Shown: positions 1 through 51,972 of the stretch, in pieces
Position numbering within the stretch: position 1 is the first letter of the stretch
Layout: the number at the start of each line of letters is the position of its first letter
Virus record (IMG/VR): IMGVR_UViG_3300033153_004699
Location: 1-51,972 of that record
Source: a virus
Reading direction: 5' to 3' (one strand)
Length of the DNA: 51,972 nucleotides
Notes under the pieces: model-generated
The model's input: only the letters and a program-made list of their open reading frames with translations
What the model was told of the DNA's origin: nothing
Database searches by the model: none
Translations under genes and position numbers: made by a program

Positions 1-1995
1 GGGGTTGCTAAACCATGGAATCCATTTTTTCAAACGCCAAGTTCAGAATTGGCAGACGCTACATATATGGGTAGTTGGATAATGAATTATTTAAGACCTA
101 ATAATAATCCATATGGTGGAGTATCAAGATCATCTTTAGAACGAACTGTATTTTTTAGTGTAGGACATTTTCAACCTGTTAATAATCCAACATTTGATGC
201 TCAGGGAATGCCAGCAACAGATATATTTAATGGTATAGAAATTTGGGGTGGTGATTGTATATTAGATTATATGGGGTTTGCAAGGTTATATCCAAGAATG
301 AGAGACCCTTTTAATTGGAATAATACACCTTTTGAATATGGTATTGGAGAGCTTTACCCATTAGAAAGTAGAGTACATCATCCATTAAGAAATGCTCCAT
401 CTCAACAAGACCCAATATTTAGTAATGTAGGTTTAAGACCACAAAAAGAATTACAAGTAGGTGGAACAGAATGGCCAGATGGAATTTATTATGCAGCTGA
501 ATCTGAATTAAGAGAAGAGTTTGATATTAATTCAGTATTATTTTATGAAGAAACAGTAATGCTGTATGCACCAAAACCATTAAGATTTAATGCTGTAGAC
601 CATTTTCCTGTAAGATGGAGGTATACACCAAGTAAATTTTATGGAGATGAAATAGATAGTTGGAGAATATTTCAAGTAAATGATTTTGATGATTTAAATG
701 GTGAGTATGGAGAAATAACAAGTAGTATATTTATTTTCAATCAAATATATTCATTTCAAGAAAGTGCATTTGGTAGATTAAGAGCTTCTGACAGAGCTTT
801 AATTGAATCTGCTAATCAAGGCTCACTTACAACTGGAATAGGTGAAAAATTAGATGGTATTGATTATATTAATACTGAATTTGGAAATCAACATCAATGG
901 AGTTTATTTAGTTCTGGAAAAGCTGCATACTGGATTGAGGTAAATCAAAGAAAAATTTGTCGTTTTGCACAAGATGGATATATATCTTTAAGTGATGTTA
1001 GAGGTTTACATCAATGGTCAGAAAATGAATTAAGAAATTTTGAAAATCAAGATACTCCTGTTGATGGTTTTGGAATTAGTGGAGTATTCGATTATCAAAA
1101 TAATGTTGCAATTTGGTCATTTATAAGAGATAAAAAAATAAAAATTAGTGATGTAAATAGTCTTTATGTAGTTTCAACTGAAACAAGAGTTAATAATTAT
1201 GTTTATACTATTATAAATAATTTAGATTTAGTAGAAATTGATCCTTCAAGTGCTGTAGTAGATGTAGTAATTCCAAAAAATACTTCTATTAATGGTAATA
1301 ATTATTTATTTGTTTTTTATATAACTAATATATCTATTGGAAATGTTTTACAAGTTAAACAAATAGATGGAGCTGCTTTTACAGGAATTGTAAATATTAA
1401 TCCAGCTGAAACTTATAAGTTTTATAGAAATGATATAAATGATGATTGGTCAACTGTATTAGTTAATAAAGCAGAAATAACAGAAAAATATTATTCAACA
1501 TTATCATTTAATGAAATATCAAACGCATTTGTTGGGTTTCATTCTTATAGTGCTAATATTTTTATAACAGCTAAGAATTTTACATTAGCATATTCTGAAA
1601 ATCATACTAATGATTTATGGGCTTTAAATATTGGAAGAGTAACAGAATATTACAATGAAAAATATAACTCTATACTTGAACCAATTGTAGCAGACCAAGC
1701 AATGTATGCAAAAGTTTTTGATACGTTTAAAGGAAACGCTAACTTTAACCTTGTAAATACTTTAGAAGAAATACATATGATTTCAGATACAACATATAAT
1801 TTGTTATCATTAACTGCAGATACAAGAAAAGCTTTTAAAGAAAATGTATTAAGATTACCATTAAGAACTACAGATCAATTATATAGAACAAGAGGAAAAC
1901 AATTAACTGAAATATTAATAATTAATAATACAGATTTAAAGTTAACTCAAATATCAAGTATAACTACTGATTATAGAATTTCAAATAGAATATAA
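1..1995 (+). CDS. Large virion (tail-region) protein, 5' end outside the window
   Basis: The reading frame is open from base 1, so the gene starts upstream; 664 residues are visible. A TTG at 49 could be mistaken for the start, but the 16 codons before it are open and look like normal protein (they encode GVAKPWNPFF and onward). The protein is rich in Asn, Tyr and Phe, has no signal peptide or membrane segment, and looks beta-rich, as expected for a large tail-tube, nozzle or muzzle component. It lies directly upstream of cargo-like proteins and a giant virion RNA polymerase, the place where crAss-like phages carry tail hub/muzzle genes. The role is inferred from position only; no diagnostic motif was recognised. 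Confidence 0.7.
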   Translation, partial: GVAKPWNPFFQTPSSELADATYMGSWIMNYLRPNNNPYGGVSRSSLERTVFFSVGHFQPVNNPTFDAQGMPATDIFNGIEIWGGDCILDYMGFARLYPRMRDPFNWNNTPFEYGIGELYPLESRVHHPLRNAPSQQDPIFSNVGLRPQKELQVGGTEWPDGIYYAAESELREEFDINSVLFYEETVMLYAPKPLRFNAVDHFPVRWRYTPSKFYGDEIDSWRIFQVNDFDDLNGEYGEITSSIFIFNQIYSFQESAFGRLRASDRALIESANQGSLTTGIGEKLDGIDYINTEFGNQHQWSLFSSGKAAYWIEVNQRKICRFAQDGYISLSDVRGLHQWSENELRNFENQDTPVDGFGISGVFDYQNNVAIWSFIRDKKIKISDVNSLYVVSTETRVNNYVYTIINNLDLVEIDPSSAVVDVVIPKNTSINGNNYLFVFYITNISIGNVLQVKQIDGAAFTGIVNINPAETYKFYRNDINDDWSTVLVNKAEITEKYYSTLSFNEISNAFVGFHSYSANIFITAKNFTLAYSENHTNDLWALNIGRVTEYYNEKYNSILEPIVADQAMYAKVFDTFKGNANFNLVNTLEEIHMISDTTYNLLSLTADTRKAFKENVLRLPLRTTDQLYRTRGKQLTEILIINNTDLKLTQISSITTDYRISNRI

Positions 1996-1996
1996 T

Positions 1997-3232
1997 ATGG
2001 CATTATTTACAGACAAAAAAGAATTAGCAAGACAAGCAGAGTATGTTCCAATGGAAACCGCTACAGGTTTAAGAAAAGTTGGATTAGCTGCATTAGGATA
2101 TAAAGCAGATGGTAGTTTAAATACTATTGGCAAAATACAAGAATATAACCCATCACCTACACATGGTTTAAGAAATTTAGGGGCACAAGCATTTGCAAAA
2201 AAAGGTTCTGATTATTCTAAAGTTATAAAAGAAGGAAGTGGAGATGCATGGACTCAAGATTTAAATTCTGTAGATTTTGCATGGCAAGCATTTAAAATTT
2301 ATTTATCTATGGGAGGTTCTGTAGGTGGAGGGGCTTCAGCTGCAACTGCTGGTGCAACTTCTACTCCAACTACAGGGGCTGCTGTTACAAGTGGTGCAAG
2401 TTCTGCGCCTGCGGGAGCCGGTACTGCTGTTCAAGGTCTTGATACATCAACAAGTGCTTTTAGTGGAATGGGTAGTGGAGCTGAAATAGCTTCTGGTCTT
2501 AGTACTGATATGACTACTACTGCTGCTGCTTCAGCTATACCAACATATGATGTTGCTTCATGGACAACTGGAACTGCTATGGATGGAGCTGGTAATATAG
2601 TTGATAAAAATATATTAGATGAAATTAATTCTGGAACATATGATGAAATTTATGATACAGAAGAAACTAATATGATGGATAGATTTTTAGAATATATGGG
2701 TCAAAAAGATGATGGTAAAACATCAGGCATTACTCCAGGTGGAGAAGAATATGATATTATTTCTCCTGATGTAATGGGAAGAAAAGGTAGTGGTACAGGT
2801 GAAGGAACTGGTGTAGATTTAGATAGCAAAAGGCCGGGAAGTACTTTTGTAGATAAATTAGATCCTAATCAAAAACAAATGTTAAATAAAAATCTTGACC
2901 AAGCTAAAAAAGAAATGTCTAAAAAAGATAAAAAAAATGCAGACGCAGATTATGCAAATTGGAAAGCAGCTGCTGAACAACAAGGATTAAAAGTAATAGG
3001 AACAGACGCTGTTGATAATACAGGTCAAGTTCAAGCAACTTTTAATGCAACAGATGATTCAGCAGAAAATAAAAAACGTTCTGGAGATGCTCTTAAAAAT
3101 ATGGCAATGGGTGGTATAGTATCATCAGGGGCTAATTTAATTAATACAGCAACATCAAACATTAATGATGCTGAAGATAGAGTAAAAGAATATCAAAATC
3201 AAGCATCAATGACAACAAGTTATTTATTATAA
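1997..3232 (+). CDS. Virion protein with Ala/Gly/Ser/Thr-rich segment
   Basis: This 411-residue protein starts one base after the preceding stop, in the context AATATGGC. Residues about 108-190 are a low-complexity Gly/Ala/Ser/Thr region; residues about 280-320 are Lys/Asp-rich and probably helical; residues about 360-380 contain AMGGIVSSG, a short glycine-rich hydrophobic stretch. Such composition is typical of phage internal (cargo/ejection) proteins or flexible tail components. It sits between a tail-region protein and further large virion proteins in one co-directional run. The family was not recognised and the structural role is inferred from context. Confidence 0.65.
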   Translation: MALFTDKKELARQAEYVPMETATGLRKVGLAALGYKADGSLNTIGKIQEYNPSPTHGLRNLGAQAFAKKGSDYSKVIKEGSGDAWTQDLNSVDFAWQAFKIYLSMGGSVGGGASAATAGATSTPTTGAAVTSGASSAPAGAGTAVQGLDTSTSAFSGMGSGAEIASGLSTDMTTTAAASAIPTYDVASWTTGTAMDGAGNIVDKNILDEINSGTYDEIYDTEETNMMDRFLEYMGQKDDGKTSGITPGGEEYDIISPDVMGRKGSGTGEGTGVDLDSKRPGSTFVDKLDPNQKQMLNKNLDQAKKEMSKKDKKNADADYANWKAAAEQQGLKVIGTDAVDNTGQVQATFNATDDSAENKKRSGDALKNMAMGGIVSSGANLINTATSNINDAEDRVKEYQNQASMTTSYLL

Positions 3233-3234
3233 TT

Positions 3235-6200
3235 ATGGCAGAAAATAGTAACAATCCTACATGGACAGAAACAGACCAAAAGGAATATGACAAGTATAAA
3301 ATAAAGCACGATAAAGGTACTGGAATTTTAGGTGAAATTAAGTGGAATAGAATAAATGAGAAAAAACAAAGATATGATCAATTTGTTGCAGAATCTCAAA
3401 ATAAGTTTGCTAATTTTCAAAATAATCTTTCTAATAATATTGAAACTGAATTTATACAACCTCAAGCTTTTATAGAAAAAAATCCTGATGGTACGGCAAC
3501 ATATTATACTAAAGCTCCAGAATCAGCATTAAAACCTAATAAAGAAGGTAATTTTAAATATGATGCATGGAATCAAGAAGGAGCAAAAAACATTGGATAT
3601 TATCAAGCACCTTTTGCTTTACCAAAAAATTCTGAATTAATAAATTTAAGTGGTATTCAATATATAATATCTCCAGACAGAAAAAACAATTTACCAACTT
3701 TAAATAGAGTTGAAGAAAATTCAGCAGCAGCTGAAGTTTGGACAAGTGCACAAGAACCATTTAGTTTAGCAAATAAAGCTGGAACAAGAAATTTAACAGA
3801 TGCATATTCTGATGAAAATATTTCAACTGCATTATTGAATGAAGCAAAATATTATGCTGATACTCAAGGTATTGACATGGAAAATGGAAATTGGACTCAA
3901 GAACAGTATAATAATATAAATAAATTTAAAAAATTAGCTGATTCTTATGCTTTAAATATGTCTGATGCTGGGGGTGAAAAATATAAAGACGCTCAATATA
4001 GTTTCCAAAAGACGGTAATGAGCCCTTATTATATTAGACAATTAGAAGATACTAAAGATTGGCAAATTGATCAAGCTGAAATTGCAGATGCAGCATTAAC
4101 AAAAGCTATTGCAAGTGGTGCTGATGAACAAACTATAAACAGATTAGCAATTGCTAAAGAACAAAAAGATAAAGATTTAGGAGATAGAACTGCATCTTTA
4201 AATGAATCTATAAAACAAATTAAAGATGCGTTAGCTCCAGAAAAGAGAACTCCAAAAACTTATGGAATGTTTGATGATTTTTTTGCTGCTGTAGATAATG
4301 CATTATCTCCTGGTGCAATAGGTAATATATACACTATTGACCAAGAAGGAAATAAACTTATTGGAACATCTATACAAGAAAAACAAAATATATTAAATGT
4401 TTTTGATCAAAATCTTCTTCCAGCTTTTGAAGGTGTTAGTGAAAAAAATCAAAGTCGAAATAATACTAATATTGTAACTTCAGATAATATACCTACAGAC
4501 CAAACTGATTATACTAATAATCAATTAGGTAATGGAACTGGTACGGGTACGGGTACAGGTACAAATCAAAAACAACGTATTGGTGTAAGTGGTGGATATA
4601 GTAGAAGTGGTACTGGATATCAACCAGATATTAAAGAAAATAAATTTGTACCTACTACTGAGTTTATTAATGATTTAGGGACTACAGCAGCAAAAGCTCC
4701 TGATGGTACTGTTGTTATGAACGAAAGAACAATGAAAGATGTTCAAAGAGATATAGCAGATATAGATTCAGCAATAGGAAAAATAAATCAACCTATAGAA
4801 GAAGTTGGTGCTTATGCTCCAGATTTAGAACCAGGTTCAAATATTGGTGGTTTTATTGGAGATGCTGGTAGAGCATTAATAGGAATAAGGGGTGCTATGG
4901 AAGAAGTTCCAGAATATCAAACAGGAGAAATGTATAATCTTGCTATGGATGAAATGACAGCTCGTAGAGATTTAGGTATGAGTGATGAAGAAATTGCATT
5001 TTCAAGAAATTTAGCAGAAAGAGGTTATGGATATGATGTTAAAAATGTAAGAAGATTAGCTGGTGGTAGTGCTGGTGTTGCATTAGGTAACTTAGGAAGA
5101 GCTCAAAATCAATTATATGACCAATATGCTAATATAGCTGCTGCAGACCAGCGAGTTAGAAGAGCTAATAGAGATCAATTTTATAGGGGAGCTATGGCAG
5201 ATGAAAACATCAATAGACAAAAATTTCAAGATGAATTTCAACAAGCTGTTATGAATAAACAATCTGGAGCAATGTTAGTTAATGATGCATTAAGTAATAT
5301 GGATGAAAGAATGCAATTTAATAAAGCATACGGAAAAGGTTCTCCTTATTATGAAATGATGAAATCTACATGGGAAAGTTCAGAACAAGAAAGAATTAAT
5401 AAATCTGAAGCATTAAAAAATACACGTCAATCTAATATTGATAAATTAAATAAACAAAAAGAAGATTATCAATTAGAATTAGATAAAATGCAAACTTTAG
5501 GTACTGGAAATCAAGTTGTTTTACCTAATCCTAAAGATAATACTCCACGAACAATTGCAGAACAAACATTACAAACTGTACCTGATAATGTTCAAACTGA
5601 TAAAAATACTGCTGGAGATGCTACAGAAATTGCAGAATATCAAAGAAGAGTAGATGCTGGAGAAAAATCAATGGATGTTTTAATGGATCTTCGTAAAAAA
5701 AGAAATTCTGGACAAGGTATTCTTGATAATCTTAATGTAGATAATACTGAAGAAACTATAGTTGAACAAATACCTATAACTGGAGATACAGATAATTTGG
5801 GTGATCCTATGGCTACTGATAATAAACCTGTTGCTGGTGAATTAGAAAAGGTTTCTCCTGAAAATCAAACTTGGGAAGATAAATTAGCTGATTATAAATC
5901 TGAGTTTAAAGATGAAGAAACATTAGCAAAATATGAAGAAAATCCTATTGCATTTGTAGAAGAAGATATAAAAGGATGGGAAAGTGAACCAGATAGTGAA
6001 CAAAAAACTCAAAGTCTTAAAAATCTTAGAGAAAATCTTGAGATATTAAAAAGGGAAAAAGGAAAAGAAACAAAAGAAGGTGCTGTTGAAGCAGCTGATA
6101 TAATTGAAAATGTATTATTACAAGGTGGTACTGAAGAAGATGCAAAAGCTATAGCAGATAAATATGTTTCACCAGGTACATCATTAGTTGAAAGTACAGA

Positions 6201-7083
6201 AGAAAATGTTGTTAAAGCAGATGATGTAATTCAAAGTGCATTAGAGCAAGGTGCTACTACAGAAGAAGCAGAAGCTTTAGCTAATGAATATGTTTCTACT
6301 GGAGAATTAATATCAAATAAAGTAATAAATAAAAAAGGATTTGAAACTACCGAACTTACTAATCCAGATACAGGTGAAAAGCTTATATATGATTATGACA
6401 AAAGAGAATATGTTCCTAATGGAACTATAGATAAAAGTATACCAGAATATAGTAATATTTATGGATTAGATAATGTTAGTCGTGCTGTAGGTCAATATGA
6501 AGGAGATTTAGCTGTAACAGATAATGGAGAATTAGTTGAATGGAATATCTTTGATGAAAAATGGGATAAATCTCCAGAAAGTAGACAACCAAAATTTGTT
6601 TATGAAGGACCAGAGAATTATGAATTATATAAATCTAATAGTCCAAAGTCAGCTACAGATTATAATATAACTCCTTTTATTAATAAAGTTAAATCAGGTT
6701 CATCTAAAGATGAAGTTTTAAAAGATATAAAAGATTTATCTAAAATAAAGATAGATGAAACATGGGGTAATAATAGTTTAAGTTTTGCAAATTCTACATC
6801 AAATCAGATTTTGAATAAATCAGAACAAAAAGATTTTGATAAATTAGTAAGTTCAGATGAATTTAAAACACTTGTTGGCGGAAGAGATAGTCAAATACCT
6901 GATTTATTAATGGAAATTGAAAGACAACTTAATCAAGGGTCAACACAAGGATTGTCAAATAGCTTTTTAAAGAAAGCTAAAAAATCATTAATTAGATTTA
7001 ATGAAGTAAGAGATAAATATATTATTCAAAAATCTAATGAATTAAATGATGAATTATCTAAACAATTTTTACAGAACTTATAA
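3235..7083 (+). CDS. Large helical virion/cargo protein (1282 aa)
   Basis: The start codon lies two bases after the previous stop (TAATTATGG). The protein is charged and mostly helical, with a Gly-Thr dipeptide repeat near residues 434-443 encoded by a GGTACN microsatellite. Two copies of a roughly 33-residue helical repeat sit at residues about 950-983 and 993-1025, with cores VLLQGGTEEDAKAIADKYV and ALEQGATTEEAEALANEYV; a related copy occurs in the next gene. There is no signal peptide or membrane segment. Position and composition suggest a virion-internal protein ejected with DNA, as for the proteins flanking the virion RNA polymerase in crAss-like phages. No enzyme motif was seen. Confidence 0.7.
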   Translation: MAENSNNPTWTETDQKEYDKYKIKHDKGTGILGEIKWNRINEKKQRYDQFVAESQNKFANFQNNLSNNIETEFIQPQAFIEKNPDGTATYYTKAPESALKPNKEGNFKYDAWNQEGAKNIGYYQAPFALPKNSELINLSGIQYIISPDRKNNLPTLNRVEENSAAAEVWTSAQEPFSLANKAGTRNLTDAYSDENISTALLNEAKYYADTQGIDMENGNWTQEQYNNINKFKKLADSYALNMSDAGGEKYKDAQYSFQKTVMSPYYIRQLEDTKDWQIDQAEIADAALTKAIASGADEQTINRLAIAKEQKDKDLGDRTASLNESIKQIKDALAPEKRTPKTYGMFDDFFAAVDNALSPGAIGNIYTIDQEGNKLIGTSIQEKQNILNVFDQNLLPAFEGVSEKNQSRNNTNIVTSDNIPTDQTDYTNNQLGNGTGTGTGTGTNQKQRIGVSGGYSRSGTGYQPDIKENKFVPTTEFINDLGTTAAKAPDGTVVMNERTMKDVQRDIADIDSAIGKINQPIEEVGAYAPDLEPGSNIGGFIGDAGRALIGIRGAMEEVPEYQTGEMYNLAMDEMTARRDLGMSDEEIAFSRNLAERGYGYDVKNVRRLAGGSAGVALGNLGRAQNQLYDQYANIAAADQRVRRANRDQFYRGAMADENINRQKFQDEFQQAVMNKQSGAMLVNDALSNMDERMQFNKAYGKGSPYYEMMKSTWESSEQERINKSEALKNTRQSNIDKLNKQKEDYQLELDKMQTLGTGNQVVLPNPKDNTPRTIAEQTLQTVPDNVQTDKNTAGDATEIAEYQRRVDAGEKSMDVLMDLRKKRNSGQGILDNLNVDNTEETIVEQIPITGDTDNLGDPMATDNKPVAGELEKVSPENQTWEDKLADYKSEFKDEETLAKYEENPIAFVEEDIKGWESEPDSEQKTQSLKNLRENLEILKREKGKETKEGAVEAADIIENVLLQGGTEEDAKAIADKYVSPGTSLVESTEENVVKADDVIQSALEQGATTEEAEALANEYVSTGELISNKVINKKGFETTELTNPDTGEKLIYDYDKREYVPNGTIDKSIPEYSNIYGLDNVSRAVGQYEGDLAVTDNGELVEWNIFDEKWDKSPESRQPKFVYEGPENYELYKSNSPKSATDYNITPFINKVKSGSSKDEVLKDIKDLSKIKIDETWGNNSLSFANSTSNQILNKSEQKDFDKLVSSDEFKTLVGGRDSQIPDLLMEIERQLNQGSTQGLSNSFLKKAKKSLIRFNEVRDKYIIQKSNELNDELSKQFLQNL
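4531..4564 (+). repeat. GGTACN microsatellite in coding sequence
   Basis: Tandem six-base units (GGTACN) encode a Gly-Thr dipeptide run in the 1282-residue virion protein. In-frame expansion or contraction by two residues per unit is possible. Confidence 0.8.
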
Positions 7084-7105
7084 AATAATACTTTAAATTT
7101 ATATT

Positions 7106-8767
7106 ATGGCAGATTGGGGTTTATATTCAGCATTAAGGGGTAAAAACAATTGGCAACAAAGACGTGCTGACAAAATGATGGATTTTCAAATGACCGAAGC
7201 TCTTAGAGCTAAAAGGGAAAGAGAGAATCAACAGAGAATGCAAATGGAAGCTAAATTTTTAGAATACCAAAATGCTATTCAAAATTTAGATGTTTTAAAA
7301 CAAGATCAAGAAAGGGTTAGAGGTGTAGAAAATAAAGCACGACAAAATGTAATTGCTGGTATTGCTAAGTATGATGGTGATATTAATAAATATATGAACA
7401 GTGGTGGTTTGCAACAAATGAATGCATATCAGCAAGAAGTAATGCAATCTGAAGAGTTAGCAAATGCTGTTCAAAATAAAAAAAATATGGCTTTATATCT
7501 TGCAGATAGGGCTAAAGGAGATAGATGGATGAAATCAGTTATGGTAGATAAAGAATTTATAGACCCAAAAACTGGAGAAAAAACTACAAGAAAAGTAGCT
7601 ACAAGTATGGAAGATCAAATGGCAATGTTTGATTCTGGTCAATTATCTAATTTTCAATTTAATGGTTCTGAAAAGAAAGTTCAAATTAATCCAGCTTTAT
7701 TTAAAAAATCTGTTAAAGACGCTACTAATCCATATAGTAAAGATAATTATGTAACACAATCTAATATATTTGATGCTGCATTAATGCAAGGTGCAAGTAA
7801 AGAACAAGCTATGCAATTAGCAGAAGAATATGGACAAGGAGTACAAGCTGGCGGTGTTGAAAGTGCTTGGAGATGGGGAGCTGGTAATCCATTAGATATT
7901 GAAAAACTTAAAATGCAAGCAAGTCAGTTTAGAGAAAGTATGAATTATAAACGAGACTATTTGAAACAACAAAAAGAACTTTCTCAATATAGAGCTAAAT
8001 ATGGTAATAAAGCAACTAATACTTTAGCTGCACATGCTGTTGCTGTTAATAGAAAATTATTAGCTGGTGGAGATGGAGCAACTTCAACTGATGGTTTGTT
8101 ATTAAATGATATAGCAAAATTAACTCCAGAAAACTTTATTAAAATGCCACAAGATAAAAATAATCCAAATGGTATGCAATATATGTATTCTGGTCCAATG
8201 CGTACTGCTACAACAAATTATATTGATGGTAGAGCACAAAGTCAATTAACTGGTGGAATATTAAATTCAACAGGTAATCCAGTTCCAATAATGTTAGGAG
8301 ATCCAAATAGTCGAAATTCATTTGTAAGATTAAGACAAGAAAATGGAGATATGGAAACATTTGCTATAGCTTATGCACAAGGAAGTGCCGATAATCCAAT
8401 TTTCGGAGCAGCAGCTGCTAATGGTCAAGCTGGTAGTTGGGTAGTTGGAGATATTGAAAATTCTATTACTGGACAATCTGAGAAAAAATTTGTTGGTTTA
8501 ATACCTGTAGGTGATTTATTAAATAATCCAGCATATACTCAAGCATTAGATATGGAAGCTGGTTATAAAGTACAAGGTCAAGGGCCTTATGAAAATTGGC
8601 AATCTTTGGGTACAGCTGGTTACAATGAAATTAATCAAGCAAATATTAATGCTATGGGTGGTTTTAATCAATATAATCAAATGGTTAATAATCAACTTGG
8701 AACATTTTATACTCAAAGTACACCGGCTGGACAAACAAATTATAGTTTAGAAAATTACGATCAATAA
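7106..8767 (+). CDS. Helical virion/cargo protein (553 aa)
   Basis: It starts after a 22-base A/T-rich gap (TTATATTATGG). The N-terminal ~130 residues are strongly helical and charged (many Arg, Gln and Glu), and the remainder is Asn/Gln/Gly-rich. Residues about 218-245 carry AALMQGASKEQAMQLAEEYG, matching the helical repeat found twice in the preceding 1282-residue protein. The stop overlaps the ATG of the giant RNA-polymerase-like protein (TAATGG), so the two are translationally coupled and probably packaged together. No catalytic motif was recognised; an ejected internal protein is the best guess. Confidence 0.65.
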   Translation: MADWGLYSALRGKNNWQQRRADKMMDFQMTEALRAKRERENQQRMQMEAKFLEYQNAIQNLDVLKQDQERVRGVENKARQNVIAGIAKYDGDINKYMNSGGLQQMNAYQQEVMQSEELANAVQNKKNMALYLADRAKGDRWMKSVMVDKEFIDPKTGEKTTRKVATSMEDQMAMFDSGQLSNFQFNGSEKKVQINPALFKKSVKDATNPYSKDNYVTQSNIFDAALMQGASKEQAMQLAEEYGQGVQAGGVESAWRWGAGNPLDIEKLKMQASQFRESMNYKRDYLKQQKELSQYRAKYGNKATNTLAAHAVAVNRKLLAGGDGATSTDGLLLNDIAKLTPENFIKMPQDKNNPNGMQYMYSGPMRTATTNYIDGRAQSQLTGGILNSTGNPVPIMLGDPNSRNSFVRLRQENGDMETFAIAYAQGSADNPIFGAAAANGQAGSWVVGDIENSITGQSEKKFVGLIPVGDLLNNPAYTQALDMEAGYKVQGQGPYENWQSLGTAGYNEINQANINAMGGFNQYNQMVNNQLGTFYTQSTPAGQTNYSLENYDQ

Positions 8768-11700
8768 TGGGAGAATACGTAAAAAAACCGTTACAAACAT
8801 CAGGTGGCAATCCAAATCAAGGGGCACAAGGATTTACTGAAGATTTTAGAGATAGAACTCCAGCTTTAATAGATGCTGATGGTAAGATAAATCTTGATAG
8901 AGAATTTCTTTCAGGTAGGTCTGAAATGGAACAACAAATGACTTCAATGGGGTTTGATGTTGGAAGATTAGATTTACAAGAATATGATTATGCTAATTTA
9001 TATAGAGATTGGAACTCAGCAGATGCAAGAGAAGTGCCTGATTTTTACGATCCATTTGAAGCAGAATCATATGAATTTGAAAGATGGGCTATAACTGATA
9101 TGGCTGCTGGACTTTGGAATAGAGGTGTTGCTGGAATGGTTAGTGGTTTAGCGCAAGCTCCAGCTATTGTTGGTGCTGCTATTACTGGTGGAGAAGTAGA
9201 TGGTTTTTGGGATAGTTGGATTCAAGGAGCAAATGAGATGGGTGAAGCTATGAGTGTTCAGCAAAGTGATAGATCTTTAACTCCTATGACAACTGAAATT
9301 AATTCAAGCAATTTAGCATATGCTATTGGAGATGGATTAGGGTTTGTAGCAGATATATTTTTAGGAAGTCATGGTGTTGGTTCATTGGTAAAAGCCGGTT
9401 CTGCTGTTAGTAAAGTACAAAGAGCACAAAGACTTGGAAGTTTTTTGACTGGTACTGTGCAAATGCAAAAAGATTTATATCAAGAAGGAATTAGAAATGG
9501 TTTAAATCCAGGAGATGCAGCAAGAGTTGCTATACCTACAGCTTCAATAGTTTCTTTATCTGAAGGTGCTGCATTAGAAATGTTAGGTGCTACTATAAGT
9601 GGACAAACTTTAAGAGGAATAAGTAAATCTGCTTTAGCTGGAGAATTTAAAGCTATGGGTAAAGCTTTTTCTAAAGGTGGCGCTGGATTAACAATGTCAA
9701 ATTTTAAAAAATTAGCTCCAAAATATGCTAAATCATTTGGTCAAAAAATGAAAAGTTTAGGAGCAAGTGCATATAAAGGAGCTACTGTTGAAGCAACACA
9801 AGAATTTACTCAACAATATATTGAAGATTTTGGAAAGTTTGCTTATGATACATGGTTTGCTGGAGAAGATAAGACAAAAGGTAAAGGAAAATTTGGTGTA
9901 GAATGGGATAAAACTTTAGAAAAAGCAATGGTAGGTGCTTTAGTGGGTGGTATTGTTGGTGGTATGGTAAGTGGGGGAGGTTCTGCAATTAGAGGGGTTG
10001 AAGGAAATACAACATTTACATATGTTAAAGACGCAATAGATAATAACAAACCTGGTAAAATTAAAAGAATTATAAATCAAGTTAATAGAATGGGTGCTAA
10101 TGGAAAGATAGAAAACGCTCCAGAAGTAATTCAAGCTATTAAAGATATGACAAGATTTTCTCAATCTATAAAAGGTCTTAATATAGATTCAAGTACTGCT
10201 AATTTTCAATTATTTCAATTAAATCAAGTACAACAAGAATTTCAAGAAAAATTTGGTAAAGAATTTAAAACTGATCCTAAAACAAATTACCTAATAGCTA
10301 ACGCTTATAGAATTAATGAGCAAAAAGCTACTATGCTTACACAAGCCATGAATAATGAAATGCAAGTTCTTATTCAGGATAAAAAGCCATTAACTAAAGA
10401 CTTAAATAAATTTGAAACTAAATTAAATAATTATCAGAAGTTATTTAAACAAATACAAAAAGGTCAAATTAATGAAGAGCAATTAGTTAAAGAAATTAGA
10501 AAAAATGAATCCCCGACTGTTACTAAATGGAGACAAACAGTTGAAGCTGAAATGGAAAAAATTAAACAGTCACAATTAGATAATGATGGTGTTTCTGTTA
10601 ATGAACAATTAGATAATTTAGATGCTGAAAAATTAAAGAAAAAAGAATCTACATTAGAATATGTAGAATTACCTAATAATAAAAAAGCTACTAAAAAAGC
10701 AATTACAGATTTTGAGAAAATTATTGCAGAGAGAGATAAAATGAATACTGCAGCTGAAAAAGATAGTACTGTTCGTGATGCATTTGCAGATAAAATGGAA
10801 AATGAATATGGAATGTCTTTAGCTGATTTAACAGAGCTTGAAAAAAATTGGTCTATTGGTGAAGAAATTGGTAGTAAACGTAAAGAGGGTTCATTAAAAT
10901 ATGTACAACCAAAAACAAAAGAAACTGAAGAATCAAAAACTCCAAAACAAGAAAATAGAATTAAACAATTAGAACAAGAAATTGAAGATCAAAAAAGAGT
11001 TGTAGCTATAACTGGACCAGCTAAAGCGGGAGATGTAACTTCTACTGATGCTAATTTAAAATTAAAACAATTAGAAAAATCTTTAAAAATTGAAAAAGCA
11101 GCTGTTGCTGCTTCTGAAAGGAAAGAAGGTACTACACCAGTTTTTGAAAATGAAGAAATAGATGGTAAATTTTATAGAGATAATCAAGAAGAAATTGAAA
11201 GTAGAGCTAAAGAAATTAGAGAAGATAAAGAAACTAATAAAATAGCAGATGGAATAAAAAAAGCTTCTAAAGAACAATCAGAAGAAGCGGTTCAAAAATT
11301 AGAGAAAAAAGATAAAAAAGTAAAGGAAGAATCTAAAGCTGAAAGAATTGCTAAAAGAGATAAAAAACTTTTTGAAGATACTCAAGAAGCTCCTGGAATA
11401 CCAGGGAAACCTAAATTAGATAATATAATTAATGATGGAAATGTAACTACAGGTGTTTATGTAAATGAAAATGGTGATGTAGATATAGTTATTAGTAGTA
11501 CAGGTACAAACCAAAATTATGTAGGGTTTTATAGAGTTTATGAAGATGGCAAACCAACAAATAAATTTACCTCTAAAATGCAAGTTGTAGATGGTAAAGG
11601 GTTTGGTAAAATGATAGAAAATGCTCAAAAACAATTACCTAAAGGACATCAATGGTTAGAAACTAAAAGTGTTTCTAAAGATGGTTTAAGAGTTTGGAAT

Positions 11701-14700
11701 AAAGCTAAACAAAAAGGATATAAAGAAGTTGTTGATGAAAATGGTAATATAGTAACTAATGAGGTAACGTTAAATCAAGCTACAAAAGAAGGTATAACTG
11801 GAAAGTCTATAGACTACAAAGATGTTGTAGTTAGTAAATCTGAAGCTGATAATATTATTAATGAGCTTCAAGAGATATATCCAGGAATTGAAACATCTAC
11901 CTTTAAAGGAGGTCCAGGTAAAGTTAAAATAAAAATAAAACTACCTGTATTAGAAAAGTCTACACAAAGTAAAACTGATACTAAAGTAAAACCTAAAACT
12001 ACTGAAAAAGTTGATTCTACAAAAACTCAAGATAAATTACCTACAGAAGTTAAAGAAGATTTAACTCCAATCGATAAAAAAACAGAATCAACTCAAATTT
12101 TAAATGAATATTCAAATTCTGAAATTTCTAAAATAATAAGAAGAGATGGTGACGAATATTCTAAAAATGAAGAGTCTTTAGGTAGATTTATCGAAAGAAA
12201 TACTGTAGATGTTGAAGGTGGAAAAGCTATAGAAGATATATATGAGTATGGTATTATTCAAAGAATAATTGCAAATGATGGTTCTAAAATTCAAAGATTA
12301 GTTGATTTAAATGGAAAAGTTCATGGTATTCCTTTAATTAATCTTACAATGGATGCAAAAGAATCTGGATTGTTATTTGATAATAAAAAAGATTTTAGTT
12401 TATCAGAAAAAGAAATTTCAGATTTCTTTAAATCTAAATTTGGTACTAAAAAAGATGAAACTGAATTTACAGATGAAGATATAGATGAAGATGATATGCC
12501 ATTTGGTTATAATCCTATGTCTGAAGAGGATAAAGCTAAATTAGAGAATCAAACAAAAAACAAAAAAGAACAAAGGGCTGATTTAGAAAGAGATGTACAA
12601 AAAGAAAAACTTGAAGCAAATAAAATAAAAAACAATCCTGAGTTATATGCTAAAATATTAAATCATTTTCAAAAATTATTTCCAAATATACCAGTTCAAC
12701 AACTTAATAATGCGTTGTGGAAAAATGGGCCATTTACTGTAGCTTATATAAATGAATTAGGTGTTACAATCAATACTGATGAAGCTTTTCAAAATACATT
12801 ATTACATGAAGGAGCTCATATTATAAAAGAAATATTAGGAGATAATCATCCTTTAATTAAAGCTGGTATGCAGTTCATTAAAGGCACAGATTATTTTAAA
12901 AATGCTCAAATATTATATTCTGATAAAAGTGTAGCAGAACAAGCTGAAGAAGCTTTAATGGAAGCTATAGCTGATAATTCATTAGAAAAATTAAAAACTA
13001 AATTAGAGGGAACTAATTTACAAAAATTTGTTTCTTGGTTAAAAAGGTTTTGGAATGCTGCTAAAAGAGCAATAGGACTTAAAAAAGGAAAACAATCAGT
13101 TGAAATGCTTGCTGATATGTTGGCTTATGAAAAAGCTCCTTATAATGCTGATTTAGGTTTGTTTAGTGAATTTAAAGAACAGCGTTCAGCATTACATATG
13201 CAAACAGTACAAGAGGTTCAAACTGCTATTTCTTTAGCAAGATTAAATTATAGATTAAATCCAGAAGAATATTTAGACCCTACGACTAAAAATAATTTAA
13301 AATATTTAGTTTATAATAGTCTTGGACTTCAAGTTATTACAGATTCTTTTATAAAAAGACCTAATTCTATAAATGAAACATTATCTTCTCAAACAGTTGC
13401 TCAAATTAAAGAAGAAACAGATAAAGAACTTAGAGCTCAAAAATTGTATTATGCATTAAAAGTTGAGAATAATCAATTATGGAAATTAATTGAAACTACT
13501 ACTAATCAATTATCTAAAAAATCATTACCAACAATAACAGATCTTGAAGAATTAGTAAAGACTGAATTAAAAGGTAATAAAGATATTTCAGAATCAGTTA
13601 GAGCTATTGTAACTGCAATTGTTGATAATGATGGTTATTTATATGATTCAAATGAAGTTTATCAAAATATTGCAAGAATAGCTGATAAATCTATCGATAT
13701 AAAGTCTTTTGAAAAAAATCTTCAAGAAGATGAAACTAAAGGAAATGATATAGCTAAAAAGATTAATCTAATTTTAAATGCTTTTCCTACTGATGCAAAA
13801 AATGGTATTCTTTCTGAATTAGCTTCATTAACTACAATAGAATATAGGTCTTTAATTAAAACACATAATGTAGTTGATGGTCAGAAAGTTACACAAGTTT
13901 TATGGAAAAGAGTAAATAAAGATAGAACTGTAGATGATTTATTTAATAGATATGCTGTAAATTATAAAAATGCTAATCTAAATCAATTAAGATTATTAAA
14001 TAGTCAATTAAAAGACATTAAAAAAGGTTTTGCAATTAAAAGATTTGTTGTTGATCAAGATGTGAATAATGCATTTTTTCAAAATGCTAAAATGTTTGTT
14101 GAAGAATTAGTTGGAGATAATTTTACTAATGAAGAATTTAAACAGTTTTTAAATAAACAAATTAAAACTGCTCCAACTGTAGAGAAAAAAGTTCAAAGGT
14201 TATCATATTTATTTGCAGCAAGTTCAAAAAGAGATGGAACATTTACTCCTGGTTCTTTTAGTAAATTATTAAATGATATAAAAACACAAAACAAATTTGA
14301 TAAAAAAGAATTTTCAGGTGTTTTAAGAAATTTAGCAATTGCTAAAAAGGGAGATTCAATTGCATCAAATTTTGTTAATCAAGCTGGAAATAATGTAACT
14401 GCAACTAAATTAGGTTACTGGGTTAATCAATTTGGTAAAATGTTTGCTTATGATAATAAATTTAGAAATGAATTATTAAACTCTACATTATATAAAGCTA
14501 ATCCAGTTTTAAGAGAATGGGCTAAGTCAAAAGAAATTCCAGAATGGTTTATACATGACGCATTTGAAAACACTGGTTTTAGTGGAGCTATAGAACACAA
14601 TAATGCTACAATAAATGATATTGTTTTAAATAACTTTTTTTATTATTCTCAAAATAAATCTAATCAAAAATCATACGCACAATCAATAGGTGTTACTGGA

Positions 14701-17700
14701 GATAGAGGACATTTAACATATTTTAAAGTTCCTAAGTATAGTCAAGAACAATTGGTTAACGAATATAAAATAAGAGCAAAATTAGATGAAGCTTTGTTAA
14801 ATAGAAAAATAAGAGATAAAGGTGTTTCGCCAAAATCTTTAGTAAATCAATTTAATAAACTTTCTTTAAATCAAGCTGTTATATCTGATGGTAAAGTTGA
14901 AGTATCTATAGACTTTTCACAACCTCGAGTGCAAAAAAGAGTAGATAATCTATATAAATTATTAGAAACCTCTGGAACATTAGAAGCTCTTGCTCAACAA
15001 AATCCTTCTGTAATAGTTGATGGTAAAATAAATAAGGATAAAGTAAATGAATTAATAACAAATTATATTTACACTGAATCATTAAATAGGTCTTATTTAA
15101 CTGATATTTATGCCGGTCCAGCTATAGATAGAAAATCAGTTGCTGATGTAATGAAGCGTATGGCTGGTTTAAATTCAGGCGGTAAGCTTATTCAAATAGA
15201 TAAACCAGTTCATGTATTTGTTTTAGATACTTCAGGGGCAGATGGAAGAATTATGTCTGATTCTTTTTCATTTAACGGTTCACATTTAGCAAAACATATT
15301 TCAATACAAAGTGGTAGTACTGATGTAGTTGGTGTAAATATGAAAGATATGCTTTATCAAATTAGTAATGATGGTGGTCTTGATTTTTATAAAATGTCAA
15401 CTTTAAATGTTACTGGTGAAATAGATGATAATTCATTAACTCAATTTACTGATTCTAATAATCTAACTGAAGGTTATAATGCAATTGGAAATGCAATTTT
15501 GGAATTAGAAAAAGCTTTAGGTGATAATGCGTATGTTAAAATAATTGACGCAGATGTAGTTAAAGGAGATTTGTCAAAATATGATAAAATTCCAATTAAT
15601 GAATTTCTTGCAGATCCAGCAAAACAAAAAAATAGAAATACTCTCAAAGAATTTAAAAATTACAGAGTAGCATTTAATCTTAACAAAGATTTATCAAAAG
15701 TTCCATTAGCTAAACAAAATGTAATAATGTCTACACAATTAGCTAAAATTTTATTAAATCATGATGTATCAATTAAAGAAATTGAAAATTTTGAAAATGC
15801 ATTAGTATCTGTATTAGATGATTCATTAAAACAAAATCAAACATTTAGTAAGTTAGAAAAAGTTAATAGATTATTAAATGAATTAACTAAAGATTCAGAA
15901 GAAAATACAAAGTCAGAAATTATCGAAATTCTTTCTGAAATGAAACGATTAAATAGTGGAACTTTTGAAACTACTTATAGAATTGGAAATTATAATTATT
16001 CTCAATCTCAAGTAGCTAATTTAGGTTCTATAAATGAATCTGCTAAAAAATATGCTGATAATTTAATAACTAAACAAGAGTGGCAAGATATATTAAATAA
16101 ACATGAAATGTCTGAAGAGATGTTTAATGAAGCCATGACTAATAATGTTATAAATAGATATAAAGGAAAAGATTTAGGCGAATTTGCAACAACAATTAAA
16201 AAAAGTAAAAAAGTTAGTATATTATTAGATTCTTTTGATCATCCAAATTTAAAACCTATGGTTGAGCAATTTATATCAAGTAGGTTAACAAAACAGGGTA
16301 TAAGAACTAATATGTCTGGTATGTATGCACATATGCTTCCAGATTTTACAGATAAACTTAAAGGTTATAAAGAAAATGGTTTAGAGCCAATGGAAATTGG
16401 TGTTCCATGGTCGTTATTTATACAAAAAAGACCAGGGGAATCTGATGAAAGTGCTAAAGGAAGAGCTGAAGAATTATTAAAAGAAAAACCAGAATTATTT
16501 AGAAATGTTGTTGTTCGTGTTCCAGCTTCAGGAGCTGTATCAAGTTTTGCTGGACAAGTTAAGTTTTTTGTTGATGGACATTCAAATACAGCTATTGTTC
16601 CTAAATCATATATGGAAGCAGCAGATGCAGATAATGATGGAGATAAAGTTTTTGTATATAGAGCTGATTTAAATAAAGAAAGTGAACTTTTAGAAAGTAA
16701 TAAAACAAAAGCTTTTAACCAGGTTTATGAAAAAGCAAATTCTAAAGCTCAAAAAGAAGCTGCAGTAAAAGGAGATTTATCTTTAGATAGAATAAAAGAA
16801 CTATTAAAAGAATTTGATTTATACAATGAAGATGTTTTTCAATTAAATAGTAATGAGGATTTTGCTAAGTTAGCAAATAACATGTCTTTTGGAGCAGATG
16901 CTATAGGTATATGGGCTGTAGCTTCTAAAATGTTATCAATGCTTTCACAGTCACAAGAACAATTAAAAAAACCTATTTCTTTTGGTTTTGAAAATGGAAA
17001 TTTAGTTGATATAAAAAGACAAAAATTTACTAACAATGCATTAAGTGATGTAGCAGTATTTTTACAAGCAGCTCTTGATATGGGTAATGATCCAGTTCAC
17101 ATTTCAACAGGAGTTAATGAATATACTATAGGTGTTGCAACAGCATTATCTTTAATGGATGTTTCTTTTGAAGAAATTATTCCTTTTTTAAATTCAAAAC
17201 CTATTGTTGATTTAGTAAATGAAATTGATAATGCTAAAACAAATTATATAGATAAATCTTCTTTTAGTATTAATAAATTCTTAAAAGCAAAATTAAACGA
17301 ATTTGACGCTAAAAAAGGAAGTAAGTCTAAAGCTGAAATAAAAGCAATTATAGAGAACGGTGGTCAAGTAATACAAAAAGATCAAGTTGTTCCTGGTATA
17401 TTTAAAACTGGAGATACATATTATAAAGTAGAAGAAATAGAAGCAAATGTTGCTAAATATTCTTTTGCTACAGAATCTGATTTAGAATCTTCAGATAATT
17501 TAGCAATTATCAAAAAGTTTGCAGAAATTCAAGAATTAGCTTCAGAATTACAAAGACTAATACCAGTATTACAATTAGATAATAAACTACCTAACAATGG
17601 TTTTGATACAAAAAAATCATTAGAAGTAATGGCAGATTTAAGAAGTGATGGTTTTTCTTTTACTACTGATAATTTAGCAAAAAGACCATTGATTAAACAT

Positions 17701-18879
17701 TACTCTAAAATGCTTGTAAAATTGAATAGTTTCTATGGTGCAAGATTTTATATAAATGATAATCAATTCTATGATCTTGGTATGCAATTAGCTACTCAAA
17801 TTTTTGGAAAAAATTCAGCTATTTATAAACATAAAGAAACTTTTGAATCTATAAAAGATACTATGTATTTATGGAGAGCACAAAAAGAATTTAACAATCA
17901 AATTGATTCAGCTCCTGTATTTATACAAGATACTGTTAACAAATTTGAAACAATTATAAATTCATTAAACAATACTAATGAAAGTAATTTGTTTATTTCA
18001 AAACCTTATGGTGTTAGTGATCAAGCTTTTAATCAAGTTATGAATCAATTGAAATCAGCAAAAGAAATGAGTGTTCAAACTCCAGAAATTTTTACTAATG
18101 AATTAAATAGATTAATAAATTCTGAAAATCAAATTGAACGTATAATTGGAGAAGCAGTTGTTAAAAATCAAGAATATGCTGCAATAGGAAATCAATTAAG
18201 TAATAATGCATTTATTAAACATTTAACAATTCAAGAAACTAAAGATGGAACTAAACATATTGTTCCAGTTAAATTAATTAATGATATTTCTGTTTCTGGA
18301 TTAAAAGTAATTCAAGATGCATATAATAATTTAGCTAATATTGAAGGTGGAGTAGGTTTAACTTTACAAAAAGAAATTAGAGCTTATGCAATGTTAAGAT
18401 TTGGTATGGCTTCTAAAATGGGAAGTATATCTAAAATGTTTCCAACAGGTATGTCTATTGCAGTATTAAAAAATTCTCGAGATTTTAAAAATAATGCTAT
18501 TGATACTCAAAGTGCAACTAATTTCTTTGTTAATCCAAAAAACATTGAAATGTTAAAAGCAAATACAGCTATTATGATGAAAGAAAAATTACCATTAGTT
18601 GTACCTACTGATAGACAAATTTCAAATGATTCAGATTTAGCTTATGGCACATATTATGCACATTCTGAAGGAGTTACTGTAAATACAAAATCAGATTTTG
18701 TTAATATTAATAATGATGTATATAGAAGAGTACCTGAAAGTAATATTTTTCAAAATTTAAAAGGTCTTGGTGGAATGAAAGAAAAAGGTTATACTGTATT
18801 AATTAAAGATAAAAACAGCTTTGATTTAAGCAATAGAGAAGTACAAGAGAATGCTAATCAAATTAAAAAAGAATGTTAA
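8767..18879 (+). CDS. Giant virion protein: putative virion RNA polymerase with zincin domain (3370 aa)
   Basis: Visible parts, in order: hydrophobic glycine-rich stretches near residues 120-145 and a glycine zipper at about 388-408, possible membrane-insertion segments; long Lys/Glu-rich helical regions at about 480-900; a HExxH zincin motif, HEGAH at 1347-1351, with acidic helices following; then a region with RNA-polymerase character. The last carries RNVVVRVPASG (2579-2589), FFVDGH, and DADNDGD at 2620-2626, followed by KVFVYR. This order matches the beta-prime-type double-psi barrel (R.P..., then NADFDGD) that binds catalytic Mg. Crassvirales virion RNA polymerases (phi14:2 gp66) carry such a DxDxD motif and transcribe early genes after ejection. 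The peptidase-like domain could mature the polyprotein or act on the envelope. The motifs are seen; the function is inferred and the family assignment fairly strong. Confidence 0.8.
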   Translation: MGEYVKKPLQTSGGNPNQGAQGFTEDFRDRTPALIDADGKINLDREFLSGRSEMEQQMTSMGFDVGRLDLQEYDYANLYRDWNSADAREVPDFYDPFEAESYEFERWAITDMAAGLWNRGVAGMVSGLAQAPAIVGAAITGGEVDGFWDSWIQGANEMGEAMSVQQSDRSLTPMTTEINSSNLAYAIGDGLGFVADIFLGSHGVGSLVKAGSAVSKVQRAQRLGSFLTGTVQMQKDLYQEGIRNGLNPGDAARVAIPTASIVSLSEGAALEMLGATISGQTLRGISKSALAGEFKAMGKAFSKGGAGLTMSNFKKLAPKYAKSFGQKMKSLGASAYKGATVEATQEFTQQYIEDFGKFAYDTWFAGEDKTKGKGKFGVEWDKTLEKAMVGALVGGIVGGMVSGGGSAIRGVEGNTTFTYVKDAIDNNKPGKIKRIINQVNRMGANGKIENAPEVIQAIKDMTRFSQSIKGLNIDSSTANFQLFQLNQVQQEFQEKFGKEFKTDPKTNYLIANAYRINEQKATMLTQAMNNEMQVLIQDKKPLTKDLNKFETKLNNYQKLFKQIQKGQINEEQLVKEIRKNESPTVTKWRQTVEAEMEKIKQSQLDNDGVSVNEQLDNLDAEKLKKKESTLEYVELPNNKKATKKAITDFEKIIAERDKMNTAAEKDSTVRDAFADKMENEYGMSLADLTELEKNWSIGEEIGSKRKEGSLKYVQPKTKETEESKTPKQENRIKQLEQEIEDQKRVVAITGPAKAGDVTSTDANLKLKQLEKSLKIEKAAVAASERKEGTTPVFENEEIDGKFYRDNQEEIESRAKEIREDKETNKIADGIKKASKEQSEEAVQKLEKKDKKVKEESKAERIAKRDKKLFEDTQEAPGIPGKPKLDNIINDGNVTTGVYVNENGDVDIVISSTGTNQNYVGFYRVYEDGKPTNKFTSKMQVVDGKGFGKMIENAQKQLPKGHQWLETKSVSKDGLRVWNKAKQKGYKEVVDENGNIVTNEVTLNQATKEGITGKSIDYKDVVVSKSEADNIINELQEIYPGIETSTFKGGPGKVKIKIKLPVLEKSTQSKTDTKVKPKTTEKVDSTKTQDKLPTEVKEDLTPIDKKTESTQILNEYSNSEISKIIRRDGDEYSKNEESLGRFIERNTVDVEGGKAIEDIYEYGIIQRIIANDGSKIQRLVDLNGKVHGIPLINLTMDAKESGLLFDNKKDFSLSEKEISDFFKSKFGTKKDETEFTDEDIDEDDMPFGYNPMSEEDKAKLENQTKNKKEQRADLERDVQKEKLEANKIKNNPELYAKILNHFQKLFPNIPVQQLNNALWKNGPFTVAYINELGVTINTDEAFQNTLLHEGAHIIKEILGDNHPLIKAGMQFIKGTDYFKNAQILYSDKSVAEQAEEALMEAIADNSLEKLKTKLEGTNLQKFVSWLKRFWNAAKRAIGLKKGKQSVEMLADMLAYEKAPYNADLGLFSEFKEQRSALHMQTVQEVQTAISLARLNYRLNPEEYLDPTTKNNLKYLVYNSLGLQVITDSFIKRPNSINETLSSQTVAQIKEETDKELRAQKLYYALKVENNQLWKLIETTTNQLSKKSLPTITDLEELVKTELKGNKDISESVRAIVTAIVDNDGYLYDSNEVYQNIARIADKSIDIKSFEKNLQEDETKGNDIAKKINLILNAFPTDAKNGILSELASLTTIEYRSLIKTHNVVDGQKVTQVLWKRVNKDRTVDDLFNRYAVNYKNANLNQLRLLNSQLKDIKKGFAIKRFVVDQDVNNAFFQNAKMFVEELVGDNFTNEEFKQFLNKQIKTAPTVEKKVQRLSYLFAASSKRDGTFTPGSFSKLLNDIKTQNKFDKKEFSGVLRNLAIAKKGDSIASNFVNQAGNNVTATKLGYWVNQFGKMFAYDNKFRNELLNSTLYKANPVLREWAKSKEIPEWFIHDAFENTGFSGAIEHNNATINDIVLNNFFYYSQNKSNQKSYAQSIGVTGDRGHLTYFKVPKYSQEQLVNEYKIRAKLDEALLNRKIRDKGVSPKSLVNQFNKLSLNQAVISDGKVEVSIDFSQPRVQKRVDNLYKLLETSGTLEALAQQNPSVIVDGKINKDKVNELITNYIYTESLNRSYLTDIYAGPAIDRKSVADVMKRMAGLNSGGKLIQIDKPVHVFVLDTSGADGRIMSDSFSFNGSHLAKHISIQSGSTDVVGVNMKDMLYQISNDGGLDFYKMSTLNVTGEIDDNSLTQFTDSNNLTEGYNAIGNAILELEKALGDNAYVKIIDADVVKGDLSKYDKIPINEFLADPAKQKNRNTLKEFKNYRVAFNLNKDLSKVPLAKQNVIMSTQLAKILLNHDVSIKEIENFENALVSVLDDSLKQNQTFSKLEKVNRLLNELTKDSEENTKSEIIEILSEMKRLNSGTFETTYRIGNYNYSQSQVANLGSINESAKKYADNLITKQEWQDILNKHEMSEEMFNEAMTNNVINRYKGKDLGEFATTIKKSKKVSILLDSFDHPNLKPMVEQFISSRLTKQGIRTNMSGMYAHMLPDFTDKLKGYKENGLEPMEIGVPWSLFIQKRPGESDESAKGRAEELLKEKPELFRNVVVRVPASGAVSSFAGQVKFFVDGHSNTAIVPKSYMEAADADNDGDKVFVYRADLNKESELLESNKTKAFNQVYEKANSKAQKEAAVKGDLSLDRIKELLKEFDLYNEDVFQLNSNEDFAKLANNMSFGADAIGIWAVASKMLSMLSQSQEQLKKPISFGFENGNLVDIKRQKFTNNALSDVAVFLQAALDMGNDPVHISTGVNEYTIGVATALSLMDVSFEEIIPFLNSKPIVDLVNEIDNAKTNYIDKSSFSINKFLKAKLNEFDAKKGSKSKAEIKAIIENGGQVIQKDQVVPGIFKTGDTYYKVEEIEANVAKYSFATESDLESSDNLAIIKKFAEIQELASELQRLIPVLQLDNKLPNNGFDTKKSLEVMADLRSDGFSFTTDNLAKRPLIKHYSKMLVKLNSFYGARFYINDNQFYDLGMQLATQIFGKNSAIYKHKETFESIKDTMYLWRAQKEFNNQIDSAPVFIQDTVNKFETIINSLNNTNESNLFISKPYGVSDQAFNQVMNQLKSAKEMSVQTPEIFTNELNRLINSENQIERIIGEAVVKNQEYAAIGNQLSNNAFIKHLTIQETKDGTKHIVPVKLINDISVSGLKVIQDAYNNLANIEGGVGLTLQKEIRAYAMLRFGMASKMGSISKMFPTGMSIAVLKNSRDFKNNAIDTQSATNFFVNPKNIEMLKANTAIMMKEKLPLVVPTDRQISNDSDLAYGTYYAHSEGVTVNTKSDFVNINNDVYRRVPESNIFQNLKGLGGMKEKGYTVLIKDKNSFDLSNREVQENANQIKKEC

Positions 18880-21800
18880 ATGACGTGTCCAAATAAATCA
18901 AACCCAGATTGGATAGCATTAGTTGATGCTGTAGGAGAAAAAGCAGCTATTGAGGCTTATGTTAGAAATAATTATGATATACCTAAATTAAATGGATACG
19001 TTAATCCAATTAATGAAGGATTGACTGGTACTAAATTTAATCAAGTTTCTACTCAAACTAAATTAAATGAAGCTCCTAAAATAGCACAAGAAATTATTAA
19101 TAAATTAAATACTCAAATGCCTGATGTACAGGTTAGTTTAGATGGTTTAATTAAAGATGGAAAATGGATAAAAATACCACCTGGTCAAGATGGTATGCAT
19201 AATAGAAATGCTTTTGTTGGTGCTGTAGCTTGGGCTAATGATTCTATGTTAGAAACTCCACCTCACGAATATGCTCATGAATATATTGAGATGTTTAAAA
19301 ATCATCCTTTAGTAAGGAAAGCAATTATAGCTTATGGCTCAGAAGGATTAGCTATTAAAATGGGTCAAGATTTTGTTAATCGAACATTGTCTAAAAATCA
19401 ATTGCCTTTAATAGAAAGAATATGGGATGTAATTAGAAACTTTTTTGGATCTAAAGATGTAGCGGATATTATTTCTGATAATTTCTATAAAGGAGAAATG
19501 ATGTCAGGACAAATTTCTGAGGGTAATAATATTATAAGTTATAATACTAAAAAAGAACCATTAAAAAGAATTAAAGGAGCTTTTGATAGTAAAGGAAAGT
19601 TTGATGAAAATTCAGTTGTTTTAAAAACTATTGATACAGATAGAGCTGTTGATTATATAATGCAAACAATGGCTGGGTATAATGTTTTTGGAAATTTAAA
19701 ATCAGAATTTGATTTTGATGTAGGACAAATTGTAGATAAAGTAGAGGGAGAAGTTAATCCTGATAGAGCTGCTCTTGTTTTTAAGTATATAATGCAAGCT
19801 GTTCAAGCAACAGATAGAGATGCTAATGGTAAATATGCTAATAGGGCTGGGATATCAATTCAACAAATAAGAGAATTACAAAGACGATTATTTGATCAAG
19901 AGCATGTAAAAGAATTATTAGATATTTTTCAAGGCAACAAACCTCAACCAGCAATAAATAACTTAACTAAAATTTCTAAAGATTATTGGCTTTTAGTAAG
20001 ATCAATGCAAAAATTAAATTATTTAGAAAAAGTTAAAAATGGTGTAATTGCTGATAATAATAAAATAATAAGTAAAGTAACTTTAGCTGAAGAAATTACA
20101 AAGAACATAGAATCTTTAAATCAAAAAAGAGCAGATTTATTAGAAAAGAAATTTAAAAATCCATACATCAGAAAATTTGTAAAATGGTCTAATAAACAAA
20201 TAACTGATTATTTTATAACTCCATATTTAACTGCTAAATATTTAGCTGGTGAAGATTCAGTATTTATGGATATGTTTTATAGGGGGTTAGATAATGCTGA
20301 TACTAATAAATTAAGAATACTACAACAGTTTGATAAAGATTTAGCTTTAAAACAAGAAGTTAAAAACCGCTTGGGTAAATATTCTGCATTTTCTGATTCT
20401 AATTTAGATATAAGTAGTTATAAAGGTTTAGAATTAGACCTTTTGGTTAATGATAATCAAACAAAAGTAAAGCTTACAGATGGTGAAATACTTTCTTTAT
20501 ATCTAACAGCACAACAAAAAGGAGATCAATCTATTTTTCCAGATTCTGATAGCCCACGATTAACATTAATAAAGCATGGTTTTCAATTAGATAAAATTGA
20601 AGGTAGACCAGGAATGGCTAAGACAAAATATAATTTTACTGAAGGTACTTTAGATGCTATAGAAAAACACGTTGAATCTAATCCAGATTTAATGCAAGTA
20701 GTAAAAAATGTAAATAAATCTTTAGATAATTTATTTATTCCATTATCTGAAACATTTAAACAACAGAATGGTTTCTATCTACCTAAATATGAAAATTACT
20801 TTCCTGTAACAACATATTTAGGAGCATATGACATGAAAGTACAAAGAAATAATATTGAAAGTTTTAAATCAATTAGAGATAGAGTAGGTTCAGGTAAACC
20901 TTTTTATATTTCTGATGTAAATAAAGTTTTAGCTTACCATTCACAAAATGCATCTTCATATTCTGCATATGCTATTCCTATAGAAAATAATAGGAAAATT
21001 ATTAAAATGTTAAAAGATGAATATGATGGTGGTGGTAAAGAATATGAAACTATAAATAGGCTTTTAGATCAAGCTGAAAGTAAATTAGTACAATTAAATG
21101 ACCCTACATTTTTATCTACTTCTGAAGGAGAAACAAGACTTGCCAATACTTTAAATAAAGGTATGAGTAATTTTGCTGTTGCAGTATTGTCTTGGAATAT
21201 ACCTGTAATGATGAAACAGCCTATTTCATATATGGCTGCAAGAGAAATGATAGATGCTAAATATTTAGCTAAAGCTGGTTGGGGAGCTGGTGGTATAGCG
21301 GGTATTTCTCCTAAACAAATTTGGGATTCATTAAGTGTTCCTGGAGTTAAAGGTGGTAAAACTATATTGCCTGTTGAGTGGCAAATGGATGAAAAAAACC
21401 CAGCTTATCAAGAAATTATAAAATGGTCTCCAAAATTAACTGCAAGATTTGATGGTGCTGTTTCTAAAGAAATGGGTGAAGCTATGTTTGAAAAAAAGTT
21501 TGGTAAAGATGAAATTACAATACCAGGTTTAAAAAATAAAAATGGAGATAATTATAAAGTTTCACGAGCAAGATTAATGGAAGGTATTAAAATATTTGAT
21601 GCTGCTACTGTAATGTCAATATGGAGTGCTGTTCAAGAAGAAACAAGAGAAATGCATCCAAATTTAAAAGAAGGTAGTAATGAATTTATGGAACATGTAG
21701 CACAACGAACAGAAAATATAGTTAATGCTACTCAGCCTACTTTTGATTTAATGAATAGAACAAATTTAAGTTCTATGAAAAATCCTTTTGCAAGAACATT

Positions 21801-22356
21801 TTCTATGTTTGGTTCTGCAAGAAGTAAATTAGGAGCATTAATGATAGATGGTTTTTATGATGCTATGATGAATCCTACTAAAGAGAATAAAATTAAATTA
21901 TGGAAAAGAACATTTAATTTAGCTGTTTTAAATGGTTTAGCTATTTCTATGGCAAATGCATTAGCAATGGGGTTTGATTTTGATGATGAAGATAAAGATG
22001 GAAAAGTTGTTGATGATATAGGTAATTGGACAAAATATCAACTTATAAATAATGCATTTGGTAACTTTTATTTTGGTGGTGAAGTTTCAAGATTTATTAC
22101 TTCAAGAGTAGATGATGCTCCATGGAGAAGTGAAATTGATAATCCTTTAGAACAAGTTTTAAATGATGGATTAGAAGCTACTACTAAAATTGTTAGAATA
22201 GGAAAAACAGATAAAAGAACAGGTGAATGGAATTACACAATAGATAATGGATTGTGGCAAATGCTTGATGTTGGAACTAAAATGATGGGAATGCCTAATA
22301 AATTAGTTAAGTGGCCCGAAAAATCTTATGAATATTTTATTGGAGATGAAGAATAA
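18880..22356 (+). CDS. Large virion protein with HExxH zincin motif (1158 aa)
   Basis: The ATG follows the stop of the giant protein directly. The N-terminus has a short Cys-containing motif (MTCPNKSNPDW). A zincin-like HEYAH motif lies at residues 129-133 within ETPPHEYAHEYIE, only a short way into the protein, followed by a helical region containing GSEGLAIKMGQ. A hydrophobic segment near residue 1015-1030 (LAISMANALAMGF) could insert into membranes. Large virion proteins downstream of vRNAP genes are often ejected with it. This one may be a virion protease or a peptidoglycan/periplasm-active factor; only the zinc-binding motif is visible evidence. Confidence 0.7.
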   Translation: MTCPNKSNPDWIALVDAVGEKAAIEAYVRNNYDIPKLNGYVNPINEGLTGTKFNQVSTQTKLNEAPKIAQEIINKLNTQMPDVQVSLDGLIKDGKWIKIPPGQDGMHNRNAFVGAVAWANDSMLETPPHEYAHEYIEMFKNHPLVRKAIIAYGSEGLAIKMGQDFVNRTLSKNQLPLIERIWDVIRNFFGSKDVADIISDNFYKGEMMSGQISEGNNIISYNTKKEPLKRIKGAFDSKGKFDENSVVLKTIDTDRAVDYIMQTMAGYNVFGNLKSEFDFDVGQIVDKVEGEVNPDRAALVFKYIMQAVQATDRDANGKYANRAGISIQQIRELQRRLFDQEHVKELLDIFQGNKPQPAINNLTKISKDYWLLVRSMQKLNYLEKVKNGVIADNNKIISKVTLAEEITKNIESLNQKRADLLEKKFKNPYIRKFVKWSNKQITDYFITPYLTAKYLAGEDSVFMDMFYRGLDNADTNKLRILQQFDKDLALKQEVKNRLGKYSAFSDSNLDISSYKGLELDLLVNDNQTKVKLTDGEILSLYLTAQQKGDQSIFPDSDSPRLTLIKHGFQLDKIEGRPGMAKTKYNFTEGTLDAIEKHVESNPDLMQVVKNVNKSLDNLFIPLSETFKQQNGFYLPKYENYFPVTTYLGAYDMKVQRNNIESFKSIRDRVGSGKPFYISDVNKVLAYHSQNASSYSAYAIPIENNRKIIKMLKDEYDGGGKEYETINRLLDQAESKLVQLNDPTFLSTSEGETRLANTLNKGMSNFAVAVLSWNIPVMMKQPISYMAAREMIDAKYLAKAGWGAGGIAGISPKQIWDSLSVPGVKGGKTILPVEWQMDEKNPAYQEIIKWSPKLTARFDGAVSKEMGEAMFEKKFGKDEITIPGLKNKNGDNYKVSRARLMEGIKIFDAATVMSIWSAVQEETREMHPNLKEGSNEFMEHVAQRTENIVNATQPTFDLMNRTNLSSMKNPFARTFSMFGSARSKLGALMIDGFYDAMMNPTKENKIKLWKRTFNLAVLNGLAISMANALAMGFDFDDEDKDGKVVDDIGNWTKYQLINNAFGNFYFGGEVSRFITSRVDDAPWRSEIDNPLEQVLNDGLEATTKIVRIGKTDKRTGEWNYTIDNGLWQMLDVGTKMMGMPNKLVKWPEKSYEYFIGDEE

Positions 22357-22377
22357 AAAAATTAAATTTGTTAAGTC

Positions 22378-23298
22378 ATGGCTTTAGAACTGGATTTTGA
22401 ATTAAGTATTACGGACTGTTGTGATGAATTACAGTTCTGTGATACTACTTGTGTTGTTAATCCTAATGAACCAGCACTTTGTTGTGATGGGTACGGAGCT
22501 TTAAATAATCCAAACGTTTCAGATATATATTCTACTTCATTTAATTGGGTATTACCAAGTGGAGCTGTTTATAATAATGTTAACCCAGGTTGGTTACAAG
22601 GATTACAAGCGTGTTATTCGTTACAGATTACTGGTGGTGTAGGTGGAAATATAGGTGTTGCTATAAATAGCACATATATAGGAACAACATTTTTTAATAC
22701 TGATTTATCAAATACTGCTACACAATTAGTACAAAGTATTAATTCACTTTCAGCTGGAACTGGATGGTGGGCGTATAAAGATCAAAATGATACAACAGGT
22801 ACTACTGTTGTTATTTGTAATTTACAAAATGGAATTGGTTTTAATGCATTACCTGTATTAGTTAGTGCTGATGGTACTATGACAACATCTTGGTTAGTTG
22901 GTGATGAAACAAGTGGTGGTAGAAATGGAGATGCGTGTTTCACTGTTAATTTAGATGATGTAGTTCCAGACCCATGTACTGTAGAAAGTTTTCCATCTTG
23001 GTTAGATGGAGTATATACATTAACATATGTTGTATATGATGTTGATGGAATAGAAATAACAAGAAAAACTAAAAAATTCTTTATAGACTGTAATGCTAAA
23101 AAATGTTTAAAGACGTTGATTAAAGCTTTATTAGACGATTGCAAAGATTGTGATGAAGCAGATCCTCGTATAGTTATGTTAAGGTCAAAGTTAGATGCAG
23201 CCAAAAATCAATTTGATGAATGTTTATATGAATGTGCTCAAGAAACAATTGAGTCCGTTAGTAAACAATGTAGAAACTTTTGCCTTGATTGTGACTAA
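22378..23298 (+). CDS. Cysteine-rich structural protein A (306 aa)
   Basis: The protein has about 20 cysteines concentrated at the N-terminus (DCCDELQFCDTTC... ALCCDGYG) and the C-terminus (DCNAKKC..., DDCKDCDEAD, ...CRNFCLDCD), with a beta-rich Gly/Thr/Asn middle. The C-terminal helical Cys region resembles that of the next gene product, so the two are probably paralogous. The stop and next ATG overlap (TAATG). Disulphide- or metal-stabilised appendage or adaptor components are plausible, because the genes lie between virion core proteins and fibre genes. No family name is offered. Confidence 0.65.
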   Translation: MALELDFELSITDCCDELQFCDTTCVVNPNEPALCCDGYGALNNPNVSDIYSTSFNWVLPSGAVYNNVNPGWLQGLQACYSLQITGGVGGNIGVAINSTYIGTTFFNTDLSNTATQLVQSINSLSAGTGWWAYKDQNDTTGTTVVICNLQNGIGFNALPVLVSADGTMTTSWLVGDETSGGRNGDACFTVNLDDVVPDPCTVESFPSWLDGVYTLTYVVYDVDGIEITRKTKKFFIDCNAKKCLKTLIKALLDDCKDCDEADPRIVMLRSKLDAAKNQFDECLYECAQETIESVSKQCRNFCLDCD

Positions 23299-24062
23299 TG
23301 AGTTTAATAAATGACATAAATAATAATCTGACCTTTTTAAATTCTTTTAAAGCGTCAATGCCATTTGTTATTACGGTTGATCAAATTTGGTGTGATAACG
23401 CTACAAAAACATCATTTACTCCTGAATCTCGTTCTGGTTTTTATTGTGAACCTTGTTTTTGGTTAAAACCATCAGATAGTTGTGATACATTTTACATGAT
23501 AGATAAATCTAACTATTGTGGAAATGAAGGGCCAAATTGTCCTTACACTATTTTAACAATTGGGCTTCAAGAATTTTGGTTATTACCAAATGATATAAAT
23601 CAATATAGTGTTGATTTTAAAGGTTGTTGTGATACAGAATGGACAAATGTATTAGGTTTAAATACCTTTTCACAAAATTCACAAACAGCAATAACAGCTT
23701 CAAAAGGAGATGGGTGTTATAGAGTAAATGTAACAATAAGTGTAGATGTTTATGAAAATGTTGATATTGGTAGAGAACCAGAATTAGTTTTTGTAGAAAC
23801 AATACAAAAAACTTATTCATATACTATAACTATTGACTGCTGTGCTACGTTAAAGAAGAATTTAATAGAAAAAGTTAAATGCAAATTAGGATTAATTTCT
23901 TGTCAAATTAATAGTAATGAAATAATTGGTAGAAAAACTACACGACTTTACAATGATATGCATAGGCTTTTAAATATATTATGGGTATTAGAAAACTTTC
24001 CATTAGATTGTAAATGTATTCAATCATTAAAATGTGGTTTTGATAAAATTAAAAATTGTTAG
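23298..24062 (+). CDS. Cysteine-rich structural protein B (254 aa)
   Basis: It shares the plan of its upstream neighbour: a beta-rich body and a helical C-terminus with spaced cysteines (IDCCATLKKNLIEKVKC, ISC, LDCKCIQSLKCG). There is no signal peptide or membrane helix. The start overlaps the preceding stop, which implies coupled translation and similar stoichiometry. It probably belongs to a tail or neck appendage module; function not recognised. Confidence 0.65.
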   Translation: MSLINDINNNLTFLNSFKASMPFVITVDQIWCDNATKTSFTPESRSGFYCEPCFWLKPSDSCDTFYMIDKSNYCGNEGPNCPYTILTIGLQEFWLLPNDINQYSVDFKGCCDTEWTNVLGLNTFSQNSQTAITASKGDGCYRVNVTISVDVYENVDIGREPELVFVETIQKTYSYTITIDCCATLKKNLIEKVKCKLGLISCQINSNEIIGRKTTRLYNDMHRLLNILWVLENFPLDCKCIQSLKCGFDKIKNC

Positions 24063-24064
24063 AT

Positions 24065-24766
24065 ATGAGTAATTGTTGTGATAATGAAAATAAAATCTTT
24101 ATAAGTGATATTATATATGACTGTGAAGAATTTCAGTGTGCTGGATTGCCAGCTTTAACTATAAAGCCTTGTATGACAATGTGTGAGGTTTTTAACATCA
24201 TATTAACACAGTTATGCACATTATCTGGTGCTGGAGATATAACAGCTTCAAATGTAGGTGGTGGTATTGGTGTTTTTTATCAAAAAGTGGCAAGTGATTT
24301 AGAGTTTAAAACTCTTATTGCTGGAGATGGAATTACATTAGATAATGTAACTAATCCAGAAGAAATTATAATTACATCTACTGCTGGAACAAGTGCTGCT
24401 TGTATAGAAGCTCAAATTGATTATACACTTGTACCTGGACCATATAGTGCTTCTAATAATTTACCTTCATTAACGTTTAATGTAGTTGCTTCAGGAACAT
24501 ATAATATTTCTGTAACTTTACAATCAAGAATTGTACCTAATGATAATGTAACATATCAAGTTTATGTTAATGGATTACCAGTCGGTATACCTTACATACA
24601 TGCTAAAGATAATACAGCTACTGGTGGTGATTATCAAATTTGTCATTTTGAAACTTGTAAGCCTTTAGTTGCTGCTGATGTTGTAAATGTAGTTGGTATT
24701 GCAGCCGGAGTTGGTCAAGGAACTACTATTGGGTCGTGTAATTTATTTATACAAAGAATTGATTAA
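24065..24766 (+). CDS. Beta-rich tail appendage protein (233 aa)
   Basis: ATG at 24065 is preferred over an upstream TTG at 24056 because it follows the previous stop by two bases. The first 60 residues hold several cysteines (SNCCDNEN, YDCEEFQC). The middle contains a fibre-like segment (VGGGIGVFYQKVASDLEFKT, GDGITLDNV) typical of phage fibre shafts. The C-terminal ~110 residues look like a jelly-roll or TNF-like receptor-binding domain, alternating Thr/Val strands with short Gly/Asn turns. It is likely part of the receptor-binding apparatus. Confidence 0.6.
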   Translation: MSNCCDNENKIFISDIIYDCEEFQCAGLPALTIKPCMTMCEVFNIILTQLCTLSGAGDITASNVGGGIGVFYQKVASDLEFKTLIAGDGITLDNVTNPEEIIITSTAGTSAACIEAQIDYTLVPGPYSASNNLPSLTFNVVASGTYNISVTLQSRIVPNDNVTYQVYVNGLPVGIPYIHAKDNTATGGDYQICHFETCKPLVAADVVNVVGIAAGVGQGTTIGSCNLFIQRID

Positions 24767-24777
24767 AAAAAAATATT

Positions 24778-25218
24778 ATGGGAAATTGTTGTTGTAATAA
24801 AAAAACGAAACTTAAAAGTTGTAAATGTGGTTCTACTGATGGAACTTATAATATTGTAATACCAAGTAAAGATTTTAATTGGCAAGAATTTGATATTAAT
24901 TTAGGAGCTACTGCTGATCCTTTAACATTTATTGATGCTGATTTTCAAGTATGGTATGATAGAATGACTTGTGATAGTACAATAAGAGTTTCGTTGTCTA
25001 CAAATGATGCTTCAGTTGATAAAATATTTTTTGGAGTACCTACAGTTTCTGAATTTACATTTAGAGATGTTCCGGCAGATAATAGTACATTTACATTAGG
25101 AGATTTATATATAAGATTTACAGGTGTTCCAGCTCCTGGTACAGTGGTAACTTTTTATGTAGATCATGATGGGTGTTCAAGAAAAAGAAAACAAACTGGA
25201 AGCGCATTAGTACCTTAA
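24778..25218 (+). CDS. Small Cys-tipped beta-sandwich appendage protein (146 aa)
   Basis: The N-terminus is MGNCCCNKKTKLKSCKCG, five cysteines in eighteen residues, followed by about 120 residues of predicted beta strands ending in HDGCSRKRK. The N-terminal Cys cluster mirrors those of the three upstream proteins. It is not a lipoprotein because no hydrophobic signal precedes the cysteines. It may be a small head/tail decoration or fibre tip; family unknown. Confidence 0.6.
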   Translation: MGNCCCNKKTKLKSCKCGSTDGTYNIVIPSKDFNWQEFDINLGATADPLTFIDADFQVWYDRMTCDSTIRVSLSTNDASVDKIFFGVPTVSEFTFRDVPADNSTFTLGDLYIRFTGVPAPGTVVTFYVDHDGCSRKRKQTGSALVP

Positions 25219-25221
25219 ATT

Positions 25222-25518
25222 ATGAATAATACATTAAATAACAATCCAAAAGATTTTAGAAATTGGAAAGAAGCTGTAAATAATATTTATGGTGTATTAC
25301 ACAATTTAGGGGGTTCATCTACATTAGAAGTTAATGATAACTTAGTGTTAGAAGGAACTACAAATGCATCTACATCACAAGCTATATATGGTATTAATGT
25401 TATAACAACTTCTACAACTTCTGATTTAGCTACAAGATTACCTGATGCTAAAACTGGTAGAAGTGTCAATATTAGTTTTTCCTTCGGTTGTTGGTGGAGA
25501 AATAAATGGAGTAGTTGA
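25222..25518 (+). CDS. Tail fibre protein, N-terminal part before an apparent frameshift
   Basis: The N-terminus contains NNNPKDFRNWKEAVNNIYGVL, the same adaptor motif as in the proteins at 28801 and 30014, so the start is secure. The frame reads to a stop at 25516-25518, but from the T5 run at 25476-25480 onward the sense-like sequence continues in the +1 frame. Removing one T gives a smooth junction (VNISF then PSVVGGEING), yielding a single protein of about 325 residues ending at 26200. The cause may be a sequencing or assembly error in the homopolymer, a real mutation, or a programmed +1 shift. The other reading is two separate genes, which is unlikely because the downstream piece lacks the adaptor. 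Confidence 0.6.
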   Translation: MNNTLNNNPKDFRNWKEAVNNIYGVLHNLGGSSTLEVNDNLVLEGTTNASTSQAIYGINVITTSTTSDLATRLPDAKTGRSVNISFSFGCWWRNKWSS

Positions 25519-26200
25519 TGGTCAGGCTGAAATACCAAATGATGGAAGAGCATACACTTTTTATTGTACTGAAAATCCATTACCTGGTGCATGGACATGG
25601 AGTCCTCCAGCTACAAATCAAATTGAATATCAAGAAATGAGCATAAATCATACTAATGGTGTTACATCAGATGATTTTAATGCTGGTCAAGGTGGTGGTA
25701 ATGACGCATCTGTTGGTCTTGGTTGGTCTGGTGGTGCTGGTGGAGTAACAACTACAGGAACTTTAAATACATATAATTTTTCTGCTACTGCAACAAAATA
25801 TAAAGTCTATACTAATATTCAATGGGCTGATATAGTAAGTGGTGGTATTCAAGCTGCTTGGTTACAAGGATATCAGAACTCTCCTACTGGAACTACTTTT
25901 GGTCAAAAAATTACAATGCAATTTACTGGAACACAAGCGTTTCCAGGCCCTTATGTTCAAGAAGTTACAACAGGAACAGCTTATGCTGGAAATGTAGGAG
26001 ATATTGGAACTTTATATATGGAACTACCTTATTATTTTTATCCATTATGGAGAATAATAGGTAATCAAGCAATAGCAAATCCTATCCCTGGAAATAGTGA
26101 AACTTGCTATAGTCAAGCATATACAACATTTGGTATGTTTATTAATAGCGCAGCGCAAACAAAATTGTATAAATTTAAATGGTTTATAGAATACAATTAA
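25445..26200 (+). CDS. Tail fibre protein, C-terminal part after the frameshift
   Basis: An ATG at 25445 opens this frame, but its first ~12 residues lie opposite the upstream frame and are probably not natural. Convincing protein begins at PSVVGGEINGVVDG (about 25482). The body is Gly/Thr/Asn-rich and beta-dominated (NAGQGGGNDASVGLGW, GWSGGAGGVTTTGTLNTY), as in receptor-binding fibre tips. It ends before the A-rich leader of the next gene. Treat it as the distal domain of the fibre that starts at 25222. Confidence 0.6.
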   Translation: MLKLVEVSILVFPSVVGGEINGVVDGQAEIPNDGRAYTFYCTENPLPGAWTWSPPATNQIEYQEMSINHTNGVTSDDFNAGQGGGNDASVGLGWSGGAGGVTTTGTLNTYNFSATATKYKVYTNIQWADIVSGGIQAAWLQGYQNSPTGTTFGQKITMQFTGTQAFPGPYVQEVTTGTAYAGNVGDIGTLYMELPYYFYPLWRIIGNQAIANPIPGNSETCYSQAYTTFGMFINSAAQTKLYKFKWFIEYN

Positions 26201-26212
26201 AAAATAAATAAA

Positions 26213-26668
26213 ATGGAAATAGTAATGGAAAAAGAAAATGGAGTTGTTGTAAATAATGTTTACACTAACAAAGAATTAATTGAGTTAAATATTTGTTTTA
26301 CGCAAATATTAGATACTTGTACTGAGATGAATGGTAAGTTTATTTATGCTATGCATAAAAATGTAACTAAGCTTGAACCATTTTTAGATAAATTAAACGC
26401 TAAAAGATCTGAAATTGTACAAGAATTATCTGAAAAAGATAAAGATGGGAAGCCTATTTTAAAACAAGATGAAAATGGAAATCCTAAATTATCTTATAAA
26501 GGTAAAAATGAAGAAAAAGCTAAAGATACCTTTAACAAGGTGTTAACTGAAAATATGACAATTGATTTTCATTACATTAATCTAAAAGATTGGGAAAGTG
26601 TAAATGGAGTTAATCTAAATAAAATAACAGGTTTAGGTTTGTTTATGGATAGGATGATTGTAGAATGA
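26213..26668 (+). CDS. Hypothetical protein in lysis/appendage region (151 aa)
   Basis: A soluble, charged, helical protein with a Lys/Asp/Glu-rich middle (KDKDGKPILKQDENGNPKLS). ATG at 26213 follows an A-rich leader; a second in-frame ATG at 26225 is an alternative. The stop overlaps the next ATG (ATGA), coupling it to the SAGC enzyme gene, so it may be a partner or chaperone of that protein. Not recognised. Confidence 0.6.
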   Translation: MEIVMEKENGVVVNNVYTNKELIELNICFTQILDTCTEMNGKFIYAMHKNVTKLEPFLDKLNAKRSEIVQELSEKDKDGKPILKQDENGNPKLSYKGKNEEKAKDTFNKVLTENMTIDFHYINLKDWESVNGVNLNKITGLGLFMDRMIVE

Positions 26669-27270
26669 GAAAAGATATTACAATATCAAAATTAGCTAAA
26701 GCTATGAATAGGCTTGGTTATTCTGTTTTTGAAACTGATACAAAAGCATACAATTTAAATATTGTAGGTGTTAGGTCTTCTAATCCTATAGTAAATGAAT
26801 TTAATGATTTAATGTGTGTGTTTTGGAAATATGAAGGAAATTGGAATATTTATAAAATGCAAATGACAAGTTTACCTGGAGTTTATTGGTTAGCTAATCC
26901 TTCTAATCCTTTAGGTTGCGCTATTTTAAAAGAAGGTCAATATAAGGGAGTTTATAAAATTGACAAACATTCTGGTAAATATGATGCTTTGTGTCAAAGG
27001 TTAGGAAATGTCACAGTATATCGAGATGATAATCGTGATAGAAATTATGATGAAATTTCTGGTACTGAAGATACAGGTATGTTTGGAATAAATATTCATA
27101 AAGCACATGCAGATTATGAATTAGAAACAGTAGATAGATGGTCTGCTGGTTGTCAAGTAATACAAGATCCAGATGAATATGAAATACATATGGATGTTGT
27201 AAAAAAATCTGCAGAAATATGGGGAAATAAATTTACCTATACATTAATTAACGAAAACGATTTAAATTAA
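26665..27270 (+). CDS. YkuD-like / SAGC peptidoglycan enzyme, probable endolysin (201 aa)
   Basis: The C-terminal half holds MFGINIHKA (His145) and DRWSAGCQVI (Ser160 to Cys163), the spacing and residues of the L,D-transpeptidase-like (YkuD) H...SxGC catalytic site, here with SAGC. There is no signal peptide, so export would need a holin, consistent with nearby small membrane proteins. It could cleave or remodel peptidoglycan as an endolysin, or act in the virion during entry. The start overlaps the upstream gene by four bases. The motif is seen; the lytic role is inferred. Confidence 0.65.
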   Translation: MRKDITISKLAKAMNRLGYSVFETDTKAYNLNIVGVRSSNPIVNEFNDLMCVFWKYEGNWNIYKMQMTSLPGVYWLANPSNPLGCAILKEGQYKGVYKIDKHSGKYDALCQRLGNVTVYRDDNRDRNYDEISGTEDTGMFGINIHKAHADYELETVDRWSAGCQVIQDPDEYEIHMDVVKKSAEIWGNKFTYTLINENDLN

Positions 27271-27275
27271 ATATT

Positions 27276-27548
27276 ATGGCAAGTAGTTCAGATATATCAT
27301 TAGATTTAATACAAAAAGGTGTTACAAGAACTCCACAATTTACAAGAGCTGCTGGTGCGGGTACTATAGAAAAAGGAGCTCGTTCAGTAACTTTTTTTAA
27401 TGCTGGAGCAGCAAATGCTACTGTATTAGGAACAAATTTATTACCACAAGAAAAAGTAACTATTGATGGAGGTGGTCAATCTGATCATTTAGATGAGATA
27501 GCATTTGATGGTACAGGAACTGATTTAGTAATCGTAACAATTATATAA
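27276..27548 (+). CDS. Small beta-rich virion protein (90 aa)
   Basis: A 90-residue protein with alternating hydrophobic strands and no membrane segment (SVTFFNAGAANATVLGTN, DLVIVTII). Such small proteins accompany fibre genes in Bacteroidota phages and are probably decoration or fibre-base components. The start context TATTATGGCA is typical for this block. Family not named. Confidence 0.55.
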   Translation: MASSSDISLDLIQKGVTRTPQFTRAAGAGTIEKGARSVTFFNAGAANATVLGTNLLPQEKVTIDGGGQSDHLDEIAFDGTGTDLVIVTII

Positions 27549-27550
27549 TT

Positions 27551-28324
27551 ATGGCAATTACAGATTTTGAAAAAGAAAGCTCAAGTGGGGGTGGTGGCGT
27601 TACTGGTGTAACAGCAACAGCTCCTATTACTTCAACAGGTGGTGCTACTCCAGATATTGGAATTACAGCAGCTACTCCACTTGTAGCTGGTTCTATGAGT
27701 GGTGCTGATAAAAATAAATTAAATGGTATAGCTTCTGGAGCTCAACCAGGCACAGTAACAGGTGTTAGTGCTGTTGCTCCTATTACAGTTATTGCTTCTC
27801 CAACTTCTCCATCTGTAGGAATAAATCAAGCTGGAGCAGCTTCTGATGGTTATTTAGATTCTACAGATTGGAATACTTTTAACAATAAAGGTAATGGAGA
27901 TATGCTTGCTTCTACATATGACCCTACAGGTGTTGCTGCTGATGTTTATGATTATGGTAATCAAATAGGTCTTAACCAAATGCCTTCTGCTCAAATTACT
28001 ACATATACTGAAACTGGTGGTGCTGCTGTTGAAATTGATAATTACGACCTTTCAACTTATAATGTACATTACATTGATCCTGGTGCTCATGATAGAGATT
28101 TTACAGGAATGGTAGCTCCAAGTGCTGGAGTACAAAGAATTGTAGCAATAATAAATGTAGGAACTAATAAAAAATTAAAATTTAAAGATAATGATGGAGA
28201 TAGTGATGCTGCAAATAGAATGTTGCTTGCAGACGCTGCTGATTTTGATTTAAATGAAGGTGCTTCTGTACAGTTTATTTATAATCATACAACAAATAGG
28301 TGGCATACATATTCTTATTATTAA
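27551..28324 (+). CDS. Tail fibre protein (257 aa)
   Basis: Contains two copies of a fibre-shaft motif: VTGVTATAPITSTGGATP near residue 17 and VTGVSAVAPITVIASPTSP near residue 70, then DSTDWNTFNNKGNGD, a signature of many phage tail fibres. The C-terminal ~110 residues form a beta-rich tip. Typical repeats with SxADKxKLNGI (residues about 52-63) support fibre identity strongly. It probably contributes to host recognition next to the other appendage genes. Confidence 0.8.
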   Translation: MAITDFEKESSSGGGGVTGVTATAPITSTGGATPDIGITAATPLVAGSMSGADKNKLNGIASGAQPGTVTGVSAVAPITVIASPTSPSVGINQAGAASDGYLDSTDWNTFNNKGNGDMLASTYDPTGVAADVYDYGNQIGLNQMPSAQITTYTETGGAAVEIDNYDLSTYNVHYIDPGAHDRDFTGMVAPSAGVQRIVAIINVGTNKKLKFKDNDGDSDAANRMLLADAADFDLNEGASVQFIYNHTTNRWHTYSYY

Positions 28325-28334
28325 AATAAATATC

Positions 28335-28360
28335 TTTAGGTTATAAAAAATTAACCTGAA
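28335..28360 (+). promoter_or_regulatory. Intergenic hairpin before the 28387 gene
   Basis: A nine-base-pair inverted repeat (TTTAGGTTA with TAACCTGAA, loop 28344-28351). Its one non-Watson-Crick pair is T-G in the + sense, valid in + strand RNA. It has no T-run, so it looks more like an RNA processing or stabilising hairpin than a terminator. Confidence 0.5.
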
Positions 28361-28386
28361 AGAAGAAAAAAAGAAAATTTAGAAAA

Positions 28387-28779
28387 ATGGCAAGAAAATT
28401 TTATAAAGAAGATAACGAAGATATACCAGCTATAAAGTTTGAATTAACTCAGCCAACAGGATATGTAGAAATAACTGATCCTATAGAAATTAAAAGATTA
28501 TATATAAGACAATATGGATATAGAATTGCTGATGGTAAAAGTTTTGTATTAGATTTTACGGCTGATAAATATTTAGATGTATTAAATGGTACTTATACAG
28601 AAGCAGAAGTGTTTGCTTTAGAAAATCATATTAAAGATTTGTACGATCAATTAAATAATGGATGGTGGTTAACTGCTCAAAATACTAATAATGTATTAAT
28701 TTTGGATGGTATTTATAATCAAGCAATGAAAGATAGCATTCAAGCTATTATAGATGAATATGTAACGAATAATTATTAA
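28387..28779 (+). CDS. Hypothetical structural-module protein (130 aa)
   Basis: A soluble, mixed alpha/beta protein (MARKFYKEDNEDIP start; helix around AEVFALENHIKDLYDQLN). The gene lies alone behind the longest gap of this block, which contains a hairpin. Its position between fibre genes suggests an appendage accessory or chaperone. Not recognised. Confidence 0.6.
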   Translation: MARKFYKEDNEDIPAIKFELTQPTGYVEITDPIEIKRLYIRQYGYRIADGKSFVLDFTADKYLDVLNGTYTEAEVFALENHIKDLYDQLNNGWWLTAQNTNNVLILDGIYNQAMKDSIQAIIDEYVTNNY

Positions 28780-28800
28780 CAACACAAAAAACAAAAAACA

Positions 28801-29400
28801 ATGAGAATTAACGAAGACCCAAGACAATTTAATAACTGGATAGATGCAGTAGTACGAATTTTTAGATATTTAAATTCTGTACTTTTTAGTATTGATTTAT
28901 TAGCAGATAAAATTTCTACAGAAAGTTCATCTGGTCAAGTTCCAGCTCCTTTTTTACAAAAAACAGCTACACAAATTACTTATCCTGATGGAACAGTGTT
29001 ACAAGGATGGAAATTAACTGGTGGTATGTTATTAACTGGTTCTAATATATATTCTGAAGTTCAAGGAACATTAACAGTAGGTTCTTTTGATGAAAACCCT
29101 GCTAATGCTGGTTTTTATATTGCATATGATTTAAGAGGTTCAGTAAAAGCTATGGAAACAGCAGCTCCAAATACTTTTGATGTTATTAATTCATTTGGTT
29201 CAGGAGCAGATATGCAAGATACTACTACAGGTGCTCTTGTTAAGTCTGATTACATGGGTGTATCATTAGATGATGACGGTAATGGTGAATACATTATTTC
29301 ATTAAAAGCAGCTGGTGGAAATGCTAATCCATGCGAAGCTGAAGTTTTTTACCAATTTGAATTTTTATGTTACTCAGAAGTAACTCCACAATTAAGTTAA
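28801..29400 (+). CDS. Fibre-adaptor family protein (199 aa)
   Basis: The N-terminus NEDPRQFNNWIDAVVRIFRYL matches the adaptor motif of the proteins at 25222 and 30014 (consensus N.NP..F.NW..AV..I...L). This suggests an amphipathic helix docking onto the tail or forming a trimer. The rest is beta-rich with no enzymatic motif and ends with a Cys-containing strand region. It is probably a short fibre or a base for another fibre. Confidence 0.6.
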   Translation: MRINEDPRQFNNWIDAVVRIFRYLNSVLFSIDLLADKISTESSSGQVPAPFLQKTATQITYPDGTVLQGWKLTGGMLLTGSNIYSEVQGTLTVGSFDENPANAGFYIAYDLRGSVKAMETAAPNTFDVINSFGSGADMQDTTTGALVKSDYMGVSLDDDGNGEYIISLKAAGGNANPCEAEVFYQFEFLCYSEVTPQLS

Positions 29401-29417
29401 TATTTAAAATATAAATT

Positions 29418-30011
29418 ATGCCAATAGAAGAAAAATATGCAGCAGATGCAACAGTAAAAGATAAAAGAGTTCAAGAAATGGCTTATGCAGACGTAAGAAT
29501 GCAAGTTAAAACCATAACTGAAACAGTAGCTATACAACCTAAAACAGCTGTAAATACTGGAACTGAAGATGTACCAGTAAGAGTAGAAAAAAGATTTGTA
29601 GAACCATCAATAGATGAATTAGATCTAATAAAAGAAGATGCTAATGCTATTAAAACAAATGGTGCATCAAGCGCAGATGATAAAGGTGCTGCTGAAATTA
29701 TATGGGAAGTAGCTGATAGACAAAGAACTGTTAGAGATAAAGGACAGAAGAAAGAAAAAATAAGATATAGATCTTCTCATGAAATGTTTAGCTCTATTAA
29801 ATTGTTAAAAGCTCCAGAACCAGGTTCAGATAATTTAGCAAAAATTTTAAAATACTCTCAAAAGAAAATTGAATTTCAAACTTATTTAAGTAGTAGAGGT
29901 TTTGCTGGCGGTGCTGTAGTTAATTCACAAACTTTATTGAAAGGGAAAGCTACTTCTGTAAATGCAATGGCAGCTCCAGTTCAGCCTGAAGTTAAATATG
30001 CTGATTTATAA
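29418..30011 (+). CDS. Helical structural-module protein (197 aa)
   Basis: A charged, Ala/Lys/Glu-rich protein with no membrane segment. A helical region runs from about 50 to 150, and the C-terminus is Ala/Val-rich. Its position between two adaptor-carrying fibre genes suggests an assembly factor or connector. Not recognised. Confidence 0.55.
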   Translation: MPIEEKYAADATVKDKRVQEMAYADVRMQVKTITETVAIQPKTAVNTGTEDVPVRVEKRFVEPSIDELDLIKEDANAIKTNGASSADDKGAAEIIWEVADRQRTVRDKGQKKEKIRYRSSHEMFSSIKLLKAPEPGSDNLAKILKYSQKKIEFQTYLSSRGFAGGAVVNSQTLLKGKATSVNAMAAPVQPEVKYADL

Positions 30012-30013
30012 AA

Positions 30014-31621
30014 ATGGCACTTACAATAAACGAAAATCCAAAAGCATTTAGAAATTGGGATGCTGCAGTTGTTAGAATTTATGAAATTTTAAGACAATTA
30101 AATTCTGGTAGCAGCGGTGTTGGTCTTTTTGGTTCTACATATTTTGTAGCTCCAGAAGGTGATGATTCAACCGGCACTGTTGGTAGTTTATCTAACCCTT
30201 GGAAAACAATTTCAGCTGCAAGAAATCAAGCTGTTGCAGATGGATTAAGTTCTTCTTTAATATATGTATGGCCTGGAGTATATGATGAAACAGAATTACA
30301 ATATCAAAATGGTAAAATGTATTTATCAGCTGGGGTTTTATTACAACCTTCTGCTAAAATAAATGGTTCTACTGGATTAAGTAATATTGTATCTATAAAT
30401 CAACCTGAAAAAGAATTTAGATTTTTAGGTAATTGGCAATCAAATTTAGAAGTTGGAAAGAAGTTTGAAATATTAGGAGGCGGTGCTAAAGATGGTAAAT
30501 ACACAATTGTATCTGCTGTAAATACTGGACCAAATACAAGTGTTGTTGTAGAGGAAGCAATTCCTGATGCAATAATTTCTGGTTATTTAAGAAATACTGA
30601 AGCTATATTTATATTAGGTTCAGATCCTTTAAATGCTCCAGCTTCTTCTTATTCTACTAAGTTTGATTTATATGGTGAGGGAGATATTAATATTGTAGAA
30701 TCTGCTGATGGAGATTGGTCAAAAGGAGTAGCAACAGCTTTTGGAGATTCTGAATTTTATGGTGAAGCTGTAGAATGGAGAATGGAACAAGGTGTTATGT
30801 TAGGAGCATATGATAATTCTATAATGAATTTTAATGGAAGTTTAATAGAACATTATGGACCAAATAATGGTGGTTATGTATGTACTGCAAGAGATGCTTC
30901 TAAAACTACATTTAATTTTGATGAAGTAAAATGTTCAGCAAGTTGGGCTTTCTATGTTAGAAAAGGAAGTACAACTAATTTTTCTGGTACATGTATTATT
31001 ACTGCTAATAAAGTTACTCAAACTGGAGGGTTTCAAAATATTGCATGTTCTGATATGAATGCTTCTGGAAGATTTATATTAAATGTTCCTATTATTGATT
31101 CAGAAAATTATGTTTTAAATTTCAATAATATATCTGGTGGACAACTTATTTTTAATGGAAATATGTATTCTACAGGTGCTTCAGGTAATGGTTTAGTTGG
31201 ACAAAATATGTCAGGTGGTGAAATTATTGTAAATGGAAATATTACTACTGAAACTGGAACTACTTGTTTAACAATAGGTGGAATGACTGGTGGTGAAATT
31301 TATATAAATGGAGATCAAACTTGTGTAAATGGTAATGATAGTTATTTATTAAACGTACCATCAGGAAGTGGACATAGATTAAGATTAAATGGTTCAGTTA
31401 AAAATACTAATGGTGGTGCTTTATGTACAGGAATTAGTAAAGGAGGTAATGATTTAGTTATTGAAAATTTAAAAATTATTTCAGATGGAGATAGTATTAC
31501 TGCTGCAGCTGCACAAGATATTAATGTAATACATTCTTTAGCTTGTGATAAAGCTTTAAATGCTAATGTAACTAATGTTGTTGTTGGGAGTAATGTAATA
31601 ATAGATGTTAATGTTATTTAA
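30014..31621 (+). CDS. Right-handed beta-helix tail spike (535 aa)
   Basis: The N-terminal adaptor (NENPKAFRNWDAAVVRIYEIL) is followed by FVAPEGDDSTGTVGSLSNPW near residue 45, the DUF1565-like entry into a right-handed beta-helix. Then come about 350 residues of short repeated rungs rich in Asn, Gly, Ser and Ile (for example SGGEIIVNGNITTETG, TGGEIYINGDQT). Such folds bind or depolymerise surface polysaccharide in phage spikes. No catalytic residues can be assigned from sequence alone. The architecture is clear; substrate unknown. Confidence 0.8.
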   Translation: MALTINENPKAFRNWDAAVVRIYEILRQLNSGSSGVGLFGSTYFVAPEGDDSTGTVGSLSNPWKTISAARNQAVADGLSSSLIYVWPGVYDETELQYQNGKMYLSAGVLLQPSAKINGSTGLSNIVSINQPEKEFRFLGNWQSNLEVGKKFEILGGGAKDGKYTIVSAVNTGPNTSVVVEEAIPDAIISGYLRNTEAIFILGSDPLNAPASSYSTKFDLYGEGDINIVESADGDWSKGVATAFGDSEFYGEAVEWRMEQGVMLGAYDNSIMNFNGSLIEHYGPNNGGYVCTARDASKTTFNFDEVKCSASWAFYVRKGSTTNFSGTCIITANKVTQTGGFQNIACSDMNASGRFILNVPIIDSENYVLNFNNISGGQLIFNGNMYSTGASGNGLVGQNMSGGEIIVNGNITTETGTTCLTIGGMTGGEIYINGDQTCVNGNDSYLLNVPSGSGHRLRLNGSVKNTNGGALCTGISKGGNDLVIENLKIISDGDSITAAAAQDINVIHSLACDKALNANVTNVVVGSNVIIDVNVI

Positions 31622-31632
31622 ATTTTAAAATT

Positions 31633-31752
31633 ATGCCACATACTGAAGAAAGTTCAAGTGAAGAAGTAAAAGAAATATATTTTGAAATGTTTGGTTATTA
31701 TCCGGATGATGTTCCACCTAACCCAAATGTTCCAACCCCCCCTGGAGAATAG
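31633..31752 (+). CDS. Small acidic/proline-rich protein (39 aa)
   Basis: An ORF of 40 codons starts in the standard context AAAATTATGCC and ends with a Pro-rich tail (PPNPNVPTPPGE). It fills the gap between the spike and the membrane coiled-coil gene. Short, acidic, of unknown function; called real because of the start context and gap-filling position. Confidence 0.5.
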   Translation: MPHTEESSSEEVKEIYFEMFGYYPDDVPPNPNVPTPPGE

Positions 31753-31776
31753 TTATTAATTTAATAAAAGTGAAGA

Positions 31777-32172
31777 ATGATTTTTTTGGAAGTTACTCCT
31801 ACAAATGTTAATGATATGCACATTAATATTAAAGATGTTATATATTTCGTAGGATTTGTTGTAACTTTATTAACAGCGTGGTTTAAATTAAAGCATGATA
31901 ATGATAAACAAACTGATCAAATTAAGCATTTAAAAGAAATGGCTGATGGCTATAAAAAAGATTGTGACTTGGCGTTTATGAATGCTAAACATAGCAGAAC
32001 TGCTATTAGAAAAGATTATGATGATAAAATTGAAAAAGTAAGGGTAGAAAATAAAGAAACTAAAGATTCTTTAAACACTGAAATTCAAAATTTAAATACA
32101 AGCTTAACTGCTGTCAAAACTGATACGGCAGAAATTAAGGGAATGATAAGTACATTGTTAAATAAAAAATAA
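31777..32172 (+). CDS. Membrane-anchored coiled-coil protein, lysis module (131 aa)
   Basis: One membrane segment at residues about 20-37 (VIYFVGFVVTLLTAWF) is followed by about 85 residues of charged coiled coil. This is the layout of XhlA-like or Rz-like lysis accessory proteins, and the next genes include a holin-like protein and a spanin. ATG at 31816 (residue 14) is an alternative start that leaves the membrane segment nearly N-terminal. A role in lysis is inferred from topology and neighbourhood. Confidence 0.6.
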   Translation: MIFLEVTPTNVNDMHINIKDVIYFVGFVVTLLTAWFKLKHDNDKQTDQIKHLKEMADGYKKDCDLAFMNAKHSRTAIRKDYDDKIEKVRVENKETKDSLNTEIQNLNTSLTAVKTDTAEIKGMISTLLNKK

Positions 32173-32183
32173 AAAATAAAATC

Positions 32184-32315
32184 ATGGGAAAAGGTAAATC
32201 ACACGATGGATGGTCTGGATTAAGACATGGGAAACCAGAAGTTAAACCAGCTCCACAAGCTAAAAAATTTGGTGGTCTAAAAAACTCTACAGATATTAGG
32301 CCTCAGTCTAAGTAA
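32184..32315 (+). CDS. Small basic protein (43 aa)
   Basis: A 44-codon ORF starting with MGKGKSHDGWSG. It is basic, Lys/Pro-rich and has no membrane segment. Its stop overlaps the next start (TAATG), the first of a chain of overlapping micro-genes. Function unknown. Confidence 0.55.
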   Translation: MGKGKSHDGWSGLRHGKPEVKPAPQAKKFGGLKNSTDIRPQSK

Positions 32316-32431
32316 TGCCATTTACAAAAATTACTAAAGGTAAAAACAAGGGTAAGTATAAATCTCCTTCTGGAAAAGTATGGAGCTTTAAACAAATGCG
32401 TGCATATTATGCTAAAAATAAAAAGAAATGA
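32315..32431 (+). CDS. Small conserved-type basic phage protein (38 aa)
   Basis: Contains GKYKSPSGKVWSFKQMRAYYA, a pattern seen in very short proteins of other phages (GKY.SPSG...KQ.RAYYA). Basic and likely nucleic-acid or virion associated. Overlaps both neighbours by a few bases (TAATG upstream, ATGA downstream), implying coupled translation. Confidence 0.6.
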   Translation: MPFTKITKGKNKGKYKSPSGKVWSFKQMRAYYAKNKKK

Positions 32432-32514
32432 GATATACATATTCAAAGCCTAAAAAAAAGAAAAAGACTTCTACTAAAAGTAAGAAGTCAAAAACTAAAT
32501 CTAAGAAAAAATGA
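32428..32514 (+). CDS. Very small Lys-rich protein (28 aa)
   Basis: Twenty-nine codons; after MRYTYSKP it is almost all Lys, Ser and Thr. Its ATG and stop overlap the genes on each side in ATGA arrangements. Could be a DNA-binding virion peptide or a translational spacer. Low information content limits certainty. Confidence 0.4.
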   Translation: MRYTYSKPKKKKKTSTKSKKSKTKSKKK

Positions 32515-32690
32515 AAAATCGTTTATTTTCTAATTATGTTACAACAATCCTGGGGTTGTTAATTATTATTTTTTGTGGTGTAATGGTCTTTATGGAGAAA
32601 TCTTCAGTTCAAGATATGGCTGGTTGGTTTGCTACTGGATTATTATTTTTAAGATCTAAAGACTCTCTTATTGCACTTCCTAAAGAGTAG
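32511..32690 (+). CDS. Small two-segment membrane protein, holin candidate (59 aa)
   Basis: Two hydrophobic stretches (TTILGLLIIIFCGVMVF and AGWFATGLLFL), followed by RSKDSLIALPKE. Small proteins with NY.TT..G at the start and SKDSL near the end are common in Bacteroidota phages and are often left unnamed. Its place before the spanin and after the coiled-coil membrane protein supports a holin role, unproven. It overlaps the spanin start by 20 bases. Confidence 0.6.
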   Translation: MKNRLFSNYVTTILGLLIIIFCGVMVFMEKSSVQDMAGWFATGLLFLRSKDSLIALPKE

Positions 32691-33111
32691 CATATTATTA
32701 TTATTGTTAGTAGCCTGTTCACCTCAAAAAAGAATGAATAGGCTTATTAGCAAACATCCTGAATTACTCGAACAAGATACATTAAATTTAGTACTACATG
32801 ATACTGTAGTAATAGAATCAGTTTCACACGATACTACTACTCAGCTTATTTATCATGACTCTACTATTATAGTAAATAATGAAAAGGTATTTGCTAAATA
32901 TTACTATGACACTATAACCAGGGAATTTCATCATTATGTTGAATGTAAAGGAGATACTGTAACTATTATTAAAGAGATAGCAGTTCCTTATGAAAAGGTT
33001 GTTGTTGTAGAATTAACTTGGTGGCAAAAGTGGAGAGATACTATAATAATTGTAGGTATAATAATTTTATTATTATTTCTTTTTAAAAAGTTTAGTAAAG
33101 TATTGCTTTAA
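32671..33111 (+). CDS. Unimolecular spanin-like lipoprotein (146 aa)
   Basis: A TTG start at 32671 gives a lipoprotein signal: MHFLKSSILLLLLVAC, with Cys16 as lipidation site. About 100 residues of beta-prone periplasmic sequence follow, then a C-terminal membrane helix at about 124-138 (IIIVGIIILLLFLF) with a basic tail. An N-terminal outer-membrane lipoprotein plus a C-terminal inner-membrane anchor is the u-spanin layout (phage T1 gp11), which fuses the two membranes at the end of lysis. No ATG would retain the signal, so TTG is chosen. The topology is clear; function inferred. Confidence 0.7.
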   Translation: MHFLKSSILLLLLVACSPQKRMNRLISKHPELLEQDTLNLVLHDTVVIESVSHDTTTQLIYHDSTIIVNNEKVFAKYYYDTITREFHHYVECKGDTVTIIKEIAVPYEKVVVVELTWWQKWRDTIIIVGIIILLLFLFKKFSKVLL

Positions 33112-33128
33112 AATAATTATATTTGGTA

Positions 33129-33359
33129 ATGAGTTATAGAGAAGTAGAAGTAGAGGTAAAAGTTGGCAATAAAATAGAGCCATATACTTTTAATGTAGAA
33201 AACATAAATTACTATAGAACTTATACTGATAATTCTGGAGAATTAAAAACAATGATATATTTAAGAGGCTCACTAAAGGGCATTGTATTAAATATTGGTT
33301 ATGATACTTTAAAAAGCAAGCTACAACAAAGTATTAAAGAGATTGAACACGTTTCTTGA
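33129..33359 (+). CDS. Small hypothetical protein at end of + block (76 aa)
   Basis: ATG at 33129 is chosen over TTG at 33123. A soluble beta-rich protein with a C-terminal helix (YDTLKSKLQQSIKEIEHVS). Last gene before the bidirectional terminator. Not recognised. Confidence 0.5.
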   Translation: MSYREVEVEVKVGNKIEPYTFNVENINYYRTYTDNSGELKTMIYLRGSLKGIVLNIGYDTLKSKLQQSIKEIEHVS

Positions 33360-33385
33360 TTCCTGTTAATTTTGGATTCGTAAAA

Positions 33386-33417
33386 AAAAAAGAGAGCGCT
33401 TATTTGCTCTCTTTTTT
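33386..33417. terminator. Bidirectional intrinsic terminator between the two gene blocks
   Basis: AGAGAGC (33391-33397) pairs with GCTCTCT (33406-33412), extended by flanking A and T runs, giving a T-run on either strand. It lies between convergent gene ends and overlaps the last codons of the DnaA-domain gene. Confidence 0.85.
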
Positions 33418-33816
33418 GGTTTGTATAAATAACTTTCTTGTTATTCTAACTTCTTCAGATAATCTGCTTATTTGTTTAAATAAAACTTTATCTGTGTCCA
33501 TATAATCTTGTATAGATTGTTTAGCGTGTAATACAGTTGCGTGATCATACCCACCATAATAATCTCCTATTTTGATTAATATTTCATTTTTTAAATGTGT
33601 TTGTGCTAAAAACATCATAAGATGTCTTGCAAAAACATGTTTACGTTTTCTTGATCTTGTGAAAACTTCTTCTTTACTCATTTCGAGTTCAGAACAAACT
33701 AAATTTCTAATAAATTTATAACCATCAAGTTTTAATCCAGGAATGGTCATATAAGATAAATCTAATTTATTTTTCACAATTGTTTCTTGATGTATTTCTT
33801 CATTAATAATTGACAT
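33400..33816 (-). CDS. Free-standing DnaA domain IV DNA-binding protein (138 aa)
   Basis: Residues about 35-125 match the DnaA C-terminal DNA-binding domain, including RKRKHVFARHLMMFLA and the signature GGYDHATVLHA (88-98), which recognises DnaA boxes. The AAA+ ATPase and DnaB-binding parts are absent: the whole protein is 138 residues versus about 450 for DnaA. It may bind a phage origin, compete with host DnaA, or act as a regulator. It ends inside the bidirectional terminator and overlaps the HTH gene upstream by 43 bases. Confidence 0.85.
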   Translation of the reverse strand: MSIINEEIHQETIVKNKLDLSYMTIPGLKLDGYKFIRNLVCSELEMSKEEVFTRSRKRKHVFARHLMMFLAQTHLKNEILIKIGDYYGGYDHATVLHAKQSIQDYMDTDKVLFKQISRLSEEVRITRKLFIQTKKESK

Positions 33817-33995
33817 AATTCTTCAGGTTTAATTTGCATATGATTTGCAATGTTAATAATATAAGAAAAAGGTATATCTCCTTTATTGAAATGATGTTGC
33901 AATAATTGTGGAGATATACCAATAGAGCGAGCTAATTCGCTTTTATTGATTTTACATTTTTTGCAAAATTTATGTAAATCAAATGTTATAATCAT
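33774..33995 (-). CDS. Cro/CI-type helix-turn-helix protein (73 aa)
   Basis: ATG at 33995, just after the preceding stop, is preferred over TTG at 34019. Residues about 16-37 (INKSELARSIGISPQLLQHHF) form an HTH, followed by IPFSYIINIANHMQIKPEELC, the usual XRE tail helices. A small DNA-binding regulator; it could control the phage middle/late switch. The 3' end overlaps the DnaA-domain gene. Confidence 0.7.
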   Translation of the reverse strand: MIITFDLHKFCKKCKINKSELARSIGISPQLLQHHFNKGDIPFSYIINIANHMQIKPEELCQLLMKKYIKKQL

Positions 33996-33997
33996 AA

Positions 33998-34858
33998 TTA
34001 AATTGTTCCGAAGTAACAAAAATTATTTACGTATTCTTTATCGTAATTGTTTAAATTATTTTTATGTACTTCTAATAAATACTCATATTTTTCTCTTCCA
34101 GCTTGTAATGTTTCAGCTGAAACTTCATAAATACCTACAGTGTATGGATATGTTTTTTCTACACATATAAACCAAAATTGGTCTAATCCTAAAATATCAC
34201 AATATAAAGCTGCTTGTCTATCTAAATTGTATTTTTTTAAATTTCTTAGAAAATTATAAGGATTAGGAGTTTCTTTAAACCCTTTTAAATCAACTATATA
34301 ATTTCCAATATTAATTGCGTCAACTTTACATTTACAATTTATACCATTTAGTTTTTTAAAATATGCTTTTTCTTTTTTTGTATTGTGTAATAATTGTTTT
34401 ACTTGAGTAATTGCTTCAAGTTTTTCTTTAATTAATGTTAGATGTAAATATAATTCATAACTAATTTCTTGTTTATTAAGATTTTTGTTTTGAATTTCAA
34501 TTTTCCATTCTTTATATCTTTTAGTAGCTCTTGGTTTTGCTCCACCAATTTCTTCTATAATTTCTGTATCATTAATGTACCAAAATCTATTATCAAATTC
34601 TTCTGGCTCTAAAATAAAACAGTGTAAAGCTCTACCATCTATATATGCTTGTTTTTCTTCTCTCCATGCTGGGTATTTTAAATAAGCATCTAAATGTTCA
34701 GGTGAATTATTTAAATGCTTTAGCATAGAGTTTGTAATATAATCTACATCACTAAAATACTTAGTATCATTCCATTCTAATAATCTTTCTTGATTTGGAT
34801 CATATTTCTTAACTTCATTAATAAAGTCTTTTGCTTGATTACTTGGTATTAATCCCAT
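33998..34858 (-). CDS. RecE/RecB-like PD-(D/E)XK exonuclease (286 aa)
   Basis: The motifs appear in order: GRALHCFILEP (His79), KVDAI with Asp180, VDLKG with Asp190 and Lys192, and QAALYC (Gln215, Tyr219). This is the nuclease core of phage exonucleases of the RecE/ExoVIII and lambda-exo type, which resect duplex ends for recombination. A recombination role fits the nearby RecA-like ATPase, SSB-like and NinB-like genes. The start is ATG at 34858, overlapping the upstream gene by ten bases. Confidence 0.8.
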   Translation of the reverse strand: MGLIPSNQAKDFINEVKKYDPNQERLLEWNDTKYFSDVDYITNSMLKHLNNSPEHLDAYLKYPAWREEKQAYIDGRALHCFILEPEEFDNRFWYINDTEIIEEIGGAKPRATKRYKEWKIEIQNKNLNKQEISYELYLHLTLIKEKLEAITQVKQLLHNTKKEKAYFKKLNGINCKCKVDAINIGNYIVDLKGFKETPNPYNFLRNLKKYNLDRQAALYCDILGLDQFWFICVEKTYPYTVGIYEVSAETLQAGREKYEYLLEVHKNNLNNYDKEYVNNFCYFGTI

Positions 34859-35292
34859 TTTCTTTTTTTTGTTTTAAAAGGTTTTTCTCTTTGTGGAGGT
34901 AATTCCTTTTCATATTCATCTCTTGTTAGAAAGAAAAAATCTTTATTTCTTTTATTTAAGTATTTGACAAATAAAGTCAAATCAAATTTTCTTTCATTTC
35001 TAACTGTAACATATTCTGGAAAAAACGTTAATCTTTTTTTATCTTCTTCAGATATGTCTACATCTTTTAAAAGGTTCTTAACTGCTACATCTTTACCTTT
35101 ATAGTCTATTAAAACTTTTTTAGGTGGATTGTGAGTTATTGTACAATATTTTGAAGATCTAAATAATGCTAACCATTTTTTGATTACAGAAACTTTGTAA
35201 TTTGTCCAAATTACACCTTCTTTATCGTAATCATCTAATAGAAAAACTTTATTAAGATACTTCGTATTTAAATTGTTTAATAGTTCTGACAT
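34849..35292 (-). CDS. Hypothetical protein in recombination cluster (147 aa)
   Basis: A soluble, basic protein with a beta-rich first half and a Lys/Arg-rich C-terminus (PPQREKPFKTKKRKWD). It overlaps the nucleases on both sides, so it is probably part of the same recombination unit. A DYDKEG string near residue 21 resembles a toprim DxDxxG motif, but the preceding glutamate motif is missing, so no toprim call is made. Confidence 0.55.
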   Translation of the reverse strand: MSELLNNLNTKYLNKVFLLDDYDKEGVIWTNYKVSVIKKWLALFRSSKYCTITHNPPKKVLIDYKGKDVAVKNLLKDVDISEEDKKRLTFFPEYVTVRNERKFDLTLFVKYLNKRNKDFFFLTRDEYEKELPPQREKPFKTKKRKWD

Positions 35293-35800
35293 TTTTATAT
35301 TTCAATTTTCTGGGAGTAAAATTTTTATCAGTTAATAAATATCTTTCAGGTGTAAATGTTGCGTTAAATACTTTATTAGGTGTAACAATTTGTATGTATT
35401 CGTTATACTCTTTCATTACCCATTTAATATTTAATGTTGCTAACCTGGTCATATTTTTAAAATCAAAATCTCCTTTAATTTCCCATATTGAACAATTATT
35501 AAAAGCAAGAAACAACGAAGTAATTTTATCTCCTTCATCAATGTTTTGATAAAATAAATTTTTAGCACTTTCATTCCACCAAACATGAACATCAGGAGTA
35601 TATGAATGAGGGTGTAAAACTGTGCTTTCCATTTTTTTATCTTCTACACGTTTCATTGGTTTTATCCAGGTATATGTTACCTTATTAGACAAACTATAAG
35701 ATTTGTAATGAAATTTATATTTATCTACATATCCATTATTAACTAATGTTTGTAAATACCAATCCATATATTTTTCTTCGTTACTATCGAAATTGTTCAT
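35252..35800 (-). CDS. PD-(D/E)XK endonuclease, DUF1064-like (182 aa)
   Basis: SNEEKYMDWYL near the N-terminus (Glu8/Glu9), YTPDV (Asp70) and WEIKG (Glu107, Lys109) form the E...PD...ExK pattern of small phage endonucleases (DUF1064/VSR-like or Holliday-type nucleases). It may resolve recombination or packaging intermediates. ATG at 35800 overlaps the small gene upstream by 17 bases; the 3' end overlaps the 147-residue gene by 41 bases. Confidence 0.7.
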   Translation of the reverse strand: MNNFDSNEEKYMDWYLQTLVNNGYVDKYKFHYKSYSLSNKVTYTWIKPMKRVEDKKMESTVLHPHSYTPDVHVWWNESAKNLFYQNIDEGDKITSLFLAFNNCSIWEIKGDFDFKNMTRLATLNIKWVMKEYNEYIQIVTPNKVFNATFTPERYLLTDKNFTPRKLKYKNVRTIKQFKYEVS

Positions 35801-35891
35801 ACAACTTATTTATTTTTTCTTCAAAATCAATGAAGAGCCAGTCTAATTTAAGTTCCAGCTCTTCAAATAATTCTTCTAAGATTTCATTCAT
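35784..35891 (-). CDS. Small acidic helical protein (35 aa)
   Basis: A 36-codon ORF starting MNEILEELFEELELKL and ending in QFR. Its ATG overlaps the HNH stop (ATGA) and its stop lies within the next gene, the coupled arrangement of its neighbours. An amphipathic helix is likely. Function unknown. Confidence 0.5.
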   Translation of the reverse strand: MNEILEELFEELELKLDWLFIDFEEKINKLYEQFR

Positions 35892-36157
35892 TTTTTATAA
35901 TTTTTATAAAATTCAATTAATGCTAAATGTTTCTTTTTAACTTGATTATTAAATTCTTTTGATTTTTCTGCTTTATTATGACAATTACGACATAATCCAG
36001 CTAAATTTTCAATAAAATCTTTAGTCTTACTTCCACCCATTCCTCGAGCTTCAATATGATGTACATCTACAGCTTTAGAACCACACATTTCACAAGGGTG
36101 AAAATCTTGTTCTCCTATGCTGAAAAATTTAGTGTATATTTTAGTGTGTTTCTTCAT
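35888..36157 (-). CDS. HNH endonuclease (89 aa)
   Basis: Contains CEMC (Cys22, Cys25), DVHHIEARGMGG (His33/His34), NLAGLCRNCHNKAE (Asn51, Cys56, Cys59, His60): a complete beta-beta-alpha-metal HNH nuclease with a structural zinc site. ATG at 36157 is preferred over an upstream TTG. Small HNH proteins near other phage nucleases act as nickases or free-standing mobile nucleases; here it sits in an overlapping operon, which favours a phage function. Confidence 0.8.
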   Translation of the reverse strand: MKKHTKIYTKFFSIGEQDFHPCEMCGSKAVDVHHIEARGMGGSKTKDFIENLAGLCRNCHNKAEKSKEFNNQVKKKHLALIEFYKNYKK

Positions 36158-36251
36158 CGTCTTCAATAGATTTTTTAACAGCAACAACTATTACTGATAC
36201 CATAATAATAGTAAAACCCATATATATTATTGCTTCAACTAATTCAATCAT
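36141..36251 (-). CDS. Small single-pass membrane protein (36 aa)
   Basis: A 37-codon ORF with one hydrophobic segment (YMGFTIIMVSVIVVAV) and an acidic tail (KSIEDDEETH). ATG overlaps the stop of the upstream membrane micro-gene (ATGA), and its 3' end overlaps the HNH gene by 17 bases. Function unknown; possibly an inner-membrane effector of early infection. Confidence 0.55.
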   Translation of the reverse strand: MIELVEAIIYMGFTIIMVSVIVVAVKKSIEDDEETH

Positions 36252-36382
36252 TTTTCTTCTGTTGAAAACATATTTATTAATGTGGTTTTAATAAAAAACA
36301 ATAAAATTCTTAATCCCCATCCTATAACAAAATAGATAGAGATAAATAATGCTGTTATAAAACCTAAAAATTTATATATCAT
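36248..36382 (-). CDS. Small membrane protein (44 aa)
   Basis: Forty-five codons with one or two hydrophobic stretches (FLGFITALFISIYFVIGWG, LRILLFFIK). The ATGA overlap with the next gene suggests coupled translation of two adjacent membrane peptides. Not recognised. Confidence 0.55.
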   Translation of the reverse strand: MIYKFLGFITALFISIYFVIGWGLRILLFFIKTTLINMFSTEEK

Positions 36383-36509
36383 GATTAATTGCTAAATATT
36401 TTAAAACCATTTTATCAGTTACCTGATTTGGTTTAATGTTATAAAATCTTGATGTTTCAAAATACCATCTGTTTAATTTCTCTTGTAATTTTACAATTTT
36501 ACTTGCCAT
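36372..36509 (-). CDS. Small helical protein (45 aa)
   Basis: A 46-codon ORF with a charged, helical N-terminus (MASKIVKLQEKLNRWYF) and aromatic middle. It overlaps neighbours by about ten bases at both ends. Function unknown. Confidence 0.5.
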   Translation of the reverse strand: MASKIVKLQEKLNRWYFETSRFYNIKPNQVTDKMVLKYLAINHDI

Positions 36510-36699
36510 CTTTTTTTAATTTTAAATCTTCTTTTGTTATACCATTTATAGCATAGCTTACTTCATTTATTTGTTGTTCAAGATAAGTTCTTTGACAATC
36601 ATTAGAACTATTACCATTTAAAGGCATCTTGTGAATATGCTGTTCTAATTTTTCAAGAAGATTTTCAGCTTTATTTTTAAATCTTTTTAATTTATTCAT
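36499..36699 (-). CDS. Small coiled-coil protein (66 aa)
   Basis: ATG at 36699 (MNKLKRFKNKAENLLEKLEQ) follows the NinB-like stop by one base and is preferred over an upstream start inside that gene. Predicted helical hairpin, highly charged, no membrane segment. Could assist the recombination proteins; not recognised. Confidence 0.55.
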   Translation of the reverse strand: MNKLKRFKNKAENLLEKLEQHIHKMPLNGNSSNDCQRTYLEQQINEVSYAINGITKEDLKLKKDGK

Positions 36700-36700
36700 T

Positions 36701-37144
36701 TTAAATTCCAATTTGATTAATAAAATTTTCTTCATTAGGATCTGGTATGTCTATACCTCTTACAGCCCAATGATTTTGAATTGTTTGTTTAAAATCATTG
36801 AATTGTATAGTGTTCATAGACTTTGTAGATACATCATTAAAAATTAAAATTTCTTTACCTAATACATTCAAAGTGTTAAACTTAGAAGCAATAACAACAG
36901 ATTTATGATATGCGTGTATTTCTTCTTTAGTAAATAATTCACCTTGTATATTGTATAAATCTTGAGTAATTTTTTTTAAAGCAACTCCCCAATACCATCT
37001 GTTTTGAGCATTAGAACGACTTTTTTTATGTTTCTTAATGTTTATAACAACATCTTTACCTTCTATTGATGAAATAAAAGATTTAACTTTTTCTTCATTT
37101 AGAAAGGTTAATTTTCCTTTTTCTATTTTAGATATAAATTCCAT
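36701..37144 (-). CDS. NinB-like recombination protein (147 aa)
   Basis: KKSRSNAQNRWYWGVALKKI matches the RS..QNRYYWG core of phage NinB/Orf proteins, which bind single-stranded DNA and help RecA-type or annealing recombination. The real start is ATG at 37144; an in-frame TTG at 37159 lies in the upstream hairpin leader. It lies after SSB-like and ATPase genes and before nucleases, consistent with a recombination-dependent replication set. Confidence 0.7.
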   Translation of the reverse strand: MEFISKIEKGKLTFLNEEKVKSFISSIEGKDVVINIKKHKKSRSNAQNRWYWGVALKKITQDLYNIQGELFTKEEIHAYHKSVVIASKFNTLNVLGKEILIFNDVSTKSMNTIQFNDFKQTIQNHWAVRGIDIPDPNEENFINQIGI

Positions 37145-37157
37145 AATATTAAATAAC

Positions 37158-37179
37158 AAAGGACACCGAAGTGCCCTTT
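37158..37179 (-). promoter_or_regulatory. Leader hairpin with TTCG tetraloop upstream of the NinB-like gene
   Basis: In - strand sense AAAGGGCAC, loop TTCG, GTGTCCTTT: nine pairs, one of them G-U in - RNA (A-C on the + strand). Followed by an A/T leader and ATG at 37144. Confidence 0.8.
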
Positions 37180-37186
37180 ATTAATC

Positions 37187-37822
37187 TTAAAATGGTAAAT
37201 CATCACCTTTTTCATCACCTAAAGAATCATCAGACATACCCTTATCAACAACTGGCTCTGCCTTGGTGGCAGCCGTTGTTGATTGTTTATGTTCTGATTC
37301 CCATTCTGCTAATCGAAGATTAAACTTCTCCATATCAGAAGGTCTTAAAGGAGTGTGAAAATATGATTGTACACCTTTTATTGTTTCATCTGGCTTAGAA
37401 GAAAAACTATATTCAATTATTTCTTTTATAACAGGTTTGTTAAAATTGTTTTTGTCTTTACCTATATATTCAGATTTTTTGAATAAAGCTTTTATTTTAT
37501 TTCCAATAATAGAATTTAAATACTGATCACCTTTTAATTTATCATCAGCATTAGCATTAGATAAAAACTCTTTAAGTCTTTTTAATTTAAACTCTCTGGC
37601 TTTATCTGATTCTTTTCCTGTTAATAAATAAAAAGTAACATTACTTGTTTTTTGATCTTCAGTTTCTACTGTAAATTCAATATAAGGATTACCCTTATAA
37701 TCTTTTCTACTTTCAGAAAGAAGATATGATTTAATCTTAACTATAAATACTCCAGGCTCATTTATAAATTTGCTTGAATTATCAAAGTCTTTTACGAGTT
37801 CTAACTCTGCGTTTATATCCAT
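37187..37822 (-). CDS. SSB-like protein with acidic tip (211 aa)
   Basis: The N-terminal ~130 residues are beta-rich with GNPYIEFTVETED near residue 43, as in phage DUF669/OB-fold single-strand-binding proteins. The C-terminus is disordered and ends GDEKGDDLPF, the acidic hydrophobic tip (consensus DDIPF) through which SSBs dock to replication enzymes. It overlaps the RecA-like ATPase stop (TAATG). An ssDNA-binding partner of the adjacent ATPase and DnaB helicase is a good fit. Confidence 0.75.
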   Translation of the reverse strand: MDINAELELVKDFDNSSKFINEPGVFIVKIKSYLLSESRKDYKGNPYIEFTVETEDQKTSNVTFYLLTGKESDKAREFKLKRLKEFLSNANADDKLKGDQYLNSIIGNKIKALFKKSEYIGKDKNNFNKPVIKEIIEYSFSSKPDETIKGVQSYFHTPLRPSDMEKFNLRLAEWESEHKQSTTAATKAEPVVDKGMSDDSLGDEKGDDLPF

Positions 37823-38499
37823 TATTTATCGGTTTTTTTGATTTCTGTTTTCTTATCCCATCCATAATATTTATCGACTTCATTTAATATTCCCATAATG
37901 TCATTATCCATAATTGGAGGTAACATTTCCATTGGTGATTTAGCTGATATTCTATTATATCCAGGTTGTTTGTTTGTAATAAATCTATATTCTTGCTTAT
38001 CATTAATTTCTTTAGCTTCAGAATAAACTACAATTACAAATTCTTTTTCTACTTTTTTCTTCCAACTTCCATCTACAGCTATAAATCTTTCTTCGACTCC
38101 AGAATCTCCTTCAACGAATTGATCTATACCTATAAAAATTATGTACTTATCAGTATTCTTAGACATTTCCATAATTTTCTTGATTTCATTCTTATAATAA
38201 TCCCATACATCAAAACCATCGTATAATGATTTTGCTTTCATGTATATAGTTTCTATTAAAGAAGTAAAACTTTCAATTACTATAATATCTACATTAGGAT
38301 TTTCAATTGCTTTAGTTAAAGCAGTTTTAAATAATTGAAGAGAATTAATTGGTACATTAAGTTTAAATTCTACTCCCTTTCTAAAAGGAAGTGCTTTTTG
38401 TTCAGTATTTAGTATTACTGTTCTTTCAGGTGGTAAGTTACGCATTGACGTACTTTTACCTGTCCCTGATGGGCCACATATAAAAATATTCGGTTTCAT
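37822..38499 (-). CDS. RecA-like P-loop ATPase, Sak4/AAA_24-type (225 aa)
   Basis: Walker A GPSGTGKST at residues 9-17 and Walker B DIIVIES at 71-77 define a compact RecA-fold ATPase starting almost at the N-terminus. Length and neighbours (SSB-like, NinB-like, exonuclease) match phage Sak4-type annealing ATPases rather than a helicase. It probably loads on SSB-coated DNA and pairs strands. The subfamily name is inferred from size and context. Confidence 0.7.
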   Translation of the reverse strand: MKPNIFICGPSGTGKSTSMRNLPPERTVILNTEQKALPFRKGVEFKLNVPINSLQLFKTALTKAIENPNVDIIVIESFTSLIETIYMKAKSLYDGFDVWDYYKNEIKKIMEMSKNTDKYIIFIGIDQFVEGDSGVEERFIAVDGSWKKKVEKEFVIVVYSEAKEINDKQEYRFITNKQPGYNRISAKSPMEMLPPIMDNDIMGILNEVDKYYGWDKKTEIKKTDK

Positions 38500-38760
38500 T
38501 TAGTTTTTAAAAATTAGAATTACTAATTCATTTGCTAATACATTTTCGTATTCTTTTTCTATCTTAGGGACTGGTTGAATTTCTTTTTTCCCTATGTTAA
38601 TTAATTCGCCAAATTTAGATTTGCATCTATGCATAGTTGTTACTTCAACTAATCTTTGTATTAATAAAAAATCTTGCATTTTAGCATTTTCATTTAAGCG
38701 AACATTAACTTCTTTCAAGTATTCATCTTGATTAATTTTATATTTTAATACTTTTTTCAA
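38500..38760 (-). CDS. Hypothetical protein (86 aa)
   Basis: A Lys/Glu-rich alpha/beta protein; stop lies adjacent to the ATPase ATG. Contains VTTMHRCKSKFGELINIGKK, possibly nucleic-acid binding. Family not recognised; operon position suggests a replication accessory role. Confidence 0.5.
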   Translation of the reverse strand: MKKVLKYKINQDEYLKEVNVRLNENAKMQDFLLIQRLVEVTTMHRCKSKFGELINIGKKEIQPVPKIEKEYENVLANELVILIFKN

Positions 38761-38809
38761 AGTTGATATTTACTGATTAAATTTAAAGATATACTTTAAG
38801 AAAAGCAAA

Positions 38810-39058
38810 TTATTTGTATCTTTTTTGATGTTTTCTTTTTCTTAAATTTATATCATTTCCTTCTTTGAGAATTTTGTTTTTATAGCGTTTAAGCATTTTA
38901 ATTTTGAAATATCCCTTAAGATTAATTTCTTCATTTTTTTGCAAAGCTTGTCTTACGCTATTAAAGAAATGAATAACTACAATATTCACCACAGCACCGT
39001 CAATCCCTAATTTTTTAGAAATCTCGGTTATAATTTTCGAATGCTTGTAATTTTTCAT
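38810..39058 (-). CDS. HU/IHF-like DNA-binding protein (82 aa)
   Basis: EISKKLGIDGAVVNIVVIHFF then VRQALQKNEEINLKGYFKIKM follows the helix-helix-strand pattern of HU (normally 90 residues). A basic C-terminal tail (LRKRKHQKRYK) replaces a full DNA-wrapping arm. It would bend phage DNA at the origin or in packaging; Crassvirales often encode IHF/HU proteins. It overlaps the DnaB 3' end by 44 bases. Confidence 0.7.
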   Translation of the reverse strand: MKNYKHSKIITEISKKLGIDGAVVNIVVIHFFNSVRQALQKNEEINLKGYFKIKMLKRYKNKILKEGNDINLRKRKHQKRYK

Positions 39059-40412
39059 TTTCTAAAAATTCTACTTCAGAAGCAAATTTGGCAAATTTTC
39101 CTATATATTTTAAGTTTTCACTTCCAATACCAGTTGACCTACCTTTTGCTATTATTATTTCTACGTTTTCAATTTCAGGTATTCTTTCTTCAATATCATA
39201 ATAAGCTGGTCTATAAACAAACATAACCATATCTGCATCTTGCTCAATAGCACCTGATTCTCTTAAATCTGATAATATTGGTTTTTTACTTGCTCTCTGC
39301 GATACAGCTCTACTAATTTGAGACAAAGCTATTATAACTAATTTTAGTTCTCTACATAGCTGTTTAAATGCTCTTGATATTTTAGATATTTCTTGTTCTC
39401 TTGTTCCGGATTTACTTTTTAAATTAATAGTTACTAATTGTAAATAATCTACAACAAAAAATTTACAATTATTTTTAATATTTAATTTTCTGATCTTATT
39501 GCATATGTGATTTAAATCGCCAGATTTATCGTCAATAAAATAATTTTCATTTTCAAAATATTTGGCAGAATCATAAAATGCATTCCAATCTGATGAGGTT
39601 AATTGTTTTTTTCTAATCTTTCCTAAATCTATACACCCATGAGATGCAATCATTCTTGTTAACATCTGTTCTTTAGACATTTCTAAAGAAAAAACAGCAA
39701 CAGGTAAGTTTCTGATAATATGATTTTTAACAATTTCTAATACAAATGCTGTTTTACCCATAGAGGCAGCTCCAGCTATTATAATTAAATCTGATAATTC
39801 CCATCCAAATATAAAATTGTCAATTTCTTGAATAAATGTTTTAATATAATTTTTGCCTTCTTTATCTGACATATTATCAATAACTCCTTGTAGAGTTTTG
39901 ATAGGATTATATTCTTCAACATCTGCATATTCTTGTAATTCAACAATTTTATCTGTTATTTTAGCTATTATATCATCTGGACTTACCATATCATTAGAGT
40001 CTTTATTAATCTCATTTGATAGAGTTAATAATTCTCTTCTGGTTGAATAAGCCATTAATAATTTAATATGCTGTTTTATATGAGCATCGGATGAAACTCT
40101 ATCTGCTATATCGTTAATGTAATCTATTAATGTATAACCTGTTTTTTCAATAATTCTTGCATTATAACCTTTTGAAGTTACTTTATCTGTTACAGTTATA
40201 ATATCTATTTTGGAATCTTCTGCACATTCTTTGATTGCTGTAAATACGTATCTTGATGATTCTGTAGAAAAACCTTTAATATTAACCTGGTCTGCAAATT
40301 CATAATATCTGTCAGGATAGTTAATAAAAGTTCCTAATACAACTTCTTCTAAATCGCTATTATTTTGTCCAAAAAATGTACCTTCTTGTAAAAATGTGAG
40401 TTGGTCTGTCAT
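39015..40412 (-). CDS. dnaB: DnaB-type replicative helicase (465 aa)
   Basis: N-terminal helical domain (residues ~1-160) with EEVVLGTFINYPDRYYEFA, as in DnaB; RecA-like domain with Walker A GAASMGKT at 214-221, FSLEMSKEQMLTRMI, FVVDYLQLV (Walker B) and LSQISRAVSQRASKKPILSDLRESGAIEQDADMVMFVYR. Length is normal for DnaB. ATG at 40412 is chosen; a TTG at 40439 lies inside the upstream hairpin. It unwinds the replication fork and probably recruits a phage or host primase, as no primase gene lies in this window. Confidence 0.95.
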   Translation of the reverse strand: MTDQLTFLQEGTFFGQNNSDLEEVVLGTFINYPDRYYEFADQVNIKGFSTESSRYVFTAIKECAEDSKIDIITVTDKVTSKGYNARIIEKTGYTLIDYINDIADRVSSDAHIKQHIKLLMAYSTRRELLTLSNEINKDSNDMVSPDDIIAKITDKIVELQEYADVEEYNPIKTLQGVIDNMSDKEGKNYIKTFIQEIDNFIFGWELSDLIIIAGAASMGKTAFVLEIVKNHIIRNLPVAVFSLEMSKEQMLTRMIASHGCIDLGKIRKKQLTSSDWNAFYDSAKYFENENYFIDDKSGDLNHICNKIRKLNIKNNCKFFVVDYLQLVTINLKSKSGTREQEISKISRAFKQLCRELKLVIIALSQISRAVSQRASKKPILSDLRESGAIEQDADMVMFVYRPAYYDIEERIPEIENVEIIIAKGRSTGIGSENLKYIGKFAKFASEVEFLENEKLQAFENYNRDF

Positions 40413-40425
40413 ATAATTTATAATT

Positions 40426-40455
40426 TCAAGGCACACCAAAGAAGGTGTACCTTGA
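40426..40455 (-). promoter_or_regulatory. Leader hairpin upstream of dnaB
   Basis: A twelve-pair stem (40426-40437 with 40444-40455), loop 40438-40443, with one G-U valid only in - RNA. Between the upstream stop and ATG 40412, followed by an AAATTATAAATT box. Confidence 0.8.
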
Positions 40456-40460
40456 TTAAT

Positions 40461-40895
40461 TTAGAAATCTTTAAAAATTTCATTTAATTTTTCATCAGTA
40501 AAAAATCCTTGATCTTCTGCTAATTCACATACTTTTAAATTATCATAAAAGTCTTTAAGAACAAAAGTGTCAAGTTTTTGAGTTAAAGCTTGATAACAAG
40601 ATAAATGCAATACTTTAATAGGAAATTTCTTATTAAAGTATTCATTTATTGCTTGTTGTCTTTCTATATCTATATTACTTGGTGAATCTTTGTATATCTT
40701 AGATATAATCTTAGAATCTCCTTTATATTTTGCTAAAATATAAATATCTTTTCCTTTGACATCTCCATATCCATTATATGAAGGGTCTATCATTATATCA
40801 TTTTCTGTAACTAATACAATTCCATTATCATATTGAGTATACGCATTTTTAATGCTCTCATTACAACAAGAGCAATCCCAACTAAAGAATCCCAT
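40461..40895 (-). CDS. Hypothetical protein with Cys-rich N-terminus (144 aa)
   Basis: Begins MGFFSWDCSCCNESI, a start found in a group of short phage and bacterial proteins (GFFSWDC..C) probably holding a zinc site. The rest is alpha/beta with no further motif. TAATG overlap with the preceding gene; grouped with DUF932 and ahead of dnaB. Function unknown. Confidence 0.6.
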   Translation of the reverse strand: MGFFSWDCSCCNESIKNAYTQYDNGIVLVTENDIMIDPSYNGYGDVKGKDIYILAKYKGDSKIISKIYKDSPSNIDIERQQAINEYFNKKFPIKVLHLSCYQALTQKLDTFVLKDFYDNLKVCELAEDQGFFTDEKLNEIFKDF

Positions 40896-41224
40896 TATTT
40901 ATCTTCTTTAAAAAAACTTTCAACTTTAGATAGTAAAGATTTTGCTATTCTTTCTTTACCATTTTGCTCAACTCTATGAGAAATTAGTGCTTTAATGAAA
41001 AAAGTCAAACTAACTGTTTTTAGACTTCCATATTGTTTTTCAGTAGCATATTTTTCAAATATATCAACAACTTCATGTTTACTTAAAGTAATAGGTGAAG
41101 CATCATATCCTTGTAATTTTGTTTTTTTCTTTTCTATTTTCTCATTGATTTCTTTAGAAAGTTCTAAAACTTCTGAATCATAAAGAGCATTTACTTTTTT
41201 TTCTAAAACTTTTTCAATTTTCAT
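40895..41224 (-). CDS. Hypothetical helical protein (109 aa)
   Basis: Lys/Glu-rich and predicted all-helical; no membrane segment. ATGA overlap with DUF932 upstream and TAATG overlap downstream. It may be a partner of DUF932 or part of a replication unit; not recognised. Confidence 0.5.
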   Translation of the reverse strand: MKIEKVLEKKVNALYDSEVLELSKEINEKIEKKKTKLQGYDASPITLSKHEVVDIFEKYATEKQYGSLKTVSLTFFIKALISHRVEQNGKERIAKSLLSKVESFFKEDK

Positions 41225-42327
41225 ATTTTAGTTATTAATTTTCCAGCGATATCTTCTATATCTCTTTTTCTTCGTGTATTTCCAGTTTGTACACCTACTT
41301 GAGTCATTGCTTGAGTAAGTTTCCAAATAGTATTTCTACCTTGTACACCATGTTCTGGGTTATTATCAGATAAGATTTCAGTTAATGATTTAACTTCATC
41401 TTTTCTCATACCTAATTTTGGAAGTAATTTAACTTCGTGATCTAAATTAATTAGCTTAGAACCAGCTCTCTCAATGTTTTGAATTTCATTAAATAAATAA
41501 CTACTATCAAAAGCACTTTTAACAATATCTTTTACTAAAGAAGCTTGAGTTTCTGTATCTAATTTATATGTTTCATTACTTAAAATTAAATTATCTGGTA
41601 ACTTTTTACCTAAATGAACTTGTCTAATTAAATTTTCTCTTGTCATTCCATTTAAACAAACTACTTGCATAGAATATGATTGAACTCTTAATGCTCCATC
41701 TCCATAATCAGAGTTAGAAATTCTAAGTCCAAATACCATATATGTTGTACCATTGTATTGTGTTTGTACAGGTACTACTTGAGGTAATATAAATTCTATA
41801 TAAGTTCTTGTAGGGTCATAACAACAATCTAATAATTTTGCTCCTTGATCTACACAGGCGTTAAAAAATTCAGCATAAATTTCAGCTGTATTTAATCTTC
41901 TATATTTATCAGATAAAACACCTTTAACTTCTCCATTTAGTTCTCTTAAAAGATATCTTTTGCTTTCATTATTAGTTGAGTGTTCATTTAATAATTTACT
42001 TGCTAAATCTCTTTCCCATTGCTCTTTACCAGTAGCTAAATTTTTCAAATAAGTTGTAGGTATTCCAAATTTATCTGCAAATTGTCCAATTGCATGTCTA
42101 TGAATTTTCTTTTCAGCATTTTCAAATTGCATTTTTACTACACCATTTGAATTAAAATTAATTATAGGTGAATCTTTACCAATAGGAACAACATAATCTA
42201 TAATGTTATTACTTTCGTCTTGAATTTGTTGAATAATTGGCATTTTATCAGATGCATTACTCAATTTTCTTGTTATTTTTTCTTGAAGTATAGACTTCTC
42301 TGTTGGGTCAATTGTTTGTATTTCCAT
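41221..42327 (-). CDS. DUF932 protein (368 aa)
   Basis: RYLLRELNGEVKGVLSDKYRRLN, GLRISNSDYGDGALRVQSY and VCLNGMT are the conserved features of DUF932, a family common in phages and plasmids, often alongside PRTRC genes. Here it follows the PRTRC ThiF gene in the same direction, separated by a hairpin. A role in replication or in the conjugation system is possible, but biochemistry is unknown. Confidence 0.8.
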   Translation of the reverse strand: MEIQTIDPTEKSILQEKITRKLSNASDKMPIIQQIQDESNNIIDYVVPIGKDSPIINFNSNGVVKMQFENAEKKIHRHAIGQFADKFGIPTTYLKNLATGKEQWERDLASKLLNEHSTNNESKRYLLRELNGEVKGVLSDKYRRLNTAEIYAEFFNACVDQGAKLLDCCYDPTRTYIEFILPQVVPVQTQYNGTTYMVFGLRISNSDYGDGALRVQSYSMQVVCLNGMTRENLIRQVHLGKKLPDNLILSNETYKLDTETQASLVKDIVKSAFDSSYLFNEIQNIERAGSKLINLDHEVKLLPKLGMRKDEVKSLTEILSDNNPEHGVQGRNTIWKLTQAMTQVGVQTGNTRRKRDIEDIAGKLITKI

Positions 42328-42343
42328 ATATATATTTTAAAAC

Positions 42344-42371
42344 AAAGGACACCAAAGATTTGGTGCCCTTT
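42344..42371 (-). promoter_or_regulatory. Leader hairpin upstream of the DUF932 gene
   Basis: A twelve-pair stem (42344-42355 with 42360-42371) with a single G-U valid only in - RNA and the CTTTGGTGT box. It separates the PRTRC cassette from DUF932. Confidence 0.8.
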
Positions 42372-42374
42372 TAT

Positions 42375-43139
42375 TTATAATTTAATTGGATTTACTATCA
42401 TTTTATCTAAATTCATAAAAATTCCATTTTGTGAAGTTCTATATTGTCTAAATAATTTCCATAGTAAATTCATACCAAATTCTGCTAATGTTGAATTAAC
42501 TAATAAATCTTGTCGATTTAAAGCTTCTAACGTACTACAGCTGGGTGTATCATCATTTTCAATTAATTTCCCTAACTTTTTTTCCATTTCAATAATAGTT
42601 GGCATTGTAATACATTTAGCACCTTCAGGTTGATTAATATGACCCATAGTGCCTAATATTGCTTGACCGTAATTATTTCCATTTCCAAAATCTAACCAAT
42701 AATAACAAGTATTGTATGGTTGTTCTGTTCTTAATTTAGTTTTGACTTTTTGAATGTCTCTTCTAATTTGAACATTATCAACACAAGTAATAATTATATT
42801 ATATTGTATTCGTGGGTTATCAAAATCAATTTCAAACTTTTCTGGAATACTATCCCAATTTGTACTATAGAATCTGTTAATTCTTTCTATTGTTACATCT
42901 GATTTAAACTTTCCTAAATCTGTTTCAGAAAATAATTGTCTACCAACATTTGCTTGTGAAACTTCATCAGGATCATAACATCTAACAAAAAAACCTGGAT
43001 GTCCTAAACCTATTAATCCAGCATTCATTCTTCCTAATATAGCTAAAACTGAACTTCCTGTACCTCCAGCTCCTATTACTGCAATAGTTACTTTATGTAC
43101 TGGTGCTATCAGAGATTGCTCCATATAATGATACTTCAT
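42375..43139 (-). CDS. PRTRC system ThiF-family E1-like adenylyltransferase (254 aa)
   Basis: An E1/ThiF fold: nucleotide-binding GAGGTGS at residues 23-29, acidic Asp56/Asp58 in CYDPDEVSQANVGRQ (Asn64, Arg67), ITCVDN at 118-122, and a candidate catalytic cysteine Cys201 in PSCSTLEALNRQDLLVNSTLA. This enzyme class activates the C-terminal glycine of a ubiquitin-like protein by adenylation. Its partner is the C protein 2.3 kb upstream. The stop of B overlaps its ATG (ATGA), confirming one operon. The PRTRC-ThiF assignment follows sequence and gene order. Confidence 0.9.
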   Translation of the reverse strand: MKYHYMEQSLIAPVHKVTIAVIGAGGTGSSVLAILGRMNAGLIGLGHPGFFVRCYDPDEVSQANVGRQLFSETDLGKFKSDVTIERINRFYSTNWDSIPEKFEIDFDNPRIQYNIIITCVDNVQIRRDIQKVKTKLRTEQPYNTCYYWLDFGNGNNYGQAILGTMGHINQPEGAKCITMPTIIEMEKKLGKLIENDDTPSCSTLEALNRQDLLVNSTLAEFGMNLLWKLFRQYRTSQNGIFMNLDKMIVNPIKL

Positions 43140-43807
43140 ATTAAATCTTTTAAAAATTTATTATAACTTGTAAGATTTGCGTTGTCATTAAAACCATTTC
43201 TATCCCAAATAACATTAATATTGTTTTTAAAATTAGAATGATTTAAATGAGTAAATTTTGAATTAAAAAACATTCTTTCTATATGTATTATTAATTCTTC
43301 TAAATCAGATATATTCCAATTTATTTTAGCATTACCCATACATACCTTACCATCATTATAAATGTTATGAAAAGGAGCATAATAGATTTTAGTTTTTAAC
43401 CCTCTATCTAATTTATATGCATAAACATATAACTCTCCATTTTTAACTTGAAATATTAAATTAGGTATTATTTTACGTTTATCTTTTATTCGATTAGTTT
43501 CGCTAAAAGTTAATTCTCTTACACTTTTCTTAAATAACCACATTAAATTTAAACTTTGATCTTTTAAATTAAAACGTACAACATTAGATGGAATAAAGTT
43601 TTTAAACTCATATTTACTTTTGTCTATACCTTTAATTTCTTCAAGTAATTTACCTAAAAGTTTAATTCTTGCTGGTTTACCAGGTCCAAATGTAAATTTA
43701 TTGTCTTGTAATTCTCTAATTGCATGTTCTTCAACATAAGATGAAGATTCACTATGATATACAATTAAGCTCATTACGGGTTTTAGTGTTTCTGGAACTT
43801 TGTTCAT
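43136..43807 (-). CDS. PRTRC system protein B, E2-like (223 aa)
   Basis: The C-terminal half has YYAPFHNIYNDGKVCMGNAKINW with Cys156, the conserved site of the PRTRC-B/prokaryotic E2-like family (GxVCxG), which would accept the ubiquitin-like protein from the E1-like ThiF. The N-terminal ~120 residues form a family-specific alpha/beta domain. Coupled to ThiF (ATGA) and to a small ORF upstream (ATGA). Family assignment strong; conjugation activity is inferred from E2 homology. Confidence 0.85.
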   Translation of the reverse strand: MNKVPETLKPVMSLIVYHSESSSYVEEHAIRELQDNKFTFGPGKPARIKLLGKLLEEIKGIDKSKYEFKNFIPSNVVRFNLKDQSLNLMWLFKKSVRELTFSETNRIKDKRKIIPNLIFQVKNGELYVYAYKLDRGLKTKIYYAPFHNIYNDGKVCMGNAKINWNISDLEELIIHIERMFFNSKFTHLNHSNFKNNINVIWDRNGFNDNANLTSYNKFLKDLI

Positions 43808-43929
43808 TTTTTAATTTCCTTTAGCTTTCTTTCTGCTAATTCAATTTTCCATTTGCTACTTCCGTTAGTTCGTCTTTTATTGACTTCTTTAGTCCAGTAG
43901 CTTGTCATATATTCTTTAGTAGTTTTCAT
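43804..43929 (-). CDS. Small basic protein inside the PRTRC cassette (41 aa)
   Basis: A 42-codon ORF (MKTTKEYMTSYWTKEVNKRR...) whose ATG overlaps the F-position stop (TAATG) and whose stop overlaps the B start (ATGA). Basic and helical, no membrane segment. The tight coupling suggests it is a real cassette member; function unknown. Confidence 0.55.
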   Translation of the reverse strand: MKTTKEYMTSYWTKEVNKRRTNGSSKWKIELAERKLKEIKK

Positions 43930-44960
43930 TATTCATAAATTAAGTAACTATTTTCTAACCATTTTTTATATTTTTCTGGAAAATCATTATCATAATCTTT
44001 TAAAAAAGGATTATCTTCTGTTAATTGTTGTTCTTGATAAAATGGTAAGATTTCACAGTTATTATAATAATACTGACCTTGTTCTTCATATCGTTGAAAA
44101 ACAAAATCTGTTTCATCAATAGACCATAAAAAATTAGCATAATATTCTGGACCAAATAAATAATCATCAACATCATTATTTTTCATTAGACTTTTAAATG
44201 GAATGAAATCGTTAAAATTAACATTAACAATTTCAAAACCTTCTTCAATCCATGCAACTAACTTTTGATCTTTATAATTATTTACTTTTATTTTACTCAA
44301 TTTATCTTTTAAAGTAAATTCAGTATCTATAGATTTTTCAAAATTAACTTTTTGATATAATGGTATAACTTTATCTTTATACTTTTTTAAAGTTCTTTTC
44401 ATTTCATCCATTTCATCAATATCATCTATATCTTCTAAATTATCAGTAAAATAATCTTCTGAAATGTCTACCATATAATCTATATTATATAAAAATGGTA
44501 TATTAAATTTTTGAACTAAATAAGAAAAATAATCCCACATAAAAGTTTGAAATTCTTTTTTTAAATTAAAAATCCATTCTAATTCAGCACAAAAGCCATT
44601 ATTAAAACCATCTCCTTGTCCAGTCCATAGCTCTAATTCCATTTTATCATTTTGATATATATTCCAATTATTTAAATTTTTAGTTATTTTTTTAATTAAA
44701 TAATTGTTAAACTCATATATATCCATGTTAGGTATATCATCATTTATATAATGTTTTCCAATTGGATATAACAATTTTAATAGCTGTTTAGGATTTTTAT
44801 AAAAAATTAAATCAGATTTAGATTTTAAAATAGGGGTCTTAATAGACAAGAAGGGGTTTTTAACCTTTTTTCTTGTACTACATTTCGCTTGTCTTCGCTT
44901 TCGTGCAATATTATTCTTGCAATCGCCACGTTTGGATTGATATATTTCTTGGGTTTGCAT
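43929..44960 (-). CDS. PRTRC F-position protein (343 aa)
   Basis: An acidic, aromatic-rich protein (many Tyr, Phe, Asp) lying between C and B, where Bacteroidota PRTRC cassettes carry protein F or an equivalent. No enzymatic motif was seen. The N-terminal boundary is uncertain: TTG 45011 is inside a hairpin, ATG 44960 is used here, and the first ~45 residues are Arg/Lys-rich and look unlike the rest, while the overlapping frame (44825-44995) looks more protein-like. A frameshift near 44840 or a later start is possible. PRTRC-F identity is inferred mainly from synteny. Confidence 0.55.
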   Translation of the reverse strand: MQTQEIYQSKRGDCKNNIARKRRQAKCSTRKKVKNPFLSIKTPILKSKSDLIFYKNPKQLLKLLYPIGKHYINDDIPNMDIYEFNNYLIKKITKNLNNWNIYQNDKMELELWTGQGDGFNNGFCAELEWIFNLKKEFQTFMWDYFSYLVQKFNIPFLYNIDYMVDISEDYFTDNLEDIDDIDEMDEMKRTLKKYKDKVIPLYQKVNFEKSIDTEFTLKDKLSKIKVNNYKDQKLVAWIEEGFEIVNVNFNDFIPFKSLMKNNDVDDYLFGPEYYANFLWSIDETDFVFQRYEEQGQYYYNNCEILPFYQEQQLTEDNPFLKDYDNDFPEKYKKWLENSYLIYE

Positions 44961-44995
44961 TCTAATAGTTTTATGTATAAGTTTTCTTTTTTCAT
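44825..44995 (-). CDS. Alternative-frame small ORF overlapping the F-position start (56 aa)
   Basis: ATG at 44995 immediately follows a leader hairpin, as for other genes of this block, and encodes MKKENLYIKLLECKPKKYIN... ending LLRPLF. It overlaps the putative N-terminus of the 343-residue gene in another frame. It may be a separate small gene, or the true N-terminus joined by a -1 shift. Kept as a candidate. Confidence 0.35.
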   Translation of the reverse strand: MKKENLYIKLLECKPKKYINPNVAIARIILHESEDKRNVVQEKRLKTPSCLLRPLF

Positions 44996-45028
44996 AATCA
45001 AGGAACAACAAAGTGTTGCTCCCTGATT
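44996..45028 (-). promoter_or_regulatory. Hairpin within the PRTRC cassette, before the F-position gene
   Basis: A fifteen-pair stem (44996-45010 with 45014-45028, loop of three) with two G-U pairs valid only in - RNA. It ends directly at the ATG at 44995 and overlaps the stop region of the 72-residue gene. Confidence 0.75.
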
Positions 45029-45032
45029 ATTC

Positions 45033-45251
45033 TTATTCATAAAACCATTGCTTTTTAAGCATATTATGGTGCAAATTATTTGCTTTTAATGTTACGTTTT
45101 CACTACACATATAACTTGTGCTACTTCCGTATTTTTCATTTACAAAACTGTCAAAATCAAATCTATTTTTTTGATTTTCAGATTTAAAATTGATAGTTTC
45201 AACTATAACACTTGCTGAACTATATTCAAAAATTATAACATAATAGGTCAC
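45033..45251 (-). CDS. Small protein in PRTRC cassette (72 aa)
   Basis: A GTG start at 45251 overlaps the TGA of the upstream small gene (GTGA). Beta-strand-rich first half (YYVIIFEYSSASVIVETI) and an extended Asn/Lys-rich tail. A small two-strand domain is likely; its function in the cassette is unknown. Confidence 0.5.
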   Translation of the reverse strand: MTYYVIIFEYSSASVIVETINFKSENQKNRFDFDSFVNEKYGSSTSYMCSENVTLKANNLHHNMLKKQWFYE

Positions 45252-45421
45252 TTTTTTTTAGTATTTAAATACTTTAAAAAATATCCTTTATTAAAATTTG
45301 AACAAGTTTTTTCTATGTGTTGAGTTACTGTAAAAGTTATATCATTAAAATCTTGAACAGATGTATGTTTCTTGACCTCTAATAGAGCGTCTGCTACGAT
45401 AATAAAATCTTTTCTTGTCAT
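45248..45421 (-). CDS. Small protein in PRTRC cassette (57 aa)
   Basis: A 58-codon ORF whose ATG is two bases after the stop of protein C. The sequence (MTRKDFIIVADALLEVKKHTS...) suggests a helix-rich small protein, no membrane segment. Coupled to the 72-residue ORF downstream. Not recognised. Confidence 0.55.
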   Translation of the reverse strand: MTRKDFIIVADALLEVKKHTSVQDFNDITFTVTQHIEKTCSNFNKGYFLKYLNTKKK

Positions 45422-45423
45422 AG

Positions 45424-45627
45424 TTATCCTTTAGTTCCAACGTTATTTTGGAATTTATAAACTACTTTGTCATTTTTGATTTCTGGTCCTACTACAGAAG
45501 CTGTAGTTAATTCAGGGTATTGTCCAGAATAAAAATCTAATACATCATTAACAGACATATTGTTAGATGGGTCTGTTAATTCTGTATCTCCATGCATAAA
45601 GATTCTTTCTATTTGTTTTATTTCCAT
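45424..45627 (-). CDS. PRTRC system protein C, ubiquitin-like (67 aa)
   Basis: A 67-residue beta-grasp protein matching PRTRC-C: SVNDVLDFYSGQYPELTTA in the middle and VVYKFQNNVGTKG at the end. The natural C-terminus is a glycine, so it could be activated directly by the E1-like ThiF without protease trimming; no JAB/PRTRC-A peptidase is present in the window. ATG overlaps the E stop (TAATG). Confidence 0.9.
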   Translation of the reverse strand: MEIKQIERIFMHGDTELTDPSNNMSVNDVLDFYSGQYPELTTASVVGPEIKNDKVVYKFQNNVGTKG

Positions 45628-46406
45628 TAGTAATAAGTATAATTAGAAGGGTTATTATTTAGCTTTTCGTTTCTTTGATCAATAATCATTTGAGTTTGCT
45701 CATCAGTTATTGTAGCTCCTAAAGAATTATTTTCTTGTGTAGGTGGAGTTTTATATTCTTCAATATTAGCTTCATCTACTCTTGCTTCAAATTCTTTATT
45801 TTCTTTTTGTTCATTTACAAACTTTGGTGTTCCATCAGGATATGTAGGTTGAGCTGGTTCAGCTTGAACTGGTTCAGCTCTTGGTACATCAGGTAATGGT
45901 TGACTAAACATATCAGGTTGAATGTTTTGCTCATCACATTCTTTAACAAGCTGTGTAGCTTTACTAAACTTAGCATCTTCTTTAAGAATTTGATTGCAAA
46001 TAAATTTACATTTATCATATTCTTTTTCATCAAAATACTTTTGAGCTTTTTCAAGTTGTTTAATTGAGTGTTCTCTAACTTTCTTTTGTTTTTCTTTTTC
46101 TGCTTTAGCAATAGCTGATTCTTCTTTAGCTTTTTCTACTGATAGTTCGTGTTGATGTATATTTCTTAATAACCCACTTGTTTGTTGTAGAGGTTTAGTT
46201 AATAATTGAAAAAATTGAGCATCAAATTCTTCTACAGTTCCAGTAAATAATATTGGTTGTAGTAAATCTTTTGCTTTGTCTTGAACTTTTATTAATGGGT
46301 TTACGCTTACAGTTAATTCATTTTCATTATTCTTTCGAATAGTAATATTAACTGTTTCGCTTATTAATAATAAGCTGTTAATTTGTTGGAAAAATTTATC
46401 ATTCAT
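45627..46406 (-). CDS. PRTRC system protein E (259 aa)
   Basis: Residues ~1-70 match PRTRC-E (LFTGTVEEFDAQFFQLLTKPL), followed by a coiled coil at ~75-150 rich in Lys/Glu and a proline/glutamate-rich disordered C-terminus (PLPDVPRAEPVQAEPAQPT). It is the first gene of the cassette, behind a leader hairpin. Probably a scaffold for the conjugation machinery; biochemical role unknown in the family. Confidence 0.85.
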   Translation of the reverse strand: MNDKFFQQINSLLLISETVNITIRKNNENELTVSVNPLIKVQDKAKDLLQPILFTGTVEEFDAQFFQLLTKPLQQTSGLLRNIHQHELSVEKAKEESAIAKAEKEKQKKVREHSIKQLEKAQKYFDEKEYDKCKFICNQILKEDAKFSKATQLVKECDEQNIQPDMFSQPLPDVPRAEPVQAEPAQPTYPDGTPKFVNEQKENKEFEARVDEANIEEYKTPPTQENNSLGATITDEQTQMIIDQRNEKLNNNPSNYTYY

Positions 46407-46422
46407 ATATATAGTTTTAAAT

Positions 46423-46455
46423 TATCAAGCCACACCAAAGTGATGCGACTTGATA
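46423..46455 (-). promoter_or_regulatory. Leader hairpin upstream of the PRTRC operon
   Basis: A long imperfect stem (46423-46435 with 46442-46455) with one bulge and two G-U pairs valid in - RNA, and a CTTTGGTGT box. It separates the E gene from the winged-helix-like gene upstream. Confidence 0.7.
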
Positions 46456-46462
46456 AAATTTC

Positions 46463-46843
46463 TTAATCAAATAGATTAGGATTTAAATTATTTCTTTGTG
46501 TAGTTAAAGCGTGAGCTACAGAAAATATAGCTTTTGCTCTTTTTTCTAAAGAATCTATGTATCTATTAATATCATCGACATTTTTAGTTACATAATATCC
46601 TTTAGAACTACTTACTAAACAACTAACTTTATCATATAATCTAATGTGATTAATTATCTTTCTGATTCGAGCAGAATTTACTTTTGTATATCCTCTACTT
46701 TTTAATGCTCTGCATATTCCGGCATTAGTTATTGCATTGTTTACTCCTTTTCTTTTAGATAGACCTACTACAATAAGAGGCATTAAAGTAATTTTCTCAT
46801 AATCAGTTAATGGTGCGGTATGATCTTCAAATCCTGGTATCAT
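46463..46843 (-). CDS. Winged-helix-like putative regulator (126 aa)
   Basis: Predicted helical bundle with GICRALKSRGYTKVNSARIRKIINHIR near residues 43-68 (a possible winged helix) and a strand pair SSKGYYVTKNV as the wing. No enzymatic residues. Upstream of the PRTRC operon with ATGA coupling to the preceding gene; it may regulate the switch of early genes. DNA binding is inferred from fold-like pattern only. Confidence 0.55.
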   Translation of the reverse strand: MIPGFEDHTAPLTDYEKITLMPLIVVGLSKRKGVNNAITNAGICRALKSRGYTKVNSARIRKIINHIRLYDKVSCLVSSSKGYYVTKNVDDINRYIDSLEKRAKAIFSVAHALTTQRNNLNPNLFD

Positions 46844-47085
46844 GATATTACAGGAAATGTTAAAGATTTATTATCAGGAGATTGACCAAACAATACACCA
46901 GCATCGTTACCTTCATCATCTCTTGATGGAAATAATAATGAGCCATCACTTAATTCTATTACAATAGATTTATTGTGCCAACCCATACCTTTCATTTCTT
47001 CATTAGTTAAATATCTTACATCTACAATAGTTCTTCCTTTTAGATGTTTAGTTGCGTATTCTGTCCAATATTTATTATTTGCCAT
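46840..47085 (-). CDS. Conserved marine-phage-type hypothetical protein (81 aa)
   Basis: VDVRYLTNEEMKGMGWHNKSI and LLFPSRDDEGNDAGVLFG resemble a short family found in cyanophages and other marine phages (VRY.T.EE....GW..., SRDDEGN.AG.LF). Function of that family is unknown. ATG at 47085 overlaps the preceding small gene; the stop overlaps the next ATG. Confidence 0.65.
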   Translation of the reverse strand: MANNKYWTEYATKHLKGRTIVDVRYLTNEEMKGMGWHNKSIVIELSDGSLLFPSRDDEGNDAGVLFGQSPDNKSLTFPVIS

Positions 47086-47263
47086 TTTTTGTATTTAAAA
47101 GTTTAATTAAATCTGTTTTTCTTAACTTATTATAGATATAAAATAAATTTCTTCTATAGCCTATAGGTTCTTTTACATATTTACCAGTCTTTGATAAACC
47201 TATACACCTATAAGCAGAAGTATCTAATAAAGTTAGTTGTGCTATTATTTCTTCCTTACTCAT
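47075..47263 (-). CDS. Small hypothetical protein (62 aa)
   Basis: ATG at 47263 (MSKEEIIAQL) is preferred over 47272; the latter adds three residues. Basic, helical; the end overlaps the next gene by eleven bases. Not recognised. Confidence 0.5.
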   Translation of the reverse strand: MSKEEIIAQLTLLDTSAYRCIGLSKTGKYVKEPIGYRRNLFYIYNKLRKTDLIKLLNTKNGK

Positions 47264-47391
47264 AATTTCCATATAATAAGAATATAAAGAAAAAGAATAA
47301 GCATAGTGTTTACTATACTTATTCTTAATGCTTTTTTAGCTGTTATGCTACTTCTGTATTTCATAGAATTATTATCTGTTCGAAAACCCAT
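47260..47391 (-). CDS. Possible small membrane protein spanning a hairpin (43 aa)
   Basis: A 44-codon ORF ending with a hydrophobic segment (IVNTMLILFLYILIIW) and an ATGA overlap to the next gene. A fifteen-pair inverted repeat lies inside it, so it may be untranslated leader rather than coding sequence. Confidence 0.3.
   Translation of the reverse strand: MGFRTDNNSMKYRSSITAKKALRISIVNTMLILFLYILIIWKL
47293..47326 (-). promoter_or_regulatory. Hairpin upstream of the 62-aa gene
   Basis: A fifteen-pair stem with loop 47308-47311 and one G-U valid only in - RNA; a T-rich stretch follows on the - strand. Could be a terminator or leader hairpin. Confidence 0.7.
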
Positions 47392-47587
47392 TAGAATTTG
47401 CTTGAAATTTAATTTCTTTTACATCATAATCATGTACTATAGGTGCTACTTGTCTACCCATTCCAGAATAAGTTGTTTGACAACTGGAAAGTGTAATAGC
47501 CATACATAAAATAATTGCTAATGTAGTTAGTCCAGCTACAATTGTAGCTAATGTTTCGTGTGCGAAATATGTTTTTGTTTTTTTCAT
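47372..47587 (-). CDS. Phage lipoprotein 1 (71 aa)
   Basis: ATG 47587 gives a signal with hydrophobic core and lipobox TLSSC (Cys36), after MKKTKTYFAHETLATIVAGL. The mature part is about 35 residues. Cell-surface or periplasmic lipoprotein; small phage lipoproteins often block receptors or cause superinfection exclusion. The TTG upstream at 47623 lies in a conserved leader box and is not used. Confidence 0.6.
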   Translation of the reverse strand: MKKTKTYFAHETLATIVAGLTTLAIILCMAITLSSCQTTYSGMGRQVAPIVHDYDVKEIKFQANSNGFSNR

Positions 47588-47589
47588 TT

Positions 47590-47635
47590 GTGTAGTTTTT
47601 AAATGTAAACTACACCAAAGCAAATTATCTGCTTT
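47590..47635 (-). promoter_or_regulatory. Leader hairpin pair upstream of lipoprotein 1
   Basis: Two inverted repeats: a nine-pair stem (47590-47598 with 47607-47615) and a six-pair stem (47617-47622 with 47630-47635), with the CTTTGGTGT box between them (- strand). It overlaps the 3' end of lipoprotein 2. Confidence 0.6.
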
Positions 47636-47861
47636 TTAATGATGGTTTTTTGTAATATGGACTTGGAATAATATTAATTTGATTTAATCTATAGAATTTA
47701 CCAATTTCTAATGTGTCTTTAGTTAATATAACTTCAGCGTTTTTTGTTTTAGGATTATGCAGATGATATAAATTAAGTCTTACTTCACTAACTACCTGGT
47801 ATTTAGAACAGCTTAATAATATTATGTTAAATAGAAATGCTATAAATATTTTGTACATCAT
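47625..47861 (-). CDS. Phage lipoprotein 2 (78 aa)
   Basis: MMYKIFIAFLFNIILLSC is a typical lipoprotein signal with Cys18. The ~60-residue mature part is beta-rich and Asn/Lys-rich. Adjacent to lipoprotein 1; the pair may form a surface exclusion system, inference only. It is preceded by a T-rich terminator-like hairpin. Confidence 0.6.
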   Translation of the reverse strand: MMYKIFIAFLFNIILLSCSKYQVVSEVRLNLYHLHNPKTKNAEVILTKDTLEIGKFYRLNQINIIPSPYYKKPSLKSR

Positions 47862-47870
47862 CTAAAGATA

Positions 47871-47905
47871 AAAAAAAAGGGAAACAATGTAAAACACTGT
47901 TCCCC
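47871..47905 (-). terminator. Rho-independent terminator (- strand) upstream of lipoprotein 2
   Basis: GGGGAACAGTG, short loop, CATTGTTTCCC with a bulge, then a run of eight or nine T on the - strand. Confidence 0.8.
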
Positions 47906-48085
47906 AATTTTTATGTTGACATTAATCAACGCACAAAGTTAGAAGGCTACAAACTCACTTCTTACACTTAGCTATTGTGTGATTTTCCTGTATGCCTACA
48001 GGTTGGCTCTAATATTGGCTAAATGTTTGGCTGACATACTCATTCTACATTCAATTAAGGACAATATACGCCACTGTCCACCAAT
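47906..48085 (-). ncRNA. Possible structured noncoding RNA ahead of the terminator
   Basis: About 180 bases without a credible ORF contain, in - sense, hairpins GGACAGTGGCGTATATTGTCC, CCTGTAGGCATACAGG and TTGATTAATGTCAA, and end directly at the terminator 47871-47905. Local G+C is higher than in neighbours. This is the pattern of a small RNA gene, but there is no covariation evidence. Confidence 0.4.
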
Positions 48086-48088
48086 TTT

Positions 48089-48406
48089 TTAATCTTTTGG
48101 TTTTATATCAAGATCATCTAATTTTTTAACATCAAAGCCTATTAATTTAGATAATCCAGTATCAAAATCTACATGATTACCTGAATATTTTCGTACAATA
48201 TCAGTTTTTAATATTGTAATTTTATCAGGTACTTGTTCTGATGGATTAACTAAACTGTCATACCATTTATTAGCTTCTTCTACGTTGTCACATAATGTAT
48301 GAGATAGTAAATCTCCATTTTCTTCTACAAAGTATCTAAAATGGTCTACACCATCTAAATCTCTATATTTAAATTCTTTAATTAATTGATAAGTATTTTC
48401 TTGCAT
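48089..48406 (-). CDS. Hypothetical protein (105 aa)
   Basis: A soluble alpha/beta protein with FKYRDLDGVDHFRYFVEENG and an acidic C-terminus (KKLDDLDIKPKD). Preceded by a fifteen-pair leader hairpin and an A/T leader. Not recognised. Confidence 0.55.
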   Translation of the reverse strand: MQENTYQLIKEFKYRDLDGVDHFRYFVEENGDLLSHTLCDNVEEANKWYDSLVNPSEQVPDKITILKTDIVRKYSGNHVDFDTGLSKLIGFDVKKLDDLDIKPKD

Positions 48407-48433
48407 AAATTTAAAATTATATTGTAAAACTAA

Positions 48434-48468
48434 AGAACAACAACGTACATTAAGTACGTTATTGTTCT
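48434..48468 (-). promoter_or_regulatory. Long leader hairpin upstream of the 105-aa gene
   Basis: A fifteen-pair stem, loop of five, with one G-U valid only in - RNA; AT leader then ATG at 48406. Confidence 0.8.
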
Positions 48469-48560
48469 AATTATCCTATGACTATCTCAATGGTATCATA
48501 GTTTTTACATTTTTGTGTTTAAGGTTTCCCCAGGGCTTTAAATAAGCTATGTCTTTATTG

Positions 48561-48884
48561 TTATTTCTTCATTTCACAAGTATATTCAATTTTTTGGTTA
48601 ATAGCTTCTAATGAGCTGTAATACTTTTTTTTGTAAAAGAATACTAATTTATTGTTCTGGATAATAGGTTTAGCTAATACAAGATTACCTTCTACATTAA
48701 TCAGAACTTTTCTTATTCTTCCTTTAGGATCTAATTTCATTTGTATTTTTCGAGAAATACAATATGTTTTAAGAGCTGAATATAGCTTCCCAGCTATCTT
48801 ATAGTCATTTTTTTTAAGATTAATACTTAGTTTTTCCAGACTTTTAAGTTCAGTTTCTTTTAAAATGTGCGCAATTTTTGTCAT
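48561..48884 (-). CDS. Hypothetical basic protein (107 aa)
   Basis: Lys-rich, alpha/beta (KTYCISRKIQMKLDPKGRIRKVLIN, KPIIQNNKLVFFYKKKYYSS). Possibly nucleic-acid binding. Start ATG 48884 behind an A/T leader. The 3' flank (48475-48560) contains no gene. Not recognised. Confidence 0.55.
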   Translation of the reverse strand: MTKIAHILKETELKSLEKLSINLKKNDYKIAGKLYSALKTYCISRKIQMKLDPKGRIRKVLINVEGNLVLAKPIIQNNKLVFFYKKKYYSSLEAINQKIEYTCEMKK

Positions 48885-48948
48885 AATCAGTTAAATTTAG
48901 ATTGATTTATATATAGTTAAAAAATGCAGATTATTATATAAATAAAAT

Positions 48949-48977
48949 GCAAGCCACAACAAAGAGCTGCGGCAAGC
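48949..48977 (-). promoter_or_regulatory. Hairpin upstream of the 107-aa gene
   Basis: GCCACA with TGCGGC (48953-48958 and 48968-48973), one G-U valid in - RNA, loop with CTTTGTTGT box. Short and weaker than others. The stretch to ATG 48884 is A/T-rich. Confidence 0.55.
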
Positions 48978-48997
48978 ACTAAAACGCACAATTTTAT

Positions 48998-49312
48998 TTA
49001 CTCTAAATTTCTATGATTTTTGATAAATCTTTTAACTTCAAATAGCAATAGTTTATCTTCTACTATTTGTTTTAAGCTCCACTTTCTTATATCTACATAT
49101 AGTTTAAGTGTTATATCTAATTCACTTCTATCAAAATAATGTTCTGTTTTAATATCTAAGCGTTTCATCTTTAATAACTCCAGTTTCATATGACGCAAAT
49201 ACATATTATAATCTTCTATAATTGTTAGTAGGTAATAAAACCTAAATAACATAAGTAGAAATGTCGGTATAAGACAAATTACTAATATTCCTGGGATCTC
49301 AATTGTTTCCAT
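48998..49312 (-). CDS. Small membrane protein (104 aa)
   Basis: ATG at 49312 is preferred over 49372 because the context ACTATCATGGA matches the start at 51847. One hydrophobic segment near the N-terminus (PGILVICLIPTFLLMLFRFYYLL) is followed by a charged helical cytoplasmic part. It may anchor early phage functions to the membrane. Not recognised. Confidence 0.5.
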   Translation of the reverse strand: METIEIPGILVICLIPTFLLMLFRFYYLLTIIEDYNMYLRHMKLELLKMKRLDIKTEHYFDRSELDITLKLYVDIRKWSLKQIVEDKLLLFEVKRFIKNHRNLE

Positions 49313-49377
49313 GATAGTTTTAATTAGGGGTTTTAAAAATTTAATTTCTATTCTACAATTTACAAATAACATTTTAC

Positions 49378-49429
49378 TTGAACAGCCCGTCGTTACTCTA
49401 AAAGGTTTCGCTCCCTATTGGGAGTTCAA
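49378..49429 (-). other. Structured G+C-richer element in the leader of the membrane gene
   Basis: TTGAAC and GTTCAA (49378-49383, 49424-49429) close a region with an internal CTCCC/GGGAG hairpin (49411-49424). Possibly an RNA element in the leader of the 104-aa gene; only the pairing is seen. The surrounding 49313-49516 stretch contains no gene, only this element and the terminator beyond it. Confidence 0.4.
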
Positions 49430-49463
49430 TCTAAAAAATATAATCAATGAAGTATCAAGCAAT

Positions 49464-49496
49464 AAAAAAGGGAACAACTATTTTGTTGTTCCCTTT
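49464..49496 (-). terminator. Intrinsic terminator after the 259-aa gene (- strand)
   Basis: GGGAACAAC, loop of six, GTTGTTCCC then six T on the - strand, a perfect twelve-pair stem including the A/T extension. Confidence 0.85.
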
Positions 49497-49516
49497 ATTT
49501 GAATTTAAATTATCTA

Positions 49517-50296
49517 CTATGAAAGTAAATGATTTTTCTCGTAAGAGCTAACTTTGGTTACTCCATTTTTAGCTACAAACGTTTTTAGAATTATAAACTT
49601 ATTTAAATGCTCTTGCATTAAACCTACTAAATTATTAGCAAATTGTTGAACTTTAGTTTCATCAATTCTAATAGCAGTATAAGTTCTTTCAATTGCTACA
49701 GTCTTTTTAGTTCCATCTGCTTTTAAAACTTCTTCAGTTTTAGTATATGCAGTAGCTTCTACTAAATCAAATCTTTCATCTCCTAAAGATGCTCTAATTT
49801 CTTTCATTTTTTTAGAAAGTAAATCTTTATATGCATCTCCAACATTTTCTGGATTGATTGCAGTAGCTTGTACCCACATACCTTTTAAATCTATTGTAAA
49901 AGTTTGTATTACATTTTGATGAACTTCTCCTGTAGCTGTATTAGTAAAATCAATTCTTTTTGGAATTGCTAAGTTTGGTAATTTACCATTCTTTTCATTT
50001 TCAATAAGAAATTCTTTACTAACTAAATTTTGAAATAAATATCTCAATTTATTCATTGAACTTTCAAAATTTCCATAACTACTAAATCTTAAATAATCAT
50101 CTACTCCCATTTCGGAGTTAAGATTATTTACTAAATCAAATTTAATTGATGTAGAGTTGGTTTTAGGAGATATATGTACGTTACACGCATTTAATCTATG
50201 CAAACCATCTTTAGTAGTTCTTCTTTCAGTTACACTCTTAGCCGTATGCTCAAGAGTTAAATCATTCAAATACTGTTGTTCATTAATTATAATCAT
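49517..50296 (-). CDS. Hypothetical protein (259 aa)
   Basis: The largest gene in this far-right region: a soluble, alpha/beta protein with no visible catalytic motif. It contains TERRTTKDGLHRLNACNVHIS near residue 23 and TYTAIRIDETKVQQFANNLV near residue 205. Its own hairpin leader and its own terminator make it a separate transcript. Function unknown; possibly a DNA-binding or scaffolding early protein. Confidence 0.6.
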   Translation of the reverse strand: MIIINEQQYLNDLTLEHTAKSVTERRTTKDGLHRLNACNVHISPKTNSTSIKFDLVNNLNSEMGVDDYLRFSSYGNFESSMNKLRYLFQNLVSKEFLIENEKNGKLPNLAIPKRIDFTNTATGEVHQNVIQTFTIDLKGMWVQATAINPENVGDAYKDLLSKKMKEIRASLGDERFDLVEATAYTKTEEVLKADGTKKTVAIERTYTAIRIDETKVQQFANNLVGLMQEHLNKFIILKTFVAKNGVTKVSSYEKNHLLS

Positions 50297-50319
50297 AATT
50301 TTAAGTTTTATTTATTAAA

Positions 50320-50356
50320 CAAAGAACAACAAAGCTTTTGGCTCTGATGTTCTTTG
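50320..50356 (-). promoter_or_regulatory. Leader hairpin upstream of the 259-aa gene
   Basis: CAAAGAACA pairs with TGTTCTTTG with internal AGC/GCT; CTTTGTTGT box on the - strand. Less regular than the others. Confidence 0.6.
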
Positions 50357-50362
50357 TAAAAC

Positions 50363-50578
50363 TTAATTTAAACTGATATTAAGAAGTTTAGGATATTTTT
50401 GATTCAATGTTATCCAATTCTTCATATCATTAAGTAAATCAAAATATAATTTGTATGTAGTCCATTCTTCTAATGGCATAAATACTTTTCTATCTGAAAT
50501 ACTTACTGGTGGAACATTATACAATATATCTATTGTATTTATATGTTCATACATATTTTGGAGCTGATTAATATCCAT
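50363..50578 (-). CDS. Hypothetical protein (71 aa)
   Basis: Soluble and helical, with MDINQLQNMYEHINTIDILYNVPP at the N-terminus. ATG lies three bases after the stop of the small membrane protein, so they form one unit. Not recognised. Confidence 0.5.
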   Translation of the reverse strand: MDINQLQNMYEHINTIDILYNVPPVSISDRKVFMPLEEWTTYKLYFDLLNDMKNWITLNQKYPKLLNISLN

Positions 50579-50581
50579 AAT

Positions 50582-50683
50582 TTATTGTGTTAAATATGCT
50601 GTTAACACAACAGAAATTATAGTTATTAAAAATATTAGCATTGCTTCTACTCCTGCTGTATTCTCTGAAGTTTGTTTTTTCAT
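50582..50683 (-). CDS. Small single-pass membrane protein (33 aa)
   Basis: A 34-codon ORF (MKKQTSENTAGVEAMLIFLI...) with one hydrophobic segment of about 18 residues. Preceded by a leader hairpin and AATTTATAAATTATA box, which supports a genuine gene. Function unknown. Confidence 0.6.
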   Translation of the reverse strand: MKKQTSENTAGVEAMLIFLITIISVVLTAYLTQ

Positions 50684-50700
50684 GATATATAATTTATAAA

Positions 50701-50728
50701 TTCAACCAACACCAAAGTGCTGGTCGAA
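50701..50728 (-). promoter_or_regulatory. Leader hairpin upstream of the 33-aa membrane gene
   Basis: Twelve pairs (50701-50712 with 50717-50728), loop TTTG in - sense, two G-U pairs valid only in - RNA, CTTTGGTG box. Confidence 0.85.
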
Positions 50729-50732
50729 TAAA

Positions 50733-51005
50733 TTATTCGAGAATAAATCTTTGTCTTTTACTAACGCAGTCAAATATGCATAATATCCTCTTGACAACAA
50801 GTTTTGTTAACTCATTATCAGGTTCTAAGATTAGTAGAATACAATCTTCATTATTGCTTTCATCTAAATATTTAATTTTACGTTTCTCTAACATATTTAG
50901 TACAATAAGGTAAACTTCTTCTGCATAATGCATTGCAGTAATTTGGTTTTTATTACCTCTTACCATTAATTTATGTGGGTAAATTTTTAAGTCATATGTT
51001 TGCAT
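50733..51005 (-). CDS. Hypothetical protein (90 aa)
   Basis: A soluble alpha/beta protein with no membrane segment (MQTYDLKIYPHKLMVRGN; VKRILCIFDCVSKRQRF near the end). Single gene between two leader hairpins. Not recognised. Confidence 0.5.
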   Translation of the reverse strand: MQTYDLKIYPHKLMVRGNKNQITAMHYAEEVYLIVLNMLEKRKIKYLDESNNEDCILLILEPDNELTKLVVKRILCIFDCVSKRQRFILE

Positions 51006-51022
51006 AGTTTATAATTTATAAA

Positions 51023-51050
51023 TTCAACAAGCACCTAAGTACTTGTTGAA
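51023..51050 (-). promoter_or_regulatory. Leader hairpin with TTAG loop upstream of the 90-aa gene
   Basis: A twelve-pair stem with loop TTAG (- sense) and one G-U valid only in - RNA. Confidence 0.85.
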
Positions 51051-51070
51051 ATGTAGAGAAGTTATTCGTT

Positions 51071-51140
51071 TTAATGTTAAGTGTTCGGCGATCAGCCGAC
51101 AAGCGTAGCTTGAACGCCAGAGCTTGCTCTGTAACATTAA
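51071..51140. other. 70-base fully paired multi-branch element
   Basis: TTAATGTTA (51071-51079) pairs with TAACATTAA (51132-51140). Inside, GTGT (51081-51084) pairs with ACGC (51114-51117) around two hairpins (51085-51099, 51100-51112), followed by a third hairpin (51118-51131). Almost every base is paired, in a G+C-richer island. The T82-G116 pair is valid in + sense RNA. It may be a small RNA, a recombination site or an origin-type cruciform; undecided. Confidence 0.55.
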
Positions 51141-51160
51141 ATAAGAATTACTGAACGGAA

Positions 51161-51484
51161 TTAAACACCATTTTCAATAATGTATTCTTCATTGCAAGAT
51201 GAACATTTTAATTTCTCAAGAAATAATGCTCCGTCCATAGTTCCACATTCTGATGCTGACACTAATTCTGTAGCACAAATATGTTCATCTCTTTGATATT
51301 GAGTATGAACACCGCAATCAGGACAAGAGTATGATGTTGAAATTTTAGTATCTCCATTCATTTTTAACCATCTTTTACTATCTTCAAAAGATAAATGATT
51401 ATTAAGAAATAAATAATCTTTAATTTTCTCTTTATCTTTTGAATTATTATCGTTTACGATATTTTTGAAAGTTTTGTAGTTCAT
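51161..51484 (-). CDS. Zinc-ribbon-like hypothetical protein (107 aa)
   Basis: Two CxxC pairs (Cys54/Cys57 in SCPDCGVH and Cys94/Cys97 in CSSCNEEY) around a Cys-containing middle form a probable zinc ribbon. The N-terminal half is charged and helical. Could bind nucleic acid or host RNA polymerase, which is common among early phage proteins, but this is speculation. Start ATG 51484 behind a leader hairpin. Confidence 0.55.
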   Translation of the reverse strand: MNYKTFKNIVNDNNSKDKEKIKDYLFLNNHLSFEDSKRWLKMNGDTKISTSYSCPDCGVHTQYQRDEHICATELVSASECGTMDGALFLEKLKCSSCNEEYIIENGV

Positions 51485-51503
51485 AATATATAATTTTAAA
51501 ATT

Positions 51504-51527
51504 CGAGTAACACCTAAGTGTTACCCG
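51504..51527 (-). promoter_or_regulatory. Leader hairpin with TTAG loop upstream of the zinc-ribbon gene
   Basis: A ten-pair stem, loop TTAG in - sense, one G-U valid only in - RNA. Confidence 0.85.
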
Positions 51528-51535
51528 ATTTACAA

Positions 51536-51847
51536 TTACATATTAAATTCTTTATGCATTGCGCCAAAGACTTCTATTCCTACATCATATTTTGTTATAA
51601 TGTGTACTAAGTCTGGACTATTCTTATCAGCCCATTTTCTAACTATATCCATATTATCAATTGCGTTAAGAAATTGATATACCAATATGTTAGCTAAATC
51701 TTTATCTTTCATAAACTGAACGATATCGTCATTAGTCATAAATGGATGCATATCTGAATGCTCTTTCCATAATATGTTAATGATATTAGATTTACATTCA
51801 GAAGCTTTTTTGTACTGATTAAAAAAGGTTGTTACATAATTTTCCAT
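51536..51847 (-). CDS. Hypothetical early protein (103 aa)
   Basis: ATG 51847 in ACTATCATGGA context is preferred over a TTG at 51877 inside the hairpin. Soluble and helical, with MENYVTTFFNQYKKASECKS at the N-terminus and a Cys-poor body. The rightmost complete gene of the - block. Not recognised. Confidence 0.5.
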   Translation of the reverse strand: MENYVTTFFNQYKKASECKSNIINILWKEHSDMHPFMTNDDIVQFMKDKDLANILVYQFLNAIDNMDIVRKWADKNSPDLVHIITKYDVGIEVFGAMHKEFNM

Positions 51848-51867
51848 GATAGTATAATTTTTAAATT

Positions 51868-51889
51868 CAAGGCACAATTAAGTGCCCTG
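51868..51889 (-). promoter_or_regulatory. Leader hairpin upstream of the 103-aa gene
   Basis: CAAGGCAC with GTGCCCTG, loop of six; one G-U valid only in - RNA. Followed by GAATTTAAAAATTATA and ATG at 51847. Confidence 0.8.
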
Positions 51890-51909
51890 AATAAAAATGG
51901 TTTTCTCAT

Positions 51910-51932
51910 TATATGCTTACCAATAGCATATA
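51910..51932. repeat. Inverted repeat at right window edge
   Basis: TATATGCT and AGCATATA, loop of seven (51918-51924). No gene in 51890-51972; this palindrome could be a regulatory site for a gene outside the window. Confidence 0.4.
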
Positions 51933-51972
51933 AGATATTATAACTTGATGTAGCTATAATTACAGACTTCTA

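Follow-up and report, generated by a model that had tools for sequence, protein, structure and literature searches.

PRTRC-type operons have been known since 2006 from plasmids and other bacterial loci, where they correspond to operon type 6d of Iyer et al. (2006; PMC1779556) and to the NCBIfam families TIGR03736-TIGR03741; our literature search found no function for them. On plasmids the genes follow the order E-C-F-B-(A)-ThiF. Here we describe a window of 51,972 nucleotides (the whole stretch of viral DNA analysed, IMG/VR record IMGVR_UViG_3300033153_004699) in which that order is matched, minus A. The original prediction, made from the letters of this DNA, had described ThiF, B, C and E in the plasmid arrangement, and we found the four open reading frames at the coordinates and on the strand it gave, together with the motifs GAGGTGS and Cys201 (in PSCS) of ThiF and GKVCMG with Cys156 of B. 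Our analysis adds to that description the protein in the F position, two small ORFs, the lack of the JAB protein A and of ParB, and the identity of the phage. The features of the window are the following.

42375-46406, minus strand: PRTRC conjugation core E-C-F-B-ThiF (family profiles and gene order)
46422..46456, minus strand: hairpin in the leader of E; in the relative L004 the structure is kept and the stem is changed
45627..46406, minus strand: PRTRC-E, 259 aa, an N-terminal PRTRC_E domain and then a coiled/TPR-like tail (PF19556, PRTRC_E, 2.1e-30, 106 bits, above its cut-off; TIGR03741, 57 bits, cut-off 38)
45424..45627, minus strand: PRTRC-C, ubiquitin-like, 67 aa, ending exactly in GTKG with no extension (PF14454, Prok_Ub, 9.4e-28; TIGR03738, 73.9 bits, cut-off 46)
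45248..45421, minus strand: 57-aa ORF, conserved in close relatives only
45033..45251, minus strand: 72-aa ORF, conserved in close relatives only
43929..44960, minus strand: protein in the F position, 343 aa from the ATG at 44960 (the frame opens at a TTG at 45011)
43804..43929, minus strand: 41-aa ORF filling the gap between F and B (from sequence)
43136..43807, minus strand: PRTRC-B, E2-like (family D), 223 aa, with Cys156 and Asn148 (PF14460, Prok-E2_D, 6.1e-22; PRTRC_B, TIGR03737, 95 bits, cut-off 131)
42375..43139, minus strand: PRTRC ThiF, E1-like, 254 aa, with Cys201 (PRTRC_ThiF, TIGR03736, 238 bits, cut-off 145; Pfam ThiF 1.4e-14)
42345..42371, minus strand: terminator-like hairpin between ThiF and the DUF932-like gene
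41221..42327, minus strand: DUF932-like gene, the next transcription unit (phrog_1362, 5.2e-56)
39015..40439, minus strand: replicative DnaB helicase, syntenic neighbour (PF03796, 5.4e-82)
37822..38499, minus strand: Sak4-like ssDNA annealing protein (phrog_2872, 5.6e-27)
37187..37822, minus strand: single-strand DNA binding protein, SSB (phrog_743, 5.4e-6)
33998..34858, minus strand: exonuclease VIII-like (phrog_412, 2.7e-43)
49..1995, plus strand: C-terminal part of a crAss muzzle protein whose gene is truncated at the end of the contig (PF25731, 1.1e-44; phrog_28748)

The locus resembles the PRTRC of plasmids and integrative elements in the families of C, ThiF and E, in a B of E2 family D and in gene order, and differs from it in its C ending at a glycine and in adjoining phage replication genes. 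Membership of the PRTRC families, which had been predicted, was borne out for C, ThiF and E, all above their NCBIfam cut-offs, while B passes the wider Pfam family but stays under the PRTRC_B cut-off. A profile built from four PRTRC ParBs found no ParB-related protein in the window, nor did any protein there match the profile of the JAB protein A; a loose JAB metal-binding motif has its sole match in the window within an unrelated ORF. As ParB and A are missing and B falls short of its cut-off, the locus constitutes an E-C-F-B-ThiF core and not the full cassette. The lack of both ParB and A is shared by loci from other sources (L009, L014 and L015).

A coupled operon was also proposed, and the coupling itself is visible: the start of C overlaps the stop of E as TAATG, and F, the 41-aa ORF, B and ThiF succeed one another with overlaps of 1-4 bases. 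A single transcript is less well sustained, as a strong hairpin within 44960-45032 splits the first half of the operon from F. The promoter scan found 45 sites against 45.7 expected. Regarding the protein in the F position, it has no NCBIfam or Pfam match, and its model is confident and mostly helical, with no significant match in a fold search of the PDB; iterative profiles, the sole link to other F proteins, tie it to the F of Bacteroidota and of L014 and L023-L025. In the relative L002 the gap between F and B is the position of a Mom gene (PF25680, 4.6e-28).

The C-terminus of C follows a rule which is new here. A tail beyond the motif is present in 34 of 43 distinct C proteins with the JAB protein A nearby and in none of 96 from loci without A, all of which stop at the motif, so that a tailed C always co-occurs with A. 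The presence of A changes 4 to 6 times on the tree, and the C-terminal glycine is found in 102 of 103 loci without A. Cleavage of C by A at the glycine, with the free glycine as the part that matters, would lead to such co-occurrence; in this sense, the rule points to the residue that serves as the tag's active end and to the protein that matures it. Since the phage C stops at GTKG, with no tail to remove, it is made ready for use. The comparison of the C profile with that of ubiquitin gave no link, and no PDB sequence matched the C profile.

Both enzymes keep their putative active sites. ThiF has all the E1-type features, namely the nucleotide-binding motif, the Arg and Asp residues and the catalytic Cys, and D56, N64, R67, K79, D121 and Cys201 are invariant in 171/171 relatives; its profile matches PDB E1s at 1e-9 (UBA6, UBA1, NEDD8-E1 and Cap2 as relatives). 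In B, N148, C156 and G158 are invariant (163/163), and in the profile alignment Asn148, eight residues N-terminal of Cys156, takes the position of the catalytic HPN Asn of eukaryotic E2s. The profile-profile comparison of B with these E2s aligns exactly on the active-site motif with a probability of 60%, against 0.2% for reversed and unrelated controls. The AlphaFold model of B (pLDDT 90.8) had no significant Foldseek match in the PDB, and no PDB sequence matched the B profile. Thus the two cysteines and the terminal glycine, whose loss in related phages the original prediction had set against itself, are retained. dN/dS values of 0.16-0.22 (ThiF), 0.08-0.21 (C) and 0.25-0.33 (B) indicate purifying selection.

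Judging from its genes, the operon probably encodes a working E1-E2 ubiquitin-like conjugation system, and conjugation is its likely activity. C needs no processing after translation, as its Gly67 is already free. By homology and from the invariant residues, ThiF would adenylate Gly67 and load C onto its Cys201, C would be handed on to Cys156 of B, and B, whose Asn148 occupies the position of the catalytic Asn, would join it to lysines of the targets. The probable role of E and F is to choose these targets or to act as their scaffold. A search of the window for a JAB protease came up empty, so removal of the tags by the phage itself is improbable. ThiF-type enzymes and small beta-grasp proteins also make thiocarboxylates in thiamine and molybdopterin synthesis, and by this precedent C and ThiF could provide sulfur for a modification with no protein being tagged. 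We regard this as very improbable, given that an E2-like B with invariant Cys and Asn almost always adjoins ThiF across loci and that no sulfurtransferase or desulfurase was seen adjoining the cassette.

That the operon is carried by a phage, as originally predicted, agrees with the crAss muzzle protein, by which the record is a phage related to crAss-like gut phages. The full muzzle gene in the record of L004 has GenBank relatives in crAss, Flavobacterium and Cellulophaga phages (22-27% identity among the matches listed). Terminase and capsid profiles (PF03237, PF05065) had no match in the record, which starts inside the muzzle gene. The order E-C-F-B-ThiF-DnaB-Sak4-SSB-exonuclease is common to diverged phages whose proteins are only 36-58% identical. 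The core is common on plasmids, and some IMG/VR contigs (L130, L142) stand beside plasmid sequences in the tree, as might occur if a conjugative element had left the genes behind as neutral cargo or if the contig were misassembled; nevertheless, synteny with the replication genes on about 19 contigs from different samples and two diverged crass-like clades, together with the purifying selection and the invariant active sites, makes such an origin hardly credible. The cassette had been considered unusual in phages, which holds for GenBank, where one complete case was found (BgVeeders33), but not for IMG/VR, where it occupies at least 135 places; it is widespread in viral contigs, stable in the two crass-like clades and no rare cargo. 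MT839883, a 6.6-kb 'Bacteriophage sp.' entry, was rejected as a phage example owing to transposase-like and sensor-kinase-like ORFs (read by eye).

The fixed place of the cassette beside DnaB, Sak4, SSB and the exonuclease hints that the likeliest targets may be members of the phage's replication-recombination complex, or host proteins coming into contact with it. Relatives with the same replication genes and without the cassette (L191, L218-L225) indicate that phages of this type can do without it. This accessory character, its early region and its being phage-borne would also suit a system that tags a host defence protein or host factor and so disables it during infection, as would its occurrence in Bacteroidota phages of differing genomes and the Mom gene, a DNA-modification and likely counter-defence gene, inside the cassette of L002. 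Yet plasmids and bacterial contigs, which need no comparable disarming of the host, have the same core, in many cases accompanied by ParB, and the core has long been kept in a fixed replication setting, unlike fast-changing counter-defence islands; we hold a counter-defence role to be possible but doubtful.

Among described systems, type II CBASS (Cap2) and Bil share with the phage ThiF a related E1 nucleotide-binding domain, and in PADLOC and PDB matches this part lies inside longer proteins, whereas the phage has E1 and E2 as separate proteins and lacks an accompanying defence effector. In the defence library, the best matches to the phage E1 come from E1-E2 defence proteins, and the core occurs on both plasmids and phages; this would fit a system that tags the proteins of competitors infecting the same cell, whether phages or plasmids, in the way that Bil and type II CBASS counter phages. 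Such competition among mobile elements seems unlikely: the matches are partial and span the nucleotide-binding part only, with no whole-protein match to CBASS or Bil families, C, B, E and F match none of the PADLOC families, and the operon has no nuclease, nucleotide cyclase or other effector.

If the predicted conjugation occurs during infection, it would constitute, as far as the literature we found shows, the first phage-encoded ubiquitin-like tagging system, and phages offer a tractable setting for its study: their genomes are small, their expression is timed and one example has been isolated. This isolate, Burkholderia phage BgVeeders33 (OK665841), carries E-C-F-B-A-ThiF on a separate branch of the tree and differs from the present phage in that it encodes the JAB protein A, its C has a tail of 62 residues, its tail genes are Mu-like, not crass-like, and it has an integrase-like ORF (L010 22016-23185). 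No publication linking crAss phages to ThiF, JAB or ubiquitin came up in our literature search. In the replication module of Steigviridae crAss phages, DnaB and Sak4 are followed by an E1 and JAB pair (crAss001 gp76, gp77); it falls outside the PRTRC families, and profile comparison gives 98.8% (E1) and 86% (JAB) probability of relationship to ThiF and A. The neighbouring gp78, with an invariant Cys, and gp79 had suggestive motifs, yet profile comparison gave only 0.1-0.8% and did not link them to E2 or ubiquitin-like proteins. We tentatively suggest that at least two crass-like lineages might have independently built ubiquitin-like conjugation into DNA replication, where the tag would mark the replication complex: one with a JAB-less PRTRC core and a ready-made tag that the phage does not remove, and the Steigviridae with E1 and JAB in a similar position.

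We found that the original prediction of a phage-borne PRTRC C, ThiF, B and E stands, in the positions as well as in the encoded products of the four genes:

42375-46406, - strand: E, C, F-position protein, B and ThiF; the C-B interval holds two small ORFs, the 343-aa F-position protein and a 41-aa ORF

Profile searches matched Prok_Ub (9.4e-28), Prok-E2_D (6.1e-22), ThiF (1.4e-14) and PRTRC_E (2.1e-30), scores far exceeding chance, while B fell below the PRTRC_B cut-off (95 bits against 131). Iterated profiles started from the window F picked up F proteins of many loci of Bacteroidota type and, subsequently, those of L014 and L023-L025. L014, a Tunicatimonas plasmid, has besides its PRTRC locus a gene for a multiubiquitin protein, accompanied by a ThiF enzyme of its own (15059-17112). 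The 96% relative L002 carries a Mom DNA-modification gene (8710-9336; PF25680, 4.6e-28) in the F-B gap, which in the window is occupied by the 41-aa ORF.

The catalytic cysteines on which the prediction had hinged, Cys156 of B and Cys201 of ThiF, were lost in none of 163 B and 171 near-full-length ThiF proteins. Also invariant are D56, N64, R67, K79, N88, D121, R126, D150, G152, N153 and Q210 of ThiF, and N148 and G158 of B. The HPN Asn of eukaryotic E2s is required for lysine attack, and Asn148 of B precedes Cys156 by eight residues, the same spacing. Compared with four human E2 sequences, the B profile matched with 60% probability, restricted to the active site (T-K-I-Y...N-I-x-x-x-G-x-V-C), against 0.2% for both the reversed profile and ThiF as controls. 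The downstream His that Iyer et al. (PMC1779556) described together with the Cys occurs in 146 of the 163. The AlphaFold model of B had no match in the PDB, although it is confident, which may either speak against a standard E2 fold or merely reflect the extent of B's divergence.

In loci with the JAB protease A, the 43 distinct C proteins continue past GTKG with a long tail in 25, a short one in 9 and none in 9; two tails missed by the text pattern were assigned by eye (L036 long, L067 short). Without A, all 96 distinct C proteins end at the motif, and the final residue is Gly in 102 of 103 loci, the exception being Pelobacter (GTKA). On the tree, A changes 4 to 6 times. The association has a Fisher value of 2e-23 (script-placed rows, kinship ignored), and its simplest reading is that A would release the terminal Gly of C. 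Such processing was predicted in general terms by Iyer et al. (PMC1779556), the correlation between tail and A being demonstrated here. In the window, C lacks a tail after GTKG and the search for JAB genes came up empty; this C therefore requires no processing, and no phage enzyme that would reverse the tag is evident. A JAB gene may lie elsewhere in the phage genome.

The carrier is a 51,972-base virus record from IMG/VR whose left end interrupts a muzzle gene:

49-1995: crAss muzzle protein, C-terminal part

The record of the relative L004 has the complete gene (1467 aa, 82% identical to the window over the shared part), whose GenBank relatives belong to crAss, Flavobacterium and Cellulophaga phages (22-27% identity among the matches listed). 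Given this fragment and its distant relatives, the carrier is a deeply diverged crass-like phage. A 3370-aa ORF (8767-18879) has no Pfam match and adjoins a 1158-aa ORF matching phrog_28077; judged by how large it is and where it lies, this may be the region of the giant virion RNA polymerase known from crAss-like phages. DnaB, Sak4, SSB and exonuclease VIII make the - strand half a replication module. Upstream of most transcription-unit starts in this early half stands a strong hairpin; its centre is often CACTT(T/A/C)GGTG, and an AT-rich stretch and then ATG come after it:

46422-46456, 42345-42371, 37160-37186, 44960-45032, 50296-50362, 51005-51160 and 51484-51535, - strand: early-half hairpins

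In L004, the hairpin in the E leader has an altered stem sequence and a kept structure. These hairpins may be terminators, or virion RNA polymerase hairpin promoters as in phage N4.

ThiF alignment found 135 places in IMG/VR, of which 80 were kept. Among the longer records (49 tested for terminase and capsid, 48 for muzzle), 20 have at least one marker: terminase in 12 (9 above the curated cut-off), HK97 capsid in 4 and muzzle in 5. The remaining ones may be fragments, carry markers missed by the three profiles, or be plasmid-like. Burkholderia phage BgVeeders33 has the sole complete cassette among GenBank phages. The order E-C-F-B-ThiF, DnaB, 82-aa HU-like protein, Sak4, SSB, exonuclease recurs in about 19 contigs, some truncated, which fall into two well-supported ThiF clades with replication proteins just 36-58% identical between them. 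In a search with Sak4 only, 18 contigs had a Sak4 of 51% identity or higher together with 6.2 kb or more of upstream sequence; the cassette is present in 16 of them, a share biased upwards by a query made from cassette carriers, and L191 (57%) and L225 (51%) lack it, as do five further contigs at 50%. Since synteny is kept and yet some Sak4 relatives lack the cassette, it is stable but dispensable in this phage type. Near the cassette's place, upstream of DnaB, the close relative L191 encodes a 440-aa protein (1490-2809); visual inspection of its start suggests a GHKL-type ATPase.

In comparisons of the window with L002 or L004, dN/dS is 0.16-0.22 for ThiF, 0.08-0.21 for C and 0.25-0.33 for B; the enzymes and the tag are constrained. 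E and F evolve faster (0.36-0.40), which would fit parts contacting targets.

The analysis demonstrates the families, gene order, conserved residues, a mature C, the absence of JAB and ParB from the window, selection and synteny; the mechanism itself is putative. ThiF would adenylate C, which would be borne on Cys201, then on Cys156, and be attached to lysines; E and F may select the targets, and these may lie close to the replication complex. Conjugation as such is probable, while a replication target is a tentative proposal that we consider somewhat doubtful. Tagging may alternatively serve counter-defence or competition between elements.

A parallel exists in Steigviridae, where the gene for a JAB protease adjoins that for an E1-like enzyme within the replication module:

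18271-20669 of L177 (crAss001), also in L178-L182: JAB protease and E1-like enzyme

In crAss001 the pair consists of gp76, which bears the annotation thiamine biosynthesis, and gp77, which bears that of a metalloprotease. Both are found downstream of DnaB and Sak4, flanked by primase and uracil-DNA glycosylase, an arrangement common to six Steigviridae genera. We found no paper discussing this parallel. As an E1, gp76 is related to PRTRC ThiF with 98.8% probability, and its CSYKQT holds an invariant C; gp77 retains HSH..FFSGTD. gp78, with an invariant Cys, could not be linked to E2s, nor gp79 to ubiquitin.

Since the window lacks ParB and A, and B misses the cut-off, its locus is not classed as a full PRTRC cassette. 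It would work like the PRTRC conjugation core (operon type 6d; Iyer et al., PMC1779556). Plasmid loci annotated as PRTRC can also lack ParB and A (L009, L014, L015), and the window locus therefore constitutes a variant rather than a new kind.
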